Of a stretch of 64,000 bases of DNA, positions 1 through 64,000 are shown piece after piece. The stretch spans positions 62,001 to 126,000 of the forward strand of contig NZ_VUYS01000004.1 of NCBI RefSeq assembly GCF_008389435.1. The letters run 5' to 3'. Each line of letters starts with the position of its first letter. Within the stretch, counting starts at the first letter, position 1. Under the pieces are notes generated by a model. That model ran no database searches, was not told the DNA's origin, and saw nothing but the letters and a program-made list of their open reading frames with translations. The translations under genes and the position numbers were made by a program. The stretch comes from Candidatus Nitrosocosmicus agrestis. GTDB taxonomy: Archaea > Thermoproteota > Nitrososphaeria > Nitrososphaerales > Nitrososphaeraceae.

Positions 1-912
1 GGATTTCTTACAGCACAGGCTCTAGGACTGGGATTCTATGACAGTTTGTTTATAGCTTTAGCAATATCGGTAACAAGCACTGTGATTGTTATGCGGGTGT
101 TAGGAGAGCTGAACATGATGAAAGAGGAATCAGCAACACTGATTCTCGGAACAGCCATAATAGAAGATATACTAATTATTTCATTACTTGCGGTATTTCA
201 GTCCGCAGGTGTAAGTGGAGATATATCGATAAACGAAATAATGATATCCATAGCTATTACAATCGGGTTCATCACGGCAGTTTTGGCAGTCGGGTCCAAA
301 ATCGTCCCCAAATTAATAGATATAGTAGCGCGAACTAATCAACACGATGTTTTGATAGTTGCTGCAGTAGGAGTTGCCTTTGGATTTGCGTTCATATCTT
401 TTCAACTTGGCATATCAGTTGCCGCAGGTGCATTTTTTGCAGGGGTATTGATAGCAGAGTCAAGATCCCATGCAGTAACCAGCGTCCTTGCCACTCCTGT
501 AAAGGATATTTTTGCAGCACTGTTTTTTGTATCTGTAGGTGCGTTGATGGACTTTAAACTTATTCCTCAATTTATTATACCTGCTTTAATATTGATTGGA
601 GTGTCAATAGGTGCAAAATTCTTGACTGTTTATATATCTTCAAGAATGCAAAAAGTTAGCAATATTACTTCAGCACGAACGGCGGTAGGTTTATCGTCCT
701 CAGGTGGTGAAATAGCGTTAGTAGTTGCAAAAGGAGGTATCGACGTGGGGGCGGCCAGTGCTTTTATACTACCAATGATTGGTACTATGACCATAATTAC
801 GACATTTATTTCTCCATATGTTATTAAGTATGGCTGGAGATTAACAGAGAGATTTAAAAAGGATACTAAAGCAGATAAGGATCAACCTTTGGGCAAAGCA
901 ACATATGACTAA
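1..912 (+). CDS. Kef/NhaP-type monovalent cation:proton antiporter, 5'-truncated by window edge
   Basis: This is the membrane domain of a CPA2-type Na+(K+)/H+ exchanger, which moves a cation across the cytoplasmic membrane against protons. The frame is open from base 1, so the TTG at 46 is not the true start and the N-terminus lies outside the window. The visible 303 residues hold about eight hydrophobic helices. They include the family's SVTSTVIVMRVL segment, the EDI motif (ATLILGTAIIEDIL) that carries the conserved acidic residues of CPA2 exchangers, and FFVSVGALMDF. The protein ends soon after the last helix with a short charged tail (KKDTKADKDQ), so it has no TrkA-N or TrkA-C regulatory domain. 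Family assignment is firm; the transported ion cannot be read from sequence. Confidence 0.9.
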   Translation, partial: GFLTAQALGLGFYDSLFIALAISVTSTVIVMRVLGELNMMKEESATLILGTAIIEDILIISLLAVFQSAGVSGDISINEIMISIAITIGFITAVLAVGSKIVPKLIDIVARTNQHDVLIVAAVGVAFGFAFISFQLGISVAAGAFFAGVLIAESRSHAVTSVLATPVKDIFAALFFVSVGALMDFKLIPQFIIPALILIGVSIGAKFLTVYISSRMQKVSNITSARTAVGLSSSGGEIALVVAKGGIDVGAASAFILPMIGTMTIITTFISPYVIKYGWRLTERFKKDTKADKDQPLGKATYD

Positions 913-988
913 TAAGTCATTTCATTTCTTTAGGAATTTTAATTTTAGGTCAAAAATGAGAGGAAACGTTACTCTCTCACTAGGCTAA

Positions 989-1321
989 TCAATAAATAAG
1001 CTGATCATTTCTATCACAATGCTGCTTTAAACAAATAGCAAATCCAACATGTCCACAATCGTCAGTATTACAATTCATGCACCACGGCATGCTATCGCGA
1101 TAGCCTACTATTACAGATTTTGAAATACATTTATCAAACAAAATCACGTATTTATTTTCAAAAAAATCTTTTACAACTACCAAGCAATCCCGTGTATTTT
1201 CTTTATCCGCCATTAACCACTTCATAAATTCCATCGTGCCTAAATCAAGAGTTGATAACTCATGATCGTCTTCCATTAATTGGGATTTTCCAGACAATCT
1301 TACCTTATCTTTCCTTTCCAA
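989..1321 (-). CDS. Small Cys/His-rich protein, putative zinc-binding, unknown function
   Basis: A 110-residue protein that I do not recognise by function. Its C-terminal third carries CMNCNTDDCGHVGFAICLKQ, a Cys/His spacing that suggests a structural zinc site. The N-terminal half is charged (SQLMEDDHELSTLDLG) and has no signal peptide or membrane segment, so it should be cytoplasmic. The start is TTG at 1321; no ATG lies further upstream in frame near the gene. It runs on the minus strand like the next small zinc protein, with about 140 bases between them. Coding is supported by its regular composition and the conserved-looking Cys pattern. Small zinc proteins of this type are common in Nitrososphaerales. 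Confidence 0.7.
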   Translation of the reverse strand: MERKDKVRLSGKSQLMEDDHELSTLDLGTMEFMKWLMADKENTRDCLVVVKDFFENKYVILFDKCISKSVIVGYRDSMPWCMNCNTDDCGHVGFAICLKQHCDRNDQLIY

Positions 1322-1462
1322 CCTGACTTCGATAATAAGGGTATTAAAGATATCTATTCTATTGAACCTAAGAAACGATCACTATTGTTTATATATATAA
1401 TTTATCATAAAACTGAGCAAAATCATTACTTTTCCTTTTTGTTTTATACTAGATTTTTAAAT

Positions 1463-1747
1463 TTAATCCATTTTAGCACCCAATTCATTGAACTTTTGGC
1501 ATTGAGGGCACTGTAATACAATTCCATTTTCAATTTGAGTGATATTTAAGAGCTGAAGAATTTGATCTGAGTGAATATTCTTTGCTAGGACAAATTCACA
1601 ATTACCGCAAAGATATGAAGTTTTAGTAGAAACGACATTTTCGTAATCATCTCCATCAAAGTATGGGGATTTCACAAAAGTCTGTCTAAAAACTGCCTTG
1701 TGTTCATGATGAGGTTCGGGCACGACTCTACATCGCATTTCAGTCAT
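1463..1747 (-). CDS. Small zinc-ribbon protein, unknown function
   Basis: A 94-residue protein with two CxxC knuckles, CGNC near residue 48 and CPQC near residue 80, spaced as in a zinc ribbon. The N-terminal part has HHEH and an aromatic stretch (KSPYFDGDDYENV). Starts with ATG at 1747. No signal peptide. This architecture resembles small archaeal zinc-ribbon proteins that bind nucleic acid or other proteins, but no specific role can be given. It is co-oriented with the zinc protein at 989-1321. Confidence 0.75.
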   Translation of the reverse strand: MTEMRCRVVPEPHHEHKAVFRQTFVKSPYFDGDDYENVVSTKTSYLCGNCEFVLAKNIHSDQILQLLNITQIENGIVLQCPQCQKFNELGAKMD

Positions 1748-2377
1748 TAACCTAATTGTAGTTATACAATCTTATAAAATATATTAGATTTTATGTTTAC
1801 ATCCATCTTCTTCTAACAAATGATGAAAAATTGCTTGCTTAGTAAAATAATTATTCAAATCTGTAAAGTGTCGTTTAAATTTGTTAATTAACACAATTTA
1901 TCACAACCTAGAAACCGCCGTTTGAATACCTGTTTAAATAAAAATGACATTCAGGTCTTGAGAAAACCACCTTTTTCACATTGCCATCCCATGCAAAATC
2001 AATCATTATGTCCAATTATATACAAACTAATAATTTGTTAATGAACGTTAAAGCATAGTAACATGTTGTTGTATTTTATGCCTAATGAAAAAAACAAGAT
2101 GCTTTCTCAGATAAACCTATATCTACAAATAAAGCAATACTTGTTAAGATCTTGGTTCTATTTCATTTAAGTATCCAAGTACTAACAGTAGGAACACATT
2201 TTAGATAATAGATATAGCGACACTACTAGTAACATATACATTTATCGCTACAAATAATCTCAGTCTTCAAGATTGTATTACTACAAAGAGATATATATAA
2301 ACATAAGATTTTGTTTAATCATGCACTAAAAAATCAAAAATAGTGCTTCTATAAATTTGTTGTATCCTGCGAAATAA
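1748..2377. other. Gene-free stretch
   Basis: About 630 very AT-rich bases with frequent stops in all frames. I see no RNA gene, repeat or coding relic that I can support. The right end lies downstream of a minus-strand gene. Confidence 0.5.
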
Positions 2378-2632
2378 CTAATATTGGATCATATCCGAAG
2401 CTAGACGCAAGTGAGCGATCTCATCTTTAAGGAGTATACTCTCTGGTTCATCTTTTGCATATTTCAATAACCTTTCACAAGCTTGGATTTGAGCAGACAT
2501 TAATTCGATCTTATCTAGACACAATCCATGTGTTGATTCTATGAAATGATACGAAACACTCTTCCCATGCTCATTACAGCCACAAGTTTTTGCTTCAACT
2601 AAATAGGGAATTTCGTTTTCAATGATATTCAA
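2378..2632 (-). CDS. Small hypothetical protein with CGC motif
   Basis: An 84-residue protein of unknown function. The N-terminal third has ETCGC-like chemistry (EAKTCGCNEHGKS). The C-terminal two thirds are an amphipathic helix-rich segment (KIELMSAQIQACERLLKYAK, DEIAHLRLASDMIQY), likely a helical hairpin. The start is TTG at 2632. No signal peptide or membrane helix. The well-formed charge pattern of the helices argues for a real gene, but the family is not recognised. Confidence 0.65.
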   Translation of the reverse strand: MNIIENEIPYLVEAKTCGCNEHGKSVSYHFIESTHGLCLDKIELMSAQIQACERLLKYAKDEPESILLKDEIAHLRLASDMIQY

Positions 2633-3433
2633 TCTACAATATCACAGATATTATTATCATTTCAAATTATTTAAACCTTAATCCCTTATAATTAATGATC
2701 TATTTTAATTTCACCAATAATATTAATCAGGTCATTGGGACAGATTCGGACCGTTTGAATATTACATTTAATAATTTGAATATATTTGTGACCAAAGTAC
2801 AATTGGTGCTGTATAGATAGAATTTACCTGACGCAAAATTGCTAGGAAGAAACTATTAGACAACTTAATCGACCTTTGTATATGAATTAGATTGTATCCA
2901 GGTAAAAATTCAAATTAATCCTCAAACCAGGAGGAGATCATAGCCGATACAAATTGCGCACTCCTTTTCCATTCCAAGCCTGTTGTTATCCTCCTAGAAA
3001 TAGCGAATAGAACATAAGTAAACCAGAAGATATTTCCAATTGGTAATATGTGGTATCATTTAATTTTTCTTTTTGATTGCATAAGGGTAAAATCCTAAGT
3101 GGCTTTTAATGAACAAAATATATTAGCGTTGCAAAGACAATTAAATCGGAGTGGAATAATATTTCAAAAACCCTGCTCAGACTTTGAACATCTTAGTATA
3201 TTCATAACCGTTCCTTTCAAAATGATTTTGACAAAAAAATATAGTTTTAGTCTACTTCGTAATAATATCAAGAAGACAAGAGTTGAAGCGAACATAAAAA
3301 TAAGACATATTAAGTTGATAATATCGATTTTTTATATTAATCCTGATTATTCTCATTAATAATTCAAAGATATGATCGTTTATAACGAAATATTATCCAG
3401 GCTATTTTAATATAACCTAGGAACTACAATACA
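2633..3433. other. Mostly gene-free stretch with one doubtful ORF
   Basis: The only open frame of note is 86 codons from a GTG at 3099 to 3359 (+). It is rich in Lys, Ile and Asn, as random AT-rich sequence would be, and has no recognisable motif. I do not call it a gene. The rest shows no RNA gene or repeat. Confidence 0.45.
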
Positions 3434-3940
3434 GTGATGAGAATAATATGTCTCATCAAAGATTATTATTACAGTTACAAAAATATTATTGATTTTAACA
3501 AGAATATCATTGTCTCCGCAATAGTCACAGCAATATGTGATATGATAATACTTGCGGTGGCATCGAATATTTTTGCTAACAATCATCTTGAGATAGCCAT
3601 ACTATCTCTAGTTGGTGATTTTATAATATTTAATTCTCTGTTTATCTTTCTGTTTTATTTAGACTGGAAGAAAAAAAGAGAACGAATAACCTCATACTCT
3701 ACCGAATGGTCTATAAAGTCAATGATACTCAAACTATTATCTACTTTAGGTATATCCGAAATTAGCTATTTAGTTACTAAATTTGTATCAACTTATCTCC
3801 TTTTGTACTCCACAAGCAATTTAGATACTTCTCAAATTTCAATAATCACCACAATCCTAGCGTGGCTTCTTTATTTATCTAGTGCAAACATCATGGCCAG
3901 ACGTACAAAGTTGTTCGCTCACTTTGACTCCCAAAAATAA
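3434..3940 (+). CDS. Four-helix integral membrane protein, unknown function
   Basis: A 168-residue protein with four predicted transmembrane helices: about residues 24-48 (IIVSAIVTAICDMIILAVAS), 55-76 (IAILSLVGDFIIFNSLFIFL), 102-124 and 135-152. A basic loop (DWKKKRERITSY) lies between helices 2 and 3 and is probably cytoplasmic. The layout resembles small DUF-type membrane proteins in which two hairpins are repeated, but I cannot name a family. The start is GTG 3434 or the ATG at 3437 right after it. The flanking DNA is gene-poor, so no operon context helps. Confidence 0.65.
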   Translation: MMRIICLIKDYYYSYKNIIDFNKNIIVSAIVTAICDMIILAVASNIFANNHLEIAILSLVGDFIIFNSLFIFLFYLDWKKKRERITSYSTEWSIKSMILKLLSTLGISEISYLVTKFVSTYLLLYSTSNLDTSQISIITTILAWLLYLSSANIMARRTKLFAHFDSQK

Positions 3941-4171
3941 GTGTCCAAATTACAAGTAAAAAACCTGACTTAATATCAAATGTAGTGTCTGGATCAGTTT
4001 ATCAATTACAGAACTATAGACATTGGTCATCTTAATATCACATCTAAAACAATACAAGAAAAAAAATCCATCCATTTACCGATGATGTATCAAAATAACT
4101 TTAATTTTAAAGTGGATTTCATTTGCAAACAATATAAAGTAATTTTGTATTAAACTGATACAGTATTTGAG

Positions 4172-4561
4172 ATGACGCTTACGGATATATTTGCTAAAAA
4201 GCATGTGGAAAAATAGATAAGCGCATGGAATAATCAAGAATTGGATGCGTTATTAGAAATGTATTCAGATGAAATTCAGCTTTCTAGTCCCAAGATTAAG
4301 AGCATACTCCCTAACCGAAGGTCATTGCAATTAAGTAATAAAAAGGAACTAGAAGAATACTGGACCTTAGCACTCGAAAAATATTCGAATTCGAGATTTG
4401 AAGCAAAAGAAGTAATTGTTCATAACGATACACTAGTACTTGAGTATATCGTATCATTAAACGAGATTGATAGAACATTGGTTATGGAAAAATTTGAATT
4501 CAAAGATAATAAAATTACAACATCTAGTGTATTTTATGGTGCCGAAGGACTGCTACAATAA
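4172..4561 (+). pseudogene. NTF2/SnoaL-like protein interrupted by one nonsense codon
   Basis: Reading from the ATG at 4172 gives MTLTDIFAKKHVEK, then TAG at 4214-4216, then ISAWNNQELDALLEMYSDE without a change of frame. Joined, this is the classic N-terminus of a SnoaL-like (NTF2-fold) protein, in which a Trp commonly sits where the TAG is found (pattern ExWxxAWNxxDLDxxLxxY). A single G-to-A change (TGG to TAG) explains it. The rest of the domain is intact to 4561, about 130 codons in all, the usual size for the family. An internal TTG at 4241 could start a shortened protein, but that would lack the first helix. NTF2-fold proteins are small ligand-binding or isomerase-like proteins; the substrate is unknown. 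Confidence 0.8.
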
Positions 4562-4676
4562 GACAATCACAGATTATATTTTATTCAGTCACAAAAAACT
4601 ATCAGGTCAGGATTAATAATTTATTCCACTTTTTTGTCGAAAGATCAAATTAACACTTTTTAACTGTCCTCCACCT

Positions 4677-5003
4677 ATGACGATCATGACATTTTATGAA
4701 GTAAGAGCAAAACCAAGAGATAACATATCTGATCTTCGGTACGACATTGACCATGGAATGATCCATACTTTAATACCTTTTGGCAAATCATTACAAAGAA
4801 GTTTGGAAAATGCAAAAGTAGATAACAATAAGAATGCTATTTGGATTGAAGAAGATAGCAATGATCCACCTCTTGTATCAGAAAGAGAGGCCGTTTTAGA
4901 CAGGTATTTCAGTGATATCCAGATAGTAGCGATAGGGTCTGAGGAGGATGGATGGAGCAAGATTAAGAACAATCAGTCTCTCTGGGAAGCATACAAAACC
5001 TAA
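4677..5003 (+). CDS. Conserved archaeal hypothetical protein, cytoplasmic
   Basis: A 108-residue soluble protein with a regular mixed alpha/beta composition. It has a KPRDNISDLRYDIDHGMIHT segment near the N-terminus, an IWIEEDSNDPPLVSEREAVL segment in the middle and an aromatic C-terminus (SLWEAYKT). From memory it resembles a small protein conserved across ammonia-oxidising archaea, but no function is known to me. It starts with ATG at 4677. No signal peptide, membrane helix or metal motif. It stands alone on this strand. Confidence 0.8.
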   Translation: MTIMTFYEVRAKPRDNISDLRYDIDHGMIHTLIPFGKSLQRSLENAKVDNNKNAIWIEEDSNDPPLVSEREAVLDRYFSDIQIVAIGSEEDGWSKIKNNQSLWEAYKT

Positions 5004-5591
5004 AAACAGATTTTCCCTAATAAATAAATTAACTGATAAAAGCAAATGAATTAATTCTTTTTTCGACATTAATTTGTTTTCTAATTATTTTTTTCTTTCT
5101 TGGCATATATTTCATCATACATCAAACTCAGTACGTAAATATCAATGAATATTCACTATTTCCACAGTGTTGTGCAAAAAGGATTGTATAAGTAGCTTTG
5201 AGTATGTCAATTGCAAATGAATTTCCAATTAATACTTTTGAATGGTATTTCAAGTTAGGAACACAGAACTAAATTCAGCAGTGTCAATATGAGGTACGTT
5301 CACTGTTTGCTCAATATATAAATTTCGTTAACATTAATGAATAAAACAATATGCACTAACATGCTATAACTATAATCTACCCGGGTTGATCAAATTACCA
5401 TTCAATTGGTTTATGAGCAGGTATAAAAGTAGATTTGTAGTCAAGTTAACAACAATTGGTCGAAATCAAAGGGACTTTAGTAATAAGACAAACAGTGTAA
5501 TTCCAATTAATTATATATTTTATTTGAGTGTAACAAAAAATAGCAAAAGAAACAAGTCATATTTTCAAATTTAATAAAAAATTTAAAAAAG
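5004..5591. other. Gene-free stretch
   Basis: About 590 AT-rich bases between two convergent genes. A 62-codon open frame at 5386-5574 (+) is Lys/Asn-rich and unremarkable, and I do not call it. No RNA gene or repeat is visible. Confidence 0.5.
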
Positions 5592-6392
5592 CTATTTGGG
5601 TTTAAACCCAATAAGCATCGAAATTGGAAAATAGAAATATATTTTTCCATCTCTATTTTGACTATTCATTCCCAAATTATTATTTATGACGTCATCTTTA
5701 AAAAGAGTTAAAATTTTCTTCTTATCCTCGGGACTAGGAAATGATGCGTTTAATATATCTTCAAGCTTCATTTCCAAATCATGATGTTCAGTCTTTATAT
5801 CTATTATAGATTCACTCTCTAATAACAATCTCAACTCATCAAGAGTTAGCGCTTCGGTGTGAGAAGGATCGCGCAATTTCTCTACCATATTGTACAACTC
5901 TCTTTTATCCTTTTCAGGAGTAACATCTACCACTAATATTTTCCCTCCAGGCTTACATACACGATACATCTCCTTAATGACTCTATTCGGATTAATCATA
6001 TGATGAAGGCTATAACGCGTTACTACAATTGAGAATTCATTATCCTGAAAGGGTAACGTAGATACATCCCCTATTTCCCACTCCATATTATCTAGGTTCT
6101 TTTCTTTCTGGAGCTGCTTTGCTTGTTCTATCATAGCTGGAGTTAAGTCTATCCCCTTTACATATCGTACCAGTTTAGCAAATTCACACGATACAATTCC
6201 AGGACCACATGCAACATCTAAAACTGTGTCATGTTGTTTTGGTTCACTTAATTTCAACATCAAATTCATACCATAATGATTTGAATGCTGAGACATTTCT
6301 TTAAATGGAATGGCTTGTTTAGTAAATTGAGAAACTATTGTAGTATTATGGGCTCCTATCTCGCTATCTGATTCTCCGTCCACTATTTGCAT
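5592..6392 (-). CDS. Class I SAM-dependent methyltransferase (UbiE/Methyltransf_11 type)
   Basis: A 266-residue soluble enzyme that would transfer a methyl group from S-adenosylmethionine to a small molecule. Motif I is VLDVACGPG near residues 58-66, motif II is VKGIDLTPAM with the acidic residue that binds the SAM ribose, the motif after it is GDVSTLPFQDNEF, and motif IV/post-I reads VVTRYSLHHM. RVCKPGGKILVVDV gives the post-III strand. The N-terminal 40 residues (VSQFTKQAIPFKEMSQHSNH) match the substrate-cap region seen in UbiE-like enzymes. Starts with ATG at 6392. Substrate unknown; there are no quinone or lipid genes next to it. Family confident, specificity not. Confidence 0.9.
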   Translation of the reverse strand: MQIVDGESDSEIGAHNTTIVSQFTKQAIPFKEMSQHSNHYGMNLMLKLSEPKQHDTVLDVACGPGIVSCEFAKLVRYVKGIDLTPAMIEQAKQLQKEKNLDNMEWEIGDVSTLPFQDNEFSIVVTRYSLHHMINPNRVIKEMYRVCKPGGKILVVDVTPEKDKRELYNMVEKLRDPSHTEALTLDELRLLLESESIIDIKTEHHDLEMKLEDILNASFPSPEDKKKILTLFKDDVINNNLGMNSQNRDGKIYFYFPISMLIGFKPK

Positions 6393-6659
6393 TCTCTACA
6401 TTCAGATATAAAATTATTTTCAAGTTGCGTTTATTACTAATATTATTTCCAGATATAATACTTGTTGGAATTAAATATGATTGATAATTCACCAAAAAAT
6501 TACTCTAATGCAAAGTGTAAATACTAATCAGATTTGTTTTATTAAATAAATTCATTTCATTCCGTACGAGAATTCATCTATAAAAGATGGTGAAGATATT
6601 TCTAAGCTACGTAATAACCAGGTACATGTTAAATAGTATTAATAGGAAATGTTTGGTAA

Positions 6660-6708
6660 CGGTCTACTTGAAGAACGAACACTACCAGAAGTGAAGATAG
6701 GTAGACCG
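6660..6708. repeat. 8-bp perfect inverted repeat, 33-base loop
   Basis: CGGTCTAC at 6660-6667 is mirrored by GTAGACCG at 6701-6708. The enclosed bases read as a short open frame, but the arms are more GC-rich than the surrounding desert. It could be a small RNA hairpin or a protein site. No promoter or terminator signature decides. Confidence 0.4.
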
Positions 6709-7920
6709 CTACACTAGTTTATTGTATAGGCGTATGTCGATGCGATAATATTAAATACGTTCATAAATTTAAGGATAATGTATTCAATTGCAAACGAAAG
6801 CGAACTACAAGGTAAACCATAAAAATCTAACCATAAATATCTGAGGAGTATCTATACGGATAAACTAAGAATTCTGTTCCAAAATACTATGGATACAGGT
6901 TAAGTTCTAGGGAAGTCCCTCGATTAGACCATGAGTAATCAATTTAAAAAAGATGGTGAGGAAAAATGATTCAAAAAATTTCATTTAAACAAGACAGCAG
7001 TTATTCGATTAAATAAAAGACTCATTTTGGTATTTCCAAATTGTAAGGGATGGTTGTAATTGGAAACAAGGAAGAAGATCACATTACTATATCTTTTATA
7101 TTAAACAAACAAATTGATAATAGTATACACGACTTTGACTGACTTTGCTTAATTATAAAAATCAATATATTCCTCAGTCGAATGATAGAAATTTACATTT
7201 TAGGTATCAAGTAGCCAAGGATAATTTAATCAATTACTACGTAAGTAAATTTTCTGGAAATCCAAAATCCTTCCATTCATGAGAATGATAACCAAACGTG
7301 TTTCTTCCTAACACGAATTAGATTATTAATTGTTAAATATTTCAATATAAAATTAACCAGAGAAAGTTATTCATTTGTACGGAAGAGTAACACATTGGAT
7401 TTTATTTTGGCTCAGTTGCAATTGAATATCTTGAACTAATATTATCCATAAAGCAACATTACAAAAAAATAATCTAATTCACACATAACAAACCTACAAA
7501 TCCAACAATGCCTGCCGACAAGAAAAATTGGTTTTATATATTCTTACTAGAATTAAATCATAAAAAATCAAATTCAGGAAACAATAAAGGTTTCATTAAA
7601 TTGGTCTAATTCCTTGCATAGCTACGATACTCAAAATCATCAAAAACACAAGCCACTAGAAGTAGTTAGTTATTACGAACATAATATTGTCAAGCCAGGC
7701 AAAGCTGAACACATCCTAGGGGTAGGAACTAGTTTGAAATGAAATTCATTCTGTTTCGCTAACCCTATTCATACTCTTTTAATGTTCAGCGATCATTTTC
7801 GACTTATTTACGCTCTGCCTATTGGTAATGTATATTTACTATAAATATTTATGAAATAATATTAAAAAGACTACAAGATATATCTAGAACAAATTTCAAT
7901 CAGAATTTTCTGGTAAAGTA

Positions 7921-8055
7921 TGGGTGGAGATATCTGCATGGGTATTTTCTACAATAGAACTCGAATTTTAAGCAATTATCAAATCAGTGAGCCAAGTTGA
8001 TGAAGATATAACTGGCGATGTTATGTTGGTATTCTTGAAAGATCGTATAATTTAA
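7921..8055 (+). pseudogene. Coding relic with in-frame TAA
   Basis: In one frame the sequence reads WVEISAWVFSTIELEF, a TAA at 7969-7971, then AIIKSVSQVDEDITGDVMLV and FLKDRII before a final TAA. The second half has protein-like composition (alternating charged and hydrophobic residues) unlike the random Lys/Asn-rich frames around it. No start codon and no family can be assigned. It is best read as a fragment of a decayed gene. Confidence 0.35.
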
Positions 8056-9411
8056 GAATAAAAACTGTAAACTAAATCAAAAATGATCAAATTTGATCAA
8101 TAGTTGTCAAGATATACTGATCGTATCACTATAGTAGCGTTTCCACGTCACTGCATTAAGATATGGGACATAGAGTCGCAAATGGCGTCTCTTTACTTTT
8201 CTCATGTTTAACTATATATCCTTTGGTAATGAGACAATACATATTTGTAAACTAGGATGAATTATATTTACAAAGATTGTACAAGATAATTGTCAAATTA
8301 AGTAATGACTTTAGGCATTTATGGCATCATAGGAATTACCCATAACTGACAGTTAAAGTTGGAGAGACTATGTTTTAGATAATCTTACAAGTTCAAAGTA
8401 CTAAATTTTAGAAGGATAATCGAGGCATATCAAACAAGTTAGGTAACTACTTGATAAGTTTTAATTCAAACTCATCAATTAACACTGAAAACTTAACATT
8501 CGAAAATATTTTTGACAATATTCCGACTGAAGTAAAGGATGAGAACGCAACTTCAACTAACATAGGTCAAACTAGTCTATTAAAAAATGTCTTATCGTAT
8601 ACAATCACATATTGCTCAAGTACAATATTTAGGATCTTTGAAAGATTCTGGTTTACACCTTACCAAAGTGATAATCAAATTACTATATCATCAAGGCATA
8701 GCAACAAATCCATAAAGATTGGTGGATATATGGTATCAAAGAATTTGGTTAAAGTGTTTTAAATTTATAAGCCAAGTTGAAAATATTATGGATCACTTTA
8801 TCCAAAGGTAGTATATTTACTCCATGTTAAACGATGCTTTATGAACAGAAGGCCTAGAGCATTTACAAAAATCGGAGAGGAAATCGCTGACTTATCTAGT
8901 AGAATTTATCCCACCTTTCGGATCTAAAAAAAAGTAAAATAATTAAGGTTAGCAGTTAATGCATTATATTTAAATTCATAACAATGATAAATTTTATTTT
9001 TTTTGCAACTATTTAGGAGAATTACCCAGAGTGATCTCAAATATATGGATCGTCTTAACCGCATTGCTGTAGTCTCAGTAATTAGACTTCCTCATATTAC
9101 CTACGATAGAACTCTTAAATGGTAAAACCCTATTATAATAATATTTTTTAGTAGTAAATCCAAAGAATTATTCTTTTTTGAATTAACAAATGGAATTTAT
9201 TGTGACTCCACAAGAAGGTCAAAACATTCAGTCAAAGAAAAAACTTAAAGATACGGTATTGAATGAATTCACATGTCTTTCTTGATTTCCTATTTTTTTG
9301 GGTTCTAGACTAATAAAATCCAAAGGAAAAGAAATGATATCAACGAATTTTTCAATGATAGATTTATTTGCATTTCGCATCTTATCATTCCATAAAGTGA
9401 AGGAAAACAGT

Positions 9412-10446
9412 ATGATTGATAATAACTGTGAGTTTATCCTTTCCCATTTTAAAGGTCAAGAATTCATTTATCCACGTTCAATAATGACATCCAAAACGAA
9501 TGGCCAAGTATTTGTAGAAAATAAAAAAGAGATACTCAAGTATTTTACTTCTGCCCATAATATTGATTGTAGAATTAATGGCTATCCACAGTTTAATGAT
9601 ATAGACAAAAGTCCACCCTCTCCAACTTTTATATTTATAGATTTGGATTTGCCACTTTGTTCTGTGTGCAAGTATCCGTTGGGAAAATTGGACTACATCT
9701 TGGATCAAACCTTAAAGAAAATTAAGACAGAGATTAACGGTCACCCTACCGTTTTATGGACAGGAGGAGGCTACCATATTTATCAGCCTATCAAGATAGT
9801 TGCGGATGATGGTAAAAAGCAAACTCTTAACGATTTCAAAGAAATAAAAGACTACACTCCTTATATTAAAAATGATCTTACTACGGAATTCATCCGCTTT
9901 GCAGAAAAATATCTTACAAATAGTAGGGGCGACCCAAGGCATAGTCCATCTGTTAACTCATGTCTTATTAGAATCCCAGAAACTGTCAACTCAAAATGTA
10001 GTGAGACGGTGAAAATAATTGAAGCGTGGAATGGTATTGAGGCCATTGCTAACTCCATTACATTACCGTTCATTGAACATCTAGAGCAATTGAAATCTGA
10101 ATTTGAAAATTTAAAGGACAGGAATAACAAAATCAATTCTAACGAATCCAAATCCAGAATTAATTGGATAGAAAAATTACTTGCTACTCCAATTGGCGAT
10201 CATAGATATTATTGTCTATGGCATATATTAATTCCCTATCTGTTAAACATCAAGAAATTGTCAAAACTTGATGTGATAGAAGTAATAACTCAGTGGTTAG
10301 ATAAATGTAGCAAAATAGAGACTGTGAAATGGAGATATCCAGAAAGGATAGAGGAGCAATTAAAATATGATAAAGGATATCCACCTATTAGCCTTGAAAA
10401 TTTGAAGAAGGAAAATTTTGAATTATATCGATTAATAGGAAATTGA
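9412..10446 (+). CDS. Archaeo-eukaryotic primase (AEP) with PriX-like C-terminal domain, solitary copy
   Basis: A replication-type primase/polymerase that would make primers for a mobile element. Counting from the ATG at 9412 (345 residues), the catalytic signatures are FIFIDLDL (the DxD metal-binding pair), LWTGGGYHIY (the [S/G]xH nucleotide-binding motif) and CLIRIPETVNSKC (the third AEP motif region with a conserved Arg). The last 100 residues (WIEKLLATPIGDHRYYCLWH followed by ILIPYLLNIKKLS and QWLDKC) match the helical PriX/PriCT-like domain. The upstream frame is open to 9298, but the paralogue at 23980 begins at the equivalent of this ATG (FILSHF near residue 8 here), so I chose it. Unlike that paralogue it has no helicase or integrase neighbour, so it may be a remnant of a second element or a captured primase. 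Confidence 0.8.
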   Translation: MIDNNCEFILSHFKGQEFIYPRSIMTSKTNGQVFVENKKEILKYFTSAHNIDCRINGYPQFNDIDKSPPSPTFIFIDLDLPLCSVCKYPLGKLDYILDQTLKKIKTEINGHPTVLWTGGGYHIYQPIKIVADDGKKQTLNDFKEIKDYTPYIKNDLTTEFIRFAEKYLTNSRGDPRHSPSVNSCLIRIPETVNSKCSETVKIIEAWNGIEAIANSITLPFIEHLEQLKSEFENLKDRNNKINSNESKSRINWIEKLLATPIGDHRYYCLWHILIPYLLNIKKLSKLDVIEVITQWLDKCSKIETVKWRYPERIEEQLKYDKGYPPISLENLKKENFELYRLIGN

Positions 10447-11163
10447 TCAGTTAGGAATAACTTTGTAATAACATTATTTGGTTGTAGATATATTGAAAAT
10501 CCAAATTCGTTTATCCTATGTTTGGATATACTACCTAGAAGAGCTTTACGTAGAATGATTGTTTGAGGTAGGTGAGGCAATAGAATTATCATTACTTTGC
10601 TTGTAATATTAGATTTCGCAAGAAACAAATGTAAAGTATCGTGATAGACTCAGAGATAAAGATATTTAACTACACAAATGACAAATTAGTAGATTAAAAC
10701 GGGTGATGCTCTAAAGCCCTGAATTAATCAAAGTAGGGAGTAACTCGAAATCACATTTCACAACTGATTTATGATTTAGTTATCTGTTTTTATACATTTT
10801 TGCACATGCATTTCCAAAACATCAATAAGGAGTCATGATTGACATTGAATGATTTGAGTGGTAAAGGTATATCAAATCCGCAATTTCAATATGGACATAA
10901 ATTTGACAGATGGAAAAATAACATGAACTTAAAAGTGGTTGGACACGAAATTTTGCGAATTTATTAACAAGGAGATAGTTCTTATTGTCATAAGGTAACA
11001 GATACTAATTAGCATATCATTTATTAAAATGCTCAGAATTATGCATATAATTTTGATATATTATTAGAGAATGAAAAACCATGCAAATCTACATAGGTAA
11101 TAAATTTTAAAAAATTATTGACTATTGCCCAGGAAAAAATGAGATCTCAAATAAAAAAAAGAG
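10447..11163. other. Gene-free stretch
   Basis: About 700 AT-rich bases after the primase gene. The minus-strand open frame at 10290-10628 overlaps the primase end and is its shadow. I see no RNA gene, repeat or relic here. Confidence 0.5.
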
Positions 11164-11916
11164 TTAGTTTTTTATGACTTTGTCTGCAGGGTGGATATCA
11201 GTAACACATACAGCTAGTAGTTTGGCGTCTGGGGCATCTGATTCAAAAACTGGTTGAAGTTTGAAGGAGACTACATTTTTTATATTCGTGCCAGGGTTTA
11301 GAGTCAAAGGTTTATTATTGTCTAGTGCATTAGTACCTGTGAATTTGGCTGGAAGATTTGACATTATTGCTTTATCCTTGCTTACCAATACTTGACCAGG
11401 GGATTGATATGTGATTGAAGTTACTGCTTGGTTACTGCCGCAATTTTTAGTATCCTCACCCAAAGATACATAATGATTATGCCATACTGGATCGTTCTTG
11501 TTTTTTTGCTCTTTGCTGTCTAAAACTCCTTTATGAGTGGTGCTTACCATAACGGCACTAATATCCTTTGTTGTCAAGATACCATATCCAAATGCACCTC
11601 CGCTACCATCTTTTGGAATATGTCCATGAGCTTGTAACACTGCTTGTACCTTCTTTGCATCTGTTCCAACTACAGCCTTATCTATATCAAGATAATCTGC
11701 ATTTGAGTTTGATGGTCCATTGTTGTTACTATTATGTTCTCCTACGAATTTATTAAAAATATCAAGTCCAGGTATCTTGTCTAAACCAGGAAAGCCTGTA
11801 GATTGTGCGTTTGTTTGTTGAATTTGACCATAAGAAATTAATCCAACCGACAAAATGCCTACAAAGATTATAGCTGGAATGATGACTCTTGTATTTAAAT
11901 TCATTTTATCAAACAT
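11164..11916 (-). CDS. Exported protein of unknown function
   Basis: A 250-residue secreted protein. Residues 1-38 form a signal peptide (basic MFDKMNLNTR, hydrophobic VIIPAIIFVGILSVGLISYG, then a TNAQS cleavage-like site). A Gly/Asn/Ser linker follows, then a compact domain with GGAFGYGILT, DPVWHNHYVSLGED and two Cys that could pair (KNCGSNQ and LLAVCVTD). The WHNHY segment and nearby His suggest, but do not prove, metal binding. Start is ATG 11916; the ATG at residue 5 is equally possible. It stands 240 bases from the next exported gene on the same strand. Family unknown to me; exported location is confident. Confidence 0.75.
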   Translation of the reverse strand: MFDKMNLNTRVIIPAIIFVGILSVGLISYGQIQQTNAQSTGFPGLDKIPGLDIFNKFVGEHNSNNNGPSNSNADYLDIDKAVVGTDAKKVQAVLQAHGHIPKDGSGGAFGYGILTTKDISAVMVSTTHKGVLDSKEQKNKNDPVWHNHYVSLGEDTKNCGSNQAVTSITYQSPGQVLVSKDKAIMSNLPAKFTGTNALDNNKPLTLNPGTNIKNVVSFKLQPVFESDAPDAKLLAVCVTDIHPADKVIKN

Positions 11917-12159
11917 TTATTCTAATATTGTGTATATTTGACATTCTTCTCAAAAATCTAGAAAGGTAAAATATATTTGTCAAATATATTAAATTAATAG
12001 GCTAATCTAGAGAAATTAATTTATAGTAGTAGTATCTGGAAACTTATATGGTAGATAAATATAGTTTGAATTAGATAATCATAATAGAGATAAAAATTTT
12101 ACATATAAATTATAAATAAAATAAAATAAAATAAATGAAAAAAGATCTTTTGTTCGATA

Positions 12160-12657
12160 TTATTGAGTTAATGAATCAATATGTCCGTCTACAGTGTATG
12201 TTATAACAAATGGTTTTCCTTCTATATTATGAAATGCCAATGCGTTACCAGCAAATACAAATGAACCTGAACTAACTGGAGTGTCGGTAAATTGTTTCAT
12301 CAAAGATATTGCAACTTTGCCATCACCAAAGGGTGCATTTAATGGCTCTCCGGTCTCAGTTGTATTTTGTCCTGATTGATATGGATGTAACATTACTACT
12401 TCAACTGGTTGACTTGCAGTAAAAGAAGCAATTCCTGAATATATTTTACCGTCATCTCGAGGTGGAGCAGCAATCACAATCTGATGCATTTCGTGACCTG
12501 GTAATGGATCTTGCATTGATTTAGTTGTATTTTGTACAACGAAAGGTGTTGATTGTTCTGTTTGTTGTGCAAATACTGTGGAACCTGAAAGTTGTGTTAT
12601 TAATGCAATTGCTCCAATCAATGCGATTGAAGTAAATGCCAAAGCAATTTTATTCAT
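12160..12657 (-). CDS. Exported protein of unknown function
   Basis: I place the start at the ATG at 12657, because that gives a clean signal peptide (MNKIALAFTSIALIGAIALI, ending at TVFAQQ). The open frame upstream to 12789 is Phe/Tyr-rich and looks non-coding. The mature part is about 130 residues. It holds PGHEMHQIVIAAPPRDDG, a segment on gas/pressure-like beta strands (YSGIASFTASQPVEVVMLHP) and GSFVFAGNALAFHN, consistent with an all-beta extracellular domain. Several His and one Met near the N-terminus of the domain could bind copper, but no full site is evident. Function unknown. Confidence 0.75.
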   Translation of the reverse strand: MNKIALAFTSIALIGAIALITQLSGSTVFAQQTEQSTPFVVQNTTKSMQDPLPGHEMHQIVIAAPPRDDGKIYSGIASFTASQPVEVVMLHPYQSGQNTTETGEPLNAPFGDGKVAISLMKQFTDTPVSSGSFVFAGNALAFHNIEGKPFVITYTVDGHIDSLTQ

Positions 12658-13001
12658 CGTATTGTTAATAAAATACAATATATATAAATTATTCGCAAAT
12701 ACGAAGTAGAGATTAGTCAAAGGAAAGGCAGTGTTGTAATACGGCATAAAAAGAAGTTTTTGAACGGTTATGCAAATAACAGTAACCATCTACATCTTAT
12801 TCTTGTACACCAAATACAATGATATTATTGAGTATTTCCCTGTAATCGACCTATTCCCTATCTTCCACTTTTGTCATTATAGGAATCTCTGTTATCATTG
12901 TCATAATCCTCATTGCCTTTATAACATACAAATCGTATTTTTAAATTTTCTATGAAACATCTAAGATAAACTTGAATATTCGAATTCTGTTAGAAAAGTG
13001 A
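12658..13001. other. Intergenic region between divergent exported genes
   Basis: About 340 bases that must carry the promoter of the minus-strand exported gene at 12160-12657. Short open frames here are shadows. I see no specific operator. Confidence 0.4.
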
Positions 13002-13264
13002 ATGAACAAGTAAATAATAACAATATTTGCCATAATTGCTATGTTTGGTCTTTTTTCAACAATAATTGCAACCTCACAAACTAGCTTAGTCCTTGCTAAA
13101 AAACCATCCGATCCTAATTGTTTTGGCGAAGCAGCATTAGATTTTGGTAAATCCAGACAAATGGGAAACATTCTTCAAGTTTTGACGAACCACGACAAGG
13201 AATTGGTAATTTAGCCAGTCATCCAAGCGAATTAGCAGACCAACTTGGTGCAGATTGCGACTAA
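13002..13264 (+). pseudogene. Broken small exported protein (nonsense codon plus frameshift)
   Basis: From ATG 13002 the frame reads MNK, TAA (codon 4), then an intact signal peptide IITIFAIIAMFGLFSTIIAT and SLVLAKKPSDPNCFGEAALD to about 13160. A one-base frame change then leads to SSSFDEPRQGIGNLASHPSE and LADQLGADCD ending at TAA 13262-13264. Both halves belong together: small secreted proteins with a DPNCFGEAA start and a FDEPRQGIGN centre are common in Nitrososphaerales genomes. The stop needs only CAA (Gln) to TAA. The opposite-strand open frame over this locus is its shadow. Confidence 0.8.
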
Positions 13265-13453
13265 AAATCCAACTATTTTTTGAATTTTCTTAGTTTCAAA
13301 CTTGATCACTATTTAATTAACCTTCTCGTAGATCTCTTGAATGGTAATATGACACTGCGAGGACATCTCTCAATTCCCAATGATAAAAGATAAAGATTTT
13401 ATGGAAAGATCTCTTATCATAATCTTTAATAACGACTTTGTATGGTATTTGTC

Positions 13454-13999
13454 ATGAAAAACATTAATAAAATAATTTTTAGCTCGATGTTCGTATTTGT
13501 CATTGTTGTATTGTTTTATTTCCCCATTTCAATCACCCTTGTGTCTGCCGCTCCACCTGACCCTTGCTTTGGAAATGGTGCTCCTGGTTGTATTGCTATT
13601 TGCGATAATAGTCGTGGTGATCTACAGGCTACTTGTTGCTGGCAAGCTTCAGCTGGGAATTATGCGTGTCAAACATGTCAGATAAACCCGCAAACTGGCG
13701 ACTACGAAAACTGTTACTATAACAAACCAGGTAAACTAAATAACGATATCATTTCTCCTCAACCACCATCCGGAAACGCTCCTCCGACTTCAACTGAAAA
13801 ATGTCCTGAAAATGTGGCAGTTGACAAGAATGGTAATTGTAGTCCCATAACCCAGACTCCAGATGAAGACAATGGTGCGGGTAGTGACAAAACAAACCTC
13901 AGAGGTAACGTATTAGATGACCTGATGTTTAGTCAGAGTCAAGGTTCTTCTAATTCTGACGAGGAACAAGAGGGGGAAGATAACCAAACTAATGGTTAG
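13454..13999 (+). CDS. Exported Cys-rich protein with acidic tail
   Basis: A secreted protein of about 181 residues. ATG 13454 gives a compact signal peptide (MKNINKIIFSSMFVFVIVVL then VSAAPPDP); the ATG at 13442 adds four residues. The mature N-terminal domain is Cys-rich (DPCFGNGAPGCIAICDN, TCCWQ, YACQTCQ, NCYY), nine Cys in some 55 residues, so it is probably a disulfide-stabilised module. A Pro/Asn/Ser-rich, acidic C-terminus (SDEEQEGEDNQTNG) follows, typical of surface-exposed linkers. It may start with the same DPxCFG motif as the broken gene just upstream, so the two may be related. Function unknown. Confidence 0.75.
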   Translation: MKNINKIIFSSMFVFVIVVLFYFPISITLVSAAPPDPCFGNGAPGCIAICDNSRGDLQATCCWQASAGNYACQTCQINPQTGDYENCYYNKPGKLNNDIISPQPPSGNAPPTSTEKCPENVAVDKNGNCSPITQTPDEDNGAGSDKTNLRGNVLDDLMFSQSQGSSNSDEEQEGEDNQTNG

Positions 14000-14263
14000 A
14001 CTGTAAATACAGATCACTTTACCCACTATCTCTTATTTAGTCATGTTTATCTTACTGCTATGTTGAATCTCAGTCTTTTATTTAAAGTGAATTTGATTAT
14101 TTTAAATACTTATTGAACAATGCAGAGACGATTGCAGAGTAAAAGCCCAGTGTGGGAGGAGTTGTAGAAAGAGTAAAATAATAAATAACCATAAACAAAG
14201 TTTTTGTAGATCGGAATTGTAATATTATAACTAACAAACAAAGAAAATGTTTTTCTTCATAAC

Positions 14264-15622
14264 TTAGTTCCTTGTTAAAAGATCCATTATCAAGTTAGAC
14301 AGTGTATCTTTATCATTAAAAACAATGTTAGATACATTGTTGCTAGTTATATCATCACTGGTTAGTATGACAACACCCCTTTCCGTGGTCGGATTAAAAC
14401 CCATGAAAGCGTTATAACCACTGGCAGTAGCACCATTATGCCAAATGATCTCATGACCAAAGTTTGTAGTAATAATCCACCCTAGCCCTACATAATAATC
14501 AAGTTTCGCACCTTCTGATGTTTGTAAGTTATTTGGCAATAGTTGACCAGTACCATGTCTTATCAAATGCGAATCTTGCATTGGCTTATCTAATACGGTT
14601 TTAATTAATCCTATATTTGCAGATAGGAATTTTACCATATCGGCTGCTGTAGAATATATAGCACCACCTCCCTCAATAGGAGCCGATAGATTCCACATTG
14701 GAATCTCTTGACCTTTGTAGTGCCCTATGGCTAAACGCATCTTATCTTGCTCAGAGAGATTAATCCCAGTACTATTCATTCCCAATACATCTAAAATCCT
14801 TTTTTGTAAAAGTTCTTCATATGAAGACATGTTTGATTTTAGTACCAATATATGACCAAGTAAGCCGGAGCCAAATGTTGAGTAATGAAACTGCGAACCA
14901 GGTTCTCCAGATAAAGATGTGTTAGATAATGCTTGATAGAATTGCTTGATGGTGTAATCTTTAGTACAGTTAATAAGACCTAATCGGAACTGGATAGAAT
15001 CCTGAACAGATGCTCTAGATGGGTCGTATTGAGGACAATAATTATAGGGCCATTCTGGCAGGCCAGAGGTATGAGTTGCCAAATCCTCAAGCGTAATCTT
15101 ATGACCTTTATATTGGGGAACGGTAACATTGACAGGAAGATATCTTTCAACAGGGTCGTCTAAATTAACAAGACCGTTATTGACCATATCTGCAAGGAGG
15201 AGTGCAGTAAATACTTTAGTGTTAGATCCAATTGCAAATATAGTATTTTGATCTACTTTGGCATTGCTATTATGTGATAATTGACCATAACTGTAGAATT
15301 GAGTACCATTTTTATCTACAAGTCCTATGGCAATTGCAGCGTTAGTTTTGTTATTGTCTATACGCTCTCTCAGAAGCTCTTTTATCTGTTCGGTTATTTT
15401 TGATTCACCATCTTCGGATGTTGAATTAAAGTATAAATCTTGTTGTGAAGGCAACAGAAGTGGGCTGGAAGATGTAGAAGTTATATTAGAAGCAGTTGTG
15501 GAGCCATTTACAGGAGATTCCACAGAGTTAACTCCAATCGTTACCATCAATACAAATGATAACAATAATGAAGATAATTTTCTTACTGGAAATACTGACA
15601 ACATTTTAAGAACAATAACCAT
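14264..15622 (-). CDS. Exported serine hydrolase of the beta-lactamase/AmpC (PBP4*) family
   Basis: A 452-residue extracytoplasmic hydrolase. An N-terminal signal or anchor (SSLLLSFVLMVTIGVNSV) and a Ser/Thr linker lead into the family domain. The SxxK nucleophile motif is GSNTKVF (near residue 131), preceded by the usual FAIGS. A Tyr motif follows at FHYSTFGSGLLG, the structural motif THTSGLPEWP is present, and the HxG motif is WHNGATASGYNA near the C-terminus. Length is normal for the family. Archaea lack murein, so the substrate is more likely a D-amino acid peptide or ester than a cell-wall peptide; this is inference. Starts with ATG 15622, or the ATG six codons later. Confidence 0.9.
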   Translation of the reverse strand: MVIVLKMLSVFPVRKLSSLLLSFVLMVTIGVNSVESPVNGSTTASNITSTSSSPLLLPSQQDLYFNSTSEDGESKITEQIKELLRERIDNNKTNAAIAIGLVDKNGTQFYSYGQLSHNSNAKVDQNTIFAIGSNTKVFTALLLADMVNNGLVNLDDPVERYLPVNVTVPQYKGHKITLEDLATHTSGLPEWPYNYCPQYDPSRASVQDSIQFRLGLINCTKDYTIKQFYQALSNTSLSGEPGSQFHYSTFGSGLLGHILVLKSNMSSYEELLQKRILDVLGMNSTGINLSEQDKMRLAIGHYKGQEIPMWNLSAPIEGGGAIYSTAADMVKFLSANIGLIKTVLDKPMQDSHLIRHGTGQLLPNNLQTSEGAKLDYYVGLGWIITTNFGHEIIWHNGATASGYNAFMGFNPTTERGVVILTSDDITSNNVSNIVFNDKDTLSNLIMDLLTRN

Positions 15623-15715
15623 AACTTTTGGATATAAATATTTGTTTTACTCCTGATTATTTTAGTTTTATTTTCATATGTAGTTTAGAATTGCGTTAAT
15701 AACAAAAATTGAAAA

Positions 15716-16066
15716 TCAAAGTTTGTATATGATTAACCTCTCTTCTTGCGATGATGCTGATACTAGAATGTTATGAGTTTCTTGTATTGAATTTAGATAA
15801 GGTTTTGAATTTTTTTGTAGTTCATTGATTGCTAACTCATATTGTGTTTCCAACGAATTAATTTCATTCTCAACATTCTCTTTATAAGATGAGTTAACAT
15901 CTAATACTTTGGAAAGGTTTTCATTCAAAAGAGATAATTGATCATTGCTTACAATAATCATTTGTTGTGTTGATTTTATTACTGGCGTATAATTCTTGAA
16001 AGTCTCGACCATTTGATTAAAACTTTCTTCATTCTTATTGAGGTCTATCTGATACTGAAAATTCAT
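15716..16066 (-). CDS. Small coiled-coil protein; signal peptide encoded upstream without a start codon
   Basis: From ATG 16066 the 116 residues are nearly all helix-forming (LSLLNENLSKVLDVNSS, EINSLETQYELAINELQKNS), suggesting an elongated coiled coil. The same frame stays open upstream to a TAA at 16130-16132, and those 21 codons encode a good signal peptide (AIFITGLFIFFILLSFASP). The first of them is ATA where an ATG would be expected. Either the gene uses ATA as its start, or the start codon was lost and the protein is no longer exported. Unknown function. Confidence 0.55.
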   Translation of the reverse strand: MNFQYQIDLNKNEESFNQMVETFKNYTPVIKSTQQMIIVSNDQLSLLNENLSKVLDVNSSYKENVENEINSLETQYELAINELQKNSKPYLNSIQETHNILVSASSQEERLIIYKL

Positions 16067-16132
16067 TGGAGATGCAAAGGATAAGAGTATGAAGAATATG
16101 AATAATCCCGTAATGAATATGGCATTTATTTA

Positions 16133-16633
16133 CAATAAAGAATCATTATTTACCAATCATCAACTGAGATCTTTTTATGTAAATAAATGACTTGATAATG
16201 GTGCTTTTAGGATATGGGTTTAAGCGCTTTAACAATCATGAAATCGGATTAACAAGAAACATTGTCCAATGGTTTACAAAATGATAGTAGAAATTTTAGC
16301 GTAGAAAAATCATCTGTTATGTTTTGAATATACATTTTATGCCAAGTTAATTTTGCAAAAGAGAATTTGAGATTTATGAATCAAGAAAATCAACTTTTTT
16401 ATCCTAACTTGATATACTTTAGTCCATTGACTAAGTGTTCCATCTCTGATAAGGGTCTAAATTCTAATTATACCCGAGTTGGTGCCAAAGAGTCTTTCAA
16501 GAAGTAGGTCCCAAGAGTTAATGTTCTGAATAAATGAATCTTAACTAGAAAATATATCAATTTATTATTGCACCTAATTTATCTAACTTAACAAAATCAA
16601 AGGAATGAATATTAATGATAGGGATATGAATCA
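16133..16633. other. Gene-free stretch
   Basis: About 500 bases without a supported gene, RNA or repeat. It lies between two minus-strand genes. Confidence 0.45.
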
Positions 16634-17779
16634 TTACCCCATCTTATAACCAGTAATATTCAAAAATGTTTTTACAATTTCAGTAAAGGTTTTAGGATAT
16701 TGGTACATCAATCCATGACCTGCATCTCTTATTTGCACTAACCATGCTCCTGGAATTTCACCAGCTAAAATCAAAGAATTGGAAGATGGAATTGCTTGAT
16801 CTTCAGTTCCTGTTATTATTAAAGTAGGTTTAGTAATCCTTTGAAGTTGATCACACACACCAGTCCAGTTCTTTGAAAGCCAGTTTTCATTTATCTCAAA
16901 CTGCTTTTTTAAGGTAGTAGAAAGTATGATTTCAGATGTCTTTGGTATTGTATCTGAAAAGTTTGGATTTTCTCTCATCCATTTGGTTGGAAATGTTACC
17001 TCTAGGAACAAATTTAGGTTCTCTGTTTGATTGTTTACAAAATCAGAAAGTGCTTTAACAACTTGAGGACTTTGCGGAGTACCTTCATGCCCACCACATG
17101 AAGCACCATATAGTATGAAATGATTTGCTATTTCTGGATAAGTTAAAGCGAGCTGTTGTGCAACAAAAGAACCCATAGAGAAACCTAGAACATCAGTTTT
17201 TTGTAATTTCAAGGCACTCACAAGTCCTGCAGTGTCATTGGCAAATTGTTTAATGGAAAACGGTTTTATCCCTACAGTCGTATTTCCTACTCCTCTGTTG
17301 TCAAAGATAATCACTTTATGATCTTTTGATAGTTCTTGGAGTAAATGAGTAGGCCATACATCCATTACATTACCACTACCACTTATTAGTAATATTGGAG
17401 GTCCTTGGCCAATCTGCTTATAAGCAATATTGATATCTCCAACTCTTACTTCTTGTAGTGGAATATCATCTAATGCCAATGATTTCTGTTGAAAAGCTGA
17501 TGATGAATTAAGGTCTTGAGTTTGACTGTCATTATTACTAATTTTGTTTGAATCTGAAATACTGTTGTTAATATTACTAATTGTGTTTGCAATTGTTTTT
17601 TGAACTTCCTTATTAATTGCGGATTGCAATTCATACTGACTTTGTTGTAAGGATTGGCTAAAAGACGTTGTTGAATATACCAAATTTGTTTCTGGAATCG
17701 AAGTTAATAAACTGCAAACCAGGTTTATAATAACAACTAACGCAAAAAATAATTCATATGAGGATTTAAAGTGATTCAC
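16634..17779 (-). CDS. Exported alpha/beta hydrolase
   Basis: A 381-residue hydrolase of the alpha/beta fold. After a hydrophobic N-terminal segment (FFALVVIINLVCSLLTSI) and a long Ser/Asn/Gln linker, the catalytic domain begins near residue 110. It has the oxyanion region LLISGSGNVMDVW, the strand FDNRGVGNTT, the nucleophile elbow GFSMGS, a carboxylate in ITGTEDQAIP and the catalytic His in DAGHGLMYQYP. The family covers esterases, lipases and lactonases, and the substrate cannot be read. It would act outside the cytoplasmic membrane. The start is GTG 17779. Same strand and exported nature as the serine hydrolase about 1 kb away, but no operon. Confidence 0.9.
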   Translation of the reverse strand: MNHFKSSYELFFALVVIINLVCSLLTSIPETNLVYSTTSFSQSLQQSQYELQSAINKEVQKTIANTISNINNSISDSNKISNNDSQTQDLNSSSAFQQKSLALDDIPLQEVRVGDINIAYKQIGQGPPILLISGSGNVMDVWPTHLLQELSKDHKVIIFDNRGVGNTTVGIKPFSIKQFANDTAGLVSALKLQKTDVLGFSMGSFVAQQLALTYPEIANHFILYGASCGGHEGTPQSPQVVKALSDFVNNQTENLNLFLEVTFPTKWMRENPNFSDTIPKTSEIILSTTLKKQFEINENWLSKNWTGVCDQLQRITKPTLIITGTEDQAIPSSNSLILAGEIPGAWLVQIRDAGHGLMYQYPKTFTEIVKTFLNITGYKMG

Positions 17780-18207
17780 ATTTTGTTTGTCTCAAACCAG
17801 CTAATAAAATTAAGAATTAGATTTAACTAATCCCATTGCCTTTGCAAATCACATAATACATTTTGACAGTCGGTGACCGTGATAAAGACCAACTGGTTTG
17901 CGATCTAATACATTCAGGAGATGAATATGTCTCTAACATTCGACAAATTCTTAATTGTAAAATAACAAGCGATGAGATAAAGGGTCTTGCATCATGCGTG
18001 ACACGAACCCGATGCAAGACCCCTATGGAATTCTTTTGGAGGTATTTCTACCTATCAAATGAACTTTAAAAACAGCATGTATTGACAGTGAAAGTTAACC
18101 CTAGTTACAGGCCATCAACAGACAATAGCAAAATCTCGAATAGTCAAGAACAGGATTAAGGCACTGTGAGTCGAAAGATCTTTTAATATCCTGTCGCTAT
18201 CTGTTAT
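17780..18207. other. Intergenic region with a doubtful short ORF
   Basis: A TTG-started 68-codon frame at 17863-18069 (+) reads partly protein-like (VGDRDKDQLVCDLIHSGDEY). An alternative frame over its end reads NPMQDPYGILLEVFLPIK, so this may be a frameshifted relic. I cannot assign a family and do not call it a gene. Confidence 0.35.
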
Positions 18208-18546
18208 ATGCCACTCCTCTCCAAAGCAGAGGTTCAATTCTTGCAACGCCAGAAAGTTGTTTCAAAATCATACGAGTATAAGATAAAATCCATCATCAAA
18301 AAAAGCTTCCCAACCTGATGGAGAAAGAACTTCCATTACTAACGTCATTATTTCCGAATCTGAACCTTACTTATATCAGTGAGAAACATACAGATAATCA
18401 TCTACATATCAATCTTACCAAAAATAGTAAGAACTGTAAGGGTAATAACCTTGCAAATCTCCCAACAAATGCTCTAAATAACAAAAACTTTACACACATA
18501 AATAATGATAAATTATATAACTGCCATGATAATACACAAGAAAAGA
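18208..18546 (+). pseudogene. Small helix-rich ORF upstream of tRNA-Arg, split by a frame change
   Basis: ATG 18208 reads MPLLSKAEVQFLQRQKVVSK then SYEYKIKSIIKK and stops at TGA 18316-18318. The next frame starts in the overlapping TGATG and continues MEKELPLLTSLFPNLNLTYI. An extra A in the A7 run just before the stop would join them as one helix-rich protein. The spacing pattern (basic helix, then LPLL/FPNL) resembles small proteins found beside integrases in ammonia-oxidising archaea; that is recollection, not a search. The second frame runs on through the tRNA gene to 18683. It could be a true gene with TGATG coupling, a decayed gene or an assembly slip. Confidence 0.45.
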
Positions 18547-18621
18547 GGGTCCGTAGCGTAGTCAGGATATCGCGGCGGTCTTCGGAACCGCAGGCCATGG
18601 GATCGAAGCCCACCGGGCCCG
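18547..18621 (+). tRNA. tRNA-Arg (anticodon TCG), integration target
   Basis: All four arms fold. The acceptor GGGTCCG (18547-18553) pairs with CGGGCCC (18614-18620), discriminator G at 18621. The anticodon stem GCGGT/ACCGC encloses the loop CTTCGGA with anticodon TCG, reading CGA (Arg). The T stem is ATGGG/CCCAC with one A-C mismatch at its base. The T loop reads ATCGAAG, so position 54 is A instead of the near-universal T. No CCA is encoded and there is no intron. A recombinase gene begins 63 bases downstream, and the 3' end recurs at 45.4 kb, as expected for an attachment site. Confidence 0.88.
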
Positions 18622-18632
18622 CTAATCATATG

Positions 18633-18652
18633 GGTTCAAATATTTCTGAACC
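18633..18652. promoter_or_regulatory. Inverted repeat between tRNA-Arg and integrase
   Basis: GGTTCA (18633-18638) and TGAACC (18647-18652) form a perfect 6-bp inverted repeat with an 8-base AT loop. With one bulged G the flanking TAT/ATA extend it. It may end tRNA transcription or be a recombinase or regulator site. A strong Shine-Dalgarno-like AAGGAGGT follows at 18671-18678. Confidence 0.4.
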
Positions 18653-18683
18653 ATACATAACTATAGGAGAAAGGAGGTCATAG

Positions 18684-19997
18684 TTGCCCGCCAAATTGAA
18701 TACAACAATCAAAAATATAGATATCAAAGTAGCGAATCAGATAAATAGACAAATTATCAAAGAATTTTATCAATATCTACAGAATATAGACACCTCTGAA
18801 AACTATCAAAACGGTTTGCTCAAGGTCTTGATTAGATATGCAGAGCATATAGGAGATAATACAACGTTTTATCTAATCCAAGAAAAACAGCAAATATTAG
18901 AGTTCTTGGATTCGAAAAGAAAATCAAACACAGATGATCCAGATAAAAAATGGATTACTACATGGAATGATTATCTCTGGAGATTAAAGTATTTTTATAG
19001 ATGGCTATACAATGCTAGAGATAAAGGAATAAACGCAAAATCTTATGATTCTTGGGATACACCCGCTTTTATTGATATAAAAATGAAAACAACAAAAAGA
19101 TTGAGTCCCTATCTGGAAAGTGAAATTTGGGATAAAGACGAGTTGGCTACAATAATAAAGTATGAACCTTATAAGAGGAATAAGGCGGTTCTGTCATTGT
19201 TATGGGATCTGGACGCTAGACCTCATGAGATCACACTATTAAAAATTAAGCATATAAGACTTAAGGAAAAATATGGAGAAGGAGAGATACCTCATGAAGC
19301 AAAAACGGGAAGTGGTCCAATGCTGCTTACTTTTTCTTTCCCTTATGTTAGAGACTGGCTAAATGAACATCCGTTTAAGAATGAGCCAGAAGCAAGGCTA
19401 ATTTGCAATCTATTAACTGGTTCACCCATTAGGTCGGATCAAATTAGTGAAGTCATGAAGCAATTAAAGAAAAGAATTATTAGGTTAGTAGAAAGCGAAA
19501 AAGTTACCAATATAAAAGAATTAGAACAACTACGTTACCTTTTGAAGGTAAAGAAATGGAATCCCTATTGTATCCGCCATTCAGCAATAACAGCAGATAG
19601 CGATTTCTTACCAGAGTATGCTTTAAAGAAAAAAGTCAGATGGTCGATAAACTCAAAGCAAGGTGCTCGATATATAAAAAAAAGAATGGGCAATGAATTG
19701 AGAAATAAAATTTTAGAATATAATGGAATTATTACAGAGGAAACCCAGAGGAAAAAGCCTTTAGTGTTGAATTGCCCCAGGTGTAATTTGGTAAACGCCT
19801 TGGAAAATAAATATTGTTCATCTTGTTCCTATCCTATGGTACCTGAGGCATTTGAGGAAATAAAACAGAGCGAGGAAAAAAGGTTTGCTGATTTGGAAAA
19901 AAAATATTCAGATCAAATTTCAAGTATAGTCAAGGAGATGGAAAATAAATTCCAAATTCTATTGTCAAAAATAGATTTGCCAAAGTTAACCAATTAA
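18684..19997 (+). CDS. Tyrosine recombinase (integrase) with C-terminal zinc ribbon
   Basis: A 437-residue site-specific recombinase that would join or excise the element at the tRNA-Arg 3' end. The N-terminal helical core-binding domain spans about residues 10-130 (FYRWLYNARDKG at its end). The catalytic domain follows, with the first Arg in LDARPHEITLLK, the Lys in EAKTGSGP, the R/H pair in YCIRHSAIT, the late Trp region in VRWSINSKQGAR and the nucleophile Tyr in ARYIKKRMG. A CPRC...CSSC zinc ribbon and a coiled tail (residues 350-437) complete it. The TTG start is fixed by AAGGAGGT at 18671-18678, a strong ribosome-binding site. The gene is complete, so this is not the SSV type that is split on integration. 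Its 3' end overlaps the convergent gene by 12 bases. Confidence 0.92.
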   Translation: MPAKLNTTIKNIDIKVANQINRQIIKEFYQYLQNIDTSENYQNGLLKVLIRYAEHIGDNTTFYLIQEKQQILEFLDSKRKSNTDDPDKKWITTWNDYLWRLKYFYRWLYNARDKGINAKSYDSWDTPAFIDIKMKTTKRLSPYLESEIWDKDELATIIKYEPYKRNKAVLSLLWDLDARPHEITLLKIKHIRLKEKYGEGEIPHEAKTGSGPMLLTFSFPYVRDWLNEHPFKNEPEARLICNLLTGSPIRSDQISEVMKQLKKRIIRLVESEKVTNIKELEQLRYLLKVKKWNPYCIRHSAITADSDFLPEYALKKKVRWSINSKQGARYIKKRMGNELRNKILEYNGIITEETQRKKPLVLNCPRCNLVNALENKYCSSCSYPMVPEAFEEIKQSEEKRFADLEKKYSDQISSIVKEMENKFQILLSKIDLPKLTN

Positions 19998-21077
19998 TCT
20001 AAGATTATAACCATTTACTTTGCAGTATCTATAATAACTGCTCAGGTATTGCTCCAAAGTATATAGTTTGAACTCCTGGTATTCAGAGATGTCCTCCATA
20101 CCTCTCATGTATTTTATCTTGTCTGTTACTTCCTGTAATTTGAGATCCAGATTTATCAAAGATGGCTCAAGCAAATCAAGATAACATAATATCATTCTTG
20201 ATACACCATTTTTCATTATAGAAGGAATCAAACCTCGTGAGATTGTATCTTGAATATCAACATAATATTGAAGAATGCTGCCTATACTTTCAAGTATTAT
20301 TCCACCCCTAGTTATGGTCGGGTTGACATGCTTAACGTGAGAATGACCCAAGAAAACCCGCTCTTGATTATTTATCAAATATTCTATCTTGTTCTCAATT
20401 GACTCCATTATAAGCCCCCTGATCACAATATTTCTAACTATGGCTTGAGATTCGTTTTGATCATGTTGTTGTTTCAATTTGGCAAATCTATAGATGACCA
20501 AATAAATGAAATTCTTATCAAGGATATTATACAGAAGTAATAGTGTAGAACGAAATTTATTATAATACTTTATCTCTTTGTTTTTCCACCCTTTGCTGAG
20601 TAATTTCATTTTGGCATTCTCAATCTCTTCACGAAGGTTGGGACCATCCATTTGACCATTTGCTAGATCATCTATTTCTAAACTCATCAAAATGTAATCA
20701 GGTATACAAAATATATTATCAATTAATCCATCTTGAAACTTTGAAAAGGAAGCATTATATTCATCTATTGCAGAAATAATTTTACATAGTTGTTTACCAC
20801 TGGAAGTTAACGTGATATTCATTTTTTGCTTACCTTCTCTTTCCATTAGTGCTAATCCAGCATCTATCAAGGTTTGGATCGCATCAAGCGAATTGCTTTT
20901 GTGGCCTGAACCGGTCCAGTTGATCTGTTTACCTTTATTTTGCACAACTTCAACCAGTTTATTTTTGTTAAATTTTACATTTCTGTTTTCATATAACGTG
21001 CTTAAAATTAGTTTATAATGTTTTTTTAAATCCTTGTCTAATCTACGTTTTACGTTAATAGGTAACCGGTCCGTCAT
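19986..21077 (-). CDS. Element-encoded protein with N-terminal winged-helix-like domain
   Basis: A 363-residue soluble protein. The first 100 residues resemble a winged helix: a helical part (HYKLILSTLYENRNVKFNKN), a SNSLDAIQTLIDAGLALMER recognition-helix-like stretch, and a wing (KQKMNITLTSSGKQL). The remaining 260 residues are helical without any motif I recognise. It is transcribed away from the AbrB gene across only 56 bases and faces the integrase, a typical place for a regulator of copy number or excision. That role is inferred from position and fold. ATG start at 21077. Confidence 0.75.
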   Translation of the reverse strand: MTDRLPINVKRRLDKDLKKHYKLILSTLYENRNVKFNKNKLVEVVQNKGKQINWTGSGHKSNSLDAIQTLIDAGLALMEREGKQKMNITLTSSGKQLCKIISAIDEYNASFSKFQDGLIDNIFCIPDYILMSLEIDDLANGQMDGPNLREEIENAKMKLLSKGWKNKEIKYYNKFRSTLLLLYNILDKNFIYLVIYRFAKLKQQHDQNESQAIVRNIVIRGLIMESIENKIEYLINNQERVFLGHSHVKHVNPTITRGGIILESIGSILQYYVDIQDTISRGLIPSIMKNGVSRMILCYLDLLEPSLINLDLKLQEVTDKIKYMRGMEDISEYQEFKLYTLEQYLSSYYRYCKVNGYNLRLIG

Positions 21078-21133
21078 CTAATCAGATTAACATGAACTTT
21101 TAGTTTTTTAAACATTTTGTTTATGATGTTCAT
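21078..21133. promoter_or_regulatory. Divergent promoter of the element
   Basis: These 56 bases separate the winged-helix protein (minus) from the AbrB-led replication genes (plus). The centre is an A/T tract (TTTTTTAAACA) suited to a TATA element. ATGAAC near the left edge is mirrored by GTTCAT at the right edge, a possible regulator site. Confidence 0.45.
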
Positions 21134-21376
21134 ATGAGAAACACATATCTCCTTCAACCCTACGAGGTTGGAGCAAAAAATGCAAAATCACTGGCTTTAG
21201 TAATACCTTCTGCGATCGTAAAAAAATATCAGATAAATCCTTCTACAGGATTTGCCTTGAAATATGATGAATCAAAAATTGTATTACAATTTGTGGAAAG
21301 GAATAAAAAAACTATGCCTGATGAAACTAGTTTCAAGCCTGAATCATCAAGTATAGATTACCAGAGGAGGCATTGA
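21134..21376 (+). CDS. AbrB/SpoVT-like DNA-binding protein
   Basis: An 80-residue protein with a swapped-hairpin AbrB-type domain. The signature is SLALVIPSAIVKKYQINPST followed by GFALKYDESKIVLQF, as in antitoxin-like and archaeal transition-state regulators. The C-terminal 25 residues are charged and flexible. Such proteins bind operators as dimers, so it probably represses the replication genes that follow. It is the first gene of the plus-strand operon and its stop codon overlaps the next start in TTGA. The start ATG at 21134 is preceded by the divergent promoter. Confidence 0.85.
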   Translation: MRNTYLLQPYEVGAKNAKSLALVIPSAIVKKYQINPSTGFALKYDESKIVLQFVERNKKTMPDETSFKPESSSIDYQRRH

Positions 21377-21606
21377 CTTTGACCATGTCAAATAGACAAC
21401 TTTCCCCAAAGGATATTATTAAAGAGGATTTGGTGAAATATAAAATCTGTGCTGGAAAGGGCTGCACTAATGAAGGAGTCCATAGTCTTGGGGTTATCTA
21501 TATAAATAAGAAAGGTCTTTTTTGTGATAATTGTAAGAGGGATCTCGAAAGTTATGGATTAATTGACACTCAATTTGACGACATAGCCCTCAGGGAAAGG
21601 CAGTAA
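21373..21606 (+). CDS. Small zinc-finger protein in the replication operon
   Basis: A 77-residue protein with a C-x4-C...C-x2-C arrangement (KICAGKGCTNEGVHSL and GLFCDNCKRDLES), enough for one zinc site. No family name is clear to me. Its TTG start (21373) overlaps the upstream stop, and it ends five bases before the ATPase start, so the three genes should be co-translated. The ATG at 21385 is an alternative start. A role as DNA-binding accessory to the replication ATPase is likely from position only. Confidence 0.75.
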   Translation: MTLTMSNRQLSPKDIIKEDLVKYKICAGKGCTNEGVHSLGVIYINKKGLFCDNCKRDLESYGLIDTQFDDIALRERQ

Positions 21607-21610
21607 CATC

Positions 21611-23860
21611 ATGAATTTCAAGATACCGAAAGATATCCAAAATTTGTTACACTCGATTGAATATAGGATAAATAAAAAGGACATTAGAATCAAATTTACC
21701 AAAGAATACAAAAGTAAAGAAATATTGTTTGCCCCATTCGATCTACTAAATATAGAAACATCATTATCCAATCTTGAAACAAAAGTAAAGTCTGAATTAC
21801 CAGATATTTCTTATCAAGTATACAATATAATTGAAGACATAATCTGTTCAAATATCCAAGACTTGGAGTTGGTTAAGAAAGAAGTTAACAATAATACAGA
21901 TTCTGTCATGGGAAGTATTGATATTAATGACCACAATGAAAATGATAAACAAAATAGAAAAAAGAAAAAAATAGTGGTCAATAAATATTCTCAGAACAGA
22001 AAAGGAGAGTTATACGAATCGGTATTGATCAACAGTATTCCCATTTTCATAAGTTTCATTAGGCATAATTCGGAAGCCAATGATATCAAAAATAATTGCG
22101 CTAATGATTGCGTATACGAATCCTTGTCGTTCGATACCATTGAATATATTGAAGAGAATACACGCATATTAATTCCTCCATCGCTAGAGGAGTACTTGCA
22201 TAACCCATATGAATTTCAGTCGATTGACGAGATTAAAAAAATAGCAGAAACTATGCAAAAGGAAAAGGAATCGATTTTTTCCCTGTACCGGAAAACAAAG
22301 GCGATTGTTTCAAAATATGTGGACCAAGAAGGACATCTCATCAATCTCATCGCAATCGATATAGTATTCTCCTATTTCTCAGACAGATTTAGTACGGTTC
22401 ATTATACAGGAATCTTTGGAGCAAACGGTTCTGGAAAAAGTAGCATAGGCGATATTGTTGAAGCATTAGGATATAGAGCTGTTAACACCACAGATCCATC
22501 AGCAGCCAATATATTTCGTTCCCTTGGAGGTATTGAACCTGGTCAGATCATGCTGGTGATGGACGAATGTGACAAAATTGATCAATCTCCACAGATGATG
22601 GGGATACTAAAAACTGGCTATGACTACAAAAAAATAGTAACTAAAGTTAATCAAAATACTGGGATTCCTGAAAAATTCTATGCCTATTGCCCCAAATACA
22701 TTATAGGCGAAAAGCCGCCGAGTTTGAGTATTGCTTATGGAGTAATGGATAGAACCTTTATCAATATTGTTTATTATGGTAAACCTATTTATGACATCAA
22801 GGAAATACTGAATCCGACGGATACGGGAGGTCAAGAGTATAAAAAGCTTTATGACGAGTTGCAACAACTTCGAAAGGATCTATTTGTATACAGATTATTA
22901 CACTTCAAAGACAAAATAAAAAATATTGATATTGGAATCGATGGAAGAAATAAAGAGCTTGTCAAGCCTTATCTGCAATTGTTCTCAGATAATAATACAG
23001 AAGAAAACTATAAGACATATCAAGAACTACAATATACCTTCCAGGCATTATTAAAGATTAAAAATGAAAGAAAAGAGTTTACAATAGAAGCAGCACTACT
23101 ACCACTAATTTTGCAACTGATGGAAGAAGAGTCAAAAATTGGAACGATAACATTCTCTCACTTTTGGGAAAATGTGTTATATTACATTAGAGGAAAACTT
23201 GACGAAAGAAAACCAAATGAATATCACACAGAGGACTTTGGGACTATATATAGGAACTCCATATCCAATGTATTACAGAAACTTGGAGTAACTTCGAAAC
23301 ATCATCGTAAACATACAGAACTAATATTTGATAAGAACAAAGTCCTGAAAAATGCGAGTCAATACAACATCTCTTTCCAAACAAAATTAGAAACACAAAA
23401 CAAAGATTCTGATATCTTTAATATCGGAAAAAACCAGAGTGAAAAAACGAATGAATTAAGTGGACACTGTGAGGACTGTGAGGACTTTAAGACGACTAAT
23501 ACAAAAGAAAATCTTCCCTGCAGTGGGGACATTTCAAACAATATCACTAAATCAGGTGATAATAAAGCGAAAAATGACGAATTTGATACAAAACTTAACT
23601 CAAGACTGGACATCATAACAAAGCAAAATTATAAAAGTATGGAATCAGAACCTCAGAAGCATTCACAGTGCTCACGTTCTCACACAAATACTAGTGCAAA
23701 TAATGAACATGATTCAATATCCAACCAGAACATATTCAGATTCAGAAATACAGACATCTGGGGATGTAGATTCTGTAGGGATCGAGGAGACAAATGGTAC
23801 ATGCTTAAACATCCCTGCAGAGGGACCTTGAACAAAGATTCTGATCAAATATCACCATGA
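21611..23860 (+). CDS. Large AAA+/SF3-like replication ATPase with C-terminal zinc knuckle
   Basis: A 749-residue ATPase, probably the helicase that works with the primase downstream. Walker A is FGANGSGKSSIGD (near residues 269-280). Walker B is IMLVMDECDKID (near residue 314). Between them DPSAANIFRSLGGIEPG, and after them GILKTGYDYKK and VMDRTFINI, look like sensor elements of helicases from mobile elements. The N-terminal 220 residues are helix-rich with no primase motif. The region around residues 600-710 is a low-complexity linker rich in Ser, Asn and Lys with repeated CEDCED. A CRFCRDRG...HPC zinc knuckle closes the protein. No known helicase name can be fixed without a search. Confidence 0.82.
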   Translation: MNFKIPKDIQNLLHSIEYRINKKDIRIKFTKEYKSKEILFAPFDLLNIETSLSNLETKVKSELPDISYQVYNIIEDIICSNIQDLELVKKEVNNNTDSVMGSIDINDHNENDKQNRKKKKIVVNKYSQNRKGELYESVLINSIPIFISFIRHNSEANDIKNNCANDCVYESLSFDTIEYIEENTRILIPPSLEEYLHNPYEFQSIDEIKKIAETMQKEKESIFSLYRKTKAIVSKYVDQEGHLINLIAIDIVFSYFSDRFSTVHYTGIFGANGSGKSSIGDIVEALGYRAVNTTDPSAANIFRSLGGIEPGQIMLVMDECDKIDQSPQMMGILKTGYDYKKIVTKVNQNTGIPEKFYAYCPKYIIGEKPPSLSIAYGVMDRTFINIVYYGKPIYDIKEILNPTDTGGQEYKKLYDELQQLRKDLFVYRLLHFKDKIKNIDIGIDGRNKELVKPYLQLFSDNNTEENYKTYQELQYTFQALLKIKNERKEFTIEAALLPLILQLMEEESKIGTITFSHFWENVLYYIRGKLDERKPNEYHTEDFGTIYRNSISNVLQKLGVTSKHHRKHTELIFDKNKVLKNASQYNISFQTKLETQNKDSDIFNIGKNQSEKTNELSGHCEDCEDFKTTNTKENLPCSGDISNNITKSGDNKAKNDEFDTKLNSRLDIITKQNYKSMESEPQKHSQCSRSHTNTSANNEHDSISNQNIFRFRNTDIWGCRFCRDRGDKWYMLKHPCRGTLNKDSDQISP

Positions 23861-23979
23861 CAATGAAAATTTCAAAATCTTCTTTTGTAGTAGCACGATC
23901 AATCTGCATCTTATCGACATCCGTAATTTTTCGAATTCAAAAAATTATTGAGAGTTAAATGATCTAGGAAGAAGATAAT

Positions 23980-25191
23980 TTGACCATTGAAGCAAATTTG
24001 GACTTTATTCTCTCACATTTTGACGCAAATGATCTTTTCCCAAGAAAGATGATGACCAATAAATCAAACGGACAATTCATTGTCAAAACTAAAAGAGAAA
24101 TTCTGTCACGATGTAAGGAATCAGATTATATAGACTGCAGGATTAATGCATATCACTTTTTCCAAACAGCTAATAACAAATCCTATACACAATTTTTACC
24201 ATCACCTAATTTTGTCTTTATCGATTTGGATTTATCCAGTTTTGATAACTTCACTAAACCAAGGGAAATGCTTGATATAGCCTTAAATAAGGTATTAGAA
24301 AAAATATACCTGATCTCTCAGACATACTCCCAACAATCTCAGCATTCGCTAATCCAAAAGAGAATATCAAAGAATGAAGAAGATCTGATGCAGTTAAAGG
24401 TTGAACCAACGGTACTTTGGACGGGCAATGGGTATCATGTTTACTTGCCTATTCAATCTTTGTTACTAGATCAATATGAACTGTTTTCTAAGGAAAAATA
24501 TCCAAATTTATTCACCGATTATAGTAAATATTCCAGATTTTCTGTGTCTGAATTATTTTTACAATATGGAGAAAACTTCTTTACAAATGGAAAAGCAGAT
24601 CCGAATCACAAACCAACATTTAGATCATGTTTAATAAGAATTCCAGATACCTTTAATTCCAAATGTTTGCAGAGAGGTTATGATCATGAAAACTCCAAAG
24701 TAAAAATAATAAAAAAATGGAATGGACAGAGATTACCTATCCAGTTATTAACAAAGGGATTTAGAAGATGGCTCATGCAACTTGAAGTCGACCAATACAA
24801 ATTCTCGTCAAAATATGCTAATAATCTTGACAGTATTAAAACTACAAATCACATATGCCTTCAGAACCATCATACAAATTTAATTCATATAAATAGAAAA
24901 ATATGGTGGATTGAAAAGCTTTTATCAACTCCGATCCTAGATCATAGGAAGTTTTGTCTTTGGAGAATCTTCTTGCCCTATCTATTAAATATAAGAAAGT
25001 TAACGGTTGATGAAACTGTTCTTATGCTAAAGGAATGGTTAGATAAATGTGATCTAACAAATGAACTTGACTTTAATTCGGTCCAAAAGATTCATGAATA
25101 TATAAGATATGTAGGAACTTATCTTCCTCCAAGCAAATATAGATTGAGATCTATAAATACTGAGGTCTATGAAATGGTAAAAAGACTATAG
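23980..25191 (+). CDS. Archaeo-eukaryotic primase (AEP) with PriX-like domain, element copy
   Basis: A 403-residue primase/polymerase, paralogue of the protein at 9412-10446. The catalytic DxD is in FVFIDLDLSSF, the GxH motif in LWTGNGYHVYLP and the third motif in CLIRIPDTFNSKC. The PriX/PriCT-like tail is WWIEKLLSTPILDHRKFCLW, FLPYLLNIRKL and EWLDKC. Compared with the solitary copy it carries an insert of about 30 residues before the GxH motif (SQTYSQQSQHS). It lies 119 bases after the ATPase gene on the same strand, so primase and helicase form one replication module. TTG start at 23980. Family firm; whether it also extends DNA as a polymerase is unknown. Confidence 0.85.
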   Translation: MTIEANLDFILSHFDANDLFPRKMMTNKSNGQFIVKTKREILSRCKESDYIDCRINAYHFFQTANNKSYTQFLPSPNFVFIDLDLSSFDNFTKPREMLDIALNKVLEKIYLISQTYSQQSQHSLIQKRISKNEEDLMQLKVEPTVLWTGNGYHVYLPIQSLLLDQYELFSKEKYPNLFTDYSKYSRFSVSELFLQYGENFFTNGKADPNHKPTFRSCLIRIPDTFNSKCLQRGYDHENSKVKIIKKWNGQRLPIQLLTKGFRRWLMQLEVDQYKFSSKYANNLDSIKTTNHICLQNHHTNLIHINRKIWWIEKLLSTPILDHRKFCLWRIFLPYLLNIRKLTVDETVLMLKEWLDKCDLTNELDFNSVQKIHEYIRYVGTYLPPSKYRLRSINTEVYEMVKRL

Positions 25192-25343
25192 ATAGTAATT
25201 TGTTATCTTGATGTAAACGAGTTGATTGTAAAATAATCCACATCTGTTTCTTGATTATCTCGTTAACTCTATATGATAAAATACGTATGGTTATTAGTTA
25301 AAACCTAAAAAGCTAAAAGTTTTAATTCCCTTAAAATATATCA

Positions 25344-25685
25344 TTGTCAAGAAATAAAGGAGATAAAGACTACACAGATTCTGAAAAATCTATTAAAAAG
25401 ATACTGGATGATATTTACGGTGAAGTATCGTCATCTTTCTATGATTATTCCACAGAAGGTAGAGAAATAGCAAATCGATTCAAATTCAAATTCAATAAAG
25501 AAGAACCAAAAGAACATGATTTCATTCAAAAGATTACATCCCTTCCCATAAAGGCTTTCATCAAATGTGAATATGTTAGCTGTGGGAAACCAAATTGTGA
25601 TCAGGAACATGGACCATATTACTATGGGTATTGGAAAGATGATAAGACTAAAAAACTAAGAAAGAAATATTTAGGAAAATTATGA
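25344..25685 (+). CDS. Small protein with DUF6788-like HGPYYY motif
   Basis: A 113-residue protein. The C-terminal third has CGKPNCDQEHGPYYYGYW followed by a Lys/Arg-rich tail ending in KKYLGKL. The CGKPxCxxxHGPYYYxYW pattern with trailing basic residues is shared with DUF6788-like proteins often found in mobile elements, probably nucleic-acid binding. The N-terminal part is a charged helix (KSIKKILDDIYGEV). TTG start at 25344. Last recognisable gene of the integration/replication core. No function is established. Confidence 0.7.
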   Translation: MSRNKGDKDYTDSEKSIKKILDDIYGEVSSSFYDYSTEGREIANRFKFKFNKEEPKEHDFIQKITSLPIKAFIKCEYVSCGKPNCDQEHGPYYYGYWKDDKTKKLRKKYLGKL

Positions 25686-26933
25686 CTTCGTAATGAATAC
25701 TTGGAGAATAATAATAAAATGTTATAATTGAGCGTGTGAAAGAGCGCTTTCAAGAATTTCTTAGGTAACAGATTCTGTGAAATTGTTTATAACTAAATTA
25801 AGACAAGGTAATACTTGTTAGAATATCTATTAGCATTTAATTTTCAAAATATACATTATATTACAAAAACTTGTCTACAAAATAGATCTTTAAAATTACT
25901 CTTCAAACTTTTTGTAGAGATGGCACTTTTATCACAACTGCGACAGTACAGCCAGATCTTATCTGTAAAGTAATACCGAATGTAGAAGAATATCGAATAA
26001 TCTGATGTATTTAACTTTCTTGTTTTCTGGATTCGATAAGAATCAAATACCGTGGAAAAGGAATTATGTAATAGATTTTCTCTCTATTTTTCATCCTTGA
26101 ACCAATCCGATTCTATTGCTCCAATGAACAGATATTCGCTGGAGAAAGATGTCATTTCACATTCTATGATAATTACTGAAATCAAGAATTTGGAGAATTC
26201 CAAAATAGTCATAGTAATAAGGAAGTTGCAATGACTATTGTTATTGCTGTCCCAATATCATAATCTAATAGATTATGCGACAATCCTGAGAATAGGCTCG
26301 AGGCGAATAAACTGAATGATTCAAATCCTTTTCTTTTGATGAATTGATTAAAAGGGATAAAATTAATCTGGATATATTCTAGCTCAAAGATAAAAGTCGA
26401 AGATTCTGATAATCTTCATGAATCTTCTGTTATTGCATAAGTAATAATTGAAAATTTGGAGTCAGGACTAGATCAATGCGAGTAAATTGAAGGTGAATTA
26501 AACAGGTAAAACAATCTCATATGTACTAATACATTTCAAAAGATGACTTTGTAATGTCAATGTTTAGCCAAGGATAAATATTAATCCATTCTCTATCAGA
26601 AAAACTAGTAGATTCAATGACTTTTGTCCCACTTCCTTTTCTTCGCTTCTTTATCGAGTTCCCTATCCTGTCAGATGAATTCTCAATCAATTATAACAAG
26701 ACTTAAGTTTCTTAACTGTAATGCATTCGAAATATGATACCTGGTTTCAAAAATTCCTTTACTATATTTGTATATCCCTCGTTCACTCAAACATGCAATT
26801 AACTTATTTGACAAAAACACATCAAATCCTACTTAATTGTTGTCCAACAAATGGCTCATAAAATCTTGAATATTCTTCATACTTGGAGTCTCAATACCTA
26901 ATTGGTTGTGATATCTTTATTTGAATATGATCA
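25686..26933. other. Gene-poor stretch
   Basis: About 1.2 kb with many stops in all frames. A 60-codon GTG-started frame at 26052-26234 (+) has no motif and I do not call it. I looked for a copy of the tRNA 3' end here that would close a small element and saw none. Confidence 0.45.
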
Positions 26934-27440
26934 TCAGGAATTTAGTTTTGGTATCATATCAATTAAAAAGAAAGAGTTGGACTTGACTTTGACATTTGCC
27001 TTGTACGTTGATCCATCGATAAATGTTATATCAAATTGTTTATCAGGCTCAACTCCACTAATTACATGGTAGTTAGCAATTGTGTGACCTAACTGATCAT
27101 AAACAAAACCTGATCCTAATCTAGACTCTCCAAGAATATCTGAATCATATGTTACTCGTATAACTGATTGATCGACATTGTCATAAAGTTTAGTTAAACT
27201 GTCATCGGCATAATTGACATTTTGGTTTATAGGTATCATATTTTCAACACTATTGCCATTACCACTACTATTAGAAATCATCTCCGGAAGAGGGAGATAC
27301 AGAAGAGGTTATTTGTGCACAGGTATAAATATCGAAATCCAAAGTTTCAGTGTTTGTTGTGTAAAGCAGGATGAATAAAGTCGAACAGAAAATGCATATT
27401 ATTATTGCACCGTATAATATGTCATCAAAGAGTCTATTTC
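26934..27440 (-). pseudogene. Remnant of a membrane-anchored HtrA/DegP-like serine protease
   Basis: From ATG 27281 the 115 residues match the start of a trypsin-fold HtrA domain: GSGFVYDQLGHTIANYHVIS contains the first catalytic residue (His in NYHV). The reading frame then degenerates after YKANVK and stops at 26934, before the Asp and Ser of the triad, and without a PDZ domain. In a different frame just upstream (27440-27290) lies an anchor helix ILYGAIIICIFCSTLFILLY that should precede this domain. The frame change falls near the ATG. The gene is thus broken at both ends and catalytically dead. Confidence 0.8.
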
Positions 27441-27833
27441 TATCGTAGGTTAAGTTAAAGATATTGACACATTGTTAGGATCAATGATTATAGATAAAGA
27501 ACATCAATTGAAAAATACATACTGTTAAGTCAAAATAAAATTCCATATTGGCTCTTTCTTTAACCATATAGATTCAATTGTTACCGGTTACAATTTAGAT
27601 ACTCCTTTATTAGTGGACTAGATATATTCTGTATAGAAATAAAGCGTTAGTTTGAATAACTTTGATATCCCTTTCTGTATAGAATATCTTTCATGTTAAA
27701 TCCACTATTGAGTTAAGATGTATAAATCTAGATACTATTATCTTCAAACGCATTTTCATTTGAATCCAGTCGTTTTCGCAATAAGACCATAGCAAGTACT
27801 ATAAGACACTAATACTCTTTCTATCTTATTAGC
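27441..27833. other. Intergenic region
   Basis: About 390 bases between the divergent protease remnant and the cupredoxin-like gene. It should hold the promoter for the latter. No operator or RNA is obvious. Confidence 0.4.
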
Positions 27834-28745
27834 ATGGAATCGAATGAAAATCCACTGGGAGTATATTTGTTAGCTATTTTGACTGTAACGGCACTATCAG
27901 TAGTCATCATATGTTTTGAAAGTAATACGATGAACAAATTGATTTTTGCAGATGCTCAAGAAATTATATATAATGTTACTACAAATTATTCTAATATTCC
28001 TTCTGCTGAATCTGTTCATACCACTGAGACAATGAAACTACCTCCAAACACAGATACATTTGTAATGCTAATTGCAAATGAGGCACATGAAAGTTGGAAA
28101 GAGGAACAGCATAAATTAATTACAGATAAAAACGCGTATTTTATCCCTACAAATCTCATTATCTACGAAGGAACAAAGTTAGTATTCTTAGATGCCGACG
28201 CACCATGGGATACCCCTCATCCACATGACATAGAATTGGTCAATATCAATAATGAGGAAAATAGTGAAGCTTCATCCTTTTCAACAGGTATCTTAAATTA
28301 TACAGATAATTCAGAACTCTTTACTCTTCCTGTTGGCAACTATTCAATAACCGATAAAGACTATGAAATAAAAGAAGGAACAATTACCGTGCTTGACAAC
28401 AATCAGGGAAATAATAATAATAACAATAATAATAGCATCGGTAACAACAAACTAATTGTAGGAGGATTTTATACCCCTACAAATCAAGTCGAAAACACAA
28501 AGGATAATGACGGCAACACTCATCCCGGTTCTTTAGCATATTATAAACAAGTAGTTAATGAAAATGGAATTAAAATTCTAAGTGAATACAATTTCACCTA
28601 TTCTAAATGTGATTATTGTCCGCAAGGATATTGGCCAGATAACAAGAGCGGAAATCATACTTTGATTATGTATAGTTCTGAACAACCACTAGAGCAAACG
28701 TTAAAGATATTAAAAACATTCGTAAAAGATAATGTATACATTTAA
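27834..28745 (+). CDS. Exported cupredoxin-fold protein (divergent member)
   Basis: A 303-residue secreted protein related to those at 39942 and 41174. An N-terminal helix (VYLLAILTVTALSVVIICFE) is the signal or anchor. The beta-sandwich domain (residues 70-190) has TFVMLIANEAHESWKEEQHK, a His-rich loop DTPHPHDIELVN at the place of the first copper His, and NYSITDKDYEIKEGTITVLD at the end of the fold. No Cys stands in the second ligand loop, so a type 1 copper site is not formed. A poly-Asn linker leads to a second domain (residues 205-303), which unlike the paralogues holds CDYC. Divergence is high, so a shared ligand is not assured. Confidence 0.75.
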   Translation: MESNENPLGVYLLAILTVTALSVVIICFESNTMNKLIFADAQEIIYNVTTNYSNIPSAESVHTTETMKLPPNTDTFVMLIANEAHESWKEEQHKLITDKNAYFIPTNLIIYEGTKLVFLDADAPWDTPHPHDIELVNINNEENSEASSFSTGILNYTDNSELFTLPVGNYSITDKDYEIKEGTITVLDNNQGNNNNNNNNSIGNNKLIVGGFYTPTNQVENTKDNDGNTHPGSLAYYKQVVNENGIKILSEYNFTYSKCDYCPQGYWPDNKSGNHTLIMYSSEQPLEQTLKILKTFVKDNVYI

Positions 28746-29097
28746 TTCTATTTTCTTTGATGTATTAAGACACAAAAGCATATGCTCATGATGGATTCAT
28801 AGTCATTAGAAAATTTGCCCTGAATACCACCAATACATCATAGGTATTTATGATTACAAGACTGACGAAGGAAAATGCATTAGCCAGGATAACTATGAGC
28901 AGTTTTAAAATATATAAACACTACAAAACTAAGTCCCAATTTTTTTTAGAATATGATAGTAGGAACTTAAACTAGATTTATCAATAAAACCAAGGGTTGT
29001 TCCGCTTTTTATGTATTATTTTAGGCTTGATATTAATTTAATTTTATTTTTCCTGCCCCATTACCAATAGGTAATTCAGAGATAAAAAGAAATAAAT
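28746..29097. other. Intergenic region
   Basis: About 350 bases between convergent genes with nothing I can support. Confidence 0.4.
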
Positions 29098-29310
29098 TTA
29101 ACTTCCTCTGCTATTTTTTATATCAAGATTCTGTCCACATTGATCGCAAAATTTTGCAGTTTTGAGATTTAGAGCATTGCAGTTCATACATTTACTTTCA
29201 AAGCTATTTTCTAATTCCTTTTGAACTCGATCAGAAATTATTGCATCCACATTATTTGTAATTTCTTCCATAATTGTTTTGCATGTCGATCCAAGGAATA
29301 TGGCCGTCAA
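29098..29310 (-). CDS. Zinc-ribbon protein, probably 5'-truncated or with an unusual start
   Basis: The C-terminus carries CMNC...CDQCGQ, a clean zinc ribbon, after a helix (ITNNVDAIISDRVQKELENS). The only usual start is TTG 29310. The same frame remains open for about 36 further codons up to a TAA near 29420, and these also look coding (NYLDLHDGEYAEISLNVRKT, GAQYHLAADPL). No ATG, GTG or TTG precedes them. So the original protein was longer, about 105 residues, and its start codon has probably been lost. Small zinc-ribbon proteins with this type of N-terminus occur in related archaea; function unknown. Confidence 0.6.
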   Translation of the reverse strand: MTAIFLGSTCKTIMEEITNNVDAIISDRVQKELENSFESKCMNCNALNLKTAKFCDQCGQNLDIKNSRGS

Positions 29311-29420
29311 AGGATCTGCTGCTAAATGATATTGAGCTCCCTCGGTTTTTCTTACATTTAGAGAAATTTCAGCATATTCTCCATCGTGAAGGTCAAGATA
29401 ATTTGACGAATAAATTTTTT

Positions 29421-31237
29421 AAAGGTTTATTTCTATAGTATTAAAGAAATAGTATTCCTGAGATGATATTTTTTAAACCAGTTTGTAAATTTTGTCCTTA
29501 ATTCTTCAGTCGGCATTTCATATATTTCTAGAAATGTAAATATTTAAAACCCTAACATTTGCTCCAGTTAAAGTAGACGTTTTGTAATCTCTTAACTTTT
29601 ATAGTATTTTATATTGCAGACTATTTAAAGTAATGAAATTTTCAAATTTGCTTATTTCTCTATTAGGCAATAAGGTGGATTGAAATATAATCATCAGTTT
29701 CGAGGATCCGCTGTTATTCAATTTAAAGAATGCAAGATGGATCGATAAAGCAATATTTGCAATTCGAACCTCCCTGCATTCGTAATGAAATACCCTGTAA
29801 CCTTATTCAGTGGTATATTATTAATTAGGTTCCATTTAATTATCGTTTATGGTACAGTTGCATAAATGAATGAATTAATAATTACCAATGAAGTTATATG
29901 TATTAACTGCACTATGAATCAAATAAGTAGTTATAGTAACATAATAAATATTGTAATTCTCGTTTTATAATCAAGAGGAGGAACTAGATTAAAATAATTT
30001 CAAAATCAAGCAAGATATTATAATATAAAATTATGTAAATGATTCTCGAATGTGGAAATTTTATTGATACTAGCTATTAACAACTAAAGATCAAGTATCA
30101 AAAAGTAATGGTAAGAAACTGGCATGAGGAACGTGTATGGTATGCTTTAGGTAAAACATCTCCATGTTATTTTGGTAATTAATCTAAAGTTATTTTCATT
30201 CTGTTTTCTGTACTATAAACCTATTATAGTTTAAGTGCTGGTTACTATACACTGTGAAGTTCTTTGATGCTTGAATACACAGTAGGGTAAAAAAAGTATA
30301 CTCTCCTTAGGGAGGTGAGATGGTTGAGAATGAGCTATACTCCTGCCTCCCAAGGTAACGTTATTTAATGGTTTATACATAGAATGTCAGTTTTATTCAT
30401 AATCAAATCTATCAAGTTACTCGTTCGATTTAATACTTACCTATCTTACAATTACTCGAATCGGGTTGATGGTTCCTTTTGTCATATAAAGATGCACTTC
30501 GACCAAACGGAAATCATCATCAAAAGTTTAATTTGATCTCACGATAGTTTGTGAAATATTTAATTCAATGACCAGTTTATTTTATGTGGCGACGATTGTG
30601 CACTGTTTTACTTCAACATTTTGGCAAGCCTAAAAAGGATATATTTTAATTCGGTATTATAGTAACCACTTTCATTTTGACTATTATACTACAAAATTAT
30701 TATAGCAATATTTCTTACAATACTTTAACACATTACTCCAAAATTGCATCGTATTGTTGGGTTAAATAATGTCAATACGATTTAGAAATAGGAGTGATAA
30801 AAGGCTGTCTTTTTCTTCTTACTTCTTATCAACGTTTTGCCAAATCAGTATCCCTAAAATTAGTTTCAAAAAGTGAATCTCAAAATGAGAAATAGCAGAT
30901 AACAAAATGATTCATATAGTTATTTTGAAGGTCCTAACAAAGAATATATATCGAAGGAATACTCGTTAGATCTAGAGATTTTCAGCGTAACGCTTAACCT
31001 TAAGATATCAGCATTAAATAACATGAATTCTATTAATATTTAATCAGTAACAGCCGAAATGTACTATTTTTTGCCTAGAATTTAACTGACTAACATCTTG
31101 AAACTATAAGAGAATTCAATTAGATATGTGTACCATAAATAATTTTATGATCATTCTTCGCCATAAGAGTACTGACTTGAATATTACCGAATACTATCGC
31201 TTATATAATGTGCTTGCATTGGGCGGTCGGCTAGATT
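29421..31237. other. 1.8-kb gene desert with one RNA-like hairpin
   Basis: No coding frame here is convincing. The only structured item is the GC-rich hairpin at 30305-30355. The right end must contain the promoter of the two-wHTH regulator at 31238. Confidence 0.5.
30305..30355 (+). ncRNA. Candidate small structured RNA
   Basis: CCTTAGGGAGG at the left pairs with CCTCCCAAGG at the right: 10 base pairs with one bulged A, around a loop of about 30 bases. The arms are far more GC-rich than the 1.8-kb desert around them, as is usual for archaeal RNA genes in AT-rich genomes. No box C/D or H/ACA consensus is clear, and the strand is a guess. It could also be a protein-binding palindrome. Confidence 0.35.
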
Positions 31238-31801
31238 GTGGCTGGAGATGAACTTGAAGGTACAGCAAATATGATACTCGAAACTATTAGACAAAATCCA
31301 GGGTGGCACTTGCGTAAAATTAAGCATCATATGAAGATATCCATGGGCACAGTTCAGTATCATTTAGATAGACTTGAAAAAATGGGTAAGATATCATCTA
31401 CAAGGAATGGTCTATATAGGCATTATTTTCCTATCGGAATGTTCAAGGAAAATGAGCAACAGATTATTAAGTTTCTAACTCAAGAAACCCCAAGAGAGAT
31501 AATTATGTTTATCATGGAAGATCAGAATCCTTCACAAACTGAAATTGTGTCTAGGATCAATATATCATCTGCATCGATTAGTTGGCATATAAGAAGGTTA
31601 GTGGCTGCTCGCTTATTACAAGAATCAAAGGATGGTAAATTCAAGAGATATAGAATACATCCAGATATTAATTCATTATATATCGCCAAGTTATTACAAA
31701 ATTATTATCCACATACTTGGAATAAATGGAGTAGTAGGCTAGCAGAAATGTTTCTGGCCATGTCAGAATCAAAAGACAATAAAGGAAAGGAACAGAACTA
31801 A
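31238..31801 (+). CDS. Transcriptional regulator with two winged-helix domains
   Basis: A 187-residue DNA-binding protein with two tandem winged helices of ArsR/MarR-like type. The first (residues 8-65) has WHLRKIKHHMKISMGTVQYH as its helix-turn-helix and a wing with GLYRHYFP. The second (residues 75-145) has PSQTEIVSRINISSASISWH and GKFKRYRIHPD. Two stacked wHTH domains of this kind are common in archaeal regulators. No ligand-binding domain or metal ligands are seen. It starts with GTG 31238 and is followed after one base by a membrane protein gene, so the pair is probably co-regulated. The target is unknown; the downstream redox genes are candidates. Confidence 0.88.
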   Translation: MAGDELEGTANMILETIRQNPGWHLRKIKHHMKISMGTVQYHLDRLEKMGKISSTRNGLYRHYFPIGMFKENEQQIIKFLTQETPREIIMFIMEDQNPSQTEIVSRINISSASISWHIRRLVAARLLQESKDGKFKRYRIHPDINSLYIAKLLQNYYPHTWNKWSSRLAEMFLAMSESKDNKGKEQN

Positions 31802-31802
31802 A

Positions 31803-32159
31803 TTGATACCCCTGCCTATCCTCCATTCAATAATCGGTTTAATCCCATACAAATTCTCGTCTATGTATTATTTGGATATAGAGCCGCTTGGAACTATCGA
31901 ATTTTTTATATCTGCATCGATTGGCATCTTTTCCATCTTACTATTACTGCTATCATTATCTGCTTACAAAGAAACGAGAGTAAAGAGTATCCTCTATGCT
32001 TCAGCGGCCTTTGGCTTGTTTGCTGTAAGTCTATTTGTGGAGACCCTTGAAGATTATTTTGAAAATTTGGATTCAGTTTTTAGCAGTTTATTAGTCTCAT
32101 GTATTACGCTTGCTATCTTGATACTTTTCTTTATGGCCATTGTCAGGAGAAATAAATAA
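31803..32159 (+). CDS. Small membrane protein in operon with the wHTH regulator
   Basis: A 118-residue protein with three clear transmembrane segments (IEFFISASIGIFSILLLLLS; SILYASAAFGLFAVSLFVET; VSCITLAILILFFMAIV) and a hydrophobic N-terminus. It begins with TTG at 31803, one base after the regulator's stop, so translation is coupled. This regulator/membrane-protein pairing is frequent in these archaea and may be a sensor-regulator pair, with the membrane protein controlling the regulator. That is inference from the pairing alone. Confidence 0.75.
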   Translation: MIPLPILHSIIGLIPYKFSSMYYLDIEPLGTIEFFISASIGIFSILLLLLSLSAYKETRVKSILYASAAFGLFAVSLFVETLEDYFENLDSVFSSLLVSCITLAILILFFMAIVRRNK

Positions 32160-32325
32160 ATAAATAGAATTAAACAGTTGAATTTTTTTGAATGATTTTG
32201 GATTAATTTGATCTATGACTAATTTGCAAAAAAACAATATTGTTGCATTATCGGGTATTGATATGGAATCTCATTCAGTTACCTGTACCAAATTCCTTAA
32301 GTGTCTAGAATTGATTGTTCTTATG

Positions 32326-32856
32326 ATGTTTACAAATAAAAATATCAAAAAACTATACAAAACTAAAATAGTAACTAGCTTCGTTCTACTATCCATCATT
32401 CTTGCGAGTATTTCCATGGCGGAGGATCGACACATTGTATATGCTCAAGCAAATAATACGAAGAACACTCCAGAAAATGTAAATATCGAATATAAATCAG
32501 CGTCTAATATGTCTAACCTTAAATCAGCTGCAAAAATAACTAATGATGAAGCCATACAGATTGCTTTGAAGAATGTGTCAGGTCAGCAATCAGATGTAAA
32601 AGGAGTTGAATTAGAAAATGAAAATGGAAATATAATTTATTCAATAAATGTAGTTCAAGGTAATGAATCAAAAGACGTCAAAGTAGGTGCTTTAAACGGC
32701 CATATATTAGAAGTAGAAAACGGTGATTTGGAAGGTGAAGATAATAGTGACGATTCTAATGAAGAAGGGAATGATGTAGGAGATAATGATACTGCAGAAT
32801 ATGAAGATAGCATGAATAAAAACAACAGTACTGAGATGATTCAAAAGTTTCAATGA
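32326..32856 (+). CDS. Exported PepSY-domain protein
   Basis: A secreted protein of about 176 residues from ATG 32326, which gives a clean signal peptide (KIVTSFVLLSIILASISMAE, then VYAQ). The frame is open back to 32215, but those residues do not look like a signal. A PepSY domain covers the middle: ITNDEAIQIALKNVSGQQSD, VELENENGNIIYSINVVQ and DVKVGALNGHILEVENG. PepSY domains regulate peptidases or bind small ligands in the envelope. The tail is very acidic (DNSDDSNEEGNDVGDNDT), typical of surface proteins of this group. It stands alone on this strand after the regulator pair. Confidence 0.85.
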   Translation: MFTNKNIKKLYKTKIVTSFVLLSIILASISMAEDRHIVYAQANNTKNTPENVNIEYKSASNMSNLKSAAKITNDEAIQIALKNVSGQQSDVKGVELENENGNIIYSINVVQGNESKDVKVGALNGHILEVENGDLEGEDNSDDSNEEGNDVGDNDTAEYEDSMNKNNSTEMIQKFQ

Positions 32857-33241
32857 GTTTATTAATACCTCCTTTTTTAGTGATCTTCAAACTACCAAAT
32901 TTAATTACATATAATCACAGTGTAATCCTAAAGTTAATGACAAATCAATATATCAAATCAATAATCAAGTCCAAAGAGCAGGATTCTTAAAATATAACTA
33001 ATTGGTATATTTTTCAATCAAACAAGTGTACCACATACCTTATCTATGAAAAAGGCTGAGCAGTATTTGTATGCACTTTATCTTAATAAATCAAACGGTC
33101 AATAGAGGATTGAGTTTATCCTGAAAGTTGGTGTGTTGGCCTTTAATAATGCAACGTTTCAGCTTTATTTCCTATCAACGTTGTATCGATCCGATTAGTT
33201 ATATAAAAGAGACAAAATACTATTCAAAGCAGAAACGAGTC

Positions 33242-34969
33242 ATGTTGAGATTTGAATATATACCAATTATTATATTGTGCTTAATTTCAATTTGTTTAGT
33301 TGCTAATTTATCAAATATTCAATGTTCATATGCCGCTTACTCGAAGGCGCCGTTGGCACCCAATGGGCCTACTGTTATTCCATCTAATTTGACCGTGGAA
33401 AAAATAACTGATAAATTAGATTTCCCAACTAGCATGGTCTTTCTCGGTCCGAACGATATTTTAGTTACGGAAAAAAATACAGGCAAAGTTATGAGGGTGT
33501 TAAATGGTCAGGTTCAAAATGACCCTGTTTTGGATGTACCAGTGGCAAGTGACATAGAAAGAGGTTTACTTGGCATAGCTATTTCAAAGCATAATGATGG
33601 AAAAACATATGTTTTTCTTTCATATACGGAATCTGGAAATGGCATTGATGGCAGTGATCATTCTGCAAATATTGATCCTTTAGGTAATCGATTATACAGA
33701 TATGAATTTTCAAATGGACGGCTTATTAACCCCGTGCTTTTGCTTGACCTAAACGCCATTCCTGTAAATGGACGTGGTGAACATAATGGTGGGAAGATAT
33801 TGATAGGGCCTGACAACAATATTTATTATATTGTTGGCGAAGTAGGTGGACATAGGACCCAAGCACAAAACATCATTGATGGTCCTGCGCCCAACGGATT
33901 GGGTGGGGTACTACATATAACACAGAATGGTCAGATAGTGGATCCAGATAATCCGATTTTTGGTAAGGGACTACCACTCGACGTCTATTATGCGATGGGC
34001 ATCAGAAACAGTTTTGGAATGGACTTTGATCCTATGACTGGAAATCTCTGGGATACAGAAAATGGACCCACAGCGGGTGATGAAATAAACCTTGTATATC
34101 CAGGTTTTAATAGTGGATGGGCATTAATACAAGGCGATTCTAAAGATAATCTGCTTGGCACTGGTGCAACACCTGATGACTTGGTTTACTTCGGACAAAG
34201 TTCTTATACTGAACCAAAATTATCTTGGGTTACCCCAATAGGTATTACGGCACTCAAGTTTTTGACTTCGGACAAGCTGGGCAAAGATTATCAGAATAAC
34301 ATGTTTGTTGGTGACATAAACAATGGTTTGTTGTATCGATTTGTTCTGAATGAGGCAAGAGATGATATATCTTTTGATAGTGAAAATAATAATGGAGGAA
34401 ACACAAAGCCTTTAGAAGACAAGGTAGTAAACGACCCTAAGGAAAATCAACCCTTTGTTTTTGGACAGGGTTTTGGAGGAATTACAGACATACAGGTCGG
34501 TCCGGATGGATATCTATACATACTTAGTTACACTGGATCATTATTTAGAATAGTGCCGTCTTCTTCTTCTTCTGTTAATTCAACGGTTAATTCAAATTCT
34601 AACTCTAATGTTAATACTACTTCAGAAAAACATCAAGGTGAACAGTCAGGTAATGAAGATACTCAATCTAACACGGGTAATGGGAATTCCGTTCCAGTAG
34701 TGATACAAGGTATAAATGGCGATCGTTCATACTCTCCTAATCCAATTACAATAGAAAAAGGTCAAAGCATTACCTGGTACAATGGAGACACCATTTCACA
34801 TACCGTGACTTCAGGCGTGGATAATAAAATAAACGAAAGTGGTAAACTATTTGACTCTGGCGCCATTATACCAAACCAGTCACATAGTATTACCTTTGAT
34901 AATACTGGCAATTTTGACTATTACTGTATTTACCATCCTTCAATGGTAGGCGAGATAATTGTTAGATAA
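33242..34969 (+). CDS. Exported PQQ-type glucose/sorbosone dehydrogenase fused to a plastocyanin-like domain
   Basis: A secreted redox enzyme. The ATG at 33242 gives a signal peptide (YIPIIILCLISICLVANLSN); earlier in-frame starts at 33128 and 33149 are possible. The six-bladed GSDH propeller shows KLDFPTSMVFLGPNDILVTE, ERGLLGIAISKH, RGEHNGGKILIGPDNNIYYI, YYAMGIRNSFGMDFDP and ENGPTAGDEINLV, all expected for soluble aldose dehydrogenases. An Asn/Ser linker follows, then a cupredoxin of about 90 residues with a complete type 1 copper site: His in DTISHTVTSG and Cys, His, Met in DYYCIYHPSMVG. Electrons taken from the sugar could pass straight to this copper centre. Substrate not known. Confidence 0.92.
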   Translation: MLRFEYIPIIILCLISICLVANLSNIQCSYAAYSKAPLAPNGPTVIPSNLTVEKITDKLDFPTSMVFLGPNDILVTEKNTGKVMRVLNGQVQNDPVLDVPVASDIERGLLGIAISKHNDGKTYVFLSYTESGNGIDGSDHSANIDPLGNRLYRYEFSNGRLINPVLLLDLNAIPVNGRGEHNGGKILIGPDNNIYYIVGEVGGHRTQAQNIIDGPAPNGLGGVLHITQNGQIVDPDNPIFGKGLPLDVYYAMGIRNSFGMDFDPMTGNLWDTENGPTAGDEINLVYPGFNSGWALIQGDSKDNLLGTGATPDDLVYFGQSSYTEPKLSWVTPIGITALKFLTSDKLGKDYQNNMFVGDINNGLLYRFVLNEARDDISFDSENNNGGNTKPLEDKVVNDPKENQPFVFGQGFGGITDIQVGPDGYLYILSYTGSLFRIVPSSSSSVNSTVNSNSNSNVNTTSEKHQGEQSGNEDTQSNTGNGNSVPVVIQGINGDRSYSPNPITIEKGQSITWYNGDTISHTVTSGVDNKINESGKLFDSGAIIPNQSHSITFDNTGNFDYYCIYHPSMVGEIIVR

Positions 34970-35050
34970 ATTATCTCGTGCATTCTAATAAAAGGAAGTA
35001 AGAGGTAAATAACGTCCAATAACAAATATCTAATAATTTCACTAGTTTGC

Positions 35051-35686
35051 ATGACACTGTTTTTTGTTTTAGCATTAGTAGTCTCTCCAGTCTCATTTGT
35101 CAATAATCGCATATTGTCTCAGTATGACAGTTCGATGTTACTTATCATAGTAAATTCACATCATAATTCATTAAATCAATTTATGATATATCTTACAATT
35201 TATGGGAGAGAGACATTCTGGATTTTGGTTATAATTTTACTTCTAATAATTGGTAAAAAAAGAGGTAAAAGAGTAGCAGCCATGATAATTTTAGTCATGA
35301 TTGTTCTTGTACCTATAGGTATAATTGCAAAGCAAATAGTAGAGCGACCTAGGCCGACTATTCCAGAATCTGACTTTCTTATTCCTGCCGATACTGAATA
35401 CGCATTTCCATCAGGTCATGCTTTGATTGTCTCTGCAGGAGCAGCCATTAGTATCTCACTTTATAGGAATTCATATAAAGAATTAGCAATATCAATTATG
35501 CTGACTGCAGAGGCAGGTTTAGTTTGTTTCTCACGAGTATATGTAGGAGGTCATTATCCCTTTGATGTTTTGGGAGGGATATTTTTGGGTATCGGAATAT
35601 CATTTCTGTTTATTTGGAAGCAAGATAAACTGGAGTTACTGTACCAGCAACTAAGTAAAATGATCTTCGAACTAAGACAACGATGA
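35051..35686 (+). CDS. PAP2-family membrane phosphatase
   Basis: A 211-residue integral membrane phosphatase. The three PAP2 signatures are complete: KQIVERPRP (KxxxxxxRP), AFPSGHAL (PSGH) and SRVYVGGHYPFDVLGG (SRxxxxxHxxxD), with the catalytic His in motif 3 and the proton-donor His in motif 2. Five to six transmembrane helices surround them. Such enzymes remove phosphate from lipid phosphates such as isoprenyl diphosphates, with the active site facing outward. The frame is open upstream and includes more of the first helix (IISLVC) without an ATG, so the chosen ATG 35051 may cut the first helix slightly short. Confidence 0.9.
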   Translation: MTLFFVLALVVSPVSFVNNRILSQYDSSMLLIIVNSHHNSLNQFMIYLTIYGRETFWILVIILLLIIGKKRGKRVAAMIILVMIVLVPIGIIAKQIVERPRPTIPESDFLIPADTEYAFPSGHALIVSAGAAISISLYRNSYKELAISIMLTAEAGLVCFSRVYVGGHYPFDVLGGIFLGIGISFLFIWKQDKLELLYQQLSKMIFELRQR

Positions 35687-35779
35687 ATTCTCTGATACTT
35701 TAAATCAGATGAAAAAGAGAGTTAATTAGTAATAACTCGAAATCCACTTTCGGTTACGAATTTACAAAAAGAGTTAATA

Positions 35780-38311
35780 TCAATTCCTCCTTGTTCTATC
35801 TGCCATGGATTTTCTTGACATCTCTATTTTCTTTTTCTTTCTTGGCATGATTATAAGTACATAAGAGGATCCAACAGCATAAACTACAAGTAAAGCTAAC
35901 TGTGCTACAAAACTTTCAAGTGTAGGATGAATACCAGTCATAGATGCTATATTAATGTCAAAACGAGGAATTATTCCTATCATGGGTGTTGTACTTATAT
36001 AATCTGCTTCTTGAAAAGACCTAACAGCGTTCCCGATGAATGCAACGGACATGTATGCACCTATTCCCATTGTTAACCCAAATAGCACTCTCAAAGGTAA
36101 TCGTTTTCCTAGTTTTTTAATAACAAACGCGATAAATGTGACAATACCTAGTCCTATAAGTAGTCCCGCGATAACATACGATTCCATATACTTTGCATAG
36201 CTAAACATTGATTGATAGAAAAGAACTGTCTCAAATCCTTCTCTAAAAATAGTAAAGAAAGAGAGCAATACAAAAACCATGACACTTCCTGTGGTGGTAG
36301 CTTGCCAGACTTTTGACTTTACAAACTCTATCCATTTTTTAGTTTCAATCTTGTTAAGTACCCAAAAACTCACCCAAAATAATACTGCTACCGCTGAAAC
36401 ACCAGCAACTCCTTCTATTAGTTCCCTACTTGCACCTGTTAATTGGATTAGATTCTCTGCGACTATCCACATTACAGCCGTAGCTACTATTGCGAAGAAT
36501 ATCCCCAAATAGATGTGCTTCTTAAATTTTTCATTTCTGGAGGCTTCCAGATAAGTTAACATTGCTCCAATGATGAGCGCAGACTCTAGGCCTTCTCTGA
36601 AAATTATGGATAGCGATGATGAAAATGCAATGGTTGGTGCAATTACACCTGTTCCTGAAACAAGACGCTCTGATTCATCCAGGCCATTTCGGATTTCAAT
36701 TACTTTTTTTTCAACAGTGTCAAAGGATTGTCTTTGTTGAAGTTGATTTCTCAATTCTGCAAATTTTATCTCCATATCAAGCGTAAAATCTGGATTAATA
36801 GGTCTAAGTGGAACTTCAATATTTTCGTAGTTGTCGAGATATACTTCACGGGCGCTACTTATTGCTTCATCATATTTTTTGTCCTTGTAAAGATTTAAAA
36901 TTTTTTCCAATCCCAATCGAATCTCATCTACCTTTTGTCGAACCACCTGTTTTTGAGAATCATCTACATCACCCATTACCTTTCTATCTCCAGTATAAAC
37001 ACCGAATCCTTGGCGCAGCGAGTCTATGTTGGCTAAGGAATTTGTGAAGCTAGTTTTATTCTGTGATGGATTACTGGCATCGATATTTGGTTGAGTATTT
37101 ATCGCAAAGTCTTGGGAACTCAACAATGACTGAGCTTTCAAAAGATTAGGAATAATAGTTTTGTTTACAAGTAAAGATATGTCTGATAAAGACTGCCTGT
37201 TATCAATCTTCCCGAGGAGATTCTCTCGTAAATCAATTTCTAAAACATTCTTTAATGTGGAATTTATTTTTTCAATCGGTGCTTCTAAATATTCGTAGTT
37301 ATCAAGATATGCTTCGGTAGCATAGGCGTCAGCCTCAATGTAGTTACCTTTACCAATCGACTCCGTGGTCTTGTGCAACAGGTTATCTATATTCCTAAAG
37401 TAGTTTTCATTTTCATTAGCGGCAGTGACATCTTTACTTGCAGTTGATAAAATGGAATCATAATTTCTTTTTAGAGAATCTATGAGTTTGGAAACAAATT
37501 GAATATCCTGTTTGTCATTTATTGAATCTTTGATCTGTTCATAATGGAGGCGACTTTCTGAAACAGTATTTGAATCAAAACCTTGTATTGATGAAAACAG
37601 CTTTTCTGAATTATCAACCAACTCTATAGAATTCTCATAATCAACTAGATTTAAGGGATCAATAGAATCTCCAGATAGTTTTGTGTTTGAAACATTAGAT
37701 TTTTGATAAGATTGTATAGAGTCGTCTAATAATAATGATGACGTTTGTAAAGTGAGTAGATCGTTATTTGATAAGCTCGGCAATAAAGTGGATGGATTTA
37801 TGCCGTTTACTCTTTTCGTAAAAAGAATATTGGTCAGATTATTTATGGTGTCTTGAATTTGATTTAAATTTGATTGTAGGTTGACGAATGAAAAAACTTT
37901 AGAAGTTTGATTTTCAGAATTTATGAAAATTGGTAAATCCGTAAGCAAGCCTTCCAATTTGTATGACGCACCAGGATCAATCTTGACCAAAGATTGTTTA
38001 ATAGTAGGATATATAACAGAATGCGGGATGTAAGAATGATAAAATGCTCCCTCTGTATTATTGGCTTTTAAATCTCGAGAGGTCAGCTCAATCTGTGAAT
38101 TGATCCGTTCTAAATTAAGAAAAATTAACTGAGCTTCTTCGGCAGATACATTTATTGGCTTACCCAAATCTGCATTTATTCCAAAAACAAAGTGGTAGGA
38201 TGTGACTGGATTAGATCCTATAAACGAGCTTGCAATAAATAAAAATAATATAAATACTACTAAAGGGAAACAATAATATATTATTGGATAATTCAGCAAT
38301 GTTCTAGACAA
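35780..38311 (-). CDS. FTR1-family iron permease with large extracytoplasmic N-terminal domain
   Basis: An 843-residue iron transporter. The C-terminal 300 residues form the FTR1/EfeU permease, with seven helices and both essential REGxE motifs: FREGLESALIIGAML and IFREGFETVLFYQSMF. The N-terminal 540 residues follow a first anchor helix (FPLVVFILFLFIASSF) and lie outside the cell. They hold two copies of a YLDNYExxExP motif (EAYLDNYEYLEAPIEKIN and REVYLDNYENIEVPLRPIN), as found in extended FTR1 proteins. In fungi and algae FTR1 imports Fe3+ made by a multicopper ferroxidase; a multicopper oxidase is encoded 3.7 kb away here. ATG 38311. The ion is inferred from the family. Confidence 0.92.
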   Translation of the reverse strand: MSRTLLNYPIIYYCFPLVVFILFLFIASSFIGSNPVTSYHFVFGINADLGKPINVSAEEAQLIFLNLERINSQIELTSRDLKANNTEGAFYHSYIPHSVIYPTIKQSLVKIDPGASYKLEGLLTDLPIFINSENQTSKVFSFVNLQSNLNQIQDTINNLTNILFTKRVNGINPSTLLPSLSNNDLLTLQTSSLLLDDSIQSYQKSNVSNTKLSGDSIDPLNLVDYENSIELVDNSEKLFSSIQGFDSNTVSESRLHYEQIKDSINDKQDIQFVSKLIDSLKRNYDSILSTASKDVTAANENENYFRNIDNLLHKTTESIGKGNYIEADAYATEAYLDNYEYLEAPIEKINSTLKNVLEIDLRENLLGKIDNRQSLSDISLLVNKTIIPNLLKAQSLLSSQDFAINTQPNIDASNPSQNKTSFTNSLANIDSLRQGFGVYTGDRKVMGDVDDSQKQVVRQKVDEIRLGLEKILNLYKDKKYDEAISSAREVYLDNYENIEVPLRPINPDFTLDMEIKFAELRNQLQQRQSFDTVEKKVIEIRNGLDESERLVSGTGVIAPTIAFSSSLSIIFREGLESALIIGAMLTYLEASRNEKFKKHIYLGIFFAIVATAVMWIVAENLIQLTGASRELIEGVAGVSAVAVLFWVSFWVLNKIETKKWIEFVKSKVWQATTTGSVMVFVLLSFFTIFREGFETVLFYQSMFSYAKYMESYVIAGLLIGLGIVTFIAFVIKKLGKRLPLRVLFGLTMGIGAYMSVAFIGNAVRSFQEADYISTTPMIGIIPRFDINIASMTGIHPTLESFVAQLALLVVYAVGSSYVLIIMPRKKKKIEMSRKSMADRTRRN

Positions 38312-38681
38312 ATTTGATCGGGCTTTTAATCCGATGCAATAAATGCATTAATAAACTATATTACGATTCTCGTTCCATAGAATAAACCCCTACTTTGATC
38401 CATCTTTTCTATTACTAGATGCAAAAATAATGGATTAAGCTGATAAAACACTAATTTTTTCAAGTTTAATTTGAATACTTGTTCATATTTAAGTATCTAC
38501 ATAAAACTTCATTAGTTAATATTTAGTAACGTTATGAGGTTGAGATATTCTATATAACAATAAGGGTATGAATCTCTAAATGATGGTTAGGTTGGCCTGT
38601 TTTTCTAGATTTTGAGTTGTAAATCTTATTCAGCTAACTGTACCAAATTAGTTATTATCCCTAACATAGTAGCATGCTTTG
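38312..38681. promoter_or_regulatory. Divergent promoter region, FTR1 permease and COG4705 protein
   Basis: About 370 bases between divergent genes must hold both promoters. AT-rich TATA-like stretches occur on both sides. I did not find a clear iron-regulator palindrome. Confidence 0.4.
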
Positions 38682-39521
38682 ATGCAAGCAAGACAGATGC
38701 TGATCAAAGTCCCAGAAATTACCATTTATTTCTGGGCAATTAAGATTCTTTGTACAACTGTAGGAGAGACTGCTGCGGATTATATGAATTGGAATCTCAA
38801 TTTGGGATTAACTAGTACTACTTATATTATGGGAGCATTGTTGGCAGTTGCTCTATTTTTCCAATTTAGAGGTAGAAAGTACGTTCCAAGTGTCTATTGG
38901 CTAGCTGTCGTGTTTCTAAGCATTTTTGGGACGTTAATAACAGATAATCTTACCGATGTTTTCGAAGTGAAGCTTGAGATTACTACAATTGCTTTTAGTG
39001 TCGCTCTTGCTATTATATTTGCGGCATGGTATAAAGCTGAAAAAACATTATCAATTCATTCTATCTACACCACTCGAAGAGAGACCTTTTATTGGCTGGT
39101 TATCTTTTTCACGTTTGCACTTGGAACGGCTGCAGGTGACCTTCTTTCAGAAAGATTTGAACTAGGTTATCTCACCTCTATTGGTATATTTGGTGCTCTG
39201 CTTGGTATTATAGCAGTTGCTCATCTAAAGTTTAAATTAAATGCAGTATTGGCGTTTTGGCTTGCGTATATTCTAACACGTCCATTTGGAGCGTCAATTG
39301 GCGATTATCTATCGCAATTACCTCAATACGGTGGTTTGGGATTTGGGACTATCATATCTAGTGTGATATTTCTCGTAGCAATTTTAGCGATGGTTATATA
39401 TTTGACTGTTACCAAAAAGGATGCTCCACGTCTAAAGGCCGAAATGCTTGAGAATTTGAGTAAGACAAAGAAAAATAGAGAAAATGAGGACGACGGAGAA
39501 AAATGGGGGAGGCATAGGTGA
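38682..39521 (+). CDS. COG4705-type multi-spanning membrane protein
   Basis: A 280-residue membrane protein with about eight helices. It is built of four related units, each ending in a TxxGDxL-like motif: TTVGETAADYMNW, LITDNLTDVFEV, LGTAAGDLLSERFELGYLTS and FGASIGDYLSQLPQYGGLG. This is the hallmark of COG4705 (uncharacterised membrane-anchored proteins, often found near metal or redox genes). No transport function has been shown to my knowledge. A charged tail (KTKKNRENEDDGEKW) is probably cytoplasmic. ATG 38682 is preferred over the TTG just before it. Divergent from the iron permease gene. Confidence 0.9.
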   Translation: MQARQMLIKVPEITIYFWAIKILCTTVGETAADYMNWNLNLGLTSTTYIMGALLAVALFFQFRGRKYVPSVYWLAVVFLSIFGTLITDNLTDVFEVKLEITTIAFSVALAIIFAAWYKAEKTLSIHSIYTTRRETFYWLVIFFTFALGTAAGDLLSERFELGYLTSIGIFGALLGIIAVAHLKFKLNAVLAFWLAYILTRPFGASIGDYLSQLPQYGGLGFGTIISSVIFLVAILAMVIYLTVTKKDAPRLKAEMLENLSKTKKNRENEDDGEKWGRHR

Positions 39522-39941
39522 TCTAACTAACAATCAAATCAATGACTTTTTCATGCTCCATTTAAGTGAAATAAAAAGTGAAATTCGACATTTGAAAGTT
39601 TTAGGATAAGAAATTTGCCAAAGTTCTGCTATGAAAATTTGGTTCATTAATAACATCATTCTTAATTAACACTCCTTAATTGTTTCAGAAGGTCTACATA
39701 CTAGAAAAATTCTATAACCTAATGCAAATCAATAATCCTAATATTTGTTTACCACGATTGCAAGCATATTGGTAATTTACTAGTTTTGACCATTGTAATA
39801 ACATAGTAGTTTATCATATCCCTATCTATAGTTTAGACCCAAAATAAGAATTCATAAAGGTTAGTAACTATTTGTATAGAAGCTAGTAGAGTTAACTTAT
39901 TTGAAAGTATTAGATATAAAAATAAGAAATTGGTTTTTATT
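39522..39941. other. Intergenic region between convergent genes
   Basis: About 420 AT-rich bases with nothing I can support beyond likely terminators. Confidence 0.4.
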
Positions 39942-40772
39942 TTAACTGTATGGCAGATCTTTTGAAAGGTCACTTAATGATGAAAGTGTTTGACCCAAGT
40001 CTTTTCCAGTTGTAGTCCATACTATCAAAGTTTGAGTATCCCCGGTTCCTTTTTGGCCACCTCTTAGGTCTTTAAAGTCGTATGTGTTATCTACTGTAAT
40101 TCCAGCACTAGTTATTTGTTGAATGTAACTGTCAATATCTTGTGTTGGTACCATTATAACCCCCACTGTGTCAAAGTTACTTGAGTTTGAACTTGCAGAA
40201 GAGCTAGAAGATGTCACTGCAGAGTCGATATTTCCAACTGTAATAGTGCCAGTCATAATTACGCCCGGATCGCCTTGTGCTTCATAATTATATTCTCCGG
40301 GATTGCTAAAGGTAAATGACTCTGAAGGTTGCATATCGGTTATCTCTCCAGTATTAAACACAGAATTACCATTTGCATCTTTAACGTCGATTGTTCGCTC
40401 ATGACCCACATCGCCATTAAACCAGAGTACAGTGGTTCCTGTGTTAATTACAGCATTTTCAGGAACAAAGTGTTGGTCTAAGAATCTAGCCTCATTATCT
40501 TCACCTGCGGCATGATGTCCTTCGTTTGGAATCAAAATGACTAATGTTTTTACACTGTTGCCTAAAGTCATTGTTTTAGTATTAAACATACTTTCAGCAT
40601 TGATGTTTGGTTGTAAGTTAGCACCACCGGTACTATCGTTATTATTAGTGGTGGTATCCTGCTGGGCGAATATATTATCAGGTGAAATCAAATTAAATGA
40701 TGTTAATAGTGCTATAGCGCTTATCATGCTCAAAAATAGATGAATATTTGAGCTTTGATTATTGATTTTCAT
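39942..40772 (-). CDS. Exported cupredoxin-fold protein without a type 1 Cys
   Basis: A 276-residue secreted protein. Signal peptide IHLFLSMISAIALLTSFNLI. The first domain is cupredoxin-like: TLVILIPNEGHHAAGEDNEA, a turn with VLWFNGDVGHERTIDV (the His where copper proteins have their first ligand) and NPGEYNYEAQGDPGVIMTGT, the final loop where a plastocyanin has C-x2-H-x2-M but here has none of these. So no blue copper site is possible, though HH and other His could bind metal differently. A second domain with VGVIMVPTQDIDSYIQQITS and TLIVWTTTGKDLGQTLSSLS follows. It is a close relative of the divergently transcribed gene at 41174. Confidence 0.82.
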   Translation of the reverse strand: MKINNQSSNIHLFLSMISAIALLTSFNLISPDNIFAQQDTTTNNNDSTGGANLQPNINAESMFNTKTMTLGNSVKTLVILIPNEGHHAAGEDNEARFLDQHFVPENAVINTGTTVLWFNGDVGHERTIDVKDANGNSVFNTGEITDMQPSESFTFSNPGEYNYEAQGDPGVIMTGTITVGNIDSAVTSSSSSASSNSSNFDTVGVIMVPTQDIDSYIQQITSAGITVDNTYDFKDLRGGQKGTGDTQTLIVWTTTGKDLGQTLSSLSDLSKDLPYS

Positions 40773-41173
40773 TATGATTTGAATGGTACCAAACTATGTA
40801 AAAGCTACTCTCATTTTCGAAAATGAGAATCACAAATGAGCTTAATTATGTCAACAGGAGGCATCCAATAGTTAAAGTAAATTATTATAATTTTCTGACT
40901 TAATATTACTTATAATAAATATTCACAGAAATGTTCAATTGATATTTAGGGTAAAATTGTGCTTATTGGTCAATTACTAAATAATTAAAAAATTTATCGC
41001 GTAGATTAAATCAAAATGATGATATTTAACAACTTTACATCAGAATATACTAATTTATGATGCTGATCTAGGGTCAAAAATTTTTTGATTCATACAACTG
41101 TACCAGACTACTTATCTATTTAAAAATCTCAATTCGAGTGTTGAGTATTAAATACAAACCTACTTTTTTACCT
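40773..41173. promoter_or_regulatory. Divergent promoter region of the cupredoxin-like pair
   Basis: About 400 bases between two head-to-head paralogues. CTCATTTTCGAAAATGAG at 40811-40828 is a perfect 18-base palindrome next to the minus-strand gene, a plausible regulator site. Confidence 0.5.
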
Positions 41174-41989
41174 ATGCACAACGAAAAGTTGCTATCATTT
41201 ACAGATCAGAATAAAATATCCATAGTGTTAAAATTCTCTCTAACTCTTTTTACAATAACTATTCTCCTTCTGAGTGTTAATTATACTTCACCTATTTATG
41301 GACAAAGTGATAACGCTAATCTCCCTAATATTGACGCCAAATCTATTTATGATACAGGAAAAGCGATATTAGGAAACAATATTAGAAATTTGTTTATTTT
41401 GATTCCAGATGAGGCACATCATGGTAACGGCGAAGCAAAAGAGAACAGATTCATTGAGCAGTCATTCCTACCACAAAATGCGGTTGTAAACAAAGGTACG
41501 AATGTAATTTGGTTTAGTGGTGATGTTAGTCACGAACACAGGATAATCATCAACAATGATGAAAGTTTGTTTGACAGTGGAACAATCCCTGAATATTCCG
41601 CATCAAATCCCATGGCTTTTAACACAATTGGAGATTTTAGTTATAATAGTCCAGATGTAAGTCAAGAAGCTAAGCAAAAAGGATTTGTAATGACGGGGAA
41701 CGTAAAGGTGATTGACCAGCCAAATAAATTAAACACTAACCCAACCGCTAATGTAGAAAGCGTAGGAGTTTTTATGGTACCAACGAAAGATATCGATGAC
41801 TACACAAAAGATTTCACAGATAAAGGATTCACAATTGATAGTACATATTCATTTAACGATCTTAGAGGTTTAGCTAGAGATACAGGTTCACAACAAACCT
41901 TGCTAGTGTGGACTGCAGATCCAAATATGACTACAGACACAATCATTTCAGCACTAGCTGATATTGGATCCAATTTGCCATACAAGTAG
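41174..41989 (+). CDS. Exported cupredoxin-fold protein without a type 1 Cys (paralogue)
   Basis: A secreted protein of about 271 residues from ATG 41174, which starts the signal peptide (KFSLTLFTITILLLSVNYTS). The frame is open to a GTG at 41138. The cupredoxin-like domain has LFILIPDEAHHGNGEAKENR, FSGDVSHEHRIIINNDE and IGDFSYNSPDVSQEAKQKGF. As in its paralogue, Cys and Met of a blue copper site are missing while His remain. The C-terminal domain repeats VGVFMVPTKDIDDYTKDFTD and TLLVWTADPNMTTDTIISAL. It is followed after 31 bases by the multicopper oxidase gene, with which it should be co-transcribed, and this ties the family to copper or iron handling. Confidence 0.82.
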   Translation: MHNEKLLSFTDQNKISIVLKFSLTLFTITILLLSVNYTSPIYGQSDNANLPNIDAKSIYDTGKAILGNNIRNLFILIPDEAHHGNGEAKENRFIEQSFLPQNAVVNKGTNVIWFSGDVSHEHRIIINNDESLFDSGTIPEYSASNPMAFNTIGDFSYNSPDVSQEAKQKGFVMTGNVKVIDQPNKLNTNPTANVESVGVFMVPTKDIDDYTKDFTDKGFTIDSTYSFNDLRGLARDTGSQQTLLVWTADPNMTTDTIISALADIGSNLPYK

Positions 41990-42026
41990 CCTATGAACAG
42001 GAAATAGGCAGACGGAGATATTGACA

Positions 42027-43484
42027 ATGACTAATATTTGTCCCAACATGAAGCAATACGCTCTTGCATTGTTTTCATTTTTATTAATAACTTCAGTATC
42101 ACTTTACTCCAGTCCTATTCACGGTTCCATGCTAAGCATGGGCAAGAGTGGATATTTCAATGCATCTACCAAAGGAGTGATAAATATAAACAATACATTA
42201 ACACAAAAAAATTTTGATCTAAAAAATCAAACTCTCTCAGTAGCAAAATATGATAAAATAAAGACCTGTACCACGGATACTGATAAAAGACCCACATCCA
42301 TAGAATATTTAACGTTCTTTAATTGTGGTCATGTAATTTCTAGCGACAAAAATAATAGTAACAGTAGTAATAAGAATCAAACTACTAGGGAATTTACTCT
42401 AATTGTGGATGAAAACAGCTCTATACCTATTGCAAATAATGGATTGATTTTTACTCCCGCGTGGACGTTCAATGGTACTATACCTGGACCCACAATGAGA
42501 GTAACTGAGGGAGACATTGTAAAAATAAACGTAATCAATCCGCCACAAAATAACCACACTCATTCAATGCATATGCATTCCATTCATCCAGGAGATAGGG
42601 ATGGAGTCAATGGACCGAGCGGGTATATAGAACCAGGACAAAACTTTACTTATATTTTTAAAGCAGGTCCTTATGGTGTATATCCATATCACTGTCATTC
42701 GTCACCCATTGATCAGCACATAAACAATGGACTTTATGGTGCCTTTATTATAGATCCAAAAACACCAAGACCAAATATGACAGAACTGGTAATGATGATG
42801 AATGGATATGATTTAGATTACGAGAAAGAGGGGGTTGGTCCCAGTCGCATTCCAACGCCTCAAGAGTATGCAGAAGACTACATGCCTCAGGCCTTTGAAC
42901 ATGTAAATGAAGTATATACAGTAAACGGAAAAGCCTTTGATTATGTGGACAATCCCATTCAGTTACACCAAAATGCAAACTATAGGATATATCTTATCAA
43001 TATGTTGGAATTCGACCCAGTAAATTCGTTTCACCTTCATGGTAATGTTTTCAAATATTATCCAAGTGGTACTTCTAAAACCCCCTCCTTTGTCAATGAT
43101 ATTTTGACGTTGGGACAAGGAGATAGAGGAATAGTTGAATTCAATTATCCATACATAGGAAAATACATGTTTCATTCTCATATAAACGAATTTTCAGATT
43201 TGGGATGGATGGGATATTTTGATGTAATAAGTCAGGAGGATCAAAGCAACAACATTACATTTATCCATAACACAAACAACACTCTTCTAAAAACACCTAC
43301 AAATCAAACATTGTTAAAACAAATCGAATTAAACGCATCTTATAAACAAGTGAATACTACGCCTTCAAATAAAATGACAAATACGGAGAATCCATTAAAT
43401 GAATCGACTTCTTTGGAAAACATTTCCAGGGTAAATCTTGCAGGAGATTTAAAAATAGTTCATAACGACATACCAAGTGACTAG
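42027..43484 (+). CDS. Two-domain multicopper oxidase
   Basis: An exported oxidase that would oxidise a substrate (phenol, Fe2+, Cu+ or nitric-oxide chemistry in the NirK-like relatives) and reduce O2 to water. Signal peptide ALALFSFLLITSVSLYSSPI. Domain 1 has FNGTIPGPTMRVTEGD, HSMHMHSIHPGD and YPYHCHSSPIDQHINNGLYG, so it holds type 1 Cys and His together with trinuclear-cluster His. Domain 2 has SFHLHGNVFKYYPSG and MFHSHINEFSDLGWMG, with Ser where a Cys would be. So type 1 copper is only in domain 1. The four HxH pairs for the trinuclear centre are complete. TTG at 42021 or ATG 42027; GGAGA precedes. Physiological substrate not decided by sequence. Confidence 0.9.
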   Translation: MTNICPNMKQYALALFSFLLITSVSLYSSPIHGSMLSMGKSGYFNASTKGVININNTLTQKNFDLKNQTLSVAKYDKIKTCTTDTDKRPTSIEYLTFFNCGHVISSDKNNSNSSNKNQTTREFTLIVDENSSIPIANNGLIFTPAWTFNGTIPGPTMRVTEGDIVKINVINPPQNNHTHSMHMHSIHPGDRDGVNGPSGYIEPGQNFTYIFKAGPYGVYPYHCHSSPIDQHINNGLYGAFIIDPKTPRPNMTELVMMMNGYDLDYEKEGVGPSRIPTPQEYAEDYMPQAFEHVNEVYTVNGKAFDYVDNPIQLHQNANYRIYLINMLEFDPVNSFHLHGNVFKYYPSGTSKTPSFVNDILTLGQGDRGIVEFNYPYIGKYMFHSHINEFSDLGWMGYFDVISQEDQSNNITFIHNTNNTLLKTPTNQTLLKQIELNASYKQVNTTPSNKMTNTENPLNESTSLENISRVNLAGDLKIVHNDIPSD

Positions 43485-43513
43485 CGTTCAAAGAGGGAAA
43501 TTGAGATAATTAC

Positions 43514-44086
43514 GTGAGTAAAATTAATACAGGTAATTTTGCTTCAATCAGAAACAAATCCATGTCAAAGCATCACTTTAAAAGATCATATAATCGAAAT
43601 AGTTCTGTTGTATTTGTCTTATTGATATTGGCTTTATCTTTAGTTCTAGTAGTAATAATATTCACTCATAGTCCATATTTGACAAATGCTCAGGTACAAA
43701 ATATAACAAAAAAAGGAACTTTTAATTATACACAATCTGATACATCGGGCAACCCGGATTGGACCGATACAGGGAATTGGTCGTTTAAAGAGTCTCCCTC
43801 AGTGGTACTTACTTTTGATGCAGTCATAAATATGGCAAAACCAAATGGCTCGGAAGGTCATCAACATACAGTTAGTGATCTTACCATACCATATGCACCA
43901 TTTAATCAAACTAACTCTACTGTCATAAAGGGTACAACAACCCTTACGATGGATAAAGGAACTTTTGTCTCCGAAGAACCTACCACCATTACATTGGGTG
44001 AAAAGAATATTTCAGTGTATTTTGATCCCGCTAAAATCAAAAATCATTTTGGCAATCAATCAATTATAGGAGTAGTAACACAATAG
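43514..44086 (+). CDS. Exported protein of unknown function, in operon with the multicopper oxidase
   Basis: A 190-residue protein with an N-terminal anchor (VVFVLLILALSLVLVVIIFT) and a beta-rich exported domain of about 120 residues (SGNPDWTDTGNWSFKESPSV, GSEGHQHTVSDLTIPYAP, TTTLTMDKGTFVSEEPTTI). HQH may bind a metal. Similar domains with NWSF and a His-containing loop occur beside multicopper oxidases in these archaea, from memory. It starts with GTG 43514, 29 bases after the oxidase stop, so one transcript is likely: cupredoxin-like, oxidase and this protein. Confidence 0.75.
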   Translation: MSKINTGNFASIRNKSMSKHHFKRSYNRNSSVVFVLLILALSLVLVVIIFTHSPYLTNAQVQNITKKGTFNYTQSDTSGNPDWTDTGNWSFKESPSVVLTFDAVINMAKPNGSEGHQHTVSDLTIPYAPFNQTNSTVIKGTTTLTMDKGTFVSEEPTTITLGEKNISVYFDPAKIKNHFGNQSIIGVVTQ

Positions 44087-45409
44087 ACTAATGATAATAT
44101 ATTTGTGGTCTACAATCATCTCAGGGAATGAGTAATCCGAGTCCATAGCTAAAACTTAATTGATTACTAGTTCTCATTTACTTAATACATTTGAAGCCCA
44201 TTGAGTTCTAATAATATGTTACTGCAATTAATCTTACTAATAAGAATCCCCTATTTCGATCCACTAACGTCACACCGGATTAATCCTTCATCCTTATTTT
44301 CTGAAACTTGAAAAATATTGACAATTTATTATCTCGTAAATAAAATTAACAAAAGACAGCAATAAATCAAGTATCTCTTTCGATTTAAGAAATTTAGTGG
44401 AAAATGATATGTATATCCTTAATATTGGAATTCAAGCAGAATGGATGAGAGATCAAAATAATGATACTTATTGTATTGTTCAAAAACTAATGAAATTCTT
44501 AAACATATGCAAAAGATTTCAATAACTACTAAAATTCCTATACCACTGAGACTCACTTTAGGTGAGCATGAGATCAGATTTGGTTTACAGGGACAATAAT
44601 CCAGCTTCATGATCAGAGCTTGGATGTAAAATGGATTTTGCAATATATCTTACAAATCAAATTTCCCACCGATGTAATATTTAAGCATAGAATTTAAATA
44701 TTGTTAATAATTAGTGTTACTATTAAAAGGACTTCTAGTAATGATAAGTTTTATCGGAAAGTAAAACGGTCAATTGACAAGTTGCTGCAAAAATGATATA
44801 TTGGAATAGCTACATTTGTTCAGGATCTTTTAAATAAAACATTACGTTCATAAACTCATGGAATTTAAATCCATTTTTATTATTATCAGTAATATTGATC
44901 GCTAGCGGAGTCTCTGTAAAATTGGCAGTCCTGTAGTAGGCATATTTGGTATCATAATTATCAAAAAATATGATATATTCCTGGAGAACTATTGGTGTGA
45001 TTATTTTATTATTCTATAGTGAATCAAGTATATTATTTATTAACTTTAGTTCCAATATTATTAACAGATACCCTAGAGAAATAGTATTAAAGGCTACATT
45101 CATGTGATAAGTATCTATCGTCAAAAAAACAATATAGTAGCATACTACTTGCTCCAAGGACTGTAGGCACAAAAGCATGAGACTTGAAAACCATATCTGA
45201 AAGTTGACGGCGCCGTAAGATATTGATACCTTTAATACTTCTAAACTAGGATTTTCTTTTTAAACATGTTGATGTACAGAATAATACTTGGCACTAGTAT
45301 TCTTAATGTGTGAATAAAACAATACTAAAGAATCGTGAATGGCATTATAATCAATTTTGAGCCACAACTAACTAAATTGATTTCCTAATACTAAAATTAA
45401 TTAATTAAA

Positions 45410-45450
45410 AGTTCCCATGTACCTCATGGATTCGAAGCCCACCGGGCCCG
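45410..45450 (+). repeat. Direct copy of tRNA-Arg 3' end: candidate far attachment site
   Basis: TCGAAGCCCACCGGGCCCG at 45432-45450 equals the tRNA-Arg 3' end (18603-18621) exactly, over 19 bases. Outward to CATGG the match continues with 2 differences. It is in the same orientation as the tRNA, as required of a direct att repeat. It has T at tRNA position 54 where the intact gene has A. The bases before it (AGTTCCCATGTACC) are shared with the degenerate copies at 54090 and 56421 and are not tRNA-derived, so it may alternatively belong to a repeat family. Confidence 0.65.
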
Positions 45451-45668
45451 TATAAAATTTGACCATATTTTAGGATTCAGTGCAAAATAGGCAGCAAAGC
45501 AGTAAAATATAGAGGAAATCAAATACAATTCTCATTCATACCCATATACGATTAAAATAATAGAAGATAATCTAAATACAAAAATCAATTAAACATTATT
45601 GTACAAAAAATCCTAGTTAAGCGAGACTAGTTTAAACCTACAGAAGCAGACGTATACAAAATGGTGAA

Positions 45669-45839
45669 TTATCTAAATCATACGGCGCGGATTACTATGT
45701 AGGCCCAGCGAATATTGCAGATTAGTCTGGCGGTCAGTATGGTGAAAGCCTCAAGGAGGCTATTAGAACAGAAAGTTCTGGGGATGACATTCTCAGTGGT
45801 TTATCACATACCCAAATAAATGCTAACAAGGCGATATAA
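45669..45839 (+). pseudogene. Coding relic with in-frame TAG
   Basis: One frame reads LSKSYGADYYVGPANIAD, TAG at 45723-45725, then SGGQYGESLKEAIRTESSGD and DILSGLSHTQINANKAI before TAA at 45837-45839. The composition is protein-like on both sides of the stop. DW in place of D-stop would fit the sequence, so TGG to TAG is plausible. No family recognised. Confidence 0.4.
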
Positions 45840-46404
45840 AATGAAACGAAACTAAACCATCAATGATAATAAATCATCTTTTATTTGATCCATTTTGAAC
45901 GCTCCTTGCTACTTCCAAATCAATGTAAGTAAAATTAGATATGCGGAGTCTTTGATAAAAATTTATATATATTTGGTAGTGATTTTTTTTCTCCTTTAAA
46001 TGTCGAAATAGACCACCCCCTATCAAGGCTATAGTGATTTTATGGGATTCGGTAACTAATATCAATATGATATTACTTTATGATGATAATGGCAATTAGA
46101 GTTATTGATAGTAATTGATCCATTAGTCTATTTCTTTAAAATGTAAATGTTATTCAAGATGGTTTAATTTCCTTTGAAATTACCATATTCCTACAATAAC
46201 GACATTTAGTAGTAGAACTCTATGCTTCATTATACCGAAATAACTTTCAATTGTATCACCGGTATCGTACCAGGTCACCTATGGAGTACTGTTCTGCATT
46301 TTGCATTATTATATTTACTTTCTAGCGGAACGACAAATAGATAATACAGTCTTGTAGAAAAATGGACAAAGTATAAATAAACCAATGCTATTGCATGTAT
46401 ACAA

Positions 46405-46953
46405 TTGACTAAAAATGCATATAGTATTTTTTTTATTTTGATTTTCTTATTCTCATTTATTCACATCTTCCCTGTTTATGGTACCATCGTAGGAGGGAAT
46501 GAAGGCCAATCAATTTCAGAATCTACCTGGGGTAAATTAGGCTACTACTTGAACATTCCTTCAGGATTAGAAGGCAAATTATTTGATAACAATTTGATTA
46601 TAACAAGTCCATTGATAAAGGATGAGGGATTTTATGTGTTAAAGCAATCAAAAGATATCCTTGAAAATACTGGCAGAGATGATGTTGATTTGACATTTAT
46701 GATGATGTCTTCTATTCTCAAGAGCAATAAAGATTACGCTATATTTCCACCCACCAGCTATGACGATAAAGAATATGTACAGTTCTACTCAGTCTCTATT
46801 TCTTATGACGACAGGATAGTTTTGGACAGATTTGTTTTTATAGATACAAATGATTATCTATATGCCATGGTGCATGTTATCAGAGATAAATTAAGTTCAG
46901 ATTATACCGATATATTCAATTCCATGGTTGATTCGTTCAGACCATTTCCATAA
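46405..46953 (+). CDS. Exported protein, PsbP-like fold suspected
   Basis: A 182-residue secreted protein. Signal peptide SIFFILIFLFSFIHIFPVYG. The mature part (about 155 residues) has YYLNIPSGLEGKLFDNNLII, DLTFMMMSSILKSN, YVQFYSVSISYDDRIVLDRF and DIFNSMVDSFRPFP. A strand order with a final helix ending in xSFR is seen in PsbP-like and DUF1795-type proteins, but the match is only by eye. TTG start at 46405. Isolated, with an insertion sequence to its right. Confidence 0.75.
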   Translation: MTKNAYSIFFILIFLFSFIHIFPVYGTIVGGNEGQSISESTWGKLGYYLNIPSGLEGKLFDNNLIITSPLIKDEGFYVLKQSKDILENTGRDDVDLTFMMMSSILKSNKDYAIFPPTSYDDKEYVQFYSVSISYDDRIVLDRFVFIDTNDYLYAMVHVIRDKLSSDYTDIFNSMVDSFRPFP

Positions 46954-47220
46954 ATGGGTTTACCTCATAACATTGACGAAAAGGATCTTGTAATCGTCAG
47001 ATCAAATTATGCCGATTTTCATTCAATAATCATAAAATATGCTATCTTTTCCATCAAATCGAAGGTGATAATGAGCATGCCTACAAGTCGTCCAGAAAAT
47101 TTGGTAATATAAGGAAATCTATGCAGCTTATTACCTGAGTGTTAACACGATGGAAGAAGGTTATTCATTTTGATATAGAGTTATTACAAGCCTATGACAT
47201 AGCAAGTGATCAAAAATTTT

Positions 47221-47910
47221 GGCTCTGTTCACTTAATATGTTTTATTTCATTGTTATGATAGTCTACAAAGAGCCGCAGCCAATTCCGTACATGCTTTAA
47301 CTTGCAATTCTTTATTCTACAAGGAAAGTAGTCATCGAAACTTTCCGTTCTGTCTTTTATGTATTGCATCTTTCTTTCAATCAAACTTTTCTCCAGAGAG
47401 GAATGAATGTGATGATCGAGATTTAAGAATCTACAGGCCATTGGATACCAAGTACCTTCACCATCAGTCGAAACGGGATGAATTCCATGAATCTTGACTA
47501 AACCTGAAATGAATCTTTCAGATACAAACATGTTTCTTTCTTTAGATTTATTAGCAAAAAAAAGAAGTGCGAGAATTTGCCTGTTTTCGGGTTCAGTTGC
47601 AACCCAGAGCCAGACAAACTCTGATCCCACCTTCAACATGGTCTCATCTATTATATACTCTAGAACTCTTCTTCTAGTTGACTTCAGCTTTTGAGGCTTG
47701 TAATTTTGAATCCAATTCCACTTTTGGCAAAGAAAACGTGATTTCTCTTGTATATCTGAGATAATCTTTCCGAGGCTTTCCTTAAGGATAGGCCTGAAAA
47801 GTACAAATGCAACCCATAATATACATACTTTGAAGGCGTTCTGTTTCTAGTAAGCATAAAAGAAATGGAATGCTTTCAAGCTATAGGCTTATCGTTAACT
47901 GAACAGAGCC
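47221..47910 (-). mobile_element. IS6-family-like insertion sequence, 690 bp
   Basis: The ends are imperfect inverted repeats: GGCTCTGTTCACTTAA on the left and, on the other strand, GGCTCTGTTCAGTTAA on the right (15 of 16). AAAATTTT occurs directly on both outer sides (47213-47220 and 47911-47918), an 8-bp target duplication, the size made by IS6-type elements. The single transposase gene inside has a DDE domain. Because AAAATTTT is itself palindromic, it could instead be part of longer terminal repeats, but the 8-bp size fits. The element sits in non-coding DNA. Confidence 0.88.
47229..47857 (-). pseudogene. IS6-like DDE transposase, frameshifted
   Basis: The C-terminal frame from 47639 has MLKVGSEFVWLWVA, STDGEGTWYP (second catalytic Asp, with an extra residue in the usual TDGGTWYP), HIHSSLEKSLIERKMQYIKD (catalytic Glu in LIER) and a final HN motif. 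The first Asp is just upstream in the same frame at YIIDET. The N-terminal part, MLTRNRTPSKYVYYGLHLYF and LRKASERLSQIY, lies in another frame from ATG 47857. The frame change falls near 47745. The gene therefore encodes all parts but not as one product, so the element is inactive unless frameshifting restores it. Confidence 0.85.
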
Positions 47911-47918
47911 AAAATTTT

Positions 47919-48237
47919 CTACCTTCAATATATTGTTACAATATTTTTTATTCAATTTCTAATTTATTAAATTTCGCATTTAGAAGAATACAAAACTGGT
48001 GATAACTTCATTACTATATAAAGGAATATTCATCCAAAGATTTTCCAAAAATTAATTAAATATGCATATTAGAATTATCATAGGCCACAGTATCCTGCCA
48101 ATAAAACATTACAAATGACTTTGTTTATAGATGAAAATATGCGATTTAAATAACAATTGGAAATATACTATAACTGAACTCGCCTAAATGAATTATCTTC
48201 AAAAACCTTAATAGCAAGACTTTATTTATACCGAAAT
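47919..48237. other. Intergenic region
   Basis: About 320 bases between the insertion sequence and the next exported gene. No feature seen. Confidence 0.4.
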
Positions 48238-48477
48238 GTGAGGAGAAGTCCATGTACCCCAATTATGAGTTCAAGCCAAATCAATGCAAATTATCATTAT
48301 TATTATTACTATTGTCTCAATCAAATATTGTCCAAGAAACTAACTTTAAGTTCATTATCTGAAACTCTTCTGCTTGGGGATAGAAGAGCTTTGGAGGATT
48401 ATTTCAACAGTCGATATTATTATCTCCGGCCCATAGCCAAATCTTTGCAAAAGATAGCGAGGTCAAGGTTTAATAAT

Positions 48478-48930
48478 ATGTTATCAATCTTTTTGATTTC
48501 AGTACTCTTAATCAGTTCGATTTCAATTACAACACGCGTGAACGCCTCTACGTTAGATCCAGAATCTGATTTTGGTTCAATAAGTGACTCAGATGAAAGA
48601 GATAATGATGATACAGTGGTTAATATAAAATTTCATGGTAATTCTCTTTTGGCAAAGTTAGTCAAACAGCCCGAAGAATGGCCTCAGTTTGAACGAGATG
48701 GGGAGACTTATGTGCTATGTCATCCACTAGCACCATGTTTTGTAAAAACATTTAAAGAGTTGTCAATAGTTCTTGAAGCATCACCTTTGGCGGTTGTTGG
48801 AGTGGACCCGTACCATCTGTATGATGCATCTAATGAAGAACAACACGCTCATGATATGCAATGGCTAAGTCCATTTGGCCAAGAACATGCAGACGAAATT
48901 GAAATTCTCATTAATGGAAACGAAGATTAA
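48478..48930 (+). CDS. Exported protein of unknown function
   Basis: The ATG at 48478 gives a signal peptide (MLSIFLISVLLISSISITTR, then VNAS) and a mature protein of about 125 residues. The frame is open to 48238 and an upstream start would add 80 residues with a Tyr-rich segment; I prefer the signal-peptide start. The domain has an acidic linker (DSDERDNDDT), then VVNIKFHGNSLLAKLVKQPE, YVLCHPLAPCFVKTFKELS and a His-rich end (EEQHAHDMQWLSPFGQEHAD). The two Cys around HPLAP may pair. It is followed after two bases by another exported protein gene, so the two form an operon. Function unknown. Confidence 0.72.
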   Translation: MLSIFLISVLLISSISITTRVNASTLDPESDFGSISDSDERDNDDTVVNIKFHGNSLLAKLVKQPEEWPQFERDGETYVLCHPLAPCFVKTFKELSIVLEASPLAVVGVDPYHLYDASNEEQHAHDMQWLSPFGQEHADEIEILINGNED

Positions 48931-48932
48931 AG

Positions 48933-49517
48933 ATGAATCCTAATGTATTGCTATTACTTGCGGTTACTTTATCTCTCATCTTTTCATCAGTTGGGCTGAC
49001 AGCAAATACATATGCTCAATTACCAAAACATTGTGGCTATAGTTACGAACATAGATGCGTGTTGCCGGATGAAGAAGAAGCAGAGAAATTATCAGAGGTA
49101 TTCCCAAATGCAATTGTAGAAGTGAACGAAGATCTCTATGATTCTATTCCAGACGAAGATAGAGAAGATGCAGAAGGGATCATCGAAAAAGGTCCTTTAG
49201 AAACAGAACAGAATAACTTTCAACCTATACCACAGGGTAATGAAAATTTGCCTCCTGTAGAACAATCAAGCGCAGGGTTAATTGACAATTGCATTCAGTC
49301 AGGTTTTTCAAAGGAAAGGTGTGAAAATATGCTACTTTCAGATGACCCAGGCGGGTATTGCTCTACACTTAAATTAGCTAATCTCCCATGTCCAAAGATT
49401 CAAGATCCATCTTTCACTTTTGGTAATCCAGGTGATGCATTAGAACAATCGCGGCAACAGATACAGAATATTCAAAGTGCTATAGATCAGTGTATTGCAT
49501 TAGAAGTGTGCCAATGA
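48933..49517 (+). CDS. Exported Cys-containing acidic protein
   Basis: A 194-residue secreted protein. Signal peptide LLLLAVTLSLIFSSVGLTAN, ending near TYAQL. The mature part has Cys pairs in HCGYSYEHRCVLPDEEEAE, LIDNCIQSGFSKERCENML, YCSTLKLANLPCPKIQ and a C-terminal CIALEVCQ: eight Cys, probably disulfides. Acidic helices (DEEEAEKLSEVFPNAIVEVN) separate them. It begins two bases after the preceding gene, so both are translated from one message and may act together at the cell surface. No family recognised. Confidence 0.72.
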   Translation: MNPNVLLLLAVTLSLIFSSVGLTANTYAQLPKHCGYSYEHRCVLPDEEEAEKLSEVFPNAIVEVNEDLYDSIPDEDREDAEGIIEKGPLETEQNNFQPIPQGNENLPPVEQSSAGLIDNCIQSGFSKERCENMLLSDDPGGYCSTLKLANLPCPKIQDPSFTFGNPGDALEQSRQQIQNIQSAIDQCIALEVCQ

Positions 49518-49727
49518 CACTAGAAAACCATCCAAAATTATTGACAATAATTTTGAAAGTTTAGAAGAAATATGAATTATCAACTAAAAAGCTAGTTAGT
49601 TTTTCTATATAAAAATTGCAGTCACAATCAACAGTAATAGTATCAATAAAGTATTAGTGAAATATATGTAGGCCATCTTTAGAGTAGATCATAAAAGAGG
49701 GGAGATCAAAATTCCCTTAATAACATC

Positions 49728-51527
49728 TCACAGGTCCTTGCAAAAGAAACTGTTTTTCAAAATCTCTTTATCGCTTATCTTACCGAAGAAGTTACAAACT
49801 CCCTTAGTATTGTGAGGTTTGTTGTTTGATAATGTATCTTTTATATCCTTTGAGGATTTAATGGTGTTGTCTACATCAGCGGGATTTTTGATTATGTCTG
49901 TTACAATATTCTCAATTGTCTTAGGTTGAACTATTATTGTTACACTGTCAGGTTGACTCTGCATACCATGATCATTTAGTACTACAAGCTGGAATGTAAT
50001 GGTGATGCTATTTTCTGTTGTTCTCGGAGCTACGAAAGTAGGTTTTACTGCAGCCGAATCATCTAAAATGACATTTGGTCCCGTCGTTTGAGTCCATTGA
50101 AAAGTCAAAGGAGAGTTAGTAGGATCTGTGCTGCCACTGCCATCTAGCTGGACACTATCTCCACTAGATACAGTTTGATCAGTTCCTGCGTTTGCTGTAG
50201 GGATAGTAGAAACAGGATTGACATTTATCGTTACACTGTCAGGTTGACTCTCAACACCATTTTCGTTTCTTACAACGAGTTGGAATACTATGACATTTGT
50301 TGATTGTAAAGCTGGAGCTGAAAATGAAGGATTCATCGATGTAGAATTATCCAGAGTAACTAATGGACCAGCTGTTTGAGTCCATTGAAAAGTCAAAGGA
50401 GAGTTAGTAGGATCTGTGCTGCCACTGCCATCTAGCTGGACACTATCTCCACTAGATACAGTTTGATCAGTTCCTGCGTTTGCGGTGGGTGTAGATGAGG
50501 TAGTTCCAAGTACAAATACAGTGTCGGTATCGGATTCTGCATCATTTGTTCCGTACATATCATTATTATAAGGATTATAAACTATTCCTAGAGGTGCATT
50601 TCCAACATCCACTGTTTCCAACACAGTATTTGTTGAACCATTTATTATCGATAATTCAAATGGTAAACCCCAATCAGTGACATACATATTGCCATTGTCA
50701 GGATTATAAGAAATTCCTCTCGGACTGTTCCCAACAGGTATATTACCAATTACTGTATTATCAGATGAATCAATTAATGCGACAGAATCTTTATTCTGCA
50801 TTGCTAAGTACATATTGCCATTGTCAGGATTATACGCAATTTCTTGTGGAAGACTACCCTCAGGAAGAGGAATATATTGAATAACAGAATTTGAAGAACT
50901 ATCAATAACTGCGACTTCGTCATCTCCGAATGTTGATGTTACATACATATTGCCATTGTCAGGATTATAAGCAATATAATTAGGGTGTTTACTATCTATA
51001 GGAGCACCTAGCGTAATATTTTGTATTACTGTATTGGTATCGCTGTCAATAACAGATACAGTACGGCTATCATGAACAGCTACATACATATTGTTATTTT
51101 CGGGATTAAATATAATGCCTTGAGGTTGTTTTCCTACTTTTATAGTATCTATTACTTGATTTGTAGAGCCGTCAATCACAGAGACACTTCCATTCTCTTC
51201 GGGAAAAATCGTATCAGAATTTGTAACGTATATGTCCCCATTATCAGGGTTGTATGCGACGTCATCAGGATCATTTCCAACTGCGATAGTATCTATTACT
51301 TGATTTGTAACACTGTCAATCACAGATACGTCATTAGAATCAAAATTCGTTACATATACATAATTATTATCAGGGTTAAAAGCTAGATTCTTAGGTCCAT
51401 CCCCTACAACAATAGTATCAATAACCTCTTCCGCAAGCACATTTTGAAGAGAGTGTAAAAAGCATATTATAGACAAACTTCCAAAAATGATCAAAGACAA
51501 ATACTTGACATTATCTAAATTCATCAA
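49728..51527 (-). CDS. Exported YVTN beta-propeller protein with two PKD/REJ-type domains
   Basis: A 599-residue surface protein. After a signal peptide (YLSLIIFGSLSIICFLHSLQ) come about seven YVTN-type blades (residues 30-340), each reading like VIDTIAVGNDPDDVAYNPDN then GDIYVTN. Two Ig-like PKD/REJ domains follow (about 350-440 and 445-530), each starting TANAGTDQTVSSGDSVQLDG and running through FQWTQT. The C-terminal 60 residues are charged, with Cys near the end (FFCKDL). Such proteins mediate adhesion or cell-surface interactions in archaea. No enzymatic motif is present. ATG 51527. Its broken relative lies at 56533. Confidence 0.88.
   Translation of the reverse strand: MMNLDNVKYLSLIIFGSLSIICFLHSLQNVLAEEVIDTIVVGDGPKNLAFNPDNNYVYVTNFDSNDVSVIDSVTNQVIDTIAVGNDPDDVAYNPDNGDIYVTNSDTIFPEENGSVSVIDGSTNQVIDTIKVGKQPQGIIFNPENNNMYVAVHDSRTVSVIDSDTNTVIQNITLGAPIDSKHPNYIAYNPDNGNMYVTSTFGDDEVAVIDSSSNSVIQYIPLPEGSLPQEIAYNPDNGNMYLAMQNKDSVALIDSSDNTVIGNIPVGNSPRGISYNPDNGNMYVTDWGLPFELSIINGSTNTVLETVDVGNAPLGIVYNPYNNDMYGTNDAESDTDTVFVLGTTSSTPTANAGTDQTVSSGDSVQLDGSGSTDPTNSPLTFQWTQTAGPLVTLDNSTSMNPSFSAPALQSTNVIVFQLVVRNENGVESQPDSVTINVNPVSTIPTANAGTDQTVSSGDSVQLDGSGSTDPTNSPLTFQWTQTTGPNVILDDSAAVKPTFVAPRTTENSITITFQLVVLNDHGMQSQPDSVTIIVQPKTIENIVTDIIKNPADVDNTIKSSKDIKDTLSNNKPHNTKGVCNFFGKISDKEILKNSFFCKDL
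50086..50483. repeat. Near-identical 110-bp repeats within the PKD/REJ domains
   Basis: Bases 50086-50195 and 50374-50483 are the same sequence except at the very ends, far more alike than the rest of the two domains. This points to recent duplication or gene conversion. Three copies of a TTGCCATTGTCAGGATTATA-type string near 50690, 50817 and 50950 show the same in the propeller part. Confidence 0.8.
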
Positions 51528-51640
51528 TTTTTCATCTAAATTTTAGAATATAACAATTACTATTAATTATACTTAAAAAACATTCTTCAAATCATATTTA
51601 TAAATATAAAAATGAAGTTTTATATGCATATCTAGGCATA

Positions 51641-51864
51641 ATGGATCAAAGTAAATCTGATAATACCCCAAGTAACTCTGAAAATACTAATAGAATAATA
51701 GCATAATTGGGTGATTCTTTTTATATAGTACATTTAGCGAGTCTATTACCAATACTACAGTAAGAAATTTTGTGCTTAGGGTCAATCAGATTGGTAAGGA
51801 GAATTCAAATATTTACAAAACTTCAGTTGGTAATTTCTTTCCTACAGTAAATTCAATATCATGA
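51641..51864 (+). pseudogene. Small decayed gene (stop codon plus frameshift)
   Basis: ATG 51641 reads MDQSKSDNTPSNSENTNRII then A and TAA. The same frame goes on LGDSFY, and one frame over TFSESITNTTVRNFVLRVNQ, IGKENSNIYKTSVGNFFPTV runs to TGA 51862-51864. Gln (CAA) to TAA plus a one-base slip would restore a single protein of about 74 residues. No family recognised. Confidence 0.55.
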
Positions 51865-52061
51865 AGTTTAAAGGTTGACCAATTCTCAAATCATCACAAC
51901 TCAATATTATGTCTAATTCTGAATATCACTAGTCTTATTTGTTTATCATTCATAAGAGTGAAACCAATGTAATAAAAGTGAGGTCGATTCTACCACTAAT
52001 TGATTGAAATACATAATGGTTCAGACTTAGTATTTGATAGTTAAAAATAGAACCCACATTC

Positions 52062-52096
52062 AAGGACTGATATCGTCCTGAAGCCCACCGGGCCCG
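52062..52096 (+). repeat. tRNA-Arg 3'-end copy (17 bp exact)
   Basis: GAAGCCCACCGGGCCCG at 52080-52096 equals the last 17 bases of tRNA-Arg. The preceding AGGACTGATATCGTCCT forms a small hairpin, and GATATCG in it also occurs in the tRNA D-arm, so this might be a tRNA copy that lost its middle. The copy at 58352 has the same layout. Confidence 0.6.
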
Positions 52097-53112
52097 TTTG
52101 ATATCTCTTCCCATTTTAAGACCTAGGTTAATAATATAATTAACAAGAATAATTCCAACTTTTACCTCTCCAGTTATTTTAGTCATTAATTTGCTGTTGT
52201 ATTTGTATAGATGTAATAGTTTTACAAGGTTATTTAATTTATCAGTCAAAATAGTCACAACCATAGTCAAAAAGTCAAAAAATTAGTCAGAAATTATCTA
52301 CATAGATACTCAGCCATCTTATTATTCCTATCAGCAATTGATGAAACCTTTGAATAATGGTGTCATTTGTATACCATCTGCTTCCCAATAGAGTGATTGA
52401 ATTAGATATAATTTTATATTCAGAACTTGAGCAAAAAAGAATTAAAAATATGACGACTTGATATATTTGAAAACTGTCTTTTAAGATATACAGGTTGATT
52501 ACTCCTAGTCTTCGATATTCAAACTACCAGGGTGAGGAGTTTAATCAAATGATAACCACTACAAGATTCCTAGATACGTAATATCCTTGTCTTTTCTTGT
52601 CCAGATATCTATATTGGTATATGCAGTTTCTAAAGAACTGTGGGAATAAGGAAATAAAAGGAAATCGAACGTTGATTTCACTAAGATCTGCAAAGATGAT
52701 TTTTCTTTGAGTGATACCATAGATAAAAAGAAAAAAAATTAAAACACAAATGCCAACATATCATACCCTGGCTGATAAAACAAATATCAATCATCCCACA
52801 AGGGCAACCAGGGAATAAAGTTACTTTTCTCTCATAGTTTAAGCATTACTACAGCAAAATAATCCAAAAACTGTATTAGATAATAAACGAAAATTACTTG
52901 TTGATTTTGTCAATATAACTTTAAACTTTTTTGTCCAATATTCCAAAATGTCCTTCCGTAATTTCTCCTAAGCATTGTTAAAATTTAATGTAAAGGTTTT
53001 GGCAACAGTCTATGATAAAACAATCCAAATTTCAAGTAATATATCCATCATAAATTATCTATCTTTTACCAATTTTTCTAATGCATCGGAGGGGAAATAT
53101 TAACAAAGGGAT

Positions 53113-53304
53113 ATGATCGAAAAAATAAAGAAATTTACAGAGATCCAACAAAAAGGACTACATTGGATGGAAAGAATGAAGATAGCAGAACTCGTTAATA
53201 GAATGAAAGTCGCTTATAATTATGAATATAGTATACTACTTCCATCTAACAAAAATACAAGTCAGATATACATAGATATAAATGATAATTATGACATAAG
53301 ATAA
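53113..53304 (+). CDS. Small protein of unknown function
   Basis: A 63-residue protein with two Met/Lys-rich helices (KGLHWMERMKIAELVNRMKV) and a short acidic tail. ATG at 53113 follows AAAGGG, a possible ribosome-binding site. Coding is suggested by an ordered helix pattern; it resembles small orphan proteins of related archaea. No family. Confidence 0.5.
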   Translation: MIEKIKKFTEIQQKGLHWMERMKIAELVNRMKVAYNYEYSILLPSNKNTSQIYIDINDNYDIR

Positions 53305-53402
53305 ATTAATAGAACATTATATCATTATATTGTTATTTTATTGTGGCATAGTTTAAATTTACCCATCATAAATATACGAATTTTTCTAAATGAAAACATC
53401 AT

Positions 53403-53636
53403 ATGAAATTTAATTACAAAACAACAAGAACAATGTTTGTATATGTAACTACATTAGTTATAATGACAGGGTTATTATCAATACATATTCCTGGAAGTCA
53501 TGCGTTACTGAATCATAATTCGGTCAATCAAGACATTAAAGAAAAGGTTTTTGAAAAGAAAGAACAGATTAAAGACAAAATTCAAGAATTTAGAGAAAAT
53601 ATACTTAGTGCATGTTGTCCACTTTGTGGATGTTAA
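53403..53636 (+). CDS. Small exported protein with CCPLCGC end
   Basis: A 77-residue protein. Signal peptide (MFVYVTTLVIMTGLLSIHIP then SHALL), a charged coiled helix (IKEKVFEKKEQIKDKIQEFR) and a terminal ACCPLCGC with four Cys in seven residues. That end could bind a metal or form disulfides outside the cell. ATG at 53403. One of three tiny genes in a row here. Function unknown. Confidence 0.6.
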   Translation: MKFNYKTTRTMFVYVTTLVIMTGLLSIHIPGSHALLNHNSVNQDIKEKVFEKKEQIKDKIQEFRENILSACCPLCGC

Positions 53637-53695
53637 TACCGGATTATTGGAAAAAAATTACATAATATTATAAGGCATGGACCATATATAGGATT

Positions 53696-53827
53696 ATGAA
53701 ACAAAGATTTTCATTAGGAAATAATTGCGAATGCATGTGTCATGGCAAACCCGGTATTGTAGATTTTTGTGGATACTGTACTACATCCCATAGAAATGTA
53801 TTCTATAGAAATAAGACACAAAGATAA
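53696..53827 (+). CDS. 43-residue Cys/His-rich miniprotein
   Basis: From ATG 53696 to TAA 53827. The sequence has CECMCHGKPGIVDFCGYC followed by TTSH: five Cys and two His in 22 residues, with spacing suited to one zinc or copper site. It is flanked by basic residues (YRNKTQR). Too short for normal gene finders. It starts 60 bases after the CCPLCGC protein and on the same strand. Confidence 0.5.
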   Translation: MKQRFSLGNNCECMCHGKPGIVDFCGYCTTSHRNVFYRNKTQR

Positions 53828-54448
53828 CAACTTTTTTGCATTAGTAAAGCCGATGTCCTCTTTATTCAAAAAGAATGAATCTCTTTCATATATTATTATA
53901 AATGATTAACAATCAACAAATTACTTTAATCCTTCACTACCTTATCTATTAATGCGAAGCTAACCTACAACCAATTCACATTTGAGTTAAACCTCATAAT
54001 CGCTAATGAATCTATTCCAAACTTCCACTTTTACAAATCACACCCTTGTTTAACCAAATCATTGAATTCAAACAATAAATAATAGTTACAGATCCCATGT
54101 ATCTCATGGATTCGAAGTCCACAGAATTCTTAGTTTATTGTAATTTCCCATTTATTGTTCAATGGATACCTAGTCAATCATCGCATCTATTTCACATTCA
54201 TAATTATTTTCAGGACAAAAAGATTTGATCCTGACATAGGAACCACATCCTAAGAATGGCTTAATATATATGAAATAAATTGATTTACATGATGTTAATT
54301 TTGTAATCGGGTCTTAGTTAAGGTGATATTCAAATCATTATTAGATAATGATCGTAAATGGAATATTGTAGTATTTCATTTTGCATCATCCCTATTATTA
54401 GAATCATCACACCGTTTATTATTTGTCTCCAACATATCTATCAACACT
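53828..54448. other. Gene-free stretch with a degenerate tRNA-like repeat
   Basis: About 620 bases. Contains the repeat at 54090-54122 and is similar in part (TTAATGCGAAG and after) to the region before the repeat at 56421. No gene is supported. Confidence 0.45.
54090..54122 (+). repeat. Degenerate tRNA T-arm repeat
   Basis: AGATCCCATGTATCTCATGG followed by ATTCGAAGTCCAC. It equals the copy at 45410 over the first part, but the acceptor end is lost. The T-stem TGGA/TCCA is fully paired here, so it is not simply a decayed copy of the tRNA-Arg arm. Confidence 0.55.
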
Positions 54449-55522
54449 CTAAGGCTTAGCCTCAAAGACCAAGTTGAATGGGGTTTGAGTAGCCTTTCGA
54501 ACGTTAGAAAAACCTGCCGATTTTATTAACTCTTTTATTCTTTGCTCACCTGCTTGTGCTCCAAGACCTGGACCACTTTCGTTTAAAGATGCAGGAACGC
54601 ATACCACAGAAGATACCGAGTAAAATACCCTACCAAGTGGATTTAAATTGTCCTCTAGTCTATCATTGGCAAAAGGTTCCACTATCATCAATGTACCGTT
54701 TCTTTTTCTTAGAGTTTGGAGGACATATTTAGCAGCCCCTGTGGGATCGCCCATATCATGGAAGCAATCAAAGAACGTAACCAAGTCATAGTCATCCCCT
54801 GGATAGTTCGTGGAGTTTGCTACCTCGAATTCTACATTCTTCAATCCTTCTTTTTCAGATTCCCTTCTTGCCCATTCTATTGACGGTCTATGAGAATCAA
54901 ATCCTATGATTTTTGAGTTAGGATATGCTTTTGCCATCAGAATTGATGAAGCACCGTGTCCACAGCCAACATCCGCTATTTTAGCTCCTCCCTTCTTAAG
55001 ATTGGATTCTACATTTTCAAGCGAAGGAATCCAGCTATTTATTAAATTAGCTACATAGTTTGGTTTAAAGAATCTCTCTGTTCCTTCAAAAAGATAATGG
55101 TGATGATCTCCCCATCCAAGACCTTTTCCAGTTTTAAATGCTTGAATAATTTTTTCCTCGTCCTTGAAAAGACTAACTAAAGACTGGTAAAAACCTATTA
55201 CATATGCAGGACTGTTTTCATCTGTAAGTGCCAAAGCATGCTCATCAGGCAATAAATATGTACTATTATCAGGATTATAAACAACGTAACCTCCGGCTGC
55301 TTGGCCTGCGAGCCATTCTTTTATTATACGTGGATGTGTTCCAGTTTTATGTGCTAGTTCTTCGGATGTCAATTCACCTGCTCCTGTCATCGCTTTGAAC
55401 AATCCCAACCTATCTCCAATGAAAGTTATCAATACCCCTTCTGCTCCACCCCAATCGCTTACAACTTTTCCAATAAATTCATTGAGTTTTTCTGAATTAA
55501 TTTTAGATAATAAATTACTCAT
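54449..55522 (-). CDS. SAM-dependent methyltransferase with N-terminal winged-helix dimerisation domain
   Basis: A 357-residue enzyme. Residues 20-100 form the dimerisation/winged-helix domain typical of small-molecule O-methyltransferase-like families (GELTSEELAHKTGTHPRIIK and EWLAGQAAGGYVVYN). The Rossmann domain has motif I IADVGCGHGASSILMA, the acidic residue in IIGFDSHRPS, VANSTNYPGDDYDLVTFFDC and FANDRLEDNLNPLGRVFYSV. It lacks the clear catalytic His of plant-type O-methyltransferases, so the reaction is open. Its promoter region is shared with a ribbon-helix-helix regulator and contains two identical operator-like palindromes (55527-55581). The start is ATG 55522. Very likely repressed by that regulator. 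Confidence 0.88.
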   Translation of the reverse strand: MSNLLSKINSEKLNEFIGKVVSDWGGAEGVLITFIGDRLGLFKAMTGAGELTSEELAHKTGTHPRIIKEWLAGQAAGGYVVYNPDNSTYLLPDEHALALTDENSPAYVIGFYQSLVSLFKDEEKIIQAFKTGKGLGWGDHHHYLFEGTERFFKPNYVANLINSWIPSLENVESNLKKGGAKIADVGCGHGASSILMAKAYPNSKIIGFDSHRPSIEWARRESEKEGLKNVEFEVANSTNYPGDDYDLVTFFDCFHDMGDPTGAAKYVLQTLRKRNGTLMIVEPFANDRLEDNLNPLGRVFYSVSSVVCVPASLNESGPGLGAQAGEQRIKELIKSAGFSNVRKATQTPFNLVFEAKP

Positions 55523-55526
55523 AACT

Positions 55527-55581
55527 ATGCTATCACACTAGCATTATTTAAAGATAGCTAATTATGCTAGTGTGATAGCAT
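55527..55581. promoter_or_regulatory. Double palindromic operator between methyltransferase and RHH regulator
   Basis: ATGCTATCACACTAGCAT at 55527-55544 is repeated in perfect inversion as ATGCTAGTGTGATAGCAT at 55564-55581. Each unit is itself an inverted pair ATGCTA/TAGCAT with a 6-base spacer. So four ATGCTA half-sites flank a TATTTAAAG core that can serve as TATA element for both genes. The left unit ends 5 bases before the methyltransferase start. Ribbon-helix-helix proteins bind such short half-sites as tetramers. Confidence 0.9.
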
Positions 55582-55610
55582 TTATATTTATATCAGTTGC
55601 ATAATAATTA

Positions 55611-56282
55611 ATGACGCATACTTTAGTAATTCGCGGGTTTGATCATGACACCCACTCACAACTAGGAGATCTATCCAGACAAAAAGGGGTATCCATAAAT
55701 TCCATGGTAAAAGATGCAGTAGATCAGTGGCTTCAAAAACAAAAGGAAATTCCAAAGAGACATCATATGATACTTTATGATGATGATAAAGCAATGATCC
55801 GATTGTTAAAATCGATTAATAAGTTCACACATGGTAACGACAAATGGTTCAAATGTTTTATACCATCCTCGTCAAATAAAAAATTTGAAAAGATATTGAA
55901 AGATCTGAATTGGTATGATATTGATAGTGATGGTGCACAGCACAAATCCGAACAAAAAGACCTCATGAAATACTTTAGTACTGTTTTGCATAGTATTATA
56001 AAAAAGTCTAAAAATAAGGAATTATGTTGTATTGACTTTCTTCTTAATGACATAGCAAAGCATGACATTAAGGAAACAATTGAGATTGAAAGAGCATACG
56101 ATCAAAATAAACTGGAAGGTCTCGTATTTTGTCCATACAAAATAAAGGACCTGACAAATTCATCTATATTTGATATTATAGCGTTATTTGATTCTCATCA
56201 ACAGATATTCATAGTGAATGGTGATGAATTGTATAAATTATATGTAACCAAAGAAAGTATTCACAAGCTGTTTTTAGGCTAG
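55611..56282 (+). CDS. Ribbon-helix-helix regulator with C-terminal sensor-like domain
   Basis: A 223-residue regulator. Residues 1-45 form a ribbon-helix-helix domain: a strand HTLVIRGFDHDTHSQL, then LGDLSRQKGVSINSMVKDAV. The remaining 170 residues are an alpha/beta domain (HHMILYDDDKAMIRLLKSIN, LCCIDFLLNDI, DIIALFDSHQQIFIVNGDEL), similar in style to the MEDS sensor domain but not proven. It starts with ATG 55611, 30 bases after the right-hand operator unit, so autoregulation is likely. Signal unknown. Confidence 0.82.
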   Translation: MTHTLVIRGFDHDTHSQLGDLSRQKGVSINSMVKDAVDQWLQKQKEIPKRHHMILYDDDKAMIRLLKSINKFTHGNDKWFKCFIPSSSNKKFEKILKDLNWYDIDSDGAQHKSEQKDLMKYFSTVLHSIIKKSKNKELCCIDFLLNDIAKHDIKETIEIERAYDQNKLEGLVFCPYKIKDLTNSSIFDIIALFDSHQQIFIVNGDELYKLYVTKESIHKLFLG

Positions 56283-56420
56283 ATAGATAATAGTCAAATA
56301 TAGTCTTTATCGGACCTGGTCCTTATCAACAGCTTTCAAATTCAAATCAATTAATGCGAAGATTTAGACTCGTAATATATCTATTACTAAAACCATTTCC
56401 AAAATATTTATTTAATTAAC

Positions 56421-56455
56421 AGTTCCCATGTCCTCATGGATTCGAAGTCCACCGA
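56421..56455 (+). repeat. Degenerate tRNA T-arm repeat
   Basis: AGTTCCCATGTCCTCATGGA followed by TTCGAAGTCCACCGA. It matches the copy at 45410 over about 35 bases, including non-tRNA bases upstream (TTAATTAA-AGTTCCC), and the copy at 54090. The acceptor end GGGCCCG is replaced by AATTAT. Confidence 0.6.
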
Positions 56456-56532
56456 ATTATGATTATATCATACGTTCCCATTTAGCTGTTAAAATACAGT
56501 GGGGATCAACTGGCCCATCGTATCTAACTGTT

Positions 56533-57284
56533 TCAGTTATTGTCTGACAAAATATCTCTTAATCTATCAGCAGAATCAATAGAGTTGGTTACATTTAGCG
56601 GGTTCCTTAAAATTCCTGTGATTTCGTCACCGAGTGTTCTTGACTCATCGTTTTCAGAAGTGTTGATTCGAAGAGGATTTACAGTTATCTTAACTTCATC
56701 AGGTTCGCTAGTATTACCTTCTTCATCTGTCACAAGCAGGCTAAAAGTAATTTCTGATTGCTCAGCTGTCCTAGGAGCAGTAAATGTCGGATTTGGAGAT
56801 GCTTGGTCATTCAAAGTTACTCTGGGACCACCTGTTTGAGTCCATTTATAGGTTAGTGAATCTTCTGATGAGTTCGAACTACTATTGCTACTGCTACCAT
56901 CCAGTCTAACTAAGCTACCACTATCTACTGTCAGATTAGGTCCTGCATCAGCTGCAGGTCCAATAATTATAGTAGAACTACTTATCACTGATACTGTATC
57001 TGAGCCACTATTCGCTACATACATTCTATTGTTACCAGGGCTGTATTCTAAATCGTAGGGCCAGTCACCCACATCTATGGTTTTAACCACCTTATTGGTA
57101 GCACTATTTATTACAGACACGTCATGTGAGTATAAATCTGCTACATAGGCATATTTGTTAATAGGATTGTATTCCAATGTAACTGGAAAGTCAACCTACA
57201 TCTATGGTTTTTATTACAGATTGAGCCCATGTTGTATGAAAGTCTAATAAACCAAAAGTAGCAAAAGAAGATATCAAAATCATC
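56533..57284 (-). pseudogene. Frameshifted YVTN/PKD surface protein
   Basis: From ATG 57284 the frame reads a signal peptide (MILISSFATFGLLDFHTTWA, then QSVIKTIDVG) and hits TGA at 57193. One frame over, starting GDFPVTLEYNPINKYAYVAD, the protein continues through two YVTN blades, one PKD/REJ domain (VRLDGSSSN, YKWTQTGGPRVTL) and a charged end to 56533. A single extra T in GGTTGAC accounts for it. Compared with the 599-residue relative at 49728 it has far fewer blades. Either a decayed gene or an assembly slip at one base. Confidence 0.78.
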
Positions 57285-57602
57285 ACAGACAAACAGAAAT
57301 AATTAGGTAGTTCTTTCAGGAATTGGCATATACCGACACTTCCAATTAAACATTGATTCCAGTCTTACTAATGATTTAAAACTATATTACAATTGAATGA
57401 GCTATATTAAACTATTTGAATAGACATAACGGAGTATAAAGTGATATAAATTAAACAATGATTGGTTGAAAGGATTTTAGACTCGTATTTTAACTATTAA
57501 TGAATCCATCGATTCAGTTTTTCTTCTTAGTGACAATATTTAATAAGTAAAATTCTTTGTGCTAAAGGCTCACAATAGCCAAACCTAGGATGTTTTACTA
57601 TT
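57285..57602. other. Intergenic region
   Basis: About 320 bases between two minus-strand genes. No feature seen. Confidence 0.4.
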
Positions 57603-58139
57603 TTAATGTGAGTCGGTACCAATCAAAGTAGACAGAGATTTTATTAGACGCTGTAAGCTCTCCTTGGTCTGGATATCGATAATAACTCCGTGTCCATCAA
57701 TTTTACCCTTAATCCCCTGGATCAGTAAAGTAGTTTCAGGTGTAAAATTTGCCATAAGGGTACGCATGATCAACTGCAATTCTTCATGGCATTTAGTACC
57801 GCTTGTGGAAGCGGTGATGATACCTAAGGGCTTTCCGGAAAAGACAGTAGTGGCCACGCACCATTCTATAGCGTTCTTTAACCCCGAGGGTATGCTGAAT
57901 ACGTATTCCGGTGTACTGATTATGACTCCATCCGCATTATGGATTAGATTGCGTAGCTTTATAATTTCTGATGGCGGATGTTCCAGAGATAACTGCGGGT
58001 CGAAGTGCGGTAACGTTTTCAAACGGTCGTAAAATGTAACTTGGAAAGTATTCCTAGCTTCTGACCTAATATGCTCCATCAGTTTATGGTTGGTCGATGA
58101 CGTCGTGGCGCTTCCTATTAGGGCGATAACGTTTTTCAT
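57603..58139 (-). CDS. NADPH-dependent FMN reductase family protein
   Basis: A 178-residue flavodoxin-fold enzyme that would reduce FMN, quinones or azo compounds with NAD(P)H. The phosphate-binding loop is ALIGSATTSSTNHKLM. The second flavin loop is IISTPEYVFSIPSGLKNAIE (the family's TPEYxxSxPxxLKNAIDW). KPLGIITASTSGTK follows. Length is normal. The DNA is visibly more GC-rich than its neighbours, a hint of later acquisition. ATG 58139. Confidence 0.93.
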   Translation of the reverse strand: MKNVIALIGSATTSSTNHKLMEHIRSEARNTFQVTFYDRLKTLPHFDPQLSLEHPPSEIIKLRNLIHNADGVIISTPEYVFSIPSGLKNAIEWCVATTVFSGKPLGIITASTSGTKCHEELQLIMRTLMANFTPETTLLIQGIKGKIDGHGVIIDIQTKESLQRLIKSLSTLIGTDSH

Positions 58140-58521
58140 AAACTGTATATATATTTGCTTTTTCCTCCTTTTTTACTTAACCCGAGAGGTTATCCAAGTA
58201 GAAGGAACAGGATTAGAAGGATCCATTAACTAATTAGTCATCGAGTCGTACTTGTGCCTTCGAACTTAGATTTTGCTCGCAAGCATAAATCTATGAAATA
58301 TTTTTTATATCTAAAATTTGCAATTGGTTTTAAAGGTAAAGAATCCATCTTAAAGGACCGATATCTTCTGAAGCCTACCTGGCCCGCTGCAATTTTACTA
58401 CTTTAATAAGACTCAAAAGTTTAAAATGAGAGAAAATATCAGTTGGAAATAGAATTACGACATCATCTCTTTGATGGTATTTTAAGTAAATTTGACTTGA
58501 CAATTAATTGTACCTAAATTG
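58140..58521. other. Intergenic region with a tRNA 3'-end copy
   Basis: About 380 bases. It contains the degenerate tRNA 3'-end copy at 58352-58386 and no gene. Confidence 0.45.
58352..58386 (+). repeat. Degenerate tRNA-Arg 3'-end copy
   Basis: AAAGGACCGATATCTTCTGA then AGCCTACCTGGCCCG. Same layout as the copy at 52062 (GAAxCCAxxTxxAAGGACxGATATC), with three changes in the tRNA-derived part. It is followed by CTG, as the tRNA gene is by CTA. Confidence 0.55.
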
Positions 58522-60111
58522 TCATATTTTGATAACTTGAGAAGGAACTTTTTTAATTATAACAATGGCCATAGCTAATGAGATACAGGATGCAAATACT
58601 GCAGTCAAAAATATTAATTGATATGCTTCACTTGATGGTAAAGAAATGTCCTCTAAACCATCCATTGATTGAGTTTGGTAATTTTGCATGTATAAACCAC
58701 TAATTATAGGACTTAGAGCCATACCTGTAAAGATAAAAACCTGCACAACACCAACAACCACTCCACCAAAGTTTTTTGGAGTAATTAACAATATTACATT
58801 CATTGCAATAGTATTTATCATTGCAAGCCCAGTAGCTATAATAGTCAAGTTTAATCCAACCTGAAATTCATCTGAATGTGAAACAAATATCCCTGCAAAT
58901 CCGATTAGACTTATTGAATTTGCAACAATGAATGGCTTTAGGTTACCAAACTTGGAAATTATTTTACTTACCAAAGGCGATATGATCAAAAAAACAATTG
59001 TAAATGGCAATAAAACTGCTGATGATGTTAGAGAGCTTCCCCCCCCAAATCCAATGGGGGAAGGAGCTTTTACCAGAATAGGAAGAGTCTGATAAATCAT
59101 AAACATTGTAAAGCCCATAATTAAAAATACAAGGAGCAAAGATTTTCCAGCTAGCAATAAACTTGATATCTAGTAAAGGACTATTGTCCTTTTGTTCTAT
59201 TTTTATAAACATAATAATAGATATGATGGAAACTGCAAAAAAAACCAGAGCTAAAACAAGATTAGCATTTTCCAAAGCAATGTCATTTGAATCATAATCT
59301 TTATTGTCTTCTGCCAAATAAGACAACCCAAGAAGAAGGAAAGTTATGCTTGTACCTAATAGTAATGTACCTTTGATATCTAAAGGTACTTTCTTTGGTT
59401 TGGGTTGAGTGAATCTGTGAAGATCCTTGTCTGGGAATGAGGGCGAAGAGGAGGTTGAGGGCATCTCCTGCTTCCGCGTATCATAATTGTCTGAAATAGA
59501 AGATGTACCATCTAATTCATTTTGATCTATGCTTTGTTTGACCTCTCGAACCTTCAGATATTTGATGGTAATCAAATAGAGAATTCCCAAGAGAGGTACA
59601 AGGGGAAAAAAAGTTATCCTCCAGTCGGTGTAGTGGACAATGCTTCCTCCTAATACCAGTCCTATGGAGGAGCCAGCAAAATATAATGAAGCTAAAACCC
59701 CATTGGCGAGTGTATATTTTTCCTTTGGAACCTCTGTTTGCAGGATTGAAAGCGATAGAATAAACATCGAGAGGCCGACTCCCTGGATTATTCTACACGC
59801 TATAAGAAACGTTGCATCAAAGCTAAAACCTGCCAAAGCTATACTCGCTAGAAATATAGACATAATAATTACAAGTACCTTTTTTTTCCATACACGTCGG
59901 ATAATTTTCCAGCGATTGGTGCCATTACAGCTGCAGTTATTAGATATCCTGAAAGAATCCATGAAGAAGAATTATAATTCATTTCGAATTCTTTGATTAT
60001 ATCTGGAATCGCAGGAAATAGCATCGTTTCGGCGTATTCAACTACTATTGCTATTGAGCCAAGAATAGCCAACAAAATCCAGAATCTTCTATTTGTATCC
60101 TCTTTAGACAA
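58522..60111 (-). pseudogene. MFS drug-exporter-like protein split by two frameshifts
   Basis: Three frames together encode one 14-helix exporter of the DHA2 type. Part 1 from TTG 60111: RRFWILLAILGSIAIVVEYA and the signature GKLSDVYGKKR. Part 2: GVLASLYFAGSSIGLVLGGS (motif C) and a long loop (about 59350-59530) to LLDIKF. Part 3 from about 59160: LLAGKSLLLVFLIMGFTMFM to the end at 58522. The first break is in an A8 run at about 59880 (one A more gives GKKKVLVIIM). The second is at TTT near 59155 (one T fewer gives KLLLAGKSLL). Both are single-base slips in short repeats. Confidence 0.88.
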
Positions 60112-60206
60112 ACTATCTCAATAGTATCTTTTCTTGCAAATTGAACTATAAAATTGTCAAGAGATTGAAAATTAATATACACATCATATGTCAATTCGGA
60201 CATATT

Positions 60207-60434
60207 TTATTCAATATCGTCCTTATTACTGTTATTTCGCCATTTTCCCTCTCCACTCCGCTTGATACCCCAAGAGGCCCAAGTGGCCGCCATTACTGCG
60301 ATAAATCCTAAGAAGATCACAACAACTATGGCAATGTTCTGATAAATATTGTAATTTTCTGCATAAAAGAATAACCAGAGAATGATGCCTATTATGGAGG
60401 CGAAAAAGGTGAAATAGATATGGTCACCCTCCAT
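60207..60434 (-). CDS. Small two-helix membrane protein
   Basis: A 75-residue protein with two transmembrane helices (IYFTFFASIIGIILWLFFYA; IAIVVVIFLGFIAVMAATWA) and a polar C-terminus (GEGKWRNNSNKDDIE). ATG 60434. It lies upstream of the broken exporter on the same strand, about 95 bases away, and may be its partner. No family name. Confidence 0.7.
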   Translation of the reverse strand: MEGDHIYFTFFASIIGIILWLFFYAENYNIYQNIAIVVVIFLGFIAVMAATWASWGIKRSGEGKWRNNSNKDDIE

Positions 60435-61148
60435 CCCATACCGTCGCTAGAGAGTGAATTAGATATCTTTACTTTCACTTACATAGATGTTGTAAAAATT
60501 AAAGGTTATCACATTGCTTGTCATGGTGGACCTTCTCTATGGGCCCAGACAAACTCTTATTCCAGATACCAAGAGGACATTCGCTGCAATCGAAAAAATT
60601 GTATATGATAATCCAAATGCGGAACTACTACAATGGTTTTTTCTAATGATTCTAATTCATTTCTATTATCATTAGATACTAGTTTGTGTACATTATGTTG
60701 CAAACGCGTCTATCCTATACAAGTTTCAGATAACACAGAATGGGGACGAGAGAACGGACTACTCATCTTTTTTCTATCCCACCCTTTTTTTCTAGGTGTC
60801 TTCACAGTTCTATTCATAACCACACTAACTAGATGTATCGTTCTGTTAGGAGAATCAAGTTTGAAGAGTAAGTCTTCTTGTTAATCTAACTAATTAATGA
60901 TACTTATGACGCTAATGACGCAAATATAGAGTTCTTGTTCGATTCATACCCATTACGCAACTGATCCTGATATTATATCTATTACTAAACCCACCGGCTA
61001 TCGCTCTGTGATTACTGAAATATAGAATTACTGATCAATCATAAATTCTCAAATTATTAGAATATTAGACCCAAGGAAATGGGTAGATATGCTTACTATT
61101 TTTGCTCGCATACCAAAATCTGGGAAATAACAGGAATTTCCAAAATAA
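60435..61148. other. Gene-poor stretch with a probable decayed gene
   Basis: From about 60420 one frame (+) reads DVVKIKGYHIACHGGPSLWA then, after a frame change near 60560, LIPDTKRTFAAIEKIVYDNP and AELLQWFF, ending near 60675. Both halves look coding, so this is probably a frameshifted gene remnant of unknown family. Near 60996 ATCTATTACTAAACCCACCG echoes the region next to the repeat at 56421. The frame at 60633-60884 has no motif. Confidence 0.45.
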
Positions 61149-61632
61149 TACAAAACGAAATATATAACAATCGCTATTGCAATAGAATTTGCTTTCATAT
61201 TGATGATGCCAATAGCAAATTTTGGATTTGATATACTCTTATTTGACGATACATCTTACAGAAAAGCATGCGCTAATCTCTGGGACCTAATAAAAGCTTT
61301 GAAAGCTCAGAAGGGATTTCAGGGAGTCAAATTAAGTGAGAAAGATGAACACAACATACAAGATGCATTAAGTTCCTATACTGACGCATGTAAAGATATT
61401 TACTGTCCCGCTCCAATAGTAAAAGACTCACCTTTTAAACCTTCTGGAATAGCAAGTGACAATTTAAGATATTCAACCTGCCCAAAATCAACAACTTACA
61501 CCAAAAAGCATCCCCAATGATACCAAAGTGAGTATATTACAATCGGATCAAATAAAACAACCAGAATTATCTTTTTCAGAAGATTCGGAGGCTACATCTA
61601 ATGAGAACAATACAGGTGACAATCCAAAATAA
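61149..61632 (+). pseudogene. Exported protein gene without start codon and with a frameshift
   Basis: A signal peptide (KTKYITIAIAIEFAFILMMP) is encoded from 61152, but its first codon is TAC where ATG would be expected, after a TAA. The mature part runs NLWDLIKALKAQKGFQGVKL and SYTDACKDIYCPAPIVKDSP in the same frame, then stops at 61520. One frame over, PAQNQQLTPKSIPNDTKVSI and an acidic end run to TAA 61632. Joined, about 157 residues. The TTG at 61200 is inside the signal peptide and would make a poor start. Confidence 0.6.
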
Positions 61633-62796
61633 CTTTTTATTTAGACTACCAGGTAAACATGATCATTTTTTAAGAGAAAATAATATCATCATAGCTAAAA
61701 TGGAGGTGCTACTGTTTAGTCTGAAGGCTCTTTGGATCCAAATACAGGGATATCAGATGTTCCAACCGGGAATGTAACACTAGATTTTAATGATCCTACT
61801 CGGGCTCTACCTAACCTATATACAAATTCCTTCCTTGCTGCGGATGTCAAAACAGGATAAATAATCAGGTATACCCGAACAACCCCCTACAATACATATG
61901 GTAGGGATACAGCATAAGACAAATATTACGGCATAATAGTAACATAAAAGGTACTTTAGTTGTTTATATCAAGTTTAAAGGTGTTGTTTTAATTATTCTA
62001 ATAATGCACAAATGAGGAAATGAGAAAATTACCATATTTTGTTTTTTGCATATTTGATGGTCACCAGGATAGTAAATTTAGTCATACTTCATTAATTACT
62101 AACAAAATAATACACTAAAGACAATCAATTAGAAAAGAAAAGTAGTATTGCATCATCATCAGTTCAACCTAAAATTTGGATTCGCATCATAATTATTACT
62201 AGGTCAACCAGATTCTCAATCCCATGGTATCGACTAATTATGTCCAACCCAATTTAAAGAAGAATTTAGATTACTTGACTATTAGATTAATGAAAATAAT
62301 AATTTATTTCTACCGAATATCATATTCTACGAAGCAAACAGTTAGTATCAGACCTCAATTTTGGACATACGAAGGGAAAGACAATTTGTTACAAATTTGT
62401 TGTTATAATCGTCACCATCATACAATGGAGTACTAACAAAAGACTTTTTGCGGTTCTTTAGTCATCTCACAGTTTATTTTATTTTGTTCTCTTTTCTAGG
62501 TACAATCCACTACCTCATATCCAGGCATATCAAGAGGATTGTTCCTTATGAAAAATGGGCATATCGTTCTCGGTCATTTTAATTCGCTTTTGCAATGCTA
62601 GTTTGCTTATATCATGTATTTGCAGGTACTCCTGATCATATGGCATCGGATTAGAAGTATTTTAGTATAAACAGATCAGATCAGGTCAAAAAAAAATAAT
62701 ATCATTAAAATCGAATTGGTTTTGCTACCTAAACACATGTTATAGAGAACAAGTTGCTTGAATATGGCAACGTTCAATTACCAAAAGAAGGTATTT
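61633..62796. other. Gene-poor stretch with a small coding relic
   Basis: From about 61689 one frame (+) reads GATV, TAG, SEGSLDPNTGISDVPTGNVT and LDFNDPTRALPNLYTNSFLA before TAA near 61860, probably a decayed exported protein. The open frames at 62224-62436 and 62754-62936 have no motif, and the latter overlaps a real minus-strand gene. Confidence 0.4.
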
Positions 62797-63726
62797 CTAC
62801 CTTGGGGAAACAACCATATTATCAAATTTCACATACGCATCCTCAGTGTACATTCCAATCGAGCCAGAAGCCAACTTTGAAGACATCGTCTTATCAACAT
62901 AATCTATCACAAGATTTCCATTCCAGTTTACCTTGATGTGATTACCAACCATAAAGACCTGGGCCTTATTCCAAGTATTCATCTTTAATTTGGGAGAAGA
63001 CTTTGTTACCAGGTACACTTGATCACCTTCTACGGGAACTTTGCAGCGATCACAATCTTTCTTTCCAAGCTCAATACCGTTTGGTTTTACTAATAAATAG
63101 TAATGATGAGTACCATCTACATATCTAAAGAACAGCCAACCAACTTCCCACGTATTGGCAGGAGAGTTCTTTCGTAATTGTTTTACAGTGTTTATATCAA
63201 AAGTCATTGCAAAATTGCAAAATGTATCCTTAGATTTTACAAACGCAGCATGTGTTTCAGACGGGCTAGTAGAAACTTTAGGGGACAACCAGAAATTAAC
63301 CCTAGGGAATGAAGATTCTACTCCCGAGGAACCATAACCGTTGTAAACATCCAGCCACTTTCCATTGGGCGACGTTTGTCCATCACGCAGCGAGTATAGG
63401 GGATAATCAAATTTATCAGACAAAGTCGCTTTGCAAGAGGTGCCAGAAGTGGTAGCAGCCAACTGAGCAGGTTGAGATTCAGATTCATCATCGTTTAGAT
63501 TATCAGTATCAGCAAACCAATCACTATTTAGGGAAGGTACCACAGATGGCAATTGACTCTCAATTTGATACCAAATGTCGTCATACCGTGATGATGATGT
63601 GGCTGAATAGGCACTCTGGTATGTATCTAATTGAATAATTAAGACCAATACCAAAATTGTAGCCATGATGCCAATAGAGTTAATTATTGTAAAGTGCTTA
63701 TAACTCCGTTTGATTTGTTTGAACAA
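62797..63726 (-). CDS. Exported protein with lectin-like (DUF1080/concanavalin-type) domain
   Basis: A 309-residue secreted protein. Signal peptide SIGIMATILVLVLIIQLDTY. After a disordered acidic stretch, residues 95-309 form a jelly-roll type domain: DKFDYPLYSLRDGQTSPNGK, WLDVYNGYGSSGVESSFPRV, FCNFAMTFDINTVKQLR, WEVGWLFFRYVDGTHHYYLL, KMNTWNKAQVFMVGNHIKVN and GSIGMYTEDAYVKFDNMVVS. The order (NGYG, WEVGWLFFR, YYLL, W-N-K-V-x-V-x-G-N-x-I-x-V, FDNMVV) is that of the 3-keto-disaccharide hydrolase or laminin-G-like group, which binds or cleaves glycans. Catalytic residues cannot be fixed by eye. CDRC suggests a disulfide or metal. TTG start. Confidence 0.8.
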   Translation of the reverse strand: MFKQIKRSYKHFTIINSIGIMATILVLVLIIQLDTYQSAYSATSSSRYDDIWYQIESQLPSVVPSLNSDWFADTDNLNDDESESQPAQLAATTSGTSCKATLSDKFDYPLYSLRDGQTSPNGKWLDVYNGYGSSGVESSFPRVNFWLSPKVSTSPSETHAAFVKSKDTFCNFAMTFDINTVKQLRKNSPANTWEVGWLFFRYVDGTHHYYLLVKPNGIELGKKDCDRCKVPVEGDQVYLVTKSSPKLKMNTWNKAQVFMVGNHIKVNWNGNLVIDYVDKTMSSKLASGSIGMYTEDAYVKFDNMVVSPR

Positions 63727-63933
63727 TTGTTAAAGTTATAAAATTGATTGAATTTAGAGGAAACCCAGCTATTCTTAATAACATAAAACTTGAATCCCAT
63801 TGCATAATCATTTTCACTAAGTTAGTAAAATAGATCAATTCTGTACATAGATGGTCTAGATTAACCTTTAGAGAATCGCTCCTTTTTTAACAACTGATCG
63901 TTGTTTAAACTTGATTATTAATTTTTTAAAATA

Positions 63934-63951
63934 AACTATTGGGCAATAGTT
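63934..63951. promoter_or_regulatory. Palindromic operator upstream of the last gene
   Basis: AACTATTGGGCAATAGTT is a perfect 8-bp inverted repeat around GG. It lies between a TATA-like TTTTTTAAAA (63922-63931) and the ATG at 63958, the position of a repressor site. Confidence 0.6.
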
Positions 63952-63957
63952 GTTTAA

Positions 63958-64000
63958 ATGCCCGATAAATGTTGGGAAGTTGTGAAGGCTTGTGAATGGA
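63958..64000 (+). CDS. Start of a gene cut by the window end
   Basis: ATG 63958 opens MPDKCWEVVKACEW and remains open to the last base. The ATG is placed well behind a TATA-like tract and a palindrome. Too short to identify. Confidence 0.4.
   Translation, partial: MPDKCWEVVKACEW

Follow-up and report, generated by a model that had tools for sequence, protein, structure and literature searches.

The five copies of a tRNA-Arg 3' end that lie downstream of the intact tRNA-Arg(TCG) gene of a Candidatus Nitrosocosmicus genome (G000), a soil ammonia-oxidising archaeon, are very probably the att scars of successive integrations by tyrosine recombinases at this gene, which would then be a tRNA-anchored accretion locus. 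This reading is favoured because the sites share the strand of the tRNA and lie behind it, because they decay with distance from it, because homology between arrays breaks at the shared core, and because the flank of one of the copies (site B1) is homologous to the flank of the tRNA itself in a relative, G004. A sequence-only reading of the window (the whole 64,000-nucleotide stretch analysed, G000:C12:62001-126000) had offered two explanations, successive integrations at one tRNA gene or a tRNA-derived dispersed repeat; the strand, the position across the genus, the adjacent integrase, the decay and the core breakpoints all speak for the first.

The features of the window are collected in Table 1. 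All five copies reported from the sequence alone are real: they were recovered at, or within a few bases of, the positions first given, on the plus strand like the tRNA and with scores far above those of shuffled windows. The site matrices were built from other genomes only, and the null consisted of 60 shuffled windows, both strands, for which the best scores were 0.6 for class A, 8.7 for class B and 10.3 for class C. The 1-base deletions of A3 and B2 lower their ungapped scores, and both sites are clear by eye. The exact acceptor ends noted earlier were found again, in A1 and B1. The two structural types then proposed correspond to our classes A and B, and the list was incomplete, since the window also holds class C sites and a weak class A site at 44164. 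A low-scoring class B match (16.2) at 54625, within a methyltransferase gene, was left out of Table 1 and is nevertheless among the 14 sites counted for this genome; two more sites were found just past the window (G000:C12:126247, class A, and 126381, class C).

Table 1. Features of the window, with positions numbered from its first nucleotide.
Feature	Position	Strand	Evidence or remark
tRNA-Arg(TCG), target gene	18547..18622	+	ARAGORN, sequence
tRNA-Arg(TCG) 3' end CCCACCGGGCCCG, shared core (13 bp)	18609-18621	+	Sequence
Proposed youngest integrated element, 26.8 kb	18622..45437	+	A1 as right end
Left end of the youngest element, TAATCATATGGGTTCAAATA	18622..18645	+	Motif behind the tRNA 3' end in most Int1-family integrases
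Tyrosine recombinase Int1, 437 aa, adjoining tRNA-Arg(TCG)	18684..19997	+	Fold and residues
Weak, degenerate class A site	44164..44209 (scored 44164-44201)	+	Score 23.0, null maximum 0.6
A1, class A arm and exact tRNA 3' end	45405..45450, core 45438-45450	+	Score 66.1 (45405-45442)
Left-end motif TATAAAATTTGACCATATTTTAGG of the next element	45451..45475	+	Also found in G012 behind a core close to the tRNA
B1, class B arm (palindrome AGGACTGATATCGTCCT) and exact tRNA 3' end	52050..52096, core 52084-52096	+	Score 60.9 (52050-52088)
Left end of an Int2-type element	52097..52184	+	Homologous flanks in G004 and G002
A2, class A arm with CCACAGAATT in place of the core, followed by TTCCCATTTA	54085..54165	+	Score 56.1 (54085-54122)
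Class C site ACTCGTAATATATCTATTACTAAA, tRNA end lost	56362..56396	+	Score 49.0, null maximum 10.3
A3, class A arm lacking one base, CCACCGAATT as core, followed by TTCCCATTTA	56415..56490	+	Ungapped score 22.7
Degenerate class C site that bounds the FMN-reductase unit on the left	57475..57509	+	Score 20.3
NADPH-dependent FMN reductase, the one gene of a unit flanked by C and B sites	57603..58139	-	PF03358
B2, class B arm lacking one base, tRNA end decayed	58340..58386	+	11/13 core bases
Class C site, partial core CCCACCGG	60960..61002 (scored 60960-60994)	+	Score 21.3

Comparison of relatives distinguished at least four arm classes, A (ACAGTTCCCATGTACCTCATGGATTCGAAG), B (AGGACYGATATCGTCCTGAAG), C (GACTCGTAATATATCTATTACTAAA) and D (TTTTAGTGGTAAAAATRCAGCGGAA). 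In every class the arm forms a short palindrome or inverted repeat and the tRNA end comes next, this 3' end being the sole part common to the classes. Sites A2 and A3 retain only (T)CCAC of the core, followed by [AC]GAATT in place of the tRNA end, and sites of this kind continue as CCAC[AC]GAATT and the block they share in Table 1. This second type of left end was never seen behind the tRNA itself. The same right ends occur with either continuation, the tRNA end or [AC]GAATT, so this left end too must have been exchanged. Since such sites lose the tRNA end, an insertion of this kind at the tRNA would break it, and they must therefore arise at scars or in some other way. Sites of the A2/A3 kind count against a reading of all copies as scars.

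The gene adjoining tRNA-Arg(TCG) encodes a tyrosine recombinase, Int1. The best Foldseek matches of its modelled structure were XerH, lambda Int, Cre and VchIntIA, all alike with a probability of 1.00; the model is of moderate quality (mean pLDDT 72.6) and is weak at residues 300-359. Residues R179, K207, R298 and Y330 are invariant in 11 homologues, with Y295 in place of the usual histidine, and by analogy with the family they would form the catalytic set. The Pfam model Phage_integrase (PF00589) matched Int1 weakly, under the model cut-off (E=0.0012), and a profile search of PDB sequences with Int1 returned only zinc-ribbon matches to ribosomal proteins. Homologues come from Candidatus Nitrosocosmicus and other Nitrososphaeraceae, with relatives in 51 of 70 genomes of this family, and none was found in the viral contigs searched. 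In most of the inspected members with an intact 5' end, the gene is preceded by a tRNA 3' end or scar and then by a motif like TTAATCACATGGGTTCAAATA; the targets of these integrases include tRNA-Arg, -Ser, -Met and -Ile, with further loci at tRNA-Lys and -Ala.

The segment from the tRNA to A1 is the proposed youngest element. Its cargo includes, besides Int1, a PriX-like primase ORF (23980-25191) and copper/iron genes (GSDH-cupredoxin, FTR1, multicopper oxidase), and the same layout, from Int1 to a class A site, is also present in G002 and G003. Excised as a circle, this 26.8-kb element is predicted to carry a joint composed of the class A arm, the core and TAATCATATGGGTTCAAAT, with the crossover expected within TCGAAGCCCACCGGGCCCG. 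No excised or circular form of an element was seen, nor did viral contigs yield one, which counts against the scar reading. Immediately behind A1, 48 bp including the core match G012 at 94%, and no longer match was found elsewhere; judged on these bases, the match does not amount to proof of an empty site for the first element, and its being limited to 48 bp also counts against the scar reading. The flank behind B1 matches G004 and G002 from the core onwards (77% over 88 bp, 82% over 73 bp). In G004 its homologue comes immediately after the tRNA, and in G002 after a class A scar; there it leads into a second integrase, Int2. Four Int2-type queries recovered no remnant of an integrase downstream of either A1 or B1 in the window, and no integrase was recognised in any window interval other than the youngest element.

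The arms can be connected with integrase families at other tRNA genes. Copies of the tRNA end downstream of tRNA-Ile, -Ala and -Lys have class A-like left arms (GTGAACCCGCTTACCATAAGGATTTAAA, TAGAACCCTACAACCACAAGGAATTTAA and CGGTCCCTTATACACTACGGGACTTAAT, respectively), and the right ends of Int1-family elements at these three loci share the architecture G..CCC....ACC..A.GG..TT.AA followed by the core. These arms identify class A as the right arm of Int1-family elements, adapted to each tRNA. The non-tRNA bases shared by the copies, which had been taken to favour a dispersed repeat, were thus misread: they are the right arms of the attP sites carried by the elements, and the same architecture is seen at three further tRNA genes. 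Class C arms probably form the right ends of Int2-family elements. An Int2 element at a second tRNA of G003 ends 52 kb further on at a class C site with an exact core, the only scar there, and the first scars behind Int2 in G004 are of class C. In a similarity test with inverted arms, D found a clear partner, C a weak one and A none, and class B arms unexpectedly matched the Int1 left end. As the test paired only D and, weakly, C, the link between class A and Int1 relies on the other tRNA loci; these results also count against the scar reading. Finally, Int1 genes immediately follow scars in three relatives: an intact gene after a B scar in G013, one intact but for a single in-frame stop after a D scar in G001, and a broken gene after a C scar in G009. 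Scars thus serve as targets themselves.

We searched 14 other genomes of the genus, with genome-wide counts obtained by pattern searches. Arrays headed by tRNA-Arg(TCG) are present in G000, G002, G003, G004, G012 and G014. The largest, in the near-complete, single-contig genome G004 (3.43 Mb), has 54 sites over about 180 kb, from the tRNA at 1,132.9 kb to about 954 kb, and those of G003, G000 and G002 have 16, 14 and 4 sites. In these four arrays 88 sites are oriented as the tRNA and none in the opposite direction, and the part sequenced upstream of the tRNA contains no site. The lowest-scoring of these sites (20-25) may have matched by chance; the strand count is independent of them. In G004, both site score (Spearman -0.59, p=3e-6) and core identity (Spearman -0.42, p=0.0015) drop with distance from the tRNA.

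These distributions bear on the second of the original explanations, a tRNA-derived dispersed repeat (SINE- or MITE-like) clustered here by chance, which we consider very improbable. Copies do share non-tRNA bases, G004 shows repeated spacings of 99-109 bp from B, C or D to A sites, and the search for copies away from the tRNA did return a few, far from any tRNA that we found: at 648, 796, 1366 and 1834 kb in G004, at 877-883 kb in G002 and at 36-38 kb of G000:C11. Such sites count against the scar reading as well. The bulk of the copies, however, sits in arrays (in G004, 7/7 matches for class A, 13/15 for C and 4/7 for B), on one strand and behind one tRNA across the genus; moreover, arm and flank families are swapped exactly at the core, and the core changes with the targeted tRNA. 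A dispersed repeat or MITE was therefore rejected for the bulk of the copies, which are not scattered genome-wide on both strands.

The swaps at the core became apparent from comparisons between arrays. G000 and G002 are collinear upstream of the tRNA, and downstream of it the same segments appear at other distances and in another order. Breakpoints at the core on both sides at once, with homology starting at -4 to +1 or ending at +4 to +15 of the core, were found for 22 of 448 homologous-segment ends, and for none upon random placement (200 trials). G004 and G012, which share parts of their arrays at about 90% or more, contain the same 516 bp starting at the core, with an arm of class B in front of it in one genome and of class C in the other; C and B are likewise found at a further pair of junctions. 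Some duplications do occur inside arrays (99.9% identity over 1056 bp in G004), but plain segmental duplication of the tRNA end and its surroundings is extremely improbable as an account of the copies: it would have copied one flank together with the tRNA end, whereas unrelated flank families occur on both sides and are recombined at the core, a breakpoint pattern that rules it out.

Integration scars would arise as follows. An element encoding a tyrosine recombinase would recombine its attP, in which two arms enclose a tRNA-like core, with the 3' end of tRNA-Arg(TCG). The core that it brings in would restore the tRNA, and the displaced 3' end would stay at the far side of the element, joined to its right arm, as one scar. 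Later elements could integrate at the tRNA or at an older scar still holding the core, such that scars would stack on one strand, with the farthest being the oldest. Recombination between stacked cores may then delete, exchange or move the segment between them, leaving short gene units without an integrase. Anatomy, strand, position, core breakpoints and the way in which arms track the integrase family across tRNA genes can be read from the sequences compared; the enzymology and any mobilisation in trans are what we infer from them.

The segments between scars are short, with a median of 2.3 kb in G004 and 1.9 kb in G000, and many units of 0.6-3 kb carry one or few genes; across the arrays, 26 of 60 short intervals contain a single ORF of 100 aa or longer. 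An integrase is absent from most intervals, a further observation that counts against the scar reading, and there are usually one or two intact integrases per array, at the tRNA. Some units recur in other contexts with their border at the core: a 1.3-kb C-to-B unit is shared by G003 and G004 (81.5%), an A-to-B unit of the G004 array recurs at 1366 kb (87.9%), and the FMN-reductase unit has homologues in G002, between A and B sites at 877 kb, and in G004, after a C site. This likeness to a cassette array suggests another possibility, namely an integron-like, unrelated cassette system, in which the tRNA integrase captures and shuffles short units in trans by means of the hairpin arm and tRNA core, the locus being a working platform and not a graveyard. 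Short, often single-ORF intervals, recurring units and the few intact integrases beside the tRNA agree with this possibility, which we nevertheless regard as rather unlikely. No movement was seen among the compared genomes, and deletion and homologous exchange in stacked elements also yield recurrence; gene orientation in the units is random (32:35), and the several arm classes imply several integrases, not one. A true integron was ruled out by this orientation and by the attC boxes, RYYYAAC and GTTRRRY in order, which were found at 0 of 101 sites. Because stacking, deletion and exchange would give the same picture, the mobility of the short units as such is something that we infer. Extended to several tRNA-anchored integrase families that insert and shuffle single-gene units in trans, the idea becomes an archaeal gene-capture platform, integron-like and independently evolved, operating at more than one tRNA (Arg TCG, and a second array downstream of Lys TTT) throughout Nitrosocosmicus; we hold this to be unlikely.

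As scars of tandem accretion, the sites have counterparts. Stacked archaeal elements that re-use one site are already known (PMC6563490, PMC8371274), and ICEs and IMEs in bacteria are comparable. The locus shares with tandem accretion at tRNA genes a tyrosine recombinase by the intact tRNA, units bounded by direct repeats of the tRNA 3' end, and a single orientation, but it differs in having as many as 54 sites within an array, arms of four or more classes, and mostly short units without an integrase. An own integrase per stacked unit is usual and not strictly required, loss after integration having been reported (PMC8371274); here an intact one was found only in the one or two units closest to the tRNA. 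Bacterial islands marked by repeated tRNA tails are also known (PMC10872708). Additive flexible genomic islands have in common with our arrays recurring tRNA tails in one direction, variable content and many small units, whereas the locus described here is archaeal, with defined arm classes, two of them associated with integrase families, and with breakpoints mapped to the core. As far as they are described in PMC10872708, the tycheposons of Prochlorococcus, from another domain of life, are likewise tRNA-anchored and carry a tyrosine recombinase and cargo. Archaeal integrons (PMC9668308) resemble the arrays in that short units alternate with repeated recombination sites and that one end carries a tyrosine recombinase, but the arrays have no attC boxes, their genes point both ways and their core is a tRNA 3' end. 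No description of the tRNA-Arg(TCG) array locus was found in the literature searched, and Krupovic 2019 does not mention Nitrosocosmicus. What is new here is the density of sites, how many arm classes there are and the recurrence of short units. We regard the locus as an unusually dense archaeal case of tandem accretion at a tRNA.

The routes of gene gain in the flexible genomes of soil ammonia-oxidising archaea are poorly known. With the scar reading, one tRNA gene offers an ordered, readable record of gene gain, in which the gradient of decay gives relative age. The locus also provides att sites, arms and enzymes that are defined and open to direct testing. Its site classes can be attributed to integrase families, and it raises the question of whether tRNA-anchored arrays of short units might be for archaea what integrons are for bacteria.

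Besides the array of att scars behind tRNA-Arg(TCG), the source genome contains another scar array, consisting of 21 sites in three segments that match the core CCCCACGCGCCCA at 11 or more of 13 positions. The majority of its arms are either of the Int1 type (GAACCCTACTACCACAGGGAACTTAAT), named after the tyrosine recombinase whose gene lies directly behind tRNA-Arg(TCG), or of a type resembling class C (GATTCAATTCAACCTTGAACCGTGT), and two types predominate among the right flanks. A tRNA-Lys(TTT) gene is situated upstream of the segment on contig C24; its 3′ end, CCCCACGGGCCCG, differs systematically from the array core by two bases. The relative G003 shows the same layout of array and tRNA-Lys(TTT).

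Coordinates of scar arrays, sites and other elements
Feature	Location	Strand
Second scar array, segment 1	G000:C24:6618-34040	(-)
Second scar array, segment 2	G000:C11:41982-80313	(+)
Second scar array, segment 3	G000:C40:18277-21528	(-)
Short-spacing examples	G004:C1:1102418-1102309, 1093865-1093756, 1066006-1065898, 1025916-1025817	
Duplication, both copies	G004:C1:1097891-1096836, 1070123-1069068	
Insertion-sequence-like unit	window 47212-47916	
ORF of this unit	window 47229-47639	
PriX-like primase ORF	window 9298-10446	
PKD-domain protein, longer	window 49728-51527	
PKD-domain protein, shorter	window 56533-57177	
Class A site A2	window 54085-54165	
Class A site A3	window 56415-56490	

In another relative, G004, class A sites recur 99-109 bp from a site with a class B, C or D arm, as if gene-less minimal elements had inserted there. 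The same contig contains a 1056-bp duplication (99.9 % identity), with a class D core as the exact end of both copies and a left border that matches no known site.

Within the window, an insertion-sequence-like unit has inverted ends TTTTGGCTCTGTTCA and TGAACAGAGCCAAAA, and its short ORF had no Pfam match. A further PriX-like primase ORF, upstream of tRNA-Arg(TCG), is possibly the trace of another integrated element. Two PKD-domain proteins are encoded in separate array units, the longer one also having a beta-propeller.

In sites A2 and A3 the core is continued by GAATT...GTTCCCATTTA. Class A sites with this continuation are numerous in G003 and G004, none of them directly behind the tRNA, and they may be the mark of elements that insert solely into scars.

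Follow-up and report, generated by a model that had tools for sequence, protein, structure and literature searches.

Within the window, the analysed stretch of 64,000 nucleotides from a soil ammonia-oxidizing archaeon, an 88-bp gap separates a methyltransferase gene on the minus strand (54449-55522) from a ribbon-helix-helix (RHH) gene on the plus strand (55611-56282). The first is predicted to encode a SAM-dependent methyltransferase with an N-terminal winged HTH, similar to Rv2258c and TnmJ, according to its Pfam matches (Methyltransf_31, 1.4e-18; HTH_65, 2.7e-15) and its full-length PDB matches (TnmJ 8g5s, 8.8e-44; 5f8c, 3.2e-42), the name Rv2258c being taken from the Pfam description of HTH_65. 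The second is predicted to encode its divergent partner, a one-component regulator of 223 aa made of an RHH domain (residues ~1-45) and a MEDS-like domain (~49-223). Proteins with beta-propeller repeats (judged YVTN-like by eye) and PKD-like repeats flank the locus (49728-51527 and 56533-57177 (-)).

The interior of the gap is largely taken up by two putative operator units of 18 bp, O1 (ATGCTATCACACTAGCAT, 55527-55544 on the plus strand) and O2 (55564-55581), which is the exact reverse complement of O1. The original prediction had described an 88-base divergent promoter region holding two 18-bp units in exact inversion, and both the placement and the inversion proved right. The units are not the perfect palindromes it claimed, as 12 of 18 positions pair in each, the outer ATGCTA/TAGCAT pairing and the inner TCACAC remaining unpaired. 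Further matches to the unit with up to 3 mismatches were not found in the 64,000-nt window (none vs 0.08 expected), and the exact 18-mer occurs in its own genome at this locus alone. Exact inverted copies are a feature of the window (55527-55581) from which the nearest relatives differ, and this suggests recent homogenisation or constraint.

Each unit adjoins a predicted TATA box. The TATA-like core already reported between the units is real, although its identity could be made more precise: it is the predicted box of the methyltransferase promoter (TTTAAATA, 55545-55552, minus strand) and abuts O1, and a second TATA, that of the regulator (TTATATTT, 55582-55589, plus strand), directly follows O2. 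The centres of both boxes are located ~26 nt from the ATG of their respective genes and, therefore, leaderless transcripts are predicted on both sides. In a profile of 56 aligned loci, TATA signals were found at -9..-2 from O1 on the divergent strand and at +4..+11 after O2 on the regulator strand, and the methyltransferase TATA is kept in all three homologous gene pairs. In this arrangement O1 is placed between the TATA and the start of the divergent gene, and O2 occupies, across the unit-aligned loci, the place expected for the BRE of the regulator gene. With 20 bp between them, the units may leave just the room that the divergent TATA and BRE need, which would explain the fixed spacing.

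The operator was followed across 72 distinct regulator upstream regions collected from homologue searches, a paired 16-bp unit being called above the 99% level of 2160 dinucleotide-shuffled upstream regions. A two-unit operator was present in 60 of the 72, with a spacing of 36-39 bp in 58/60 loci, and in 50/59 loci a distance of 4-6 nt separated the outer edge of O1 from the start codon of the divergent gene. This recurrence of paired units at a fixed geometry supports the proposal of an operator shared by both genes and the suggestion that the switch is likely autoregulated. The remaining 12 loci comprised four with two weaker units, four with a single unit, which invariably lies 30-34 nt from the start of the regulator, and four without; three of the latter (L048, L115 and L128) are genuine family members in which a recognisable unit is absent, and the fourth (L133) is an unconvincing member. 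In one locus (L012) a single unit is apparently common to both promoters, with TATA boxes on either side. Among relatives with the same gene pair, in which the repeat had been expected to be conserved, the units are kept in 3/3 cases (this genome, G006 and G012); the outer parts of the units and most of the intervening core are conserved among these three homologous pairs and the inner bases vary.

The majority of units across the relatives consist of an 8-bp near-palindrome present twice in tandem, the commonest form being TGATATCA, with a box consensus of TGATATCA or TGCTAGCA. In the window, O1 can be divided accordingly into TGCTATCA (55528-55535) and CACTAGCA (55536-55543), of which the second departs from the consensus, and O2 into TGCTAGTG (55565-55572) and TGATAGCA (55573-55580). 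The four half-sites first proposed are thus four elements indeed, but since relatives show each unit as two tandem 8-bp boxes, their natural reading is as four boxes. Tandem palindromic boxes of 8 bp resemble the met boxes of MetJ. That the inverted repeat forms a hairpin, as a terminator, an RNA switch or a cruciform, instead of serving as a protein site was also considered, the 88-nt strand folding at -19.3 kcal/mol (z -5.5). This reading was rejected as extremely improbable in view of the divergent promoter position of the repeat, the direct as well as inverted arrangements of the same boxes found among relatives, which a hairpin would not tolerate, and the result that no terminator-like site was called at the 88-bp gap. 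In addition, neither predicted leaderless transcript would include the repeat, because it lies upstream of both predicted starts.

The search was also run in reverse. The exact paired pattern was present in 14 of 400 genomes, and 13 of the 14 sites were located 33-50 bp upstream of an independently found regulator; the fourteenth stops 4 bp short of the end of its contig. With the reversed control pattern, no sites were obtained in the same 400 genomes. The regulator-operator module is real with high probability, and the paired site almost certainly belongs, as judged from sequence, to the neighbouring RHH regulator.

Of 400 genomes of the class, 66 had a match to the regulator family, and nearly all of these were Nitrososphaerales; its 34 named contigs are all from Nitrososphaerales archaea by title (one being a 'Nitrososphaeraceae bacterium'), with the closest homologues on Candidatus Nitrosocosmicus contigs. 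As far as searched, the family is almost wholly confined to Nitrososphaerales. At E up to 1, the N-terminal RHH was matched by FitA-like RHH in 25 of 26 members and by ParG in 24 of 26 (best ParG 2.7e-6), the own match of the window protein falling below the cut-off in the Pfam scan; no match to the MetJ family was obtained in Pfam and NCBIfam scans of the regulator. In the AlphaFold model, the two RHH helices are present, the strand (residues 1-8) is of low confidence, and the C-terminal domain adopts an alpha/beta fold with a mean pLDDT of 81, for which the top Foldseek matches include PH0250, Elp456, FlaH and KaiC (E 5.6e-5 to ~1e-3, TM 0.4-0.5). Walker A is absent, no GxxxxGK being found in the regulator sequence, and a search of predicted viral structures gave weak, generic P-loop-type matches alone.

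Pfam MEDS (PF14417) was absent from the window protein and from the 25 most frequent families of the 26 members, and the C-terminal domain was not matched by a smaller MEDS profile of 4 sequences. The alignment of 65 regulators with 30 true MEDS segments by hhalign, on the other hand, reached a probability of 94.9% (E 4.7e-8, 138 columns), compared with 0.3-0.9% for unrelated controls. The profile search that had been proposed for the C-terminal domain (MEDS or other) hence succeeded with the deeper profile, and the combination of an RHH with a sensor-like domain, as originally described, agrees with the RHH matches in most members and with this alignment. On profile and model evidence, the C-terminal domain is a diverged MEDS-like domain of the KaiC fold; MEDS was named among the inactive KaiC-like domains in an earlier survey (PMC5847659). 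True MEDS proteins are expanded in Nitrososphaeraceae: one genome (G025) has as many as 18 matches, and stand-alone proteins of ~200 aa are numerous among them. Literature searches yielded no account of RHH-MEDS proteins or this operator.

At the N-terminus (MTHTLVIRG), residues 4, 6 and 8 match the pattern of the base-contacting residues Lys18, Val20 and Arg22 of AmrZ (PMC3325190); as in AmrZ, the contact residues would then occupy every other strand position, the last being Arg. No variation at Arg8 was seen in the regulator alignments, the box G is almost as constant, and the box type shifts along with strand residues 4 and 6. Such covariation is no more than supportive of DNA binding by the strand. 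H6 regulators pair with TGGTACCA boxes, D4/F6 regulators with AGATATCT and V4/Y6 regulators with TGCAAGCA; those with T4 and V6 or S6 have mostly TGCTAGCA boxes, and those with D/N4 and I/L6 mostly TGATATCA, L025 (T4/V6, mostly TGATATCA) being an exception. A tree-based test of this link contained at most 6 tree pairs, with which a sign test is unable to reach 0.05. Because few events are independent, a strand code for the box sequence, consistent in direction, is offered as a hypothesis and not as a proven code.

The genes found across from the regulator encode OsmC-like proteins, SAM methyltransferases, MGMT-like proteins (PF01035), ArsR-type HTH proteins, alpha/beta hydrolases or small ORFs, and a regulator tree built without the strand residues requires the partner to have changed at least 12 times, the operator being retained. 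Since the divergent partner varies, the operator follows the regulator and not the methyltransferase, and since OsmC, MGMT-like, ArsR-type and hydrolase genes occupy the same slot, the switch is not tied to methylation in particular, as opposed to the unknown methylation for which it was initially thought to serve. By these gene comparisons, a regulator and site module recurs among these archaea beside different enzymes, mostly of chemical-stress or methylation kinds. The HTH_65 domain of the methyltransferase could in principle make this enzyme's winged HTH, or another factor, the protein that binds the operator in place of the RHH protein. However, the same operator precedes regulators partnered with OsmC, MGMT-like, hydrolase and ArsR-type genes, the box sequence varies with the RHH strand residues, and HTH_65 domains of Rv2258c/TnmJ-type methyltransferases are thought to serve dimerisation, which together make such binding very improbable. 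In five loci, the first divergent gene is an ORF of 51-63 aa, followed by OsmC in L033, L042 and L049 and by a methyltransferase of Rv2258c-like look in L058 and L060.

The locus would then probably function as an autoregulated one-component switch, with the divergent gene repressed at O1 and the regulator's own promoter controlled via O2. In the switch that we infer, including binding by the regulator, its tetramer stoichiometry, the direction of regulation and the ligand, each unit would be bound by two RHH dimers on its two tandem 8-bp boxes, as the box structure and RHH precedent suggest. Regulator bound at O1, between the methyltransferase TATA and the leaderless start, would block recruitment of RNA polymerase, so that repression at O1 is likely; TrmBL1 bound downstream of the TATA inhibits this recruitment and activates when bound upstream (PMC4706686). 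At O2, the regulator would take the TFB site upstream of its own TATA and thereby control, and most likely repress, its own gene. Release from the DNA would follow when the MEDS-like domain senses a small molecule. The enzyme across from the regulator is exchangeable, the operator staying with the regulator.

Because an archaeal site upstream of a TATA can activate, O2 may activate rather than repress. The switch would then be of dual mode, O1 repressing the divergent gene and O2 activating the regulator promoter by recruitment of TFB/TBP, resulting in positive autoregulation. The location of O2, which immediately precedes the regulator TATA and takes up the BRE position, is compatible with such a role, as are the activation by TrmBL1 from upstream sites (PMC4706686) and the compensation of a weak BRE by TFB-RF1 (PMC5937170). 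O2, however, overlaps the BRE itself and is not upstream of it, which favours occlusion, and RHH proteins are mostly repressors (PMC3325190), so that activation from O2 appears rather unlikely.

The proposed switch shares with the RHH repressors MetJ, Arc, CopG and AmrZ the RHH strand that, by analogy, would be set into the major groove, the likeness to MetJ being limited to the box layout. It differs from them in being archaeal, in having a pair of units, spaced by 37 bp, across two divergent promoters and in its fusion to a MEDS-like domain, not to another known sensor. Like DcmR and other MEDS regulators, the protein would combine a DNA-binding domain with a MEDS-type sensor in one component, and the H-x-x-x-x-Y and C-x-Y motifs are common to both; here, unlike in these regulators, an RHH replaces the HTH and the domain is below Pfam MEDS detection. 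TrmBL1 and TFB-RF1 also use palindromic sites downstream or upstream of the TATA for repression or activation, but they belong to an unrelated protein family, and in the present case both positions are filled in one compact divergent promoter.

The MEDS link and the partner set (OsmC, MGMT-like, methyltransferases and hydrolase) would suggest small reactive or alkylating compounds as ligands. A lineage-wide modular stress-sensing RHH-MEDS system of ammonia-oxidizing archaea, in which a cassette with an evolving strand code is repeatedly re-coupled to detoxifying or repair enzymes and senses reactive or alkylating molecules, perhaps via the conserved Cys174 of the MEDS-like domain, is a more speculative extension and is put forward with considerable doubt. 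To our knowledge, predicted binding sites are available for few transcription factors of these archaea, and a whole regulator family now comes with a predicted operator, geometry and partner genes. Together with the readable link between strand residues and boxes, this makes RHH specificity directly testable, and likewise the nature of what is sensed by MEDS domains, a question of long standing.

The genome-wide search for a regulon, recommended at the outset, returned a local answer only. Within the genome of the window, unit pairs spaced by 37-39 bp are restricted to three family loci (C4, C11 and C12), with a second unit pair adjoining the C4 gene, and no genome-wide regulon emerged; beyond these loci, near-limit single-unit matches are scattered, the reversed control giving about half as many. 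A third family regulator of this genome, on C4 (G000:C4:8889-9595; L127, L139), is broken by a TAG after ~37 residues, and its two operator units and divergent OsmC gene persist, so that this OsmC gene may be derepressed. A second paired operator with 37-bp spacing is located downstream of the interrupted regulator (G000:C4:9660-9712; L139:2661-2713) and precedes a small ORF, seemingly like the divergent ORF of L014.
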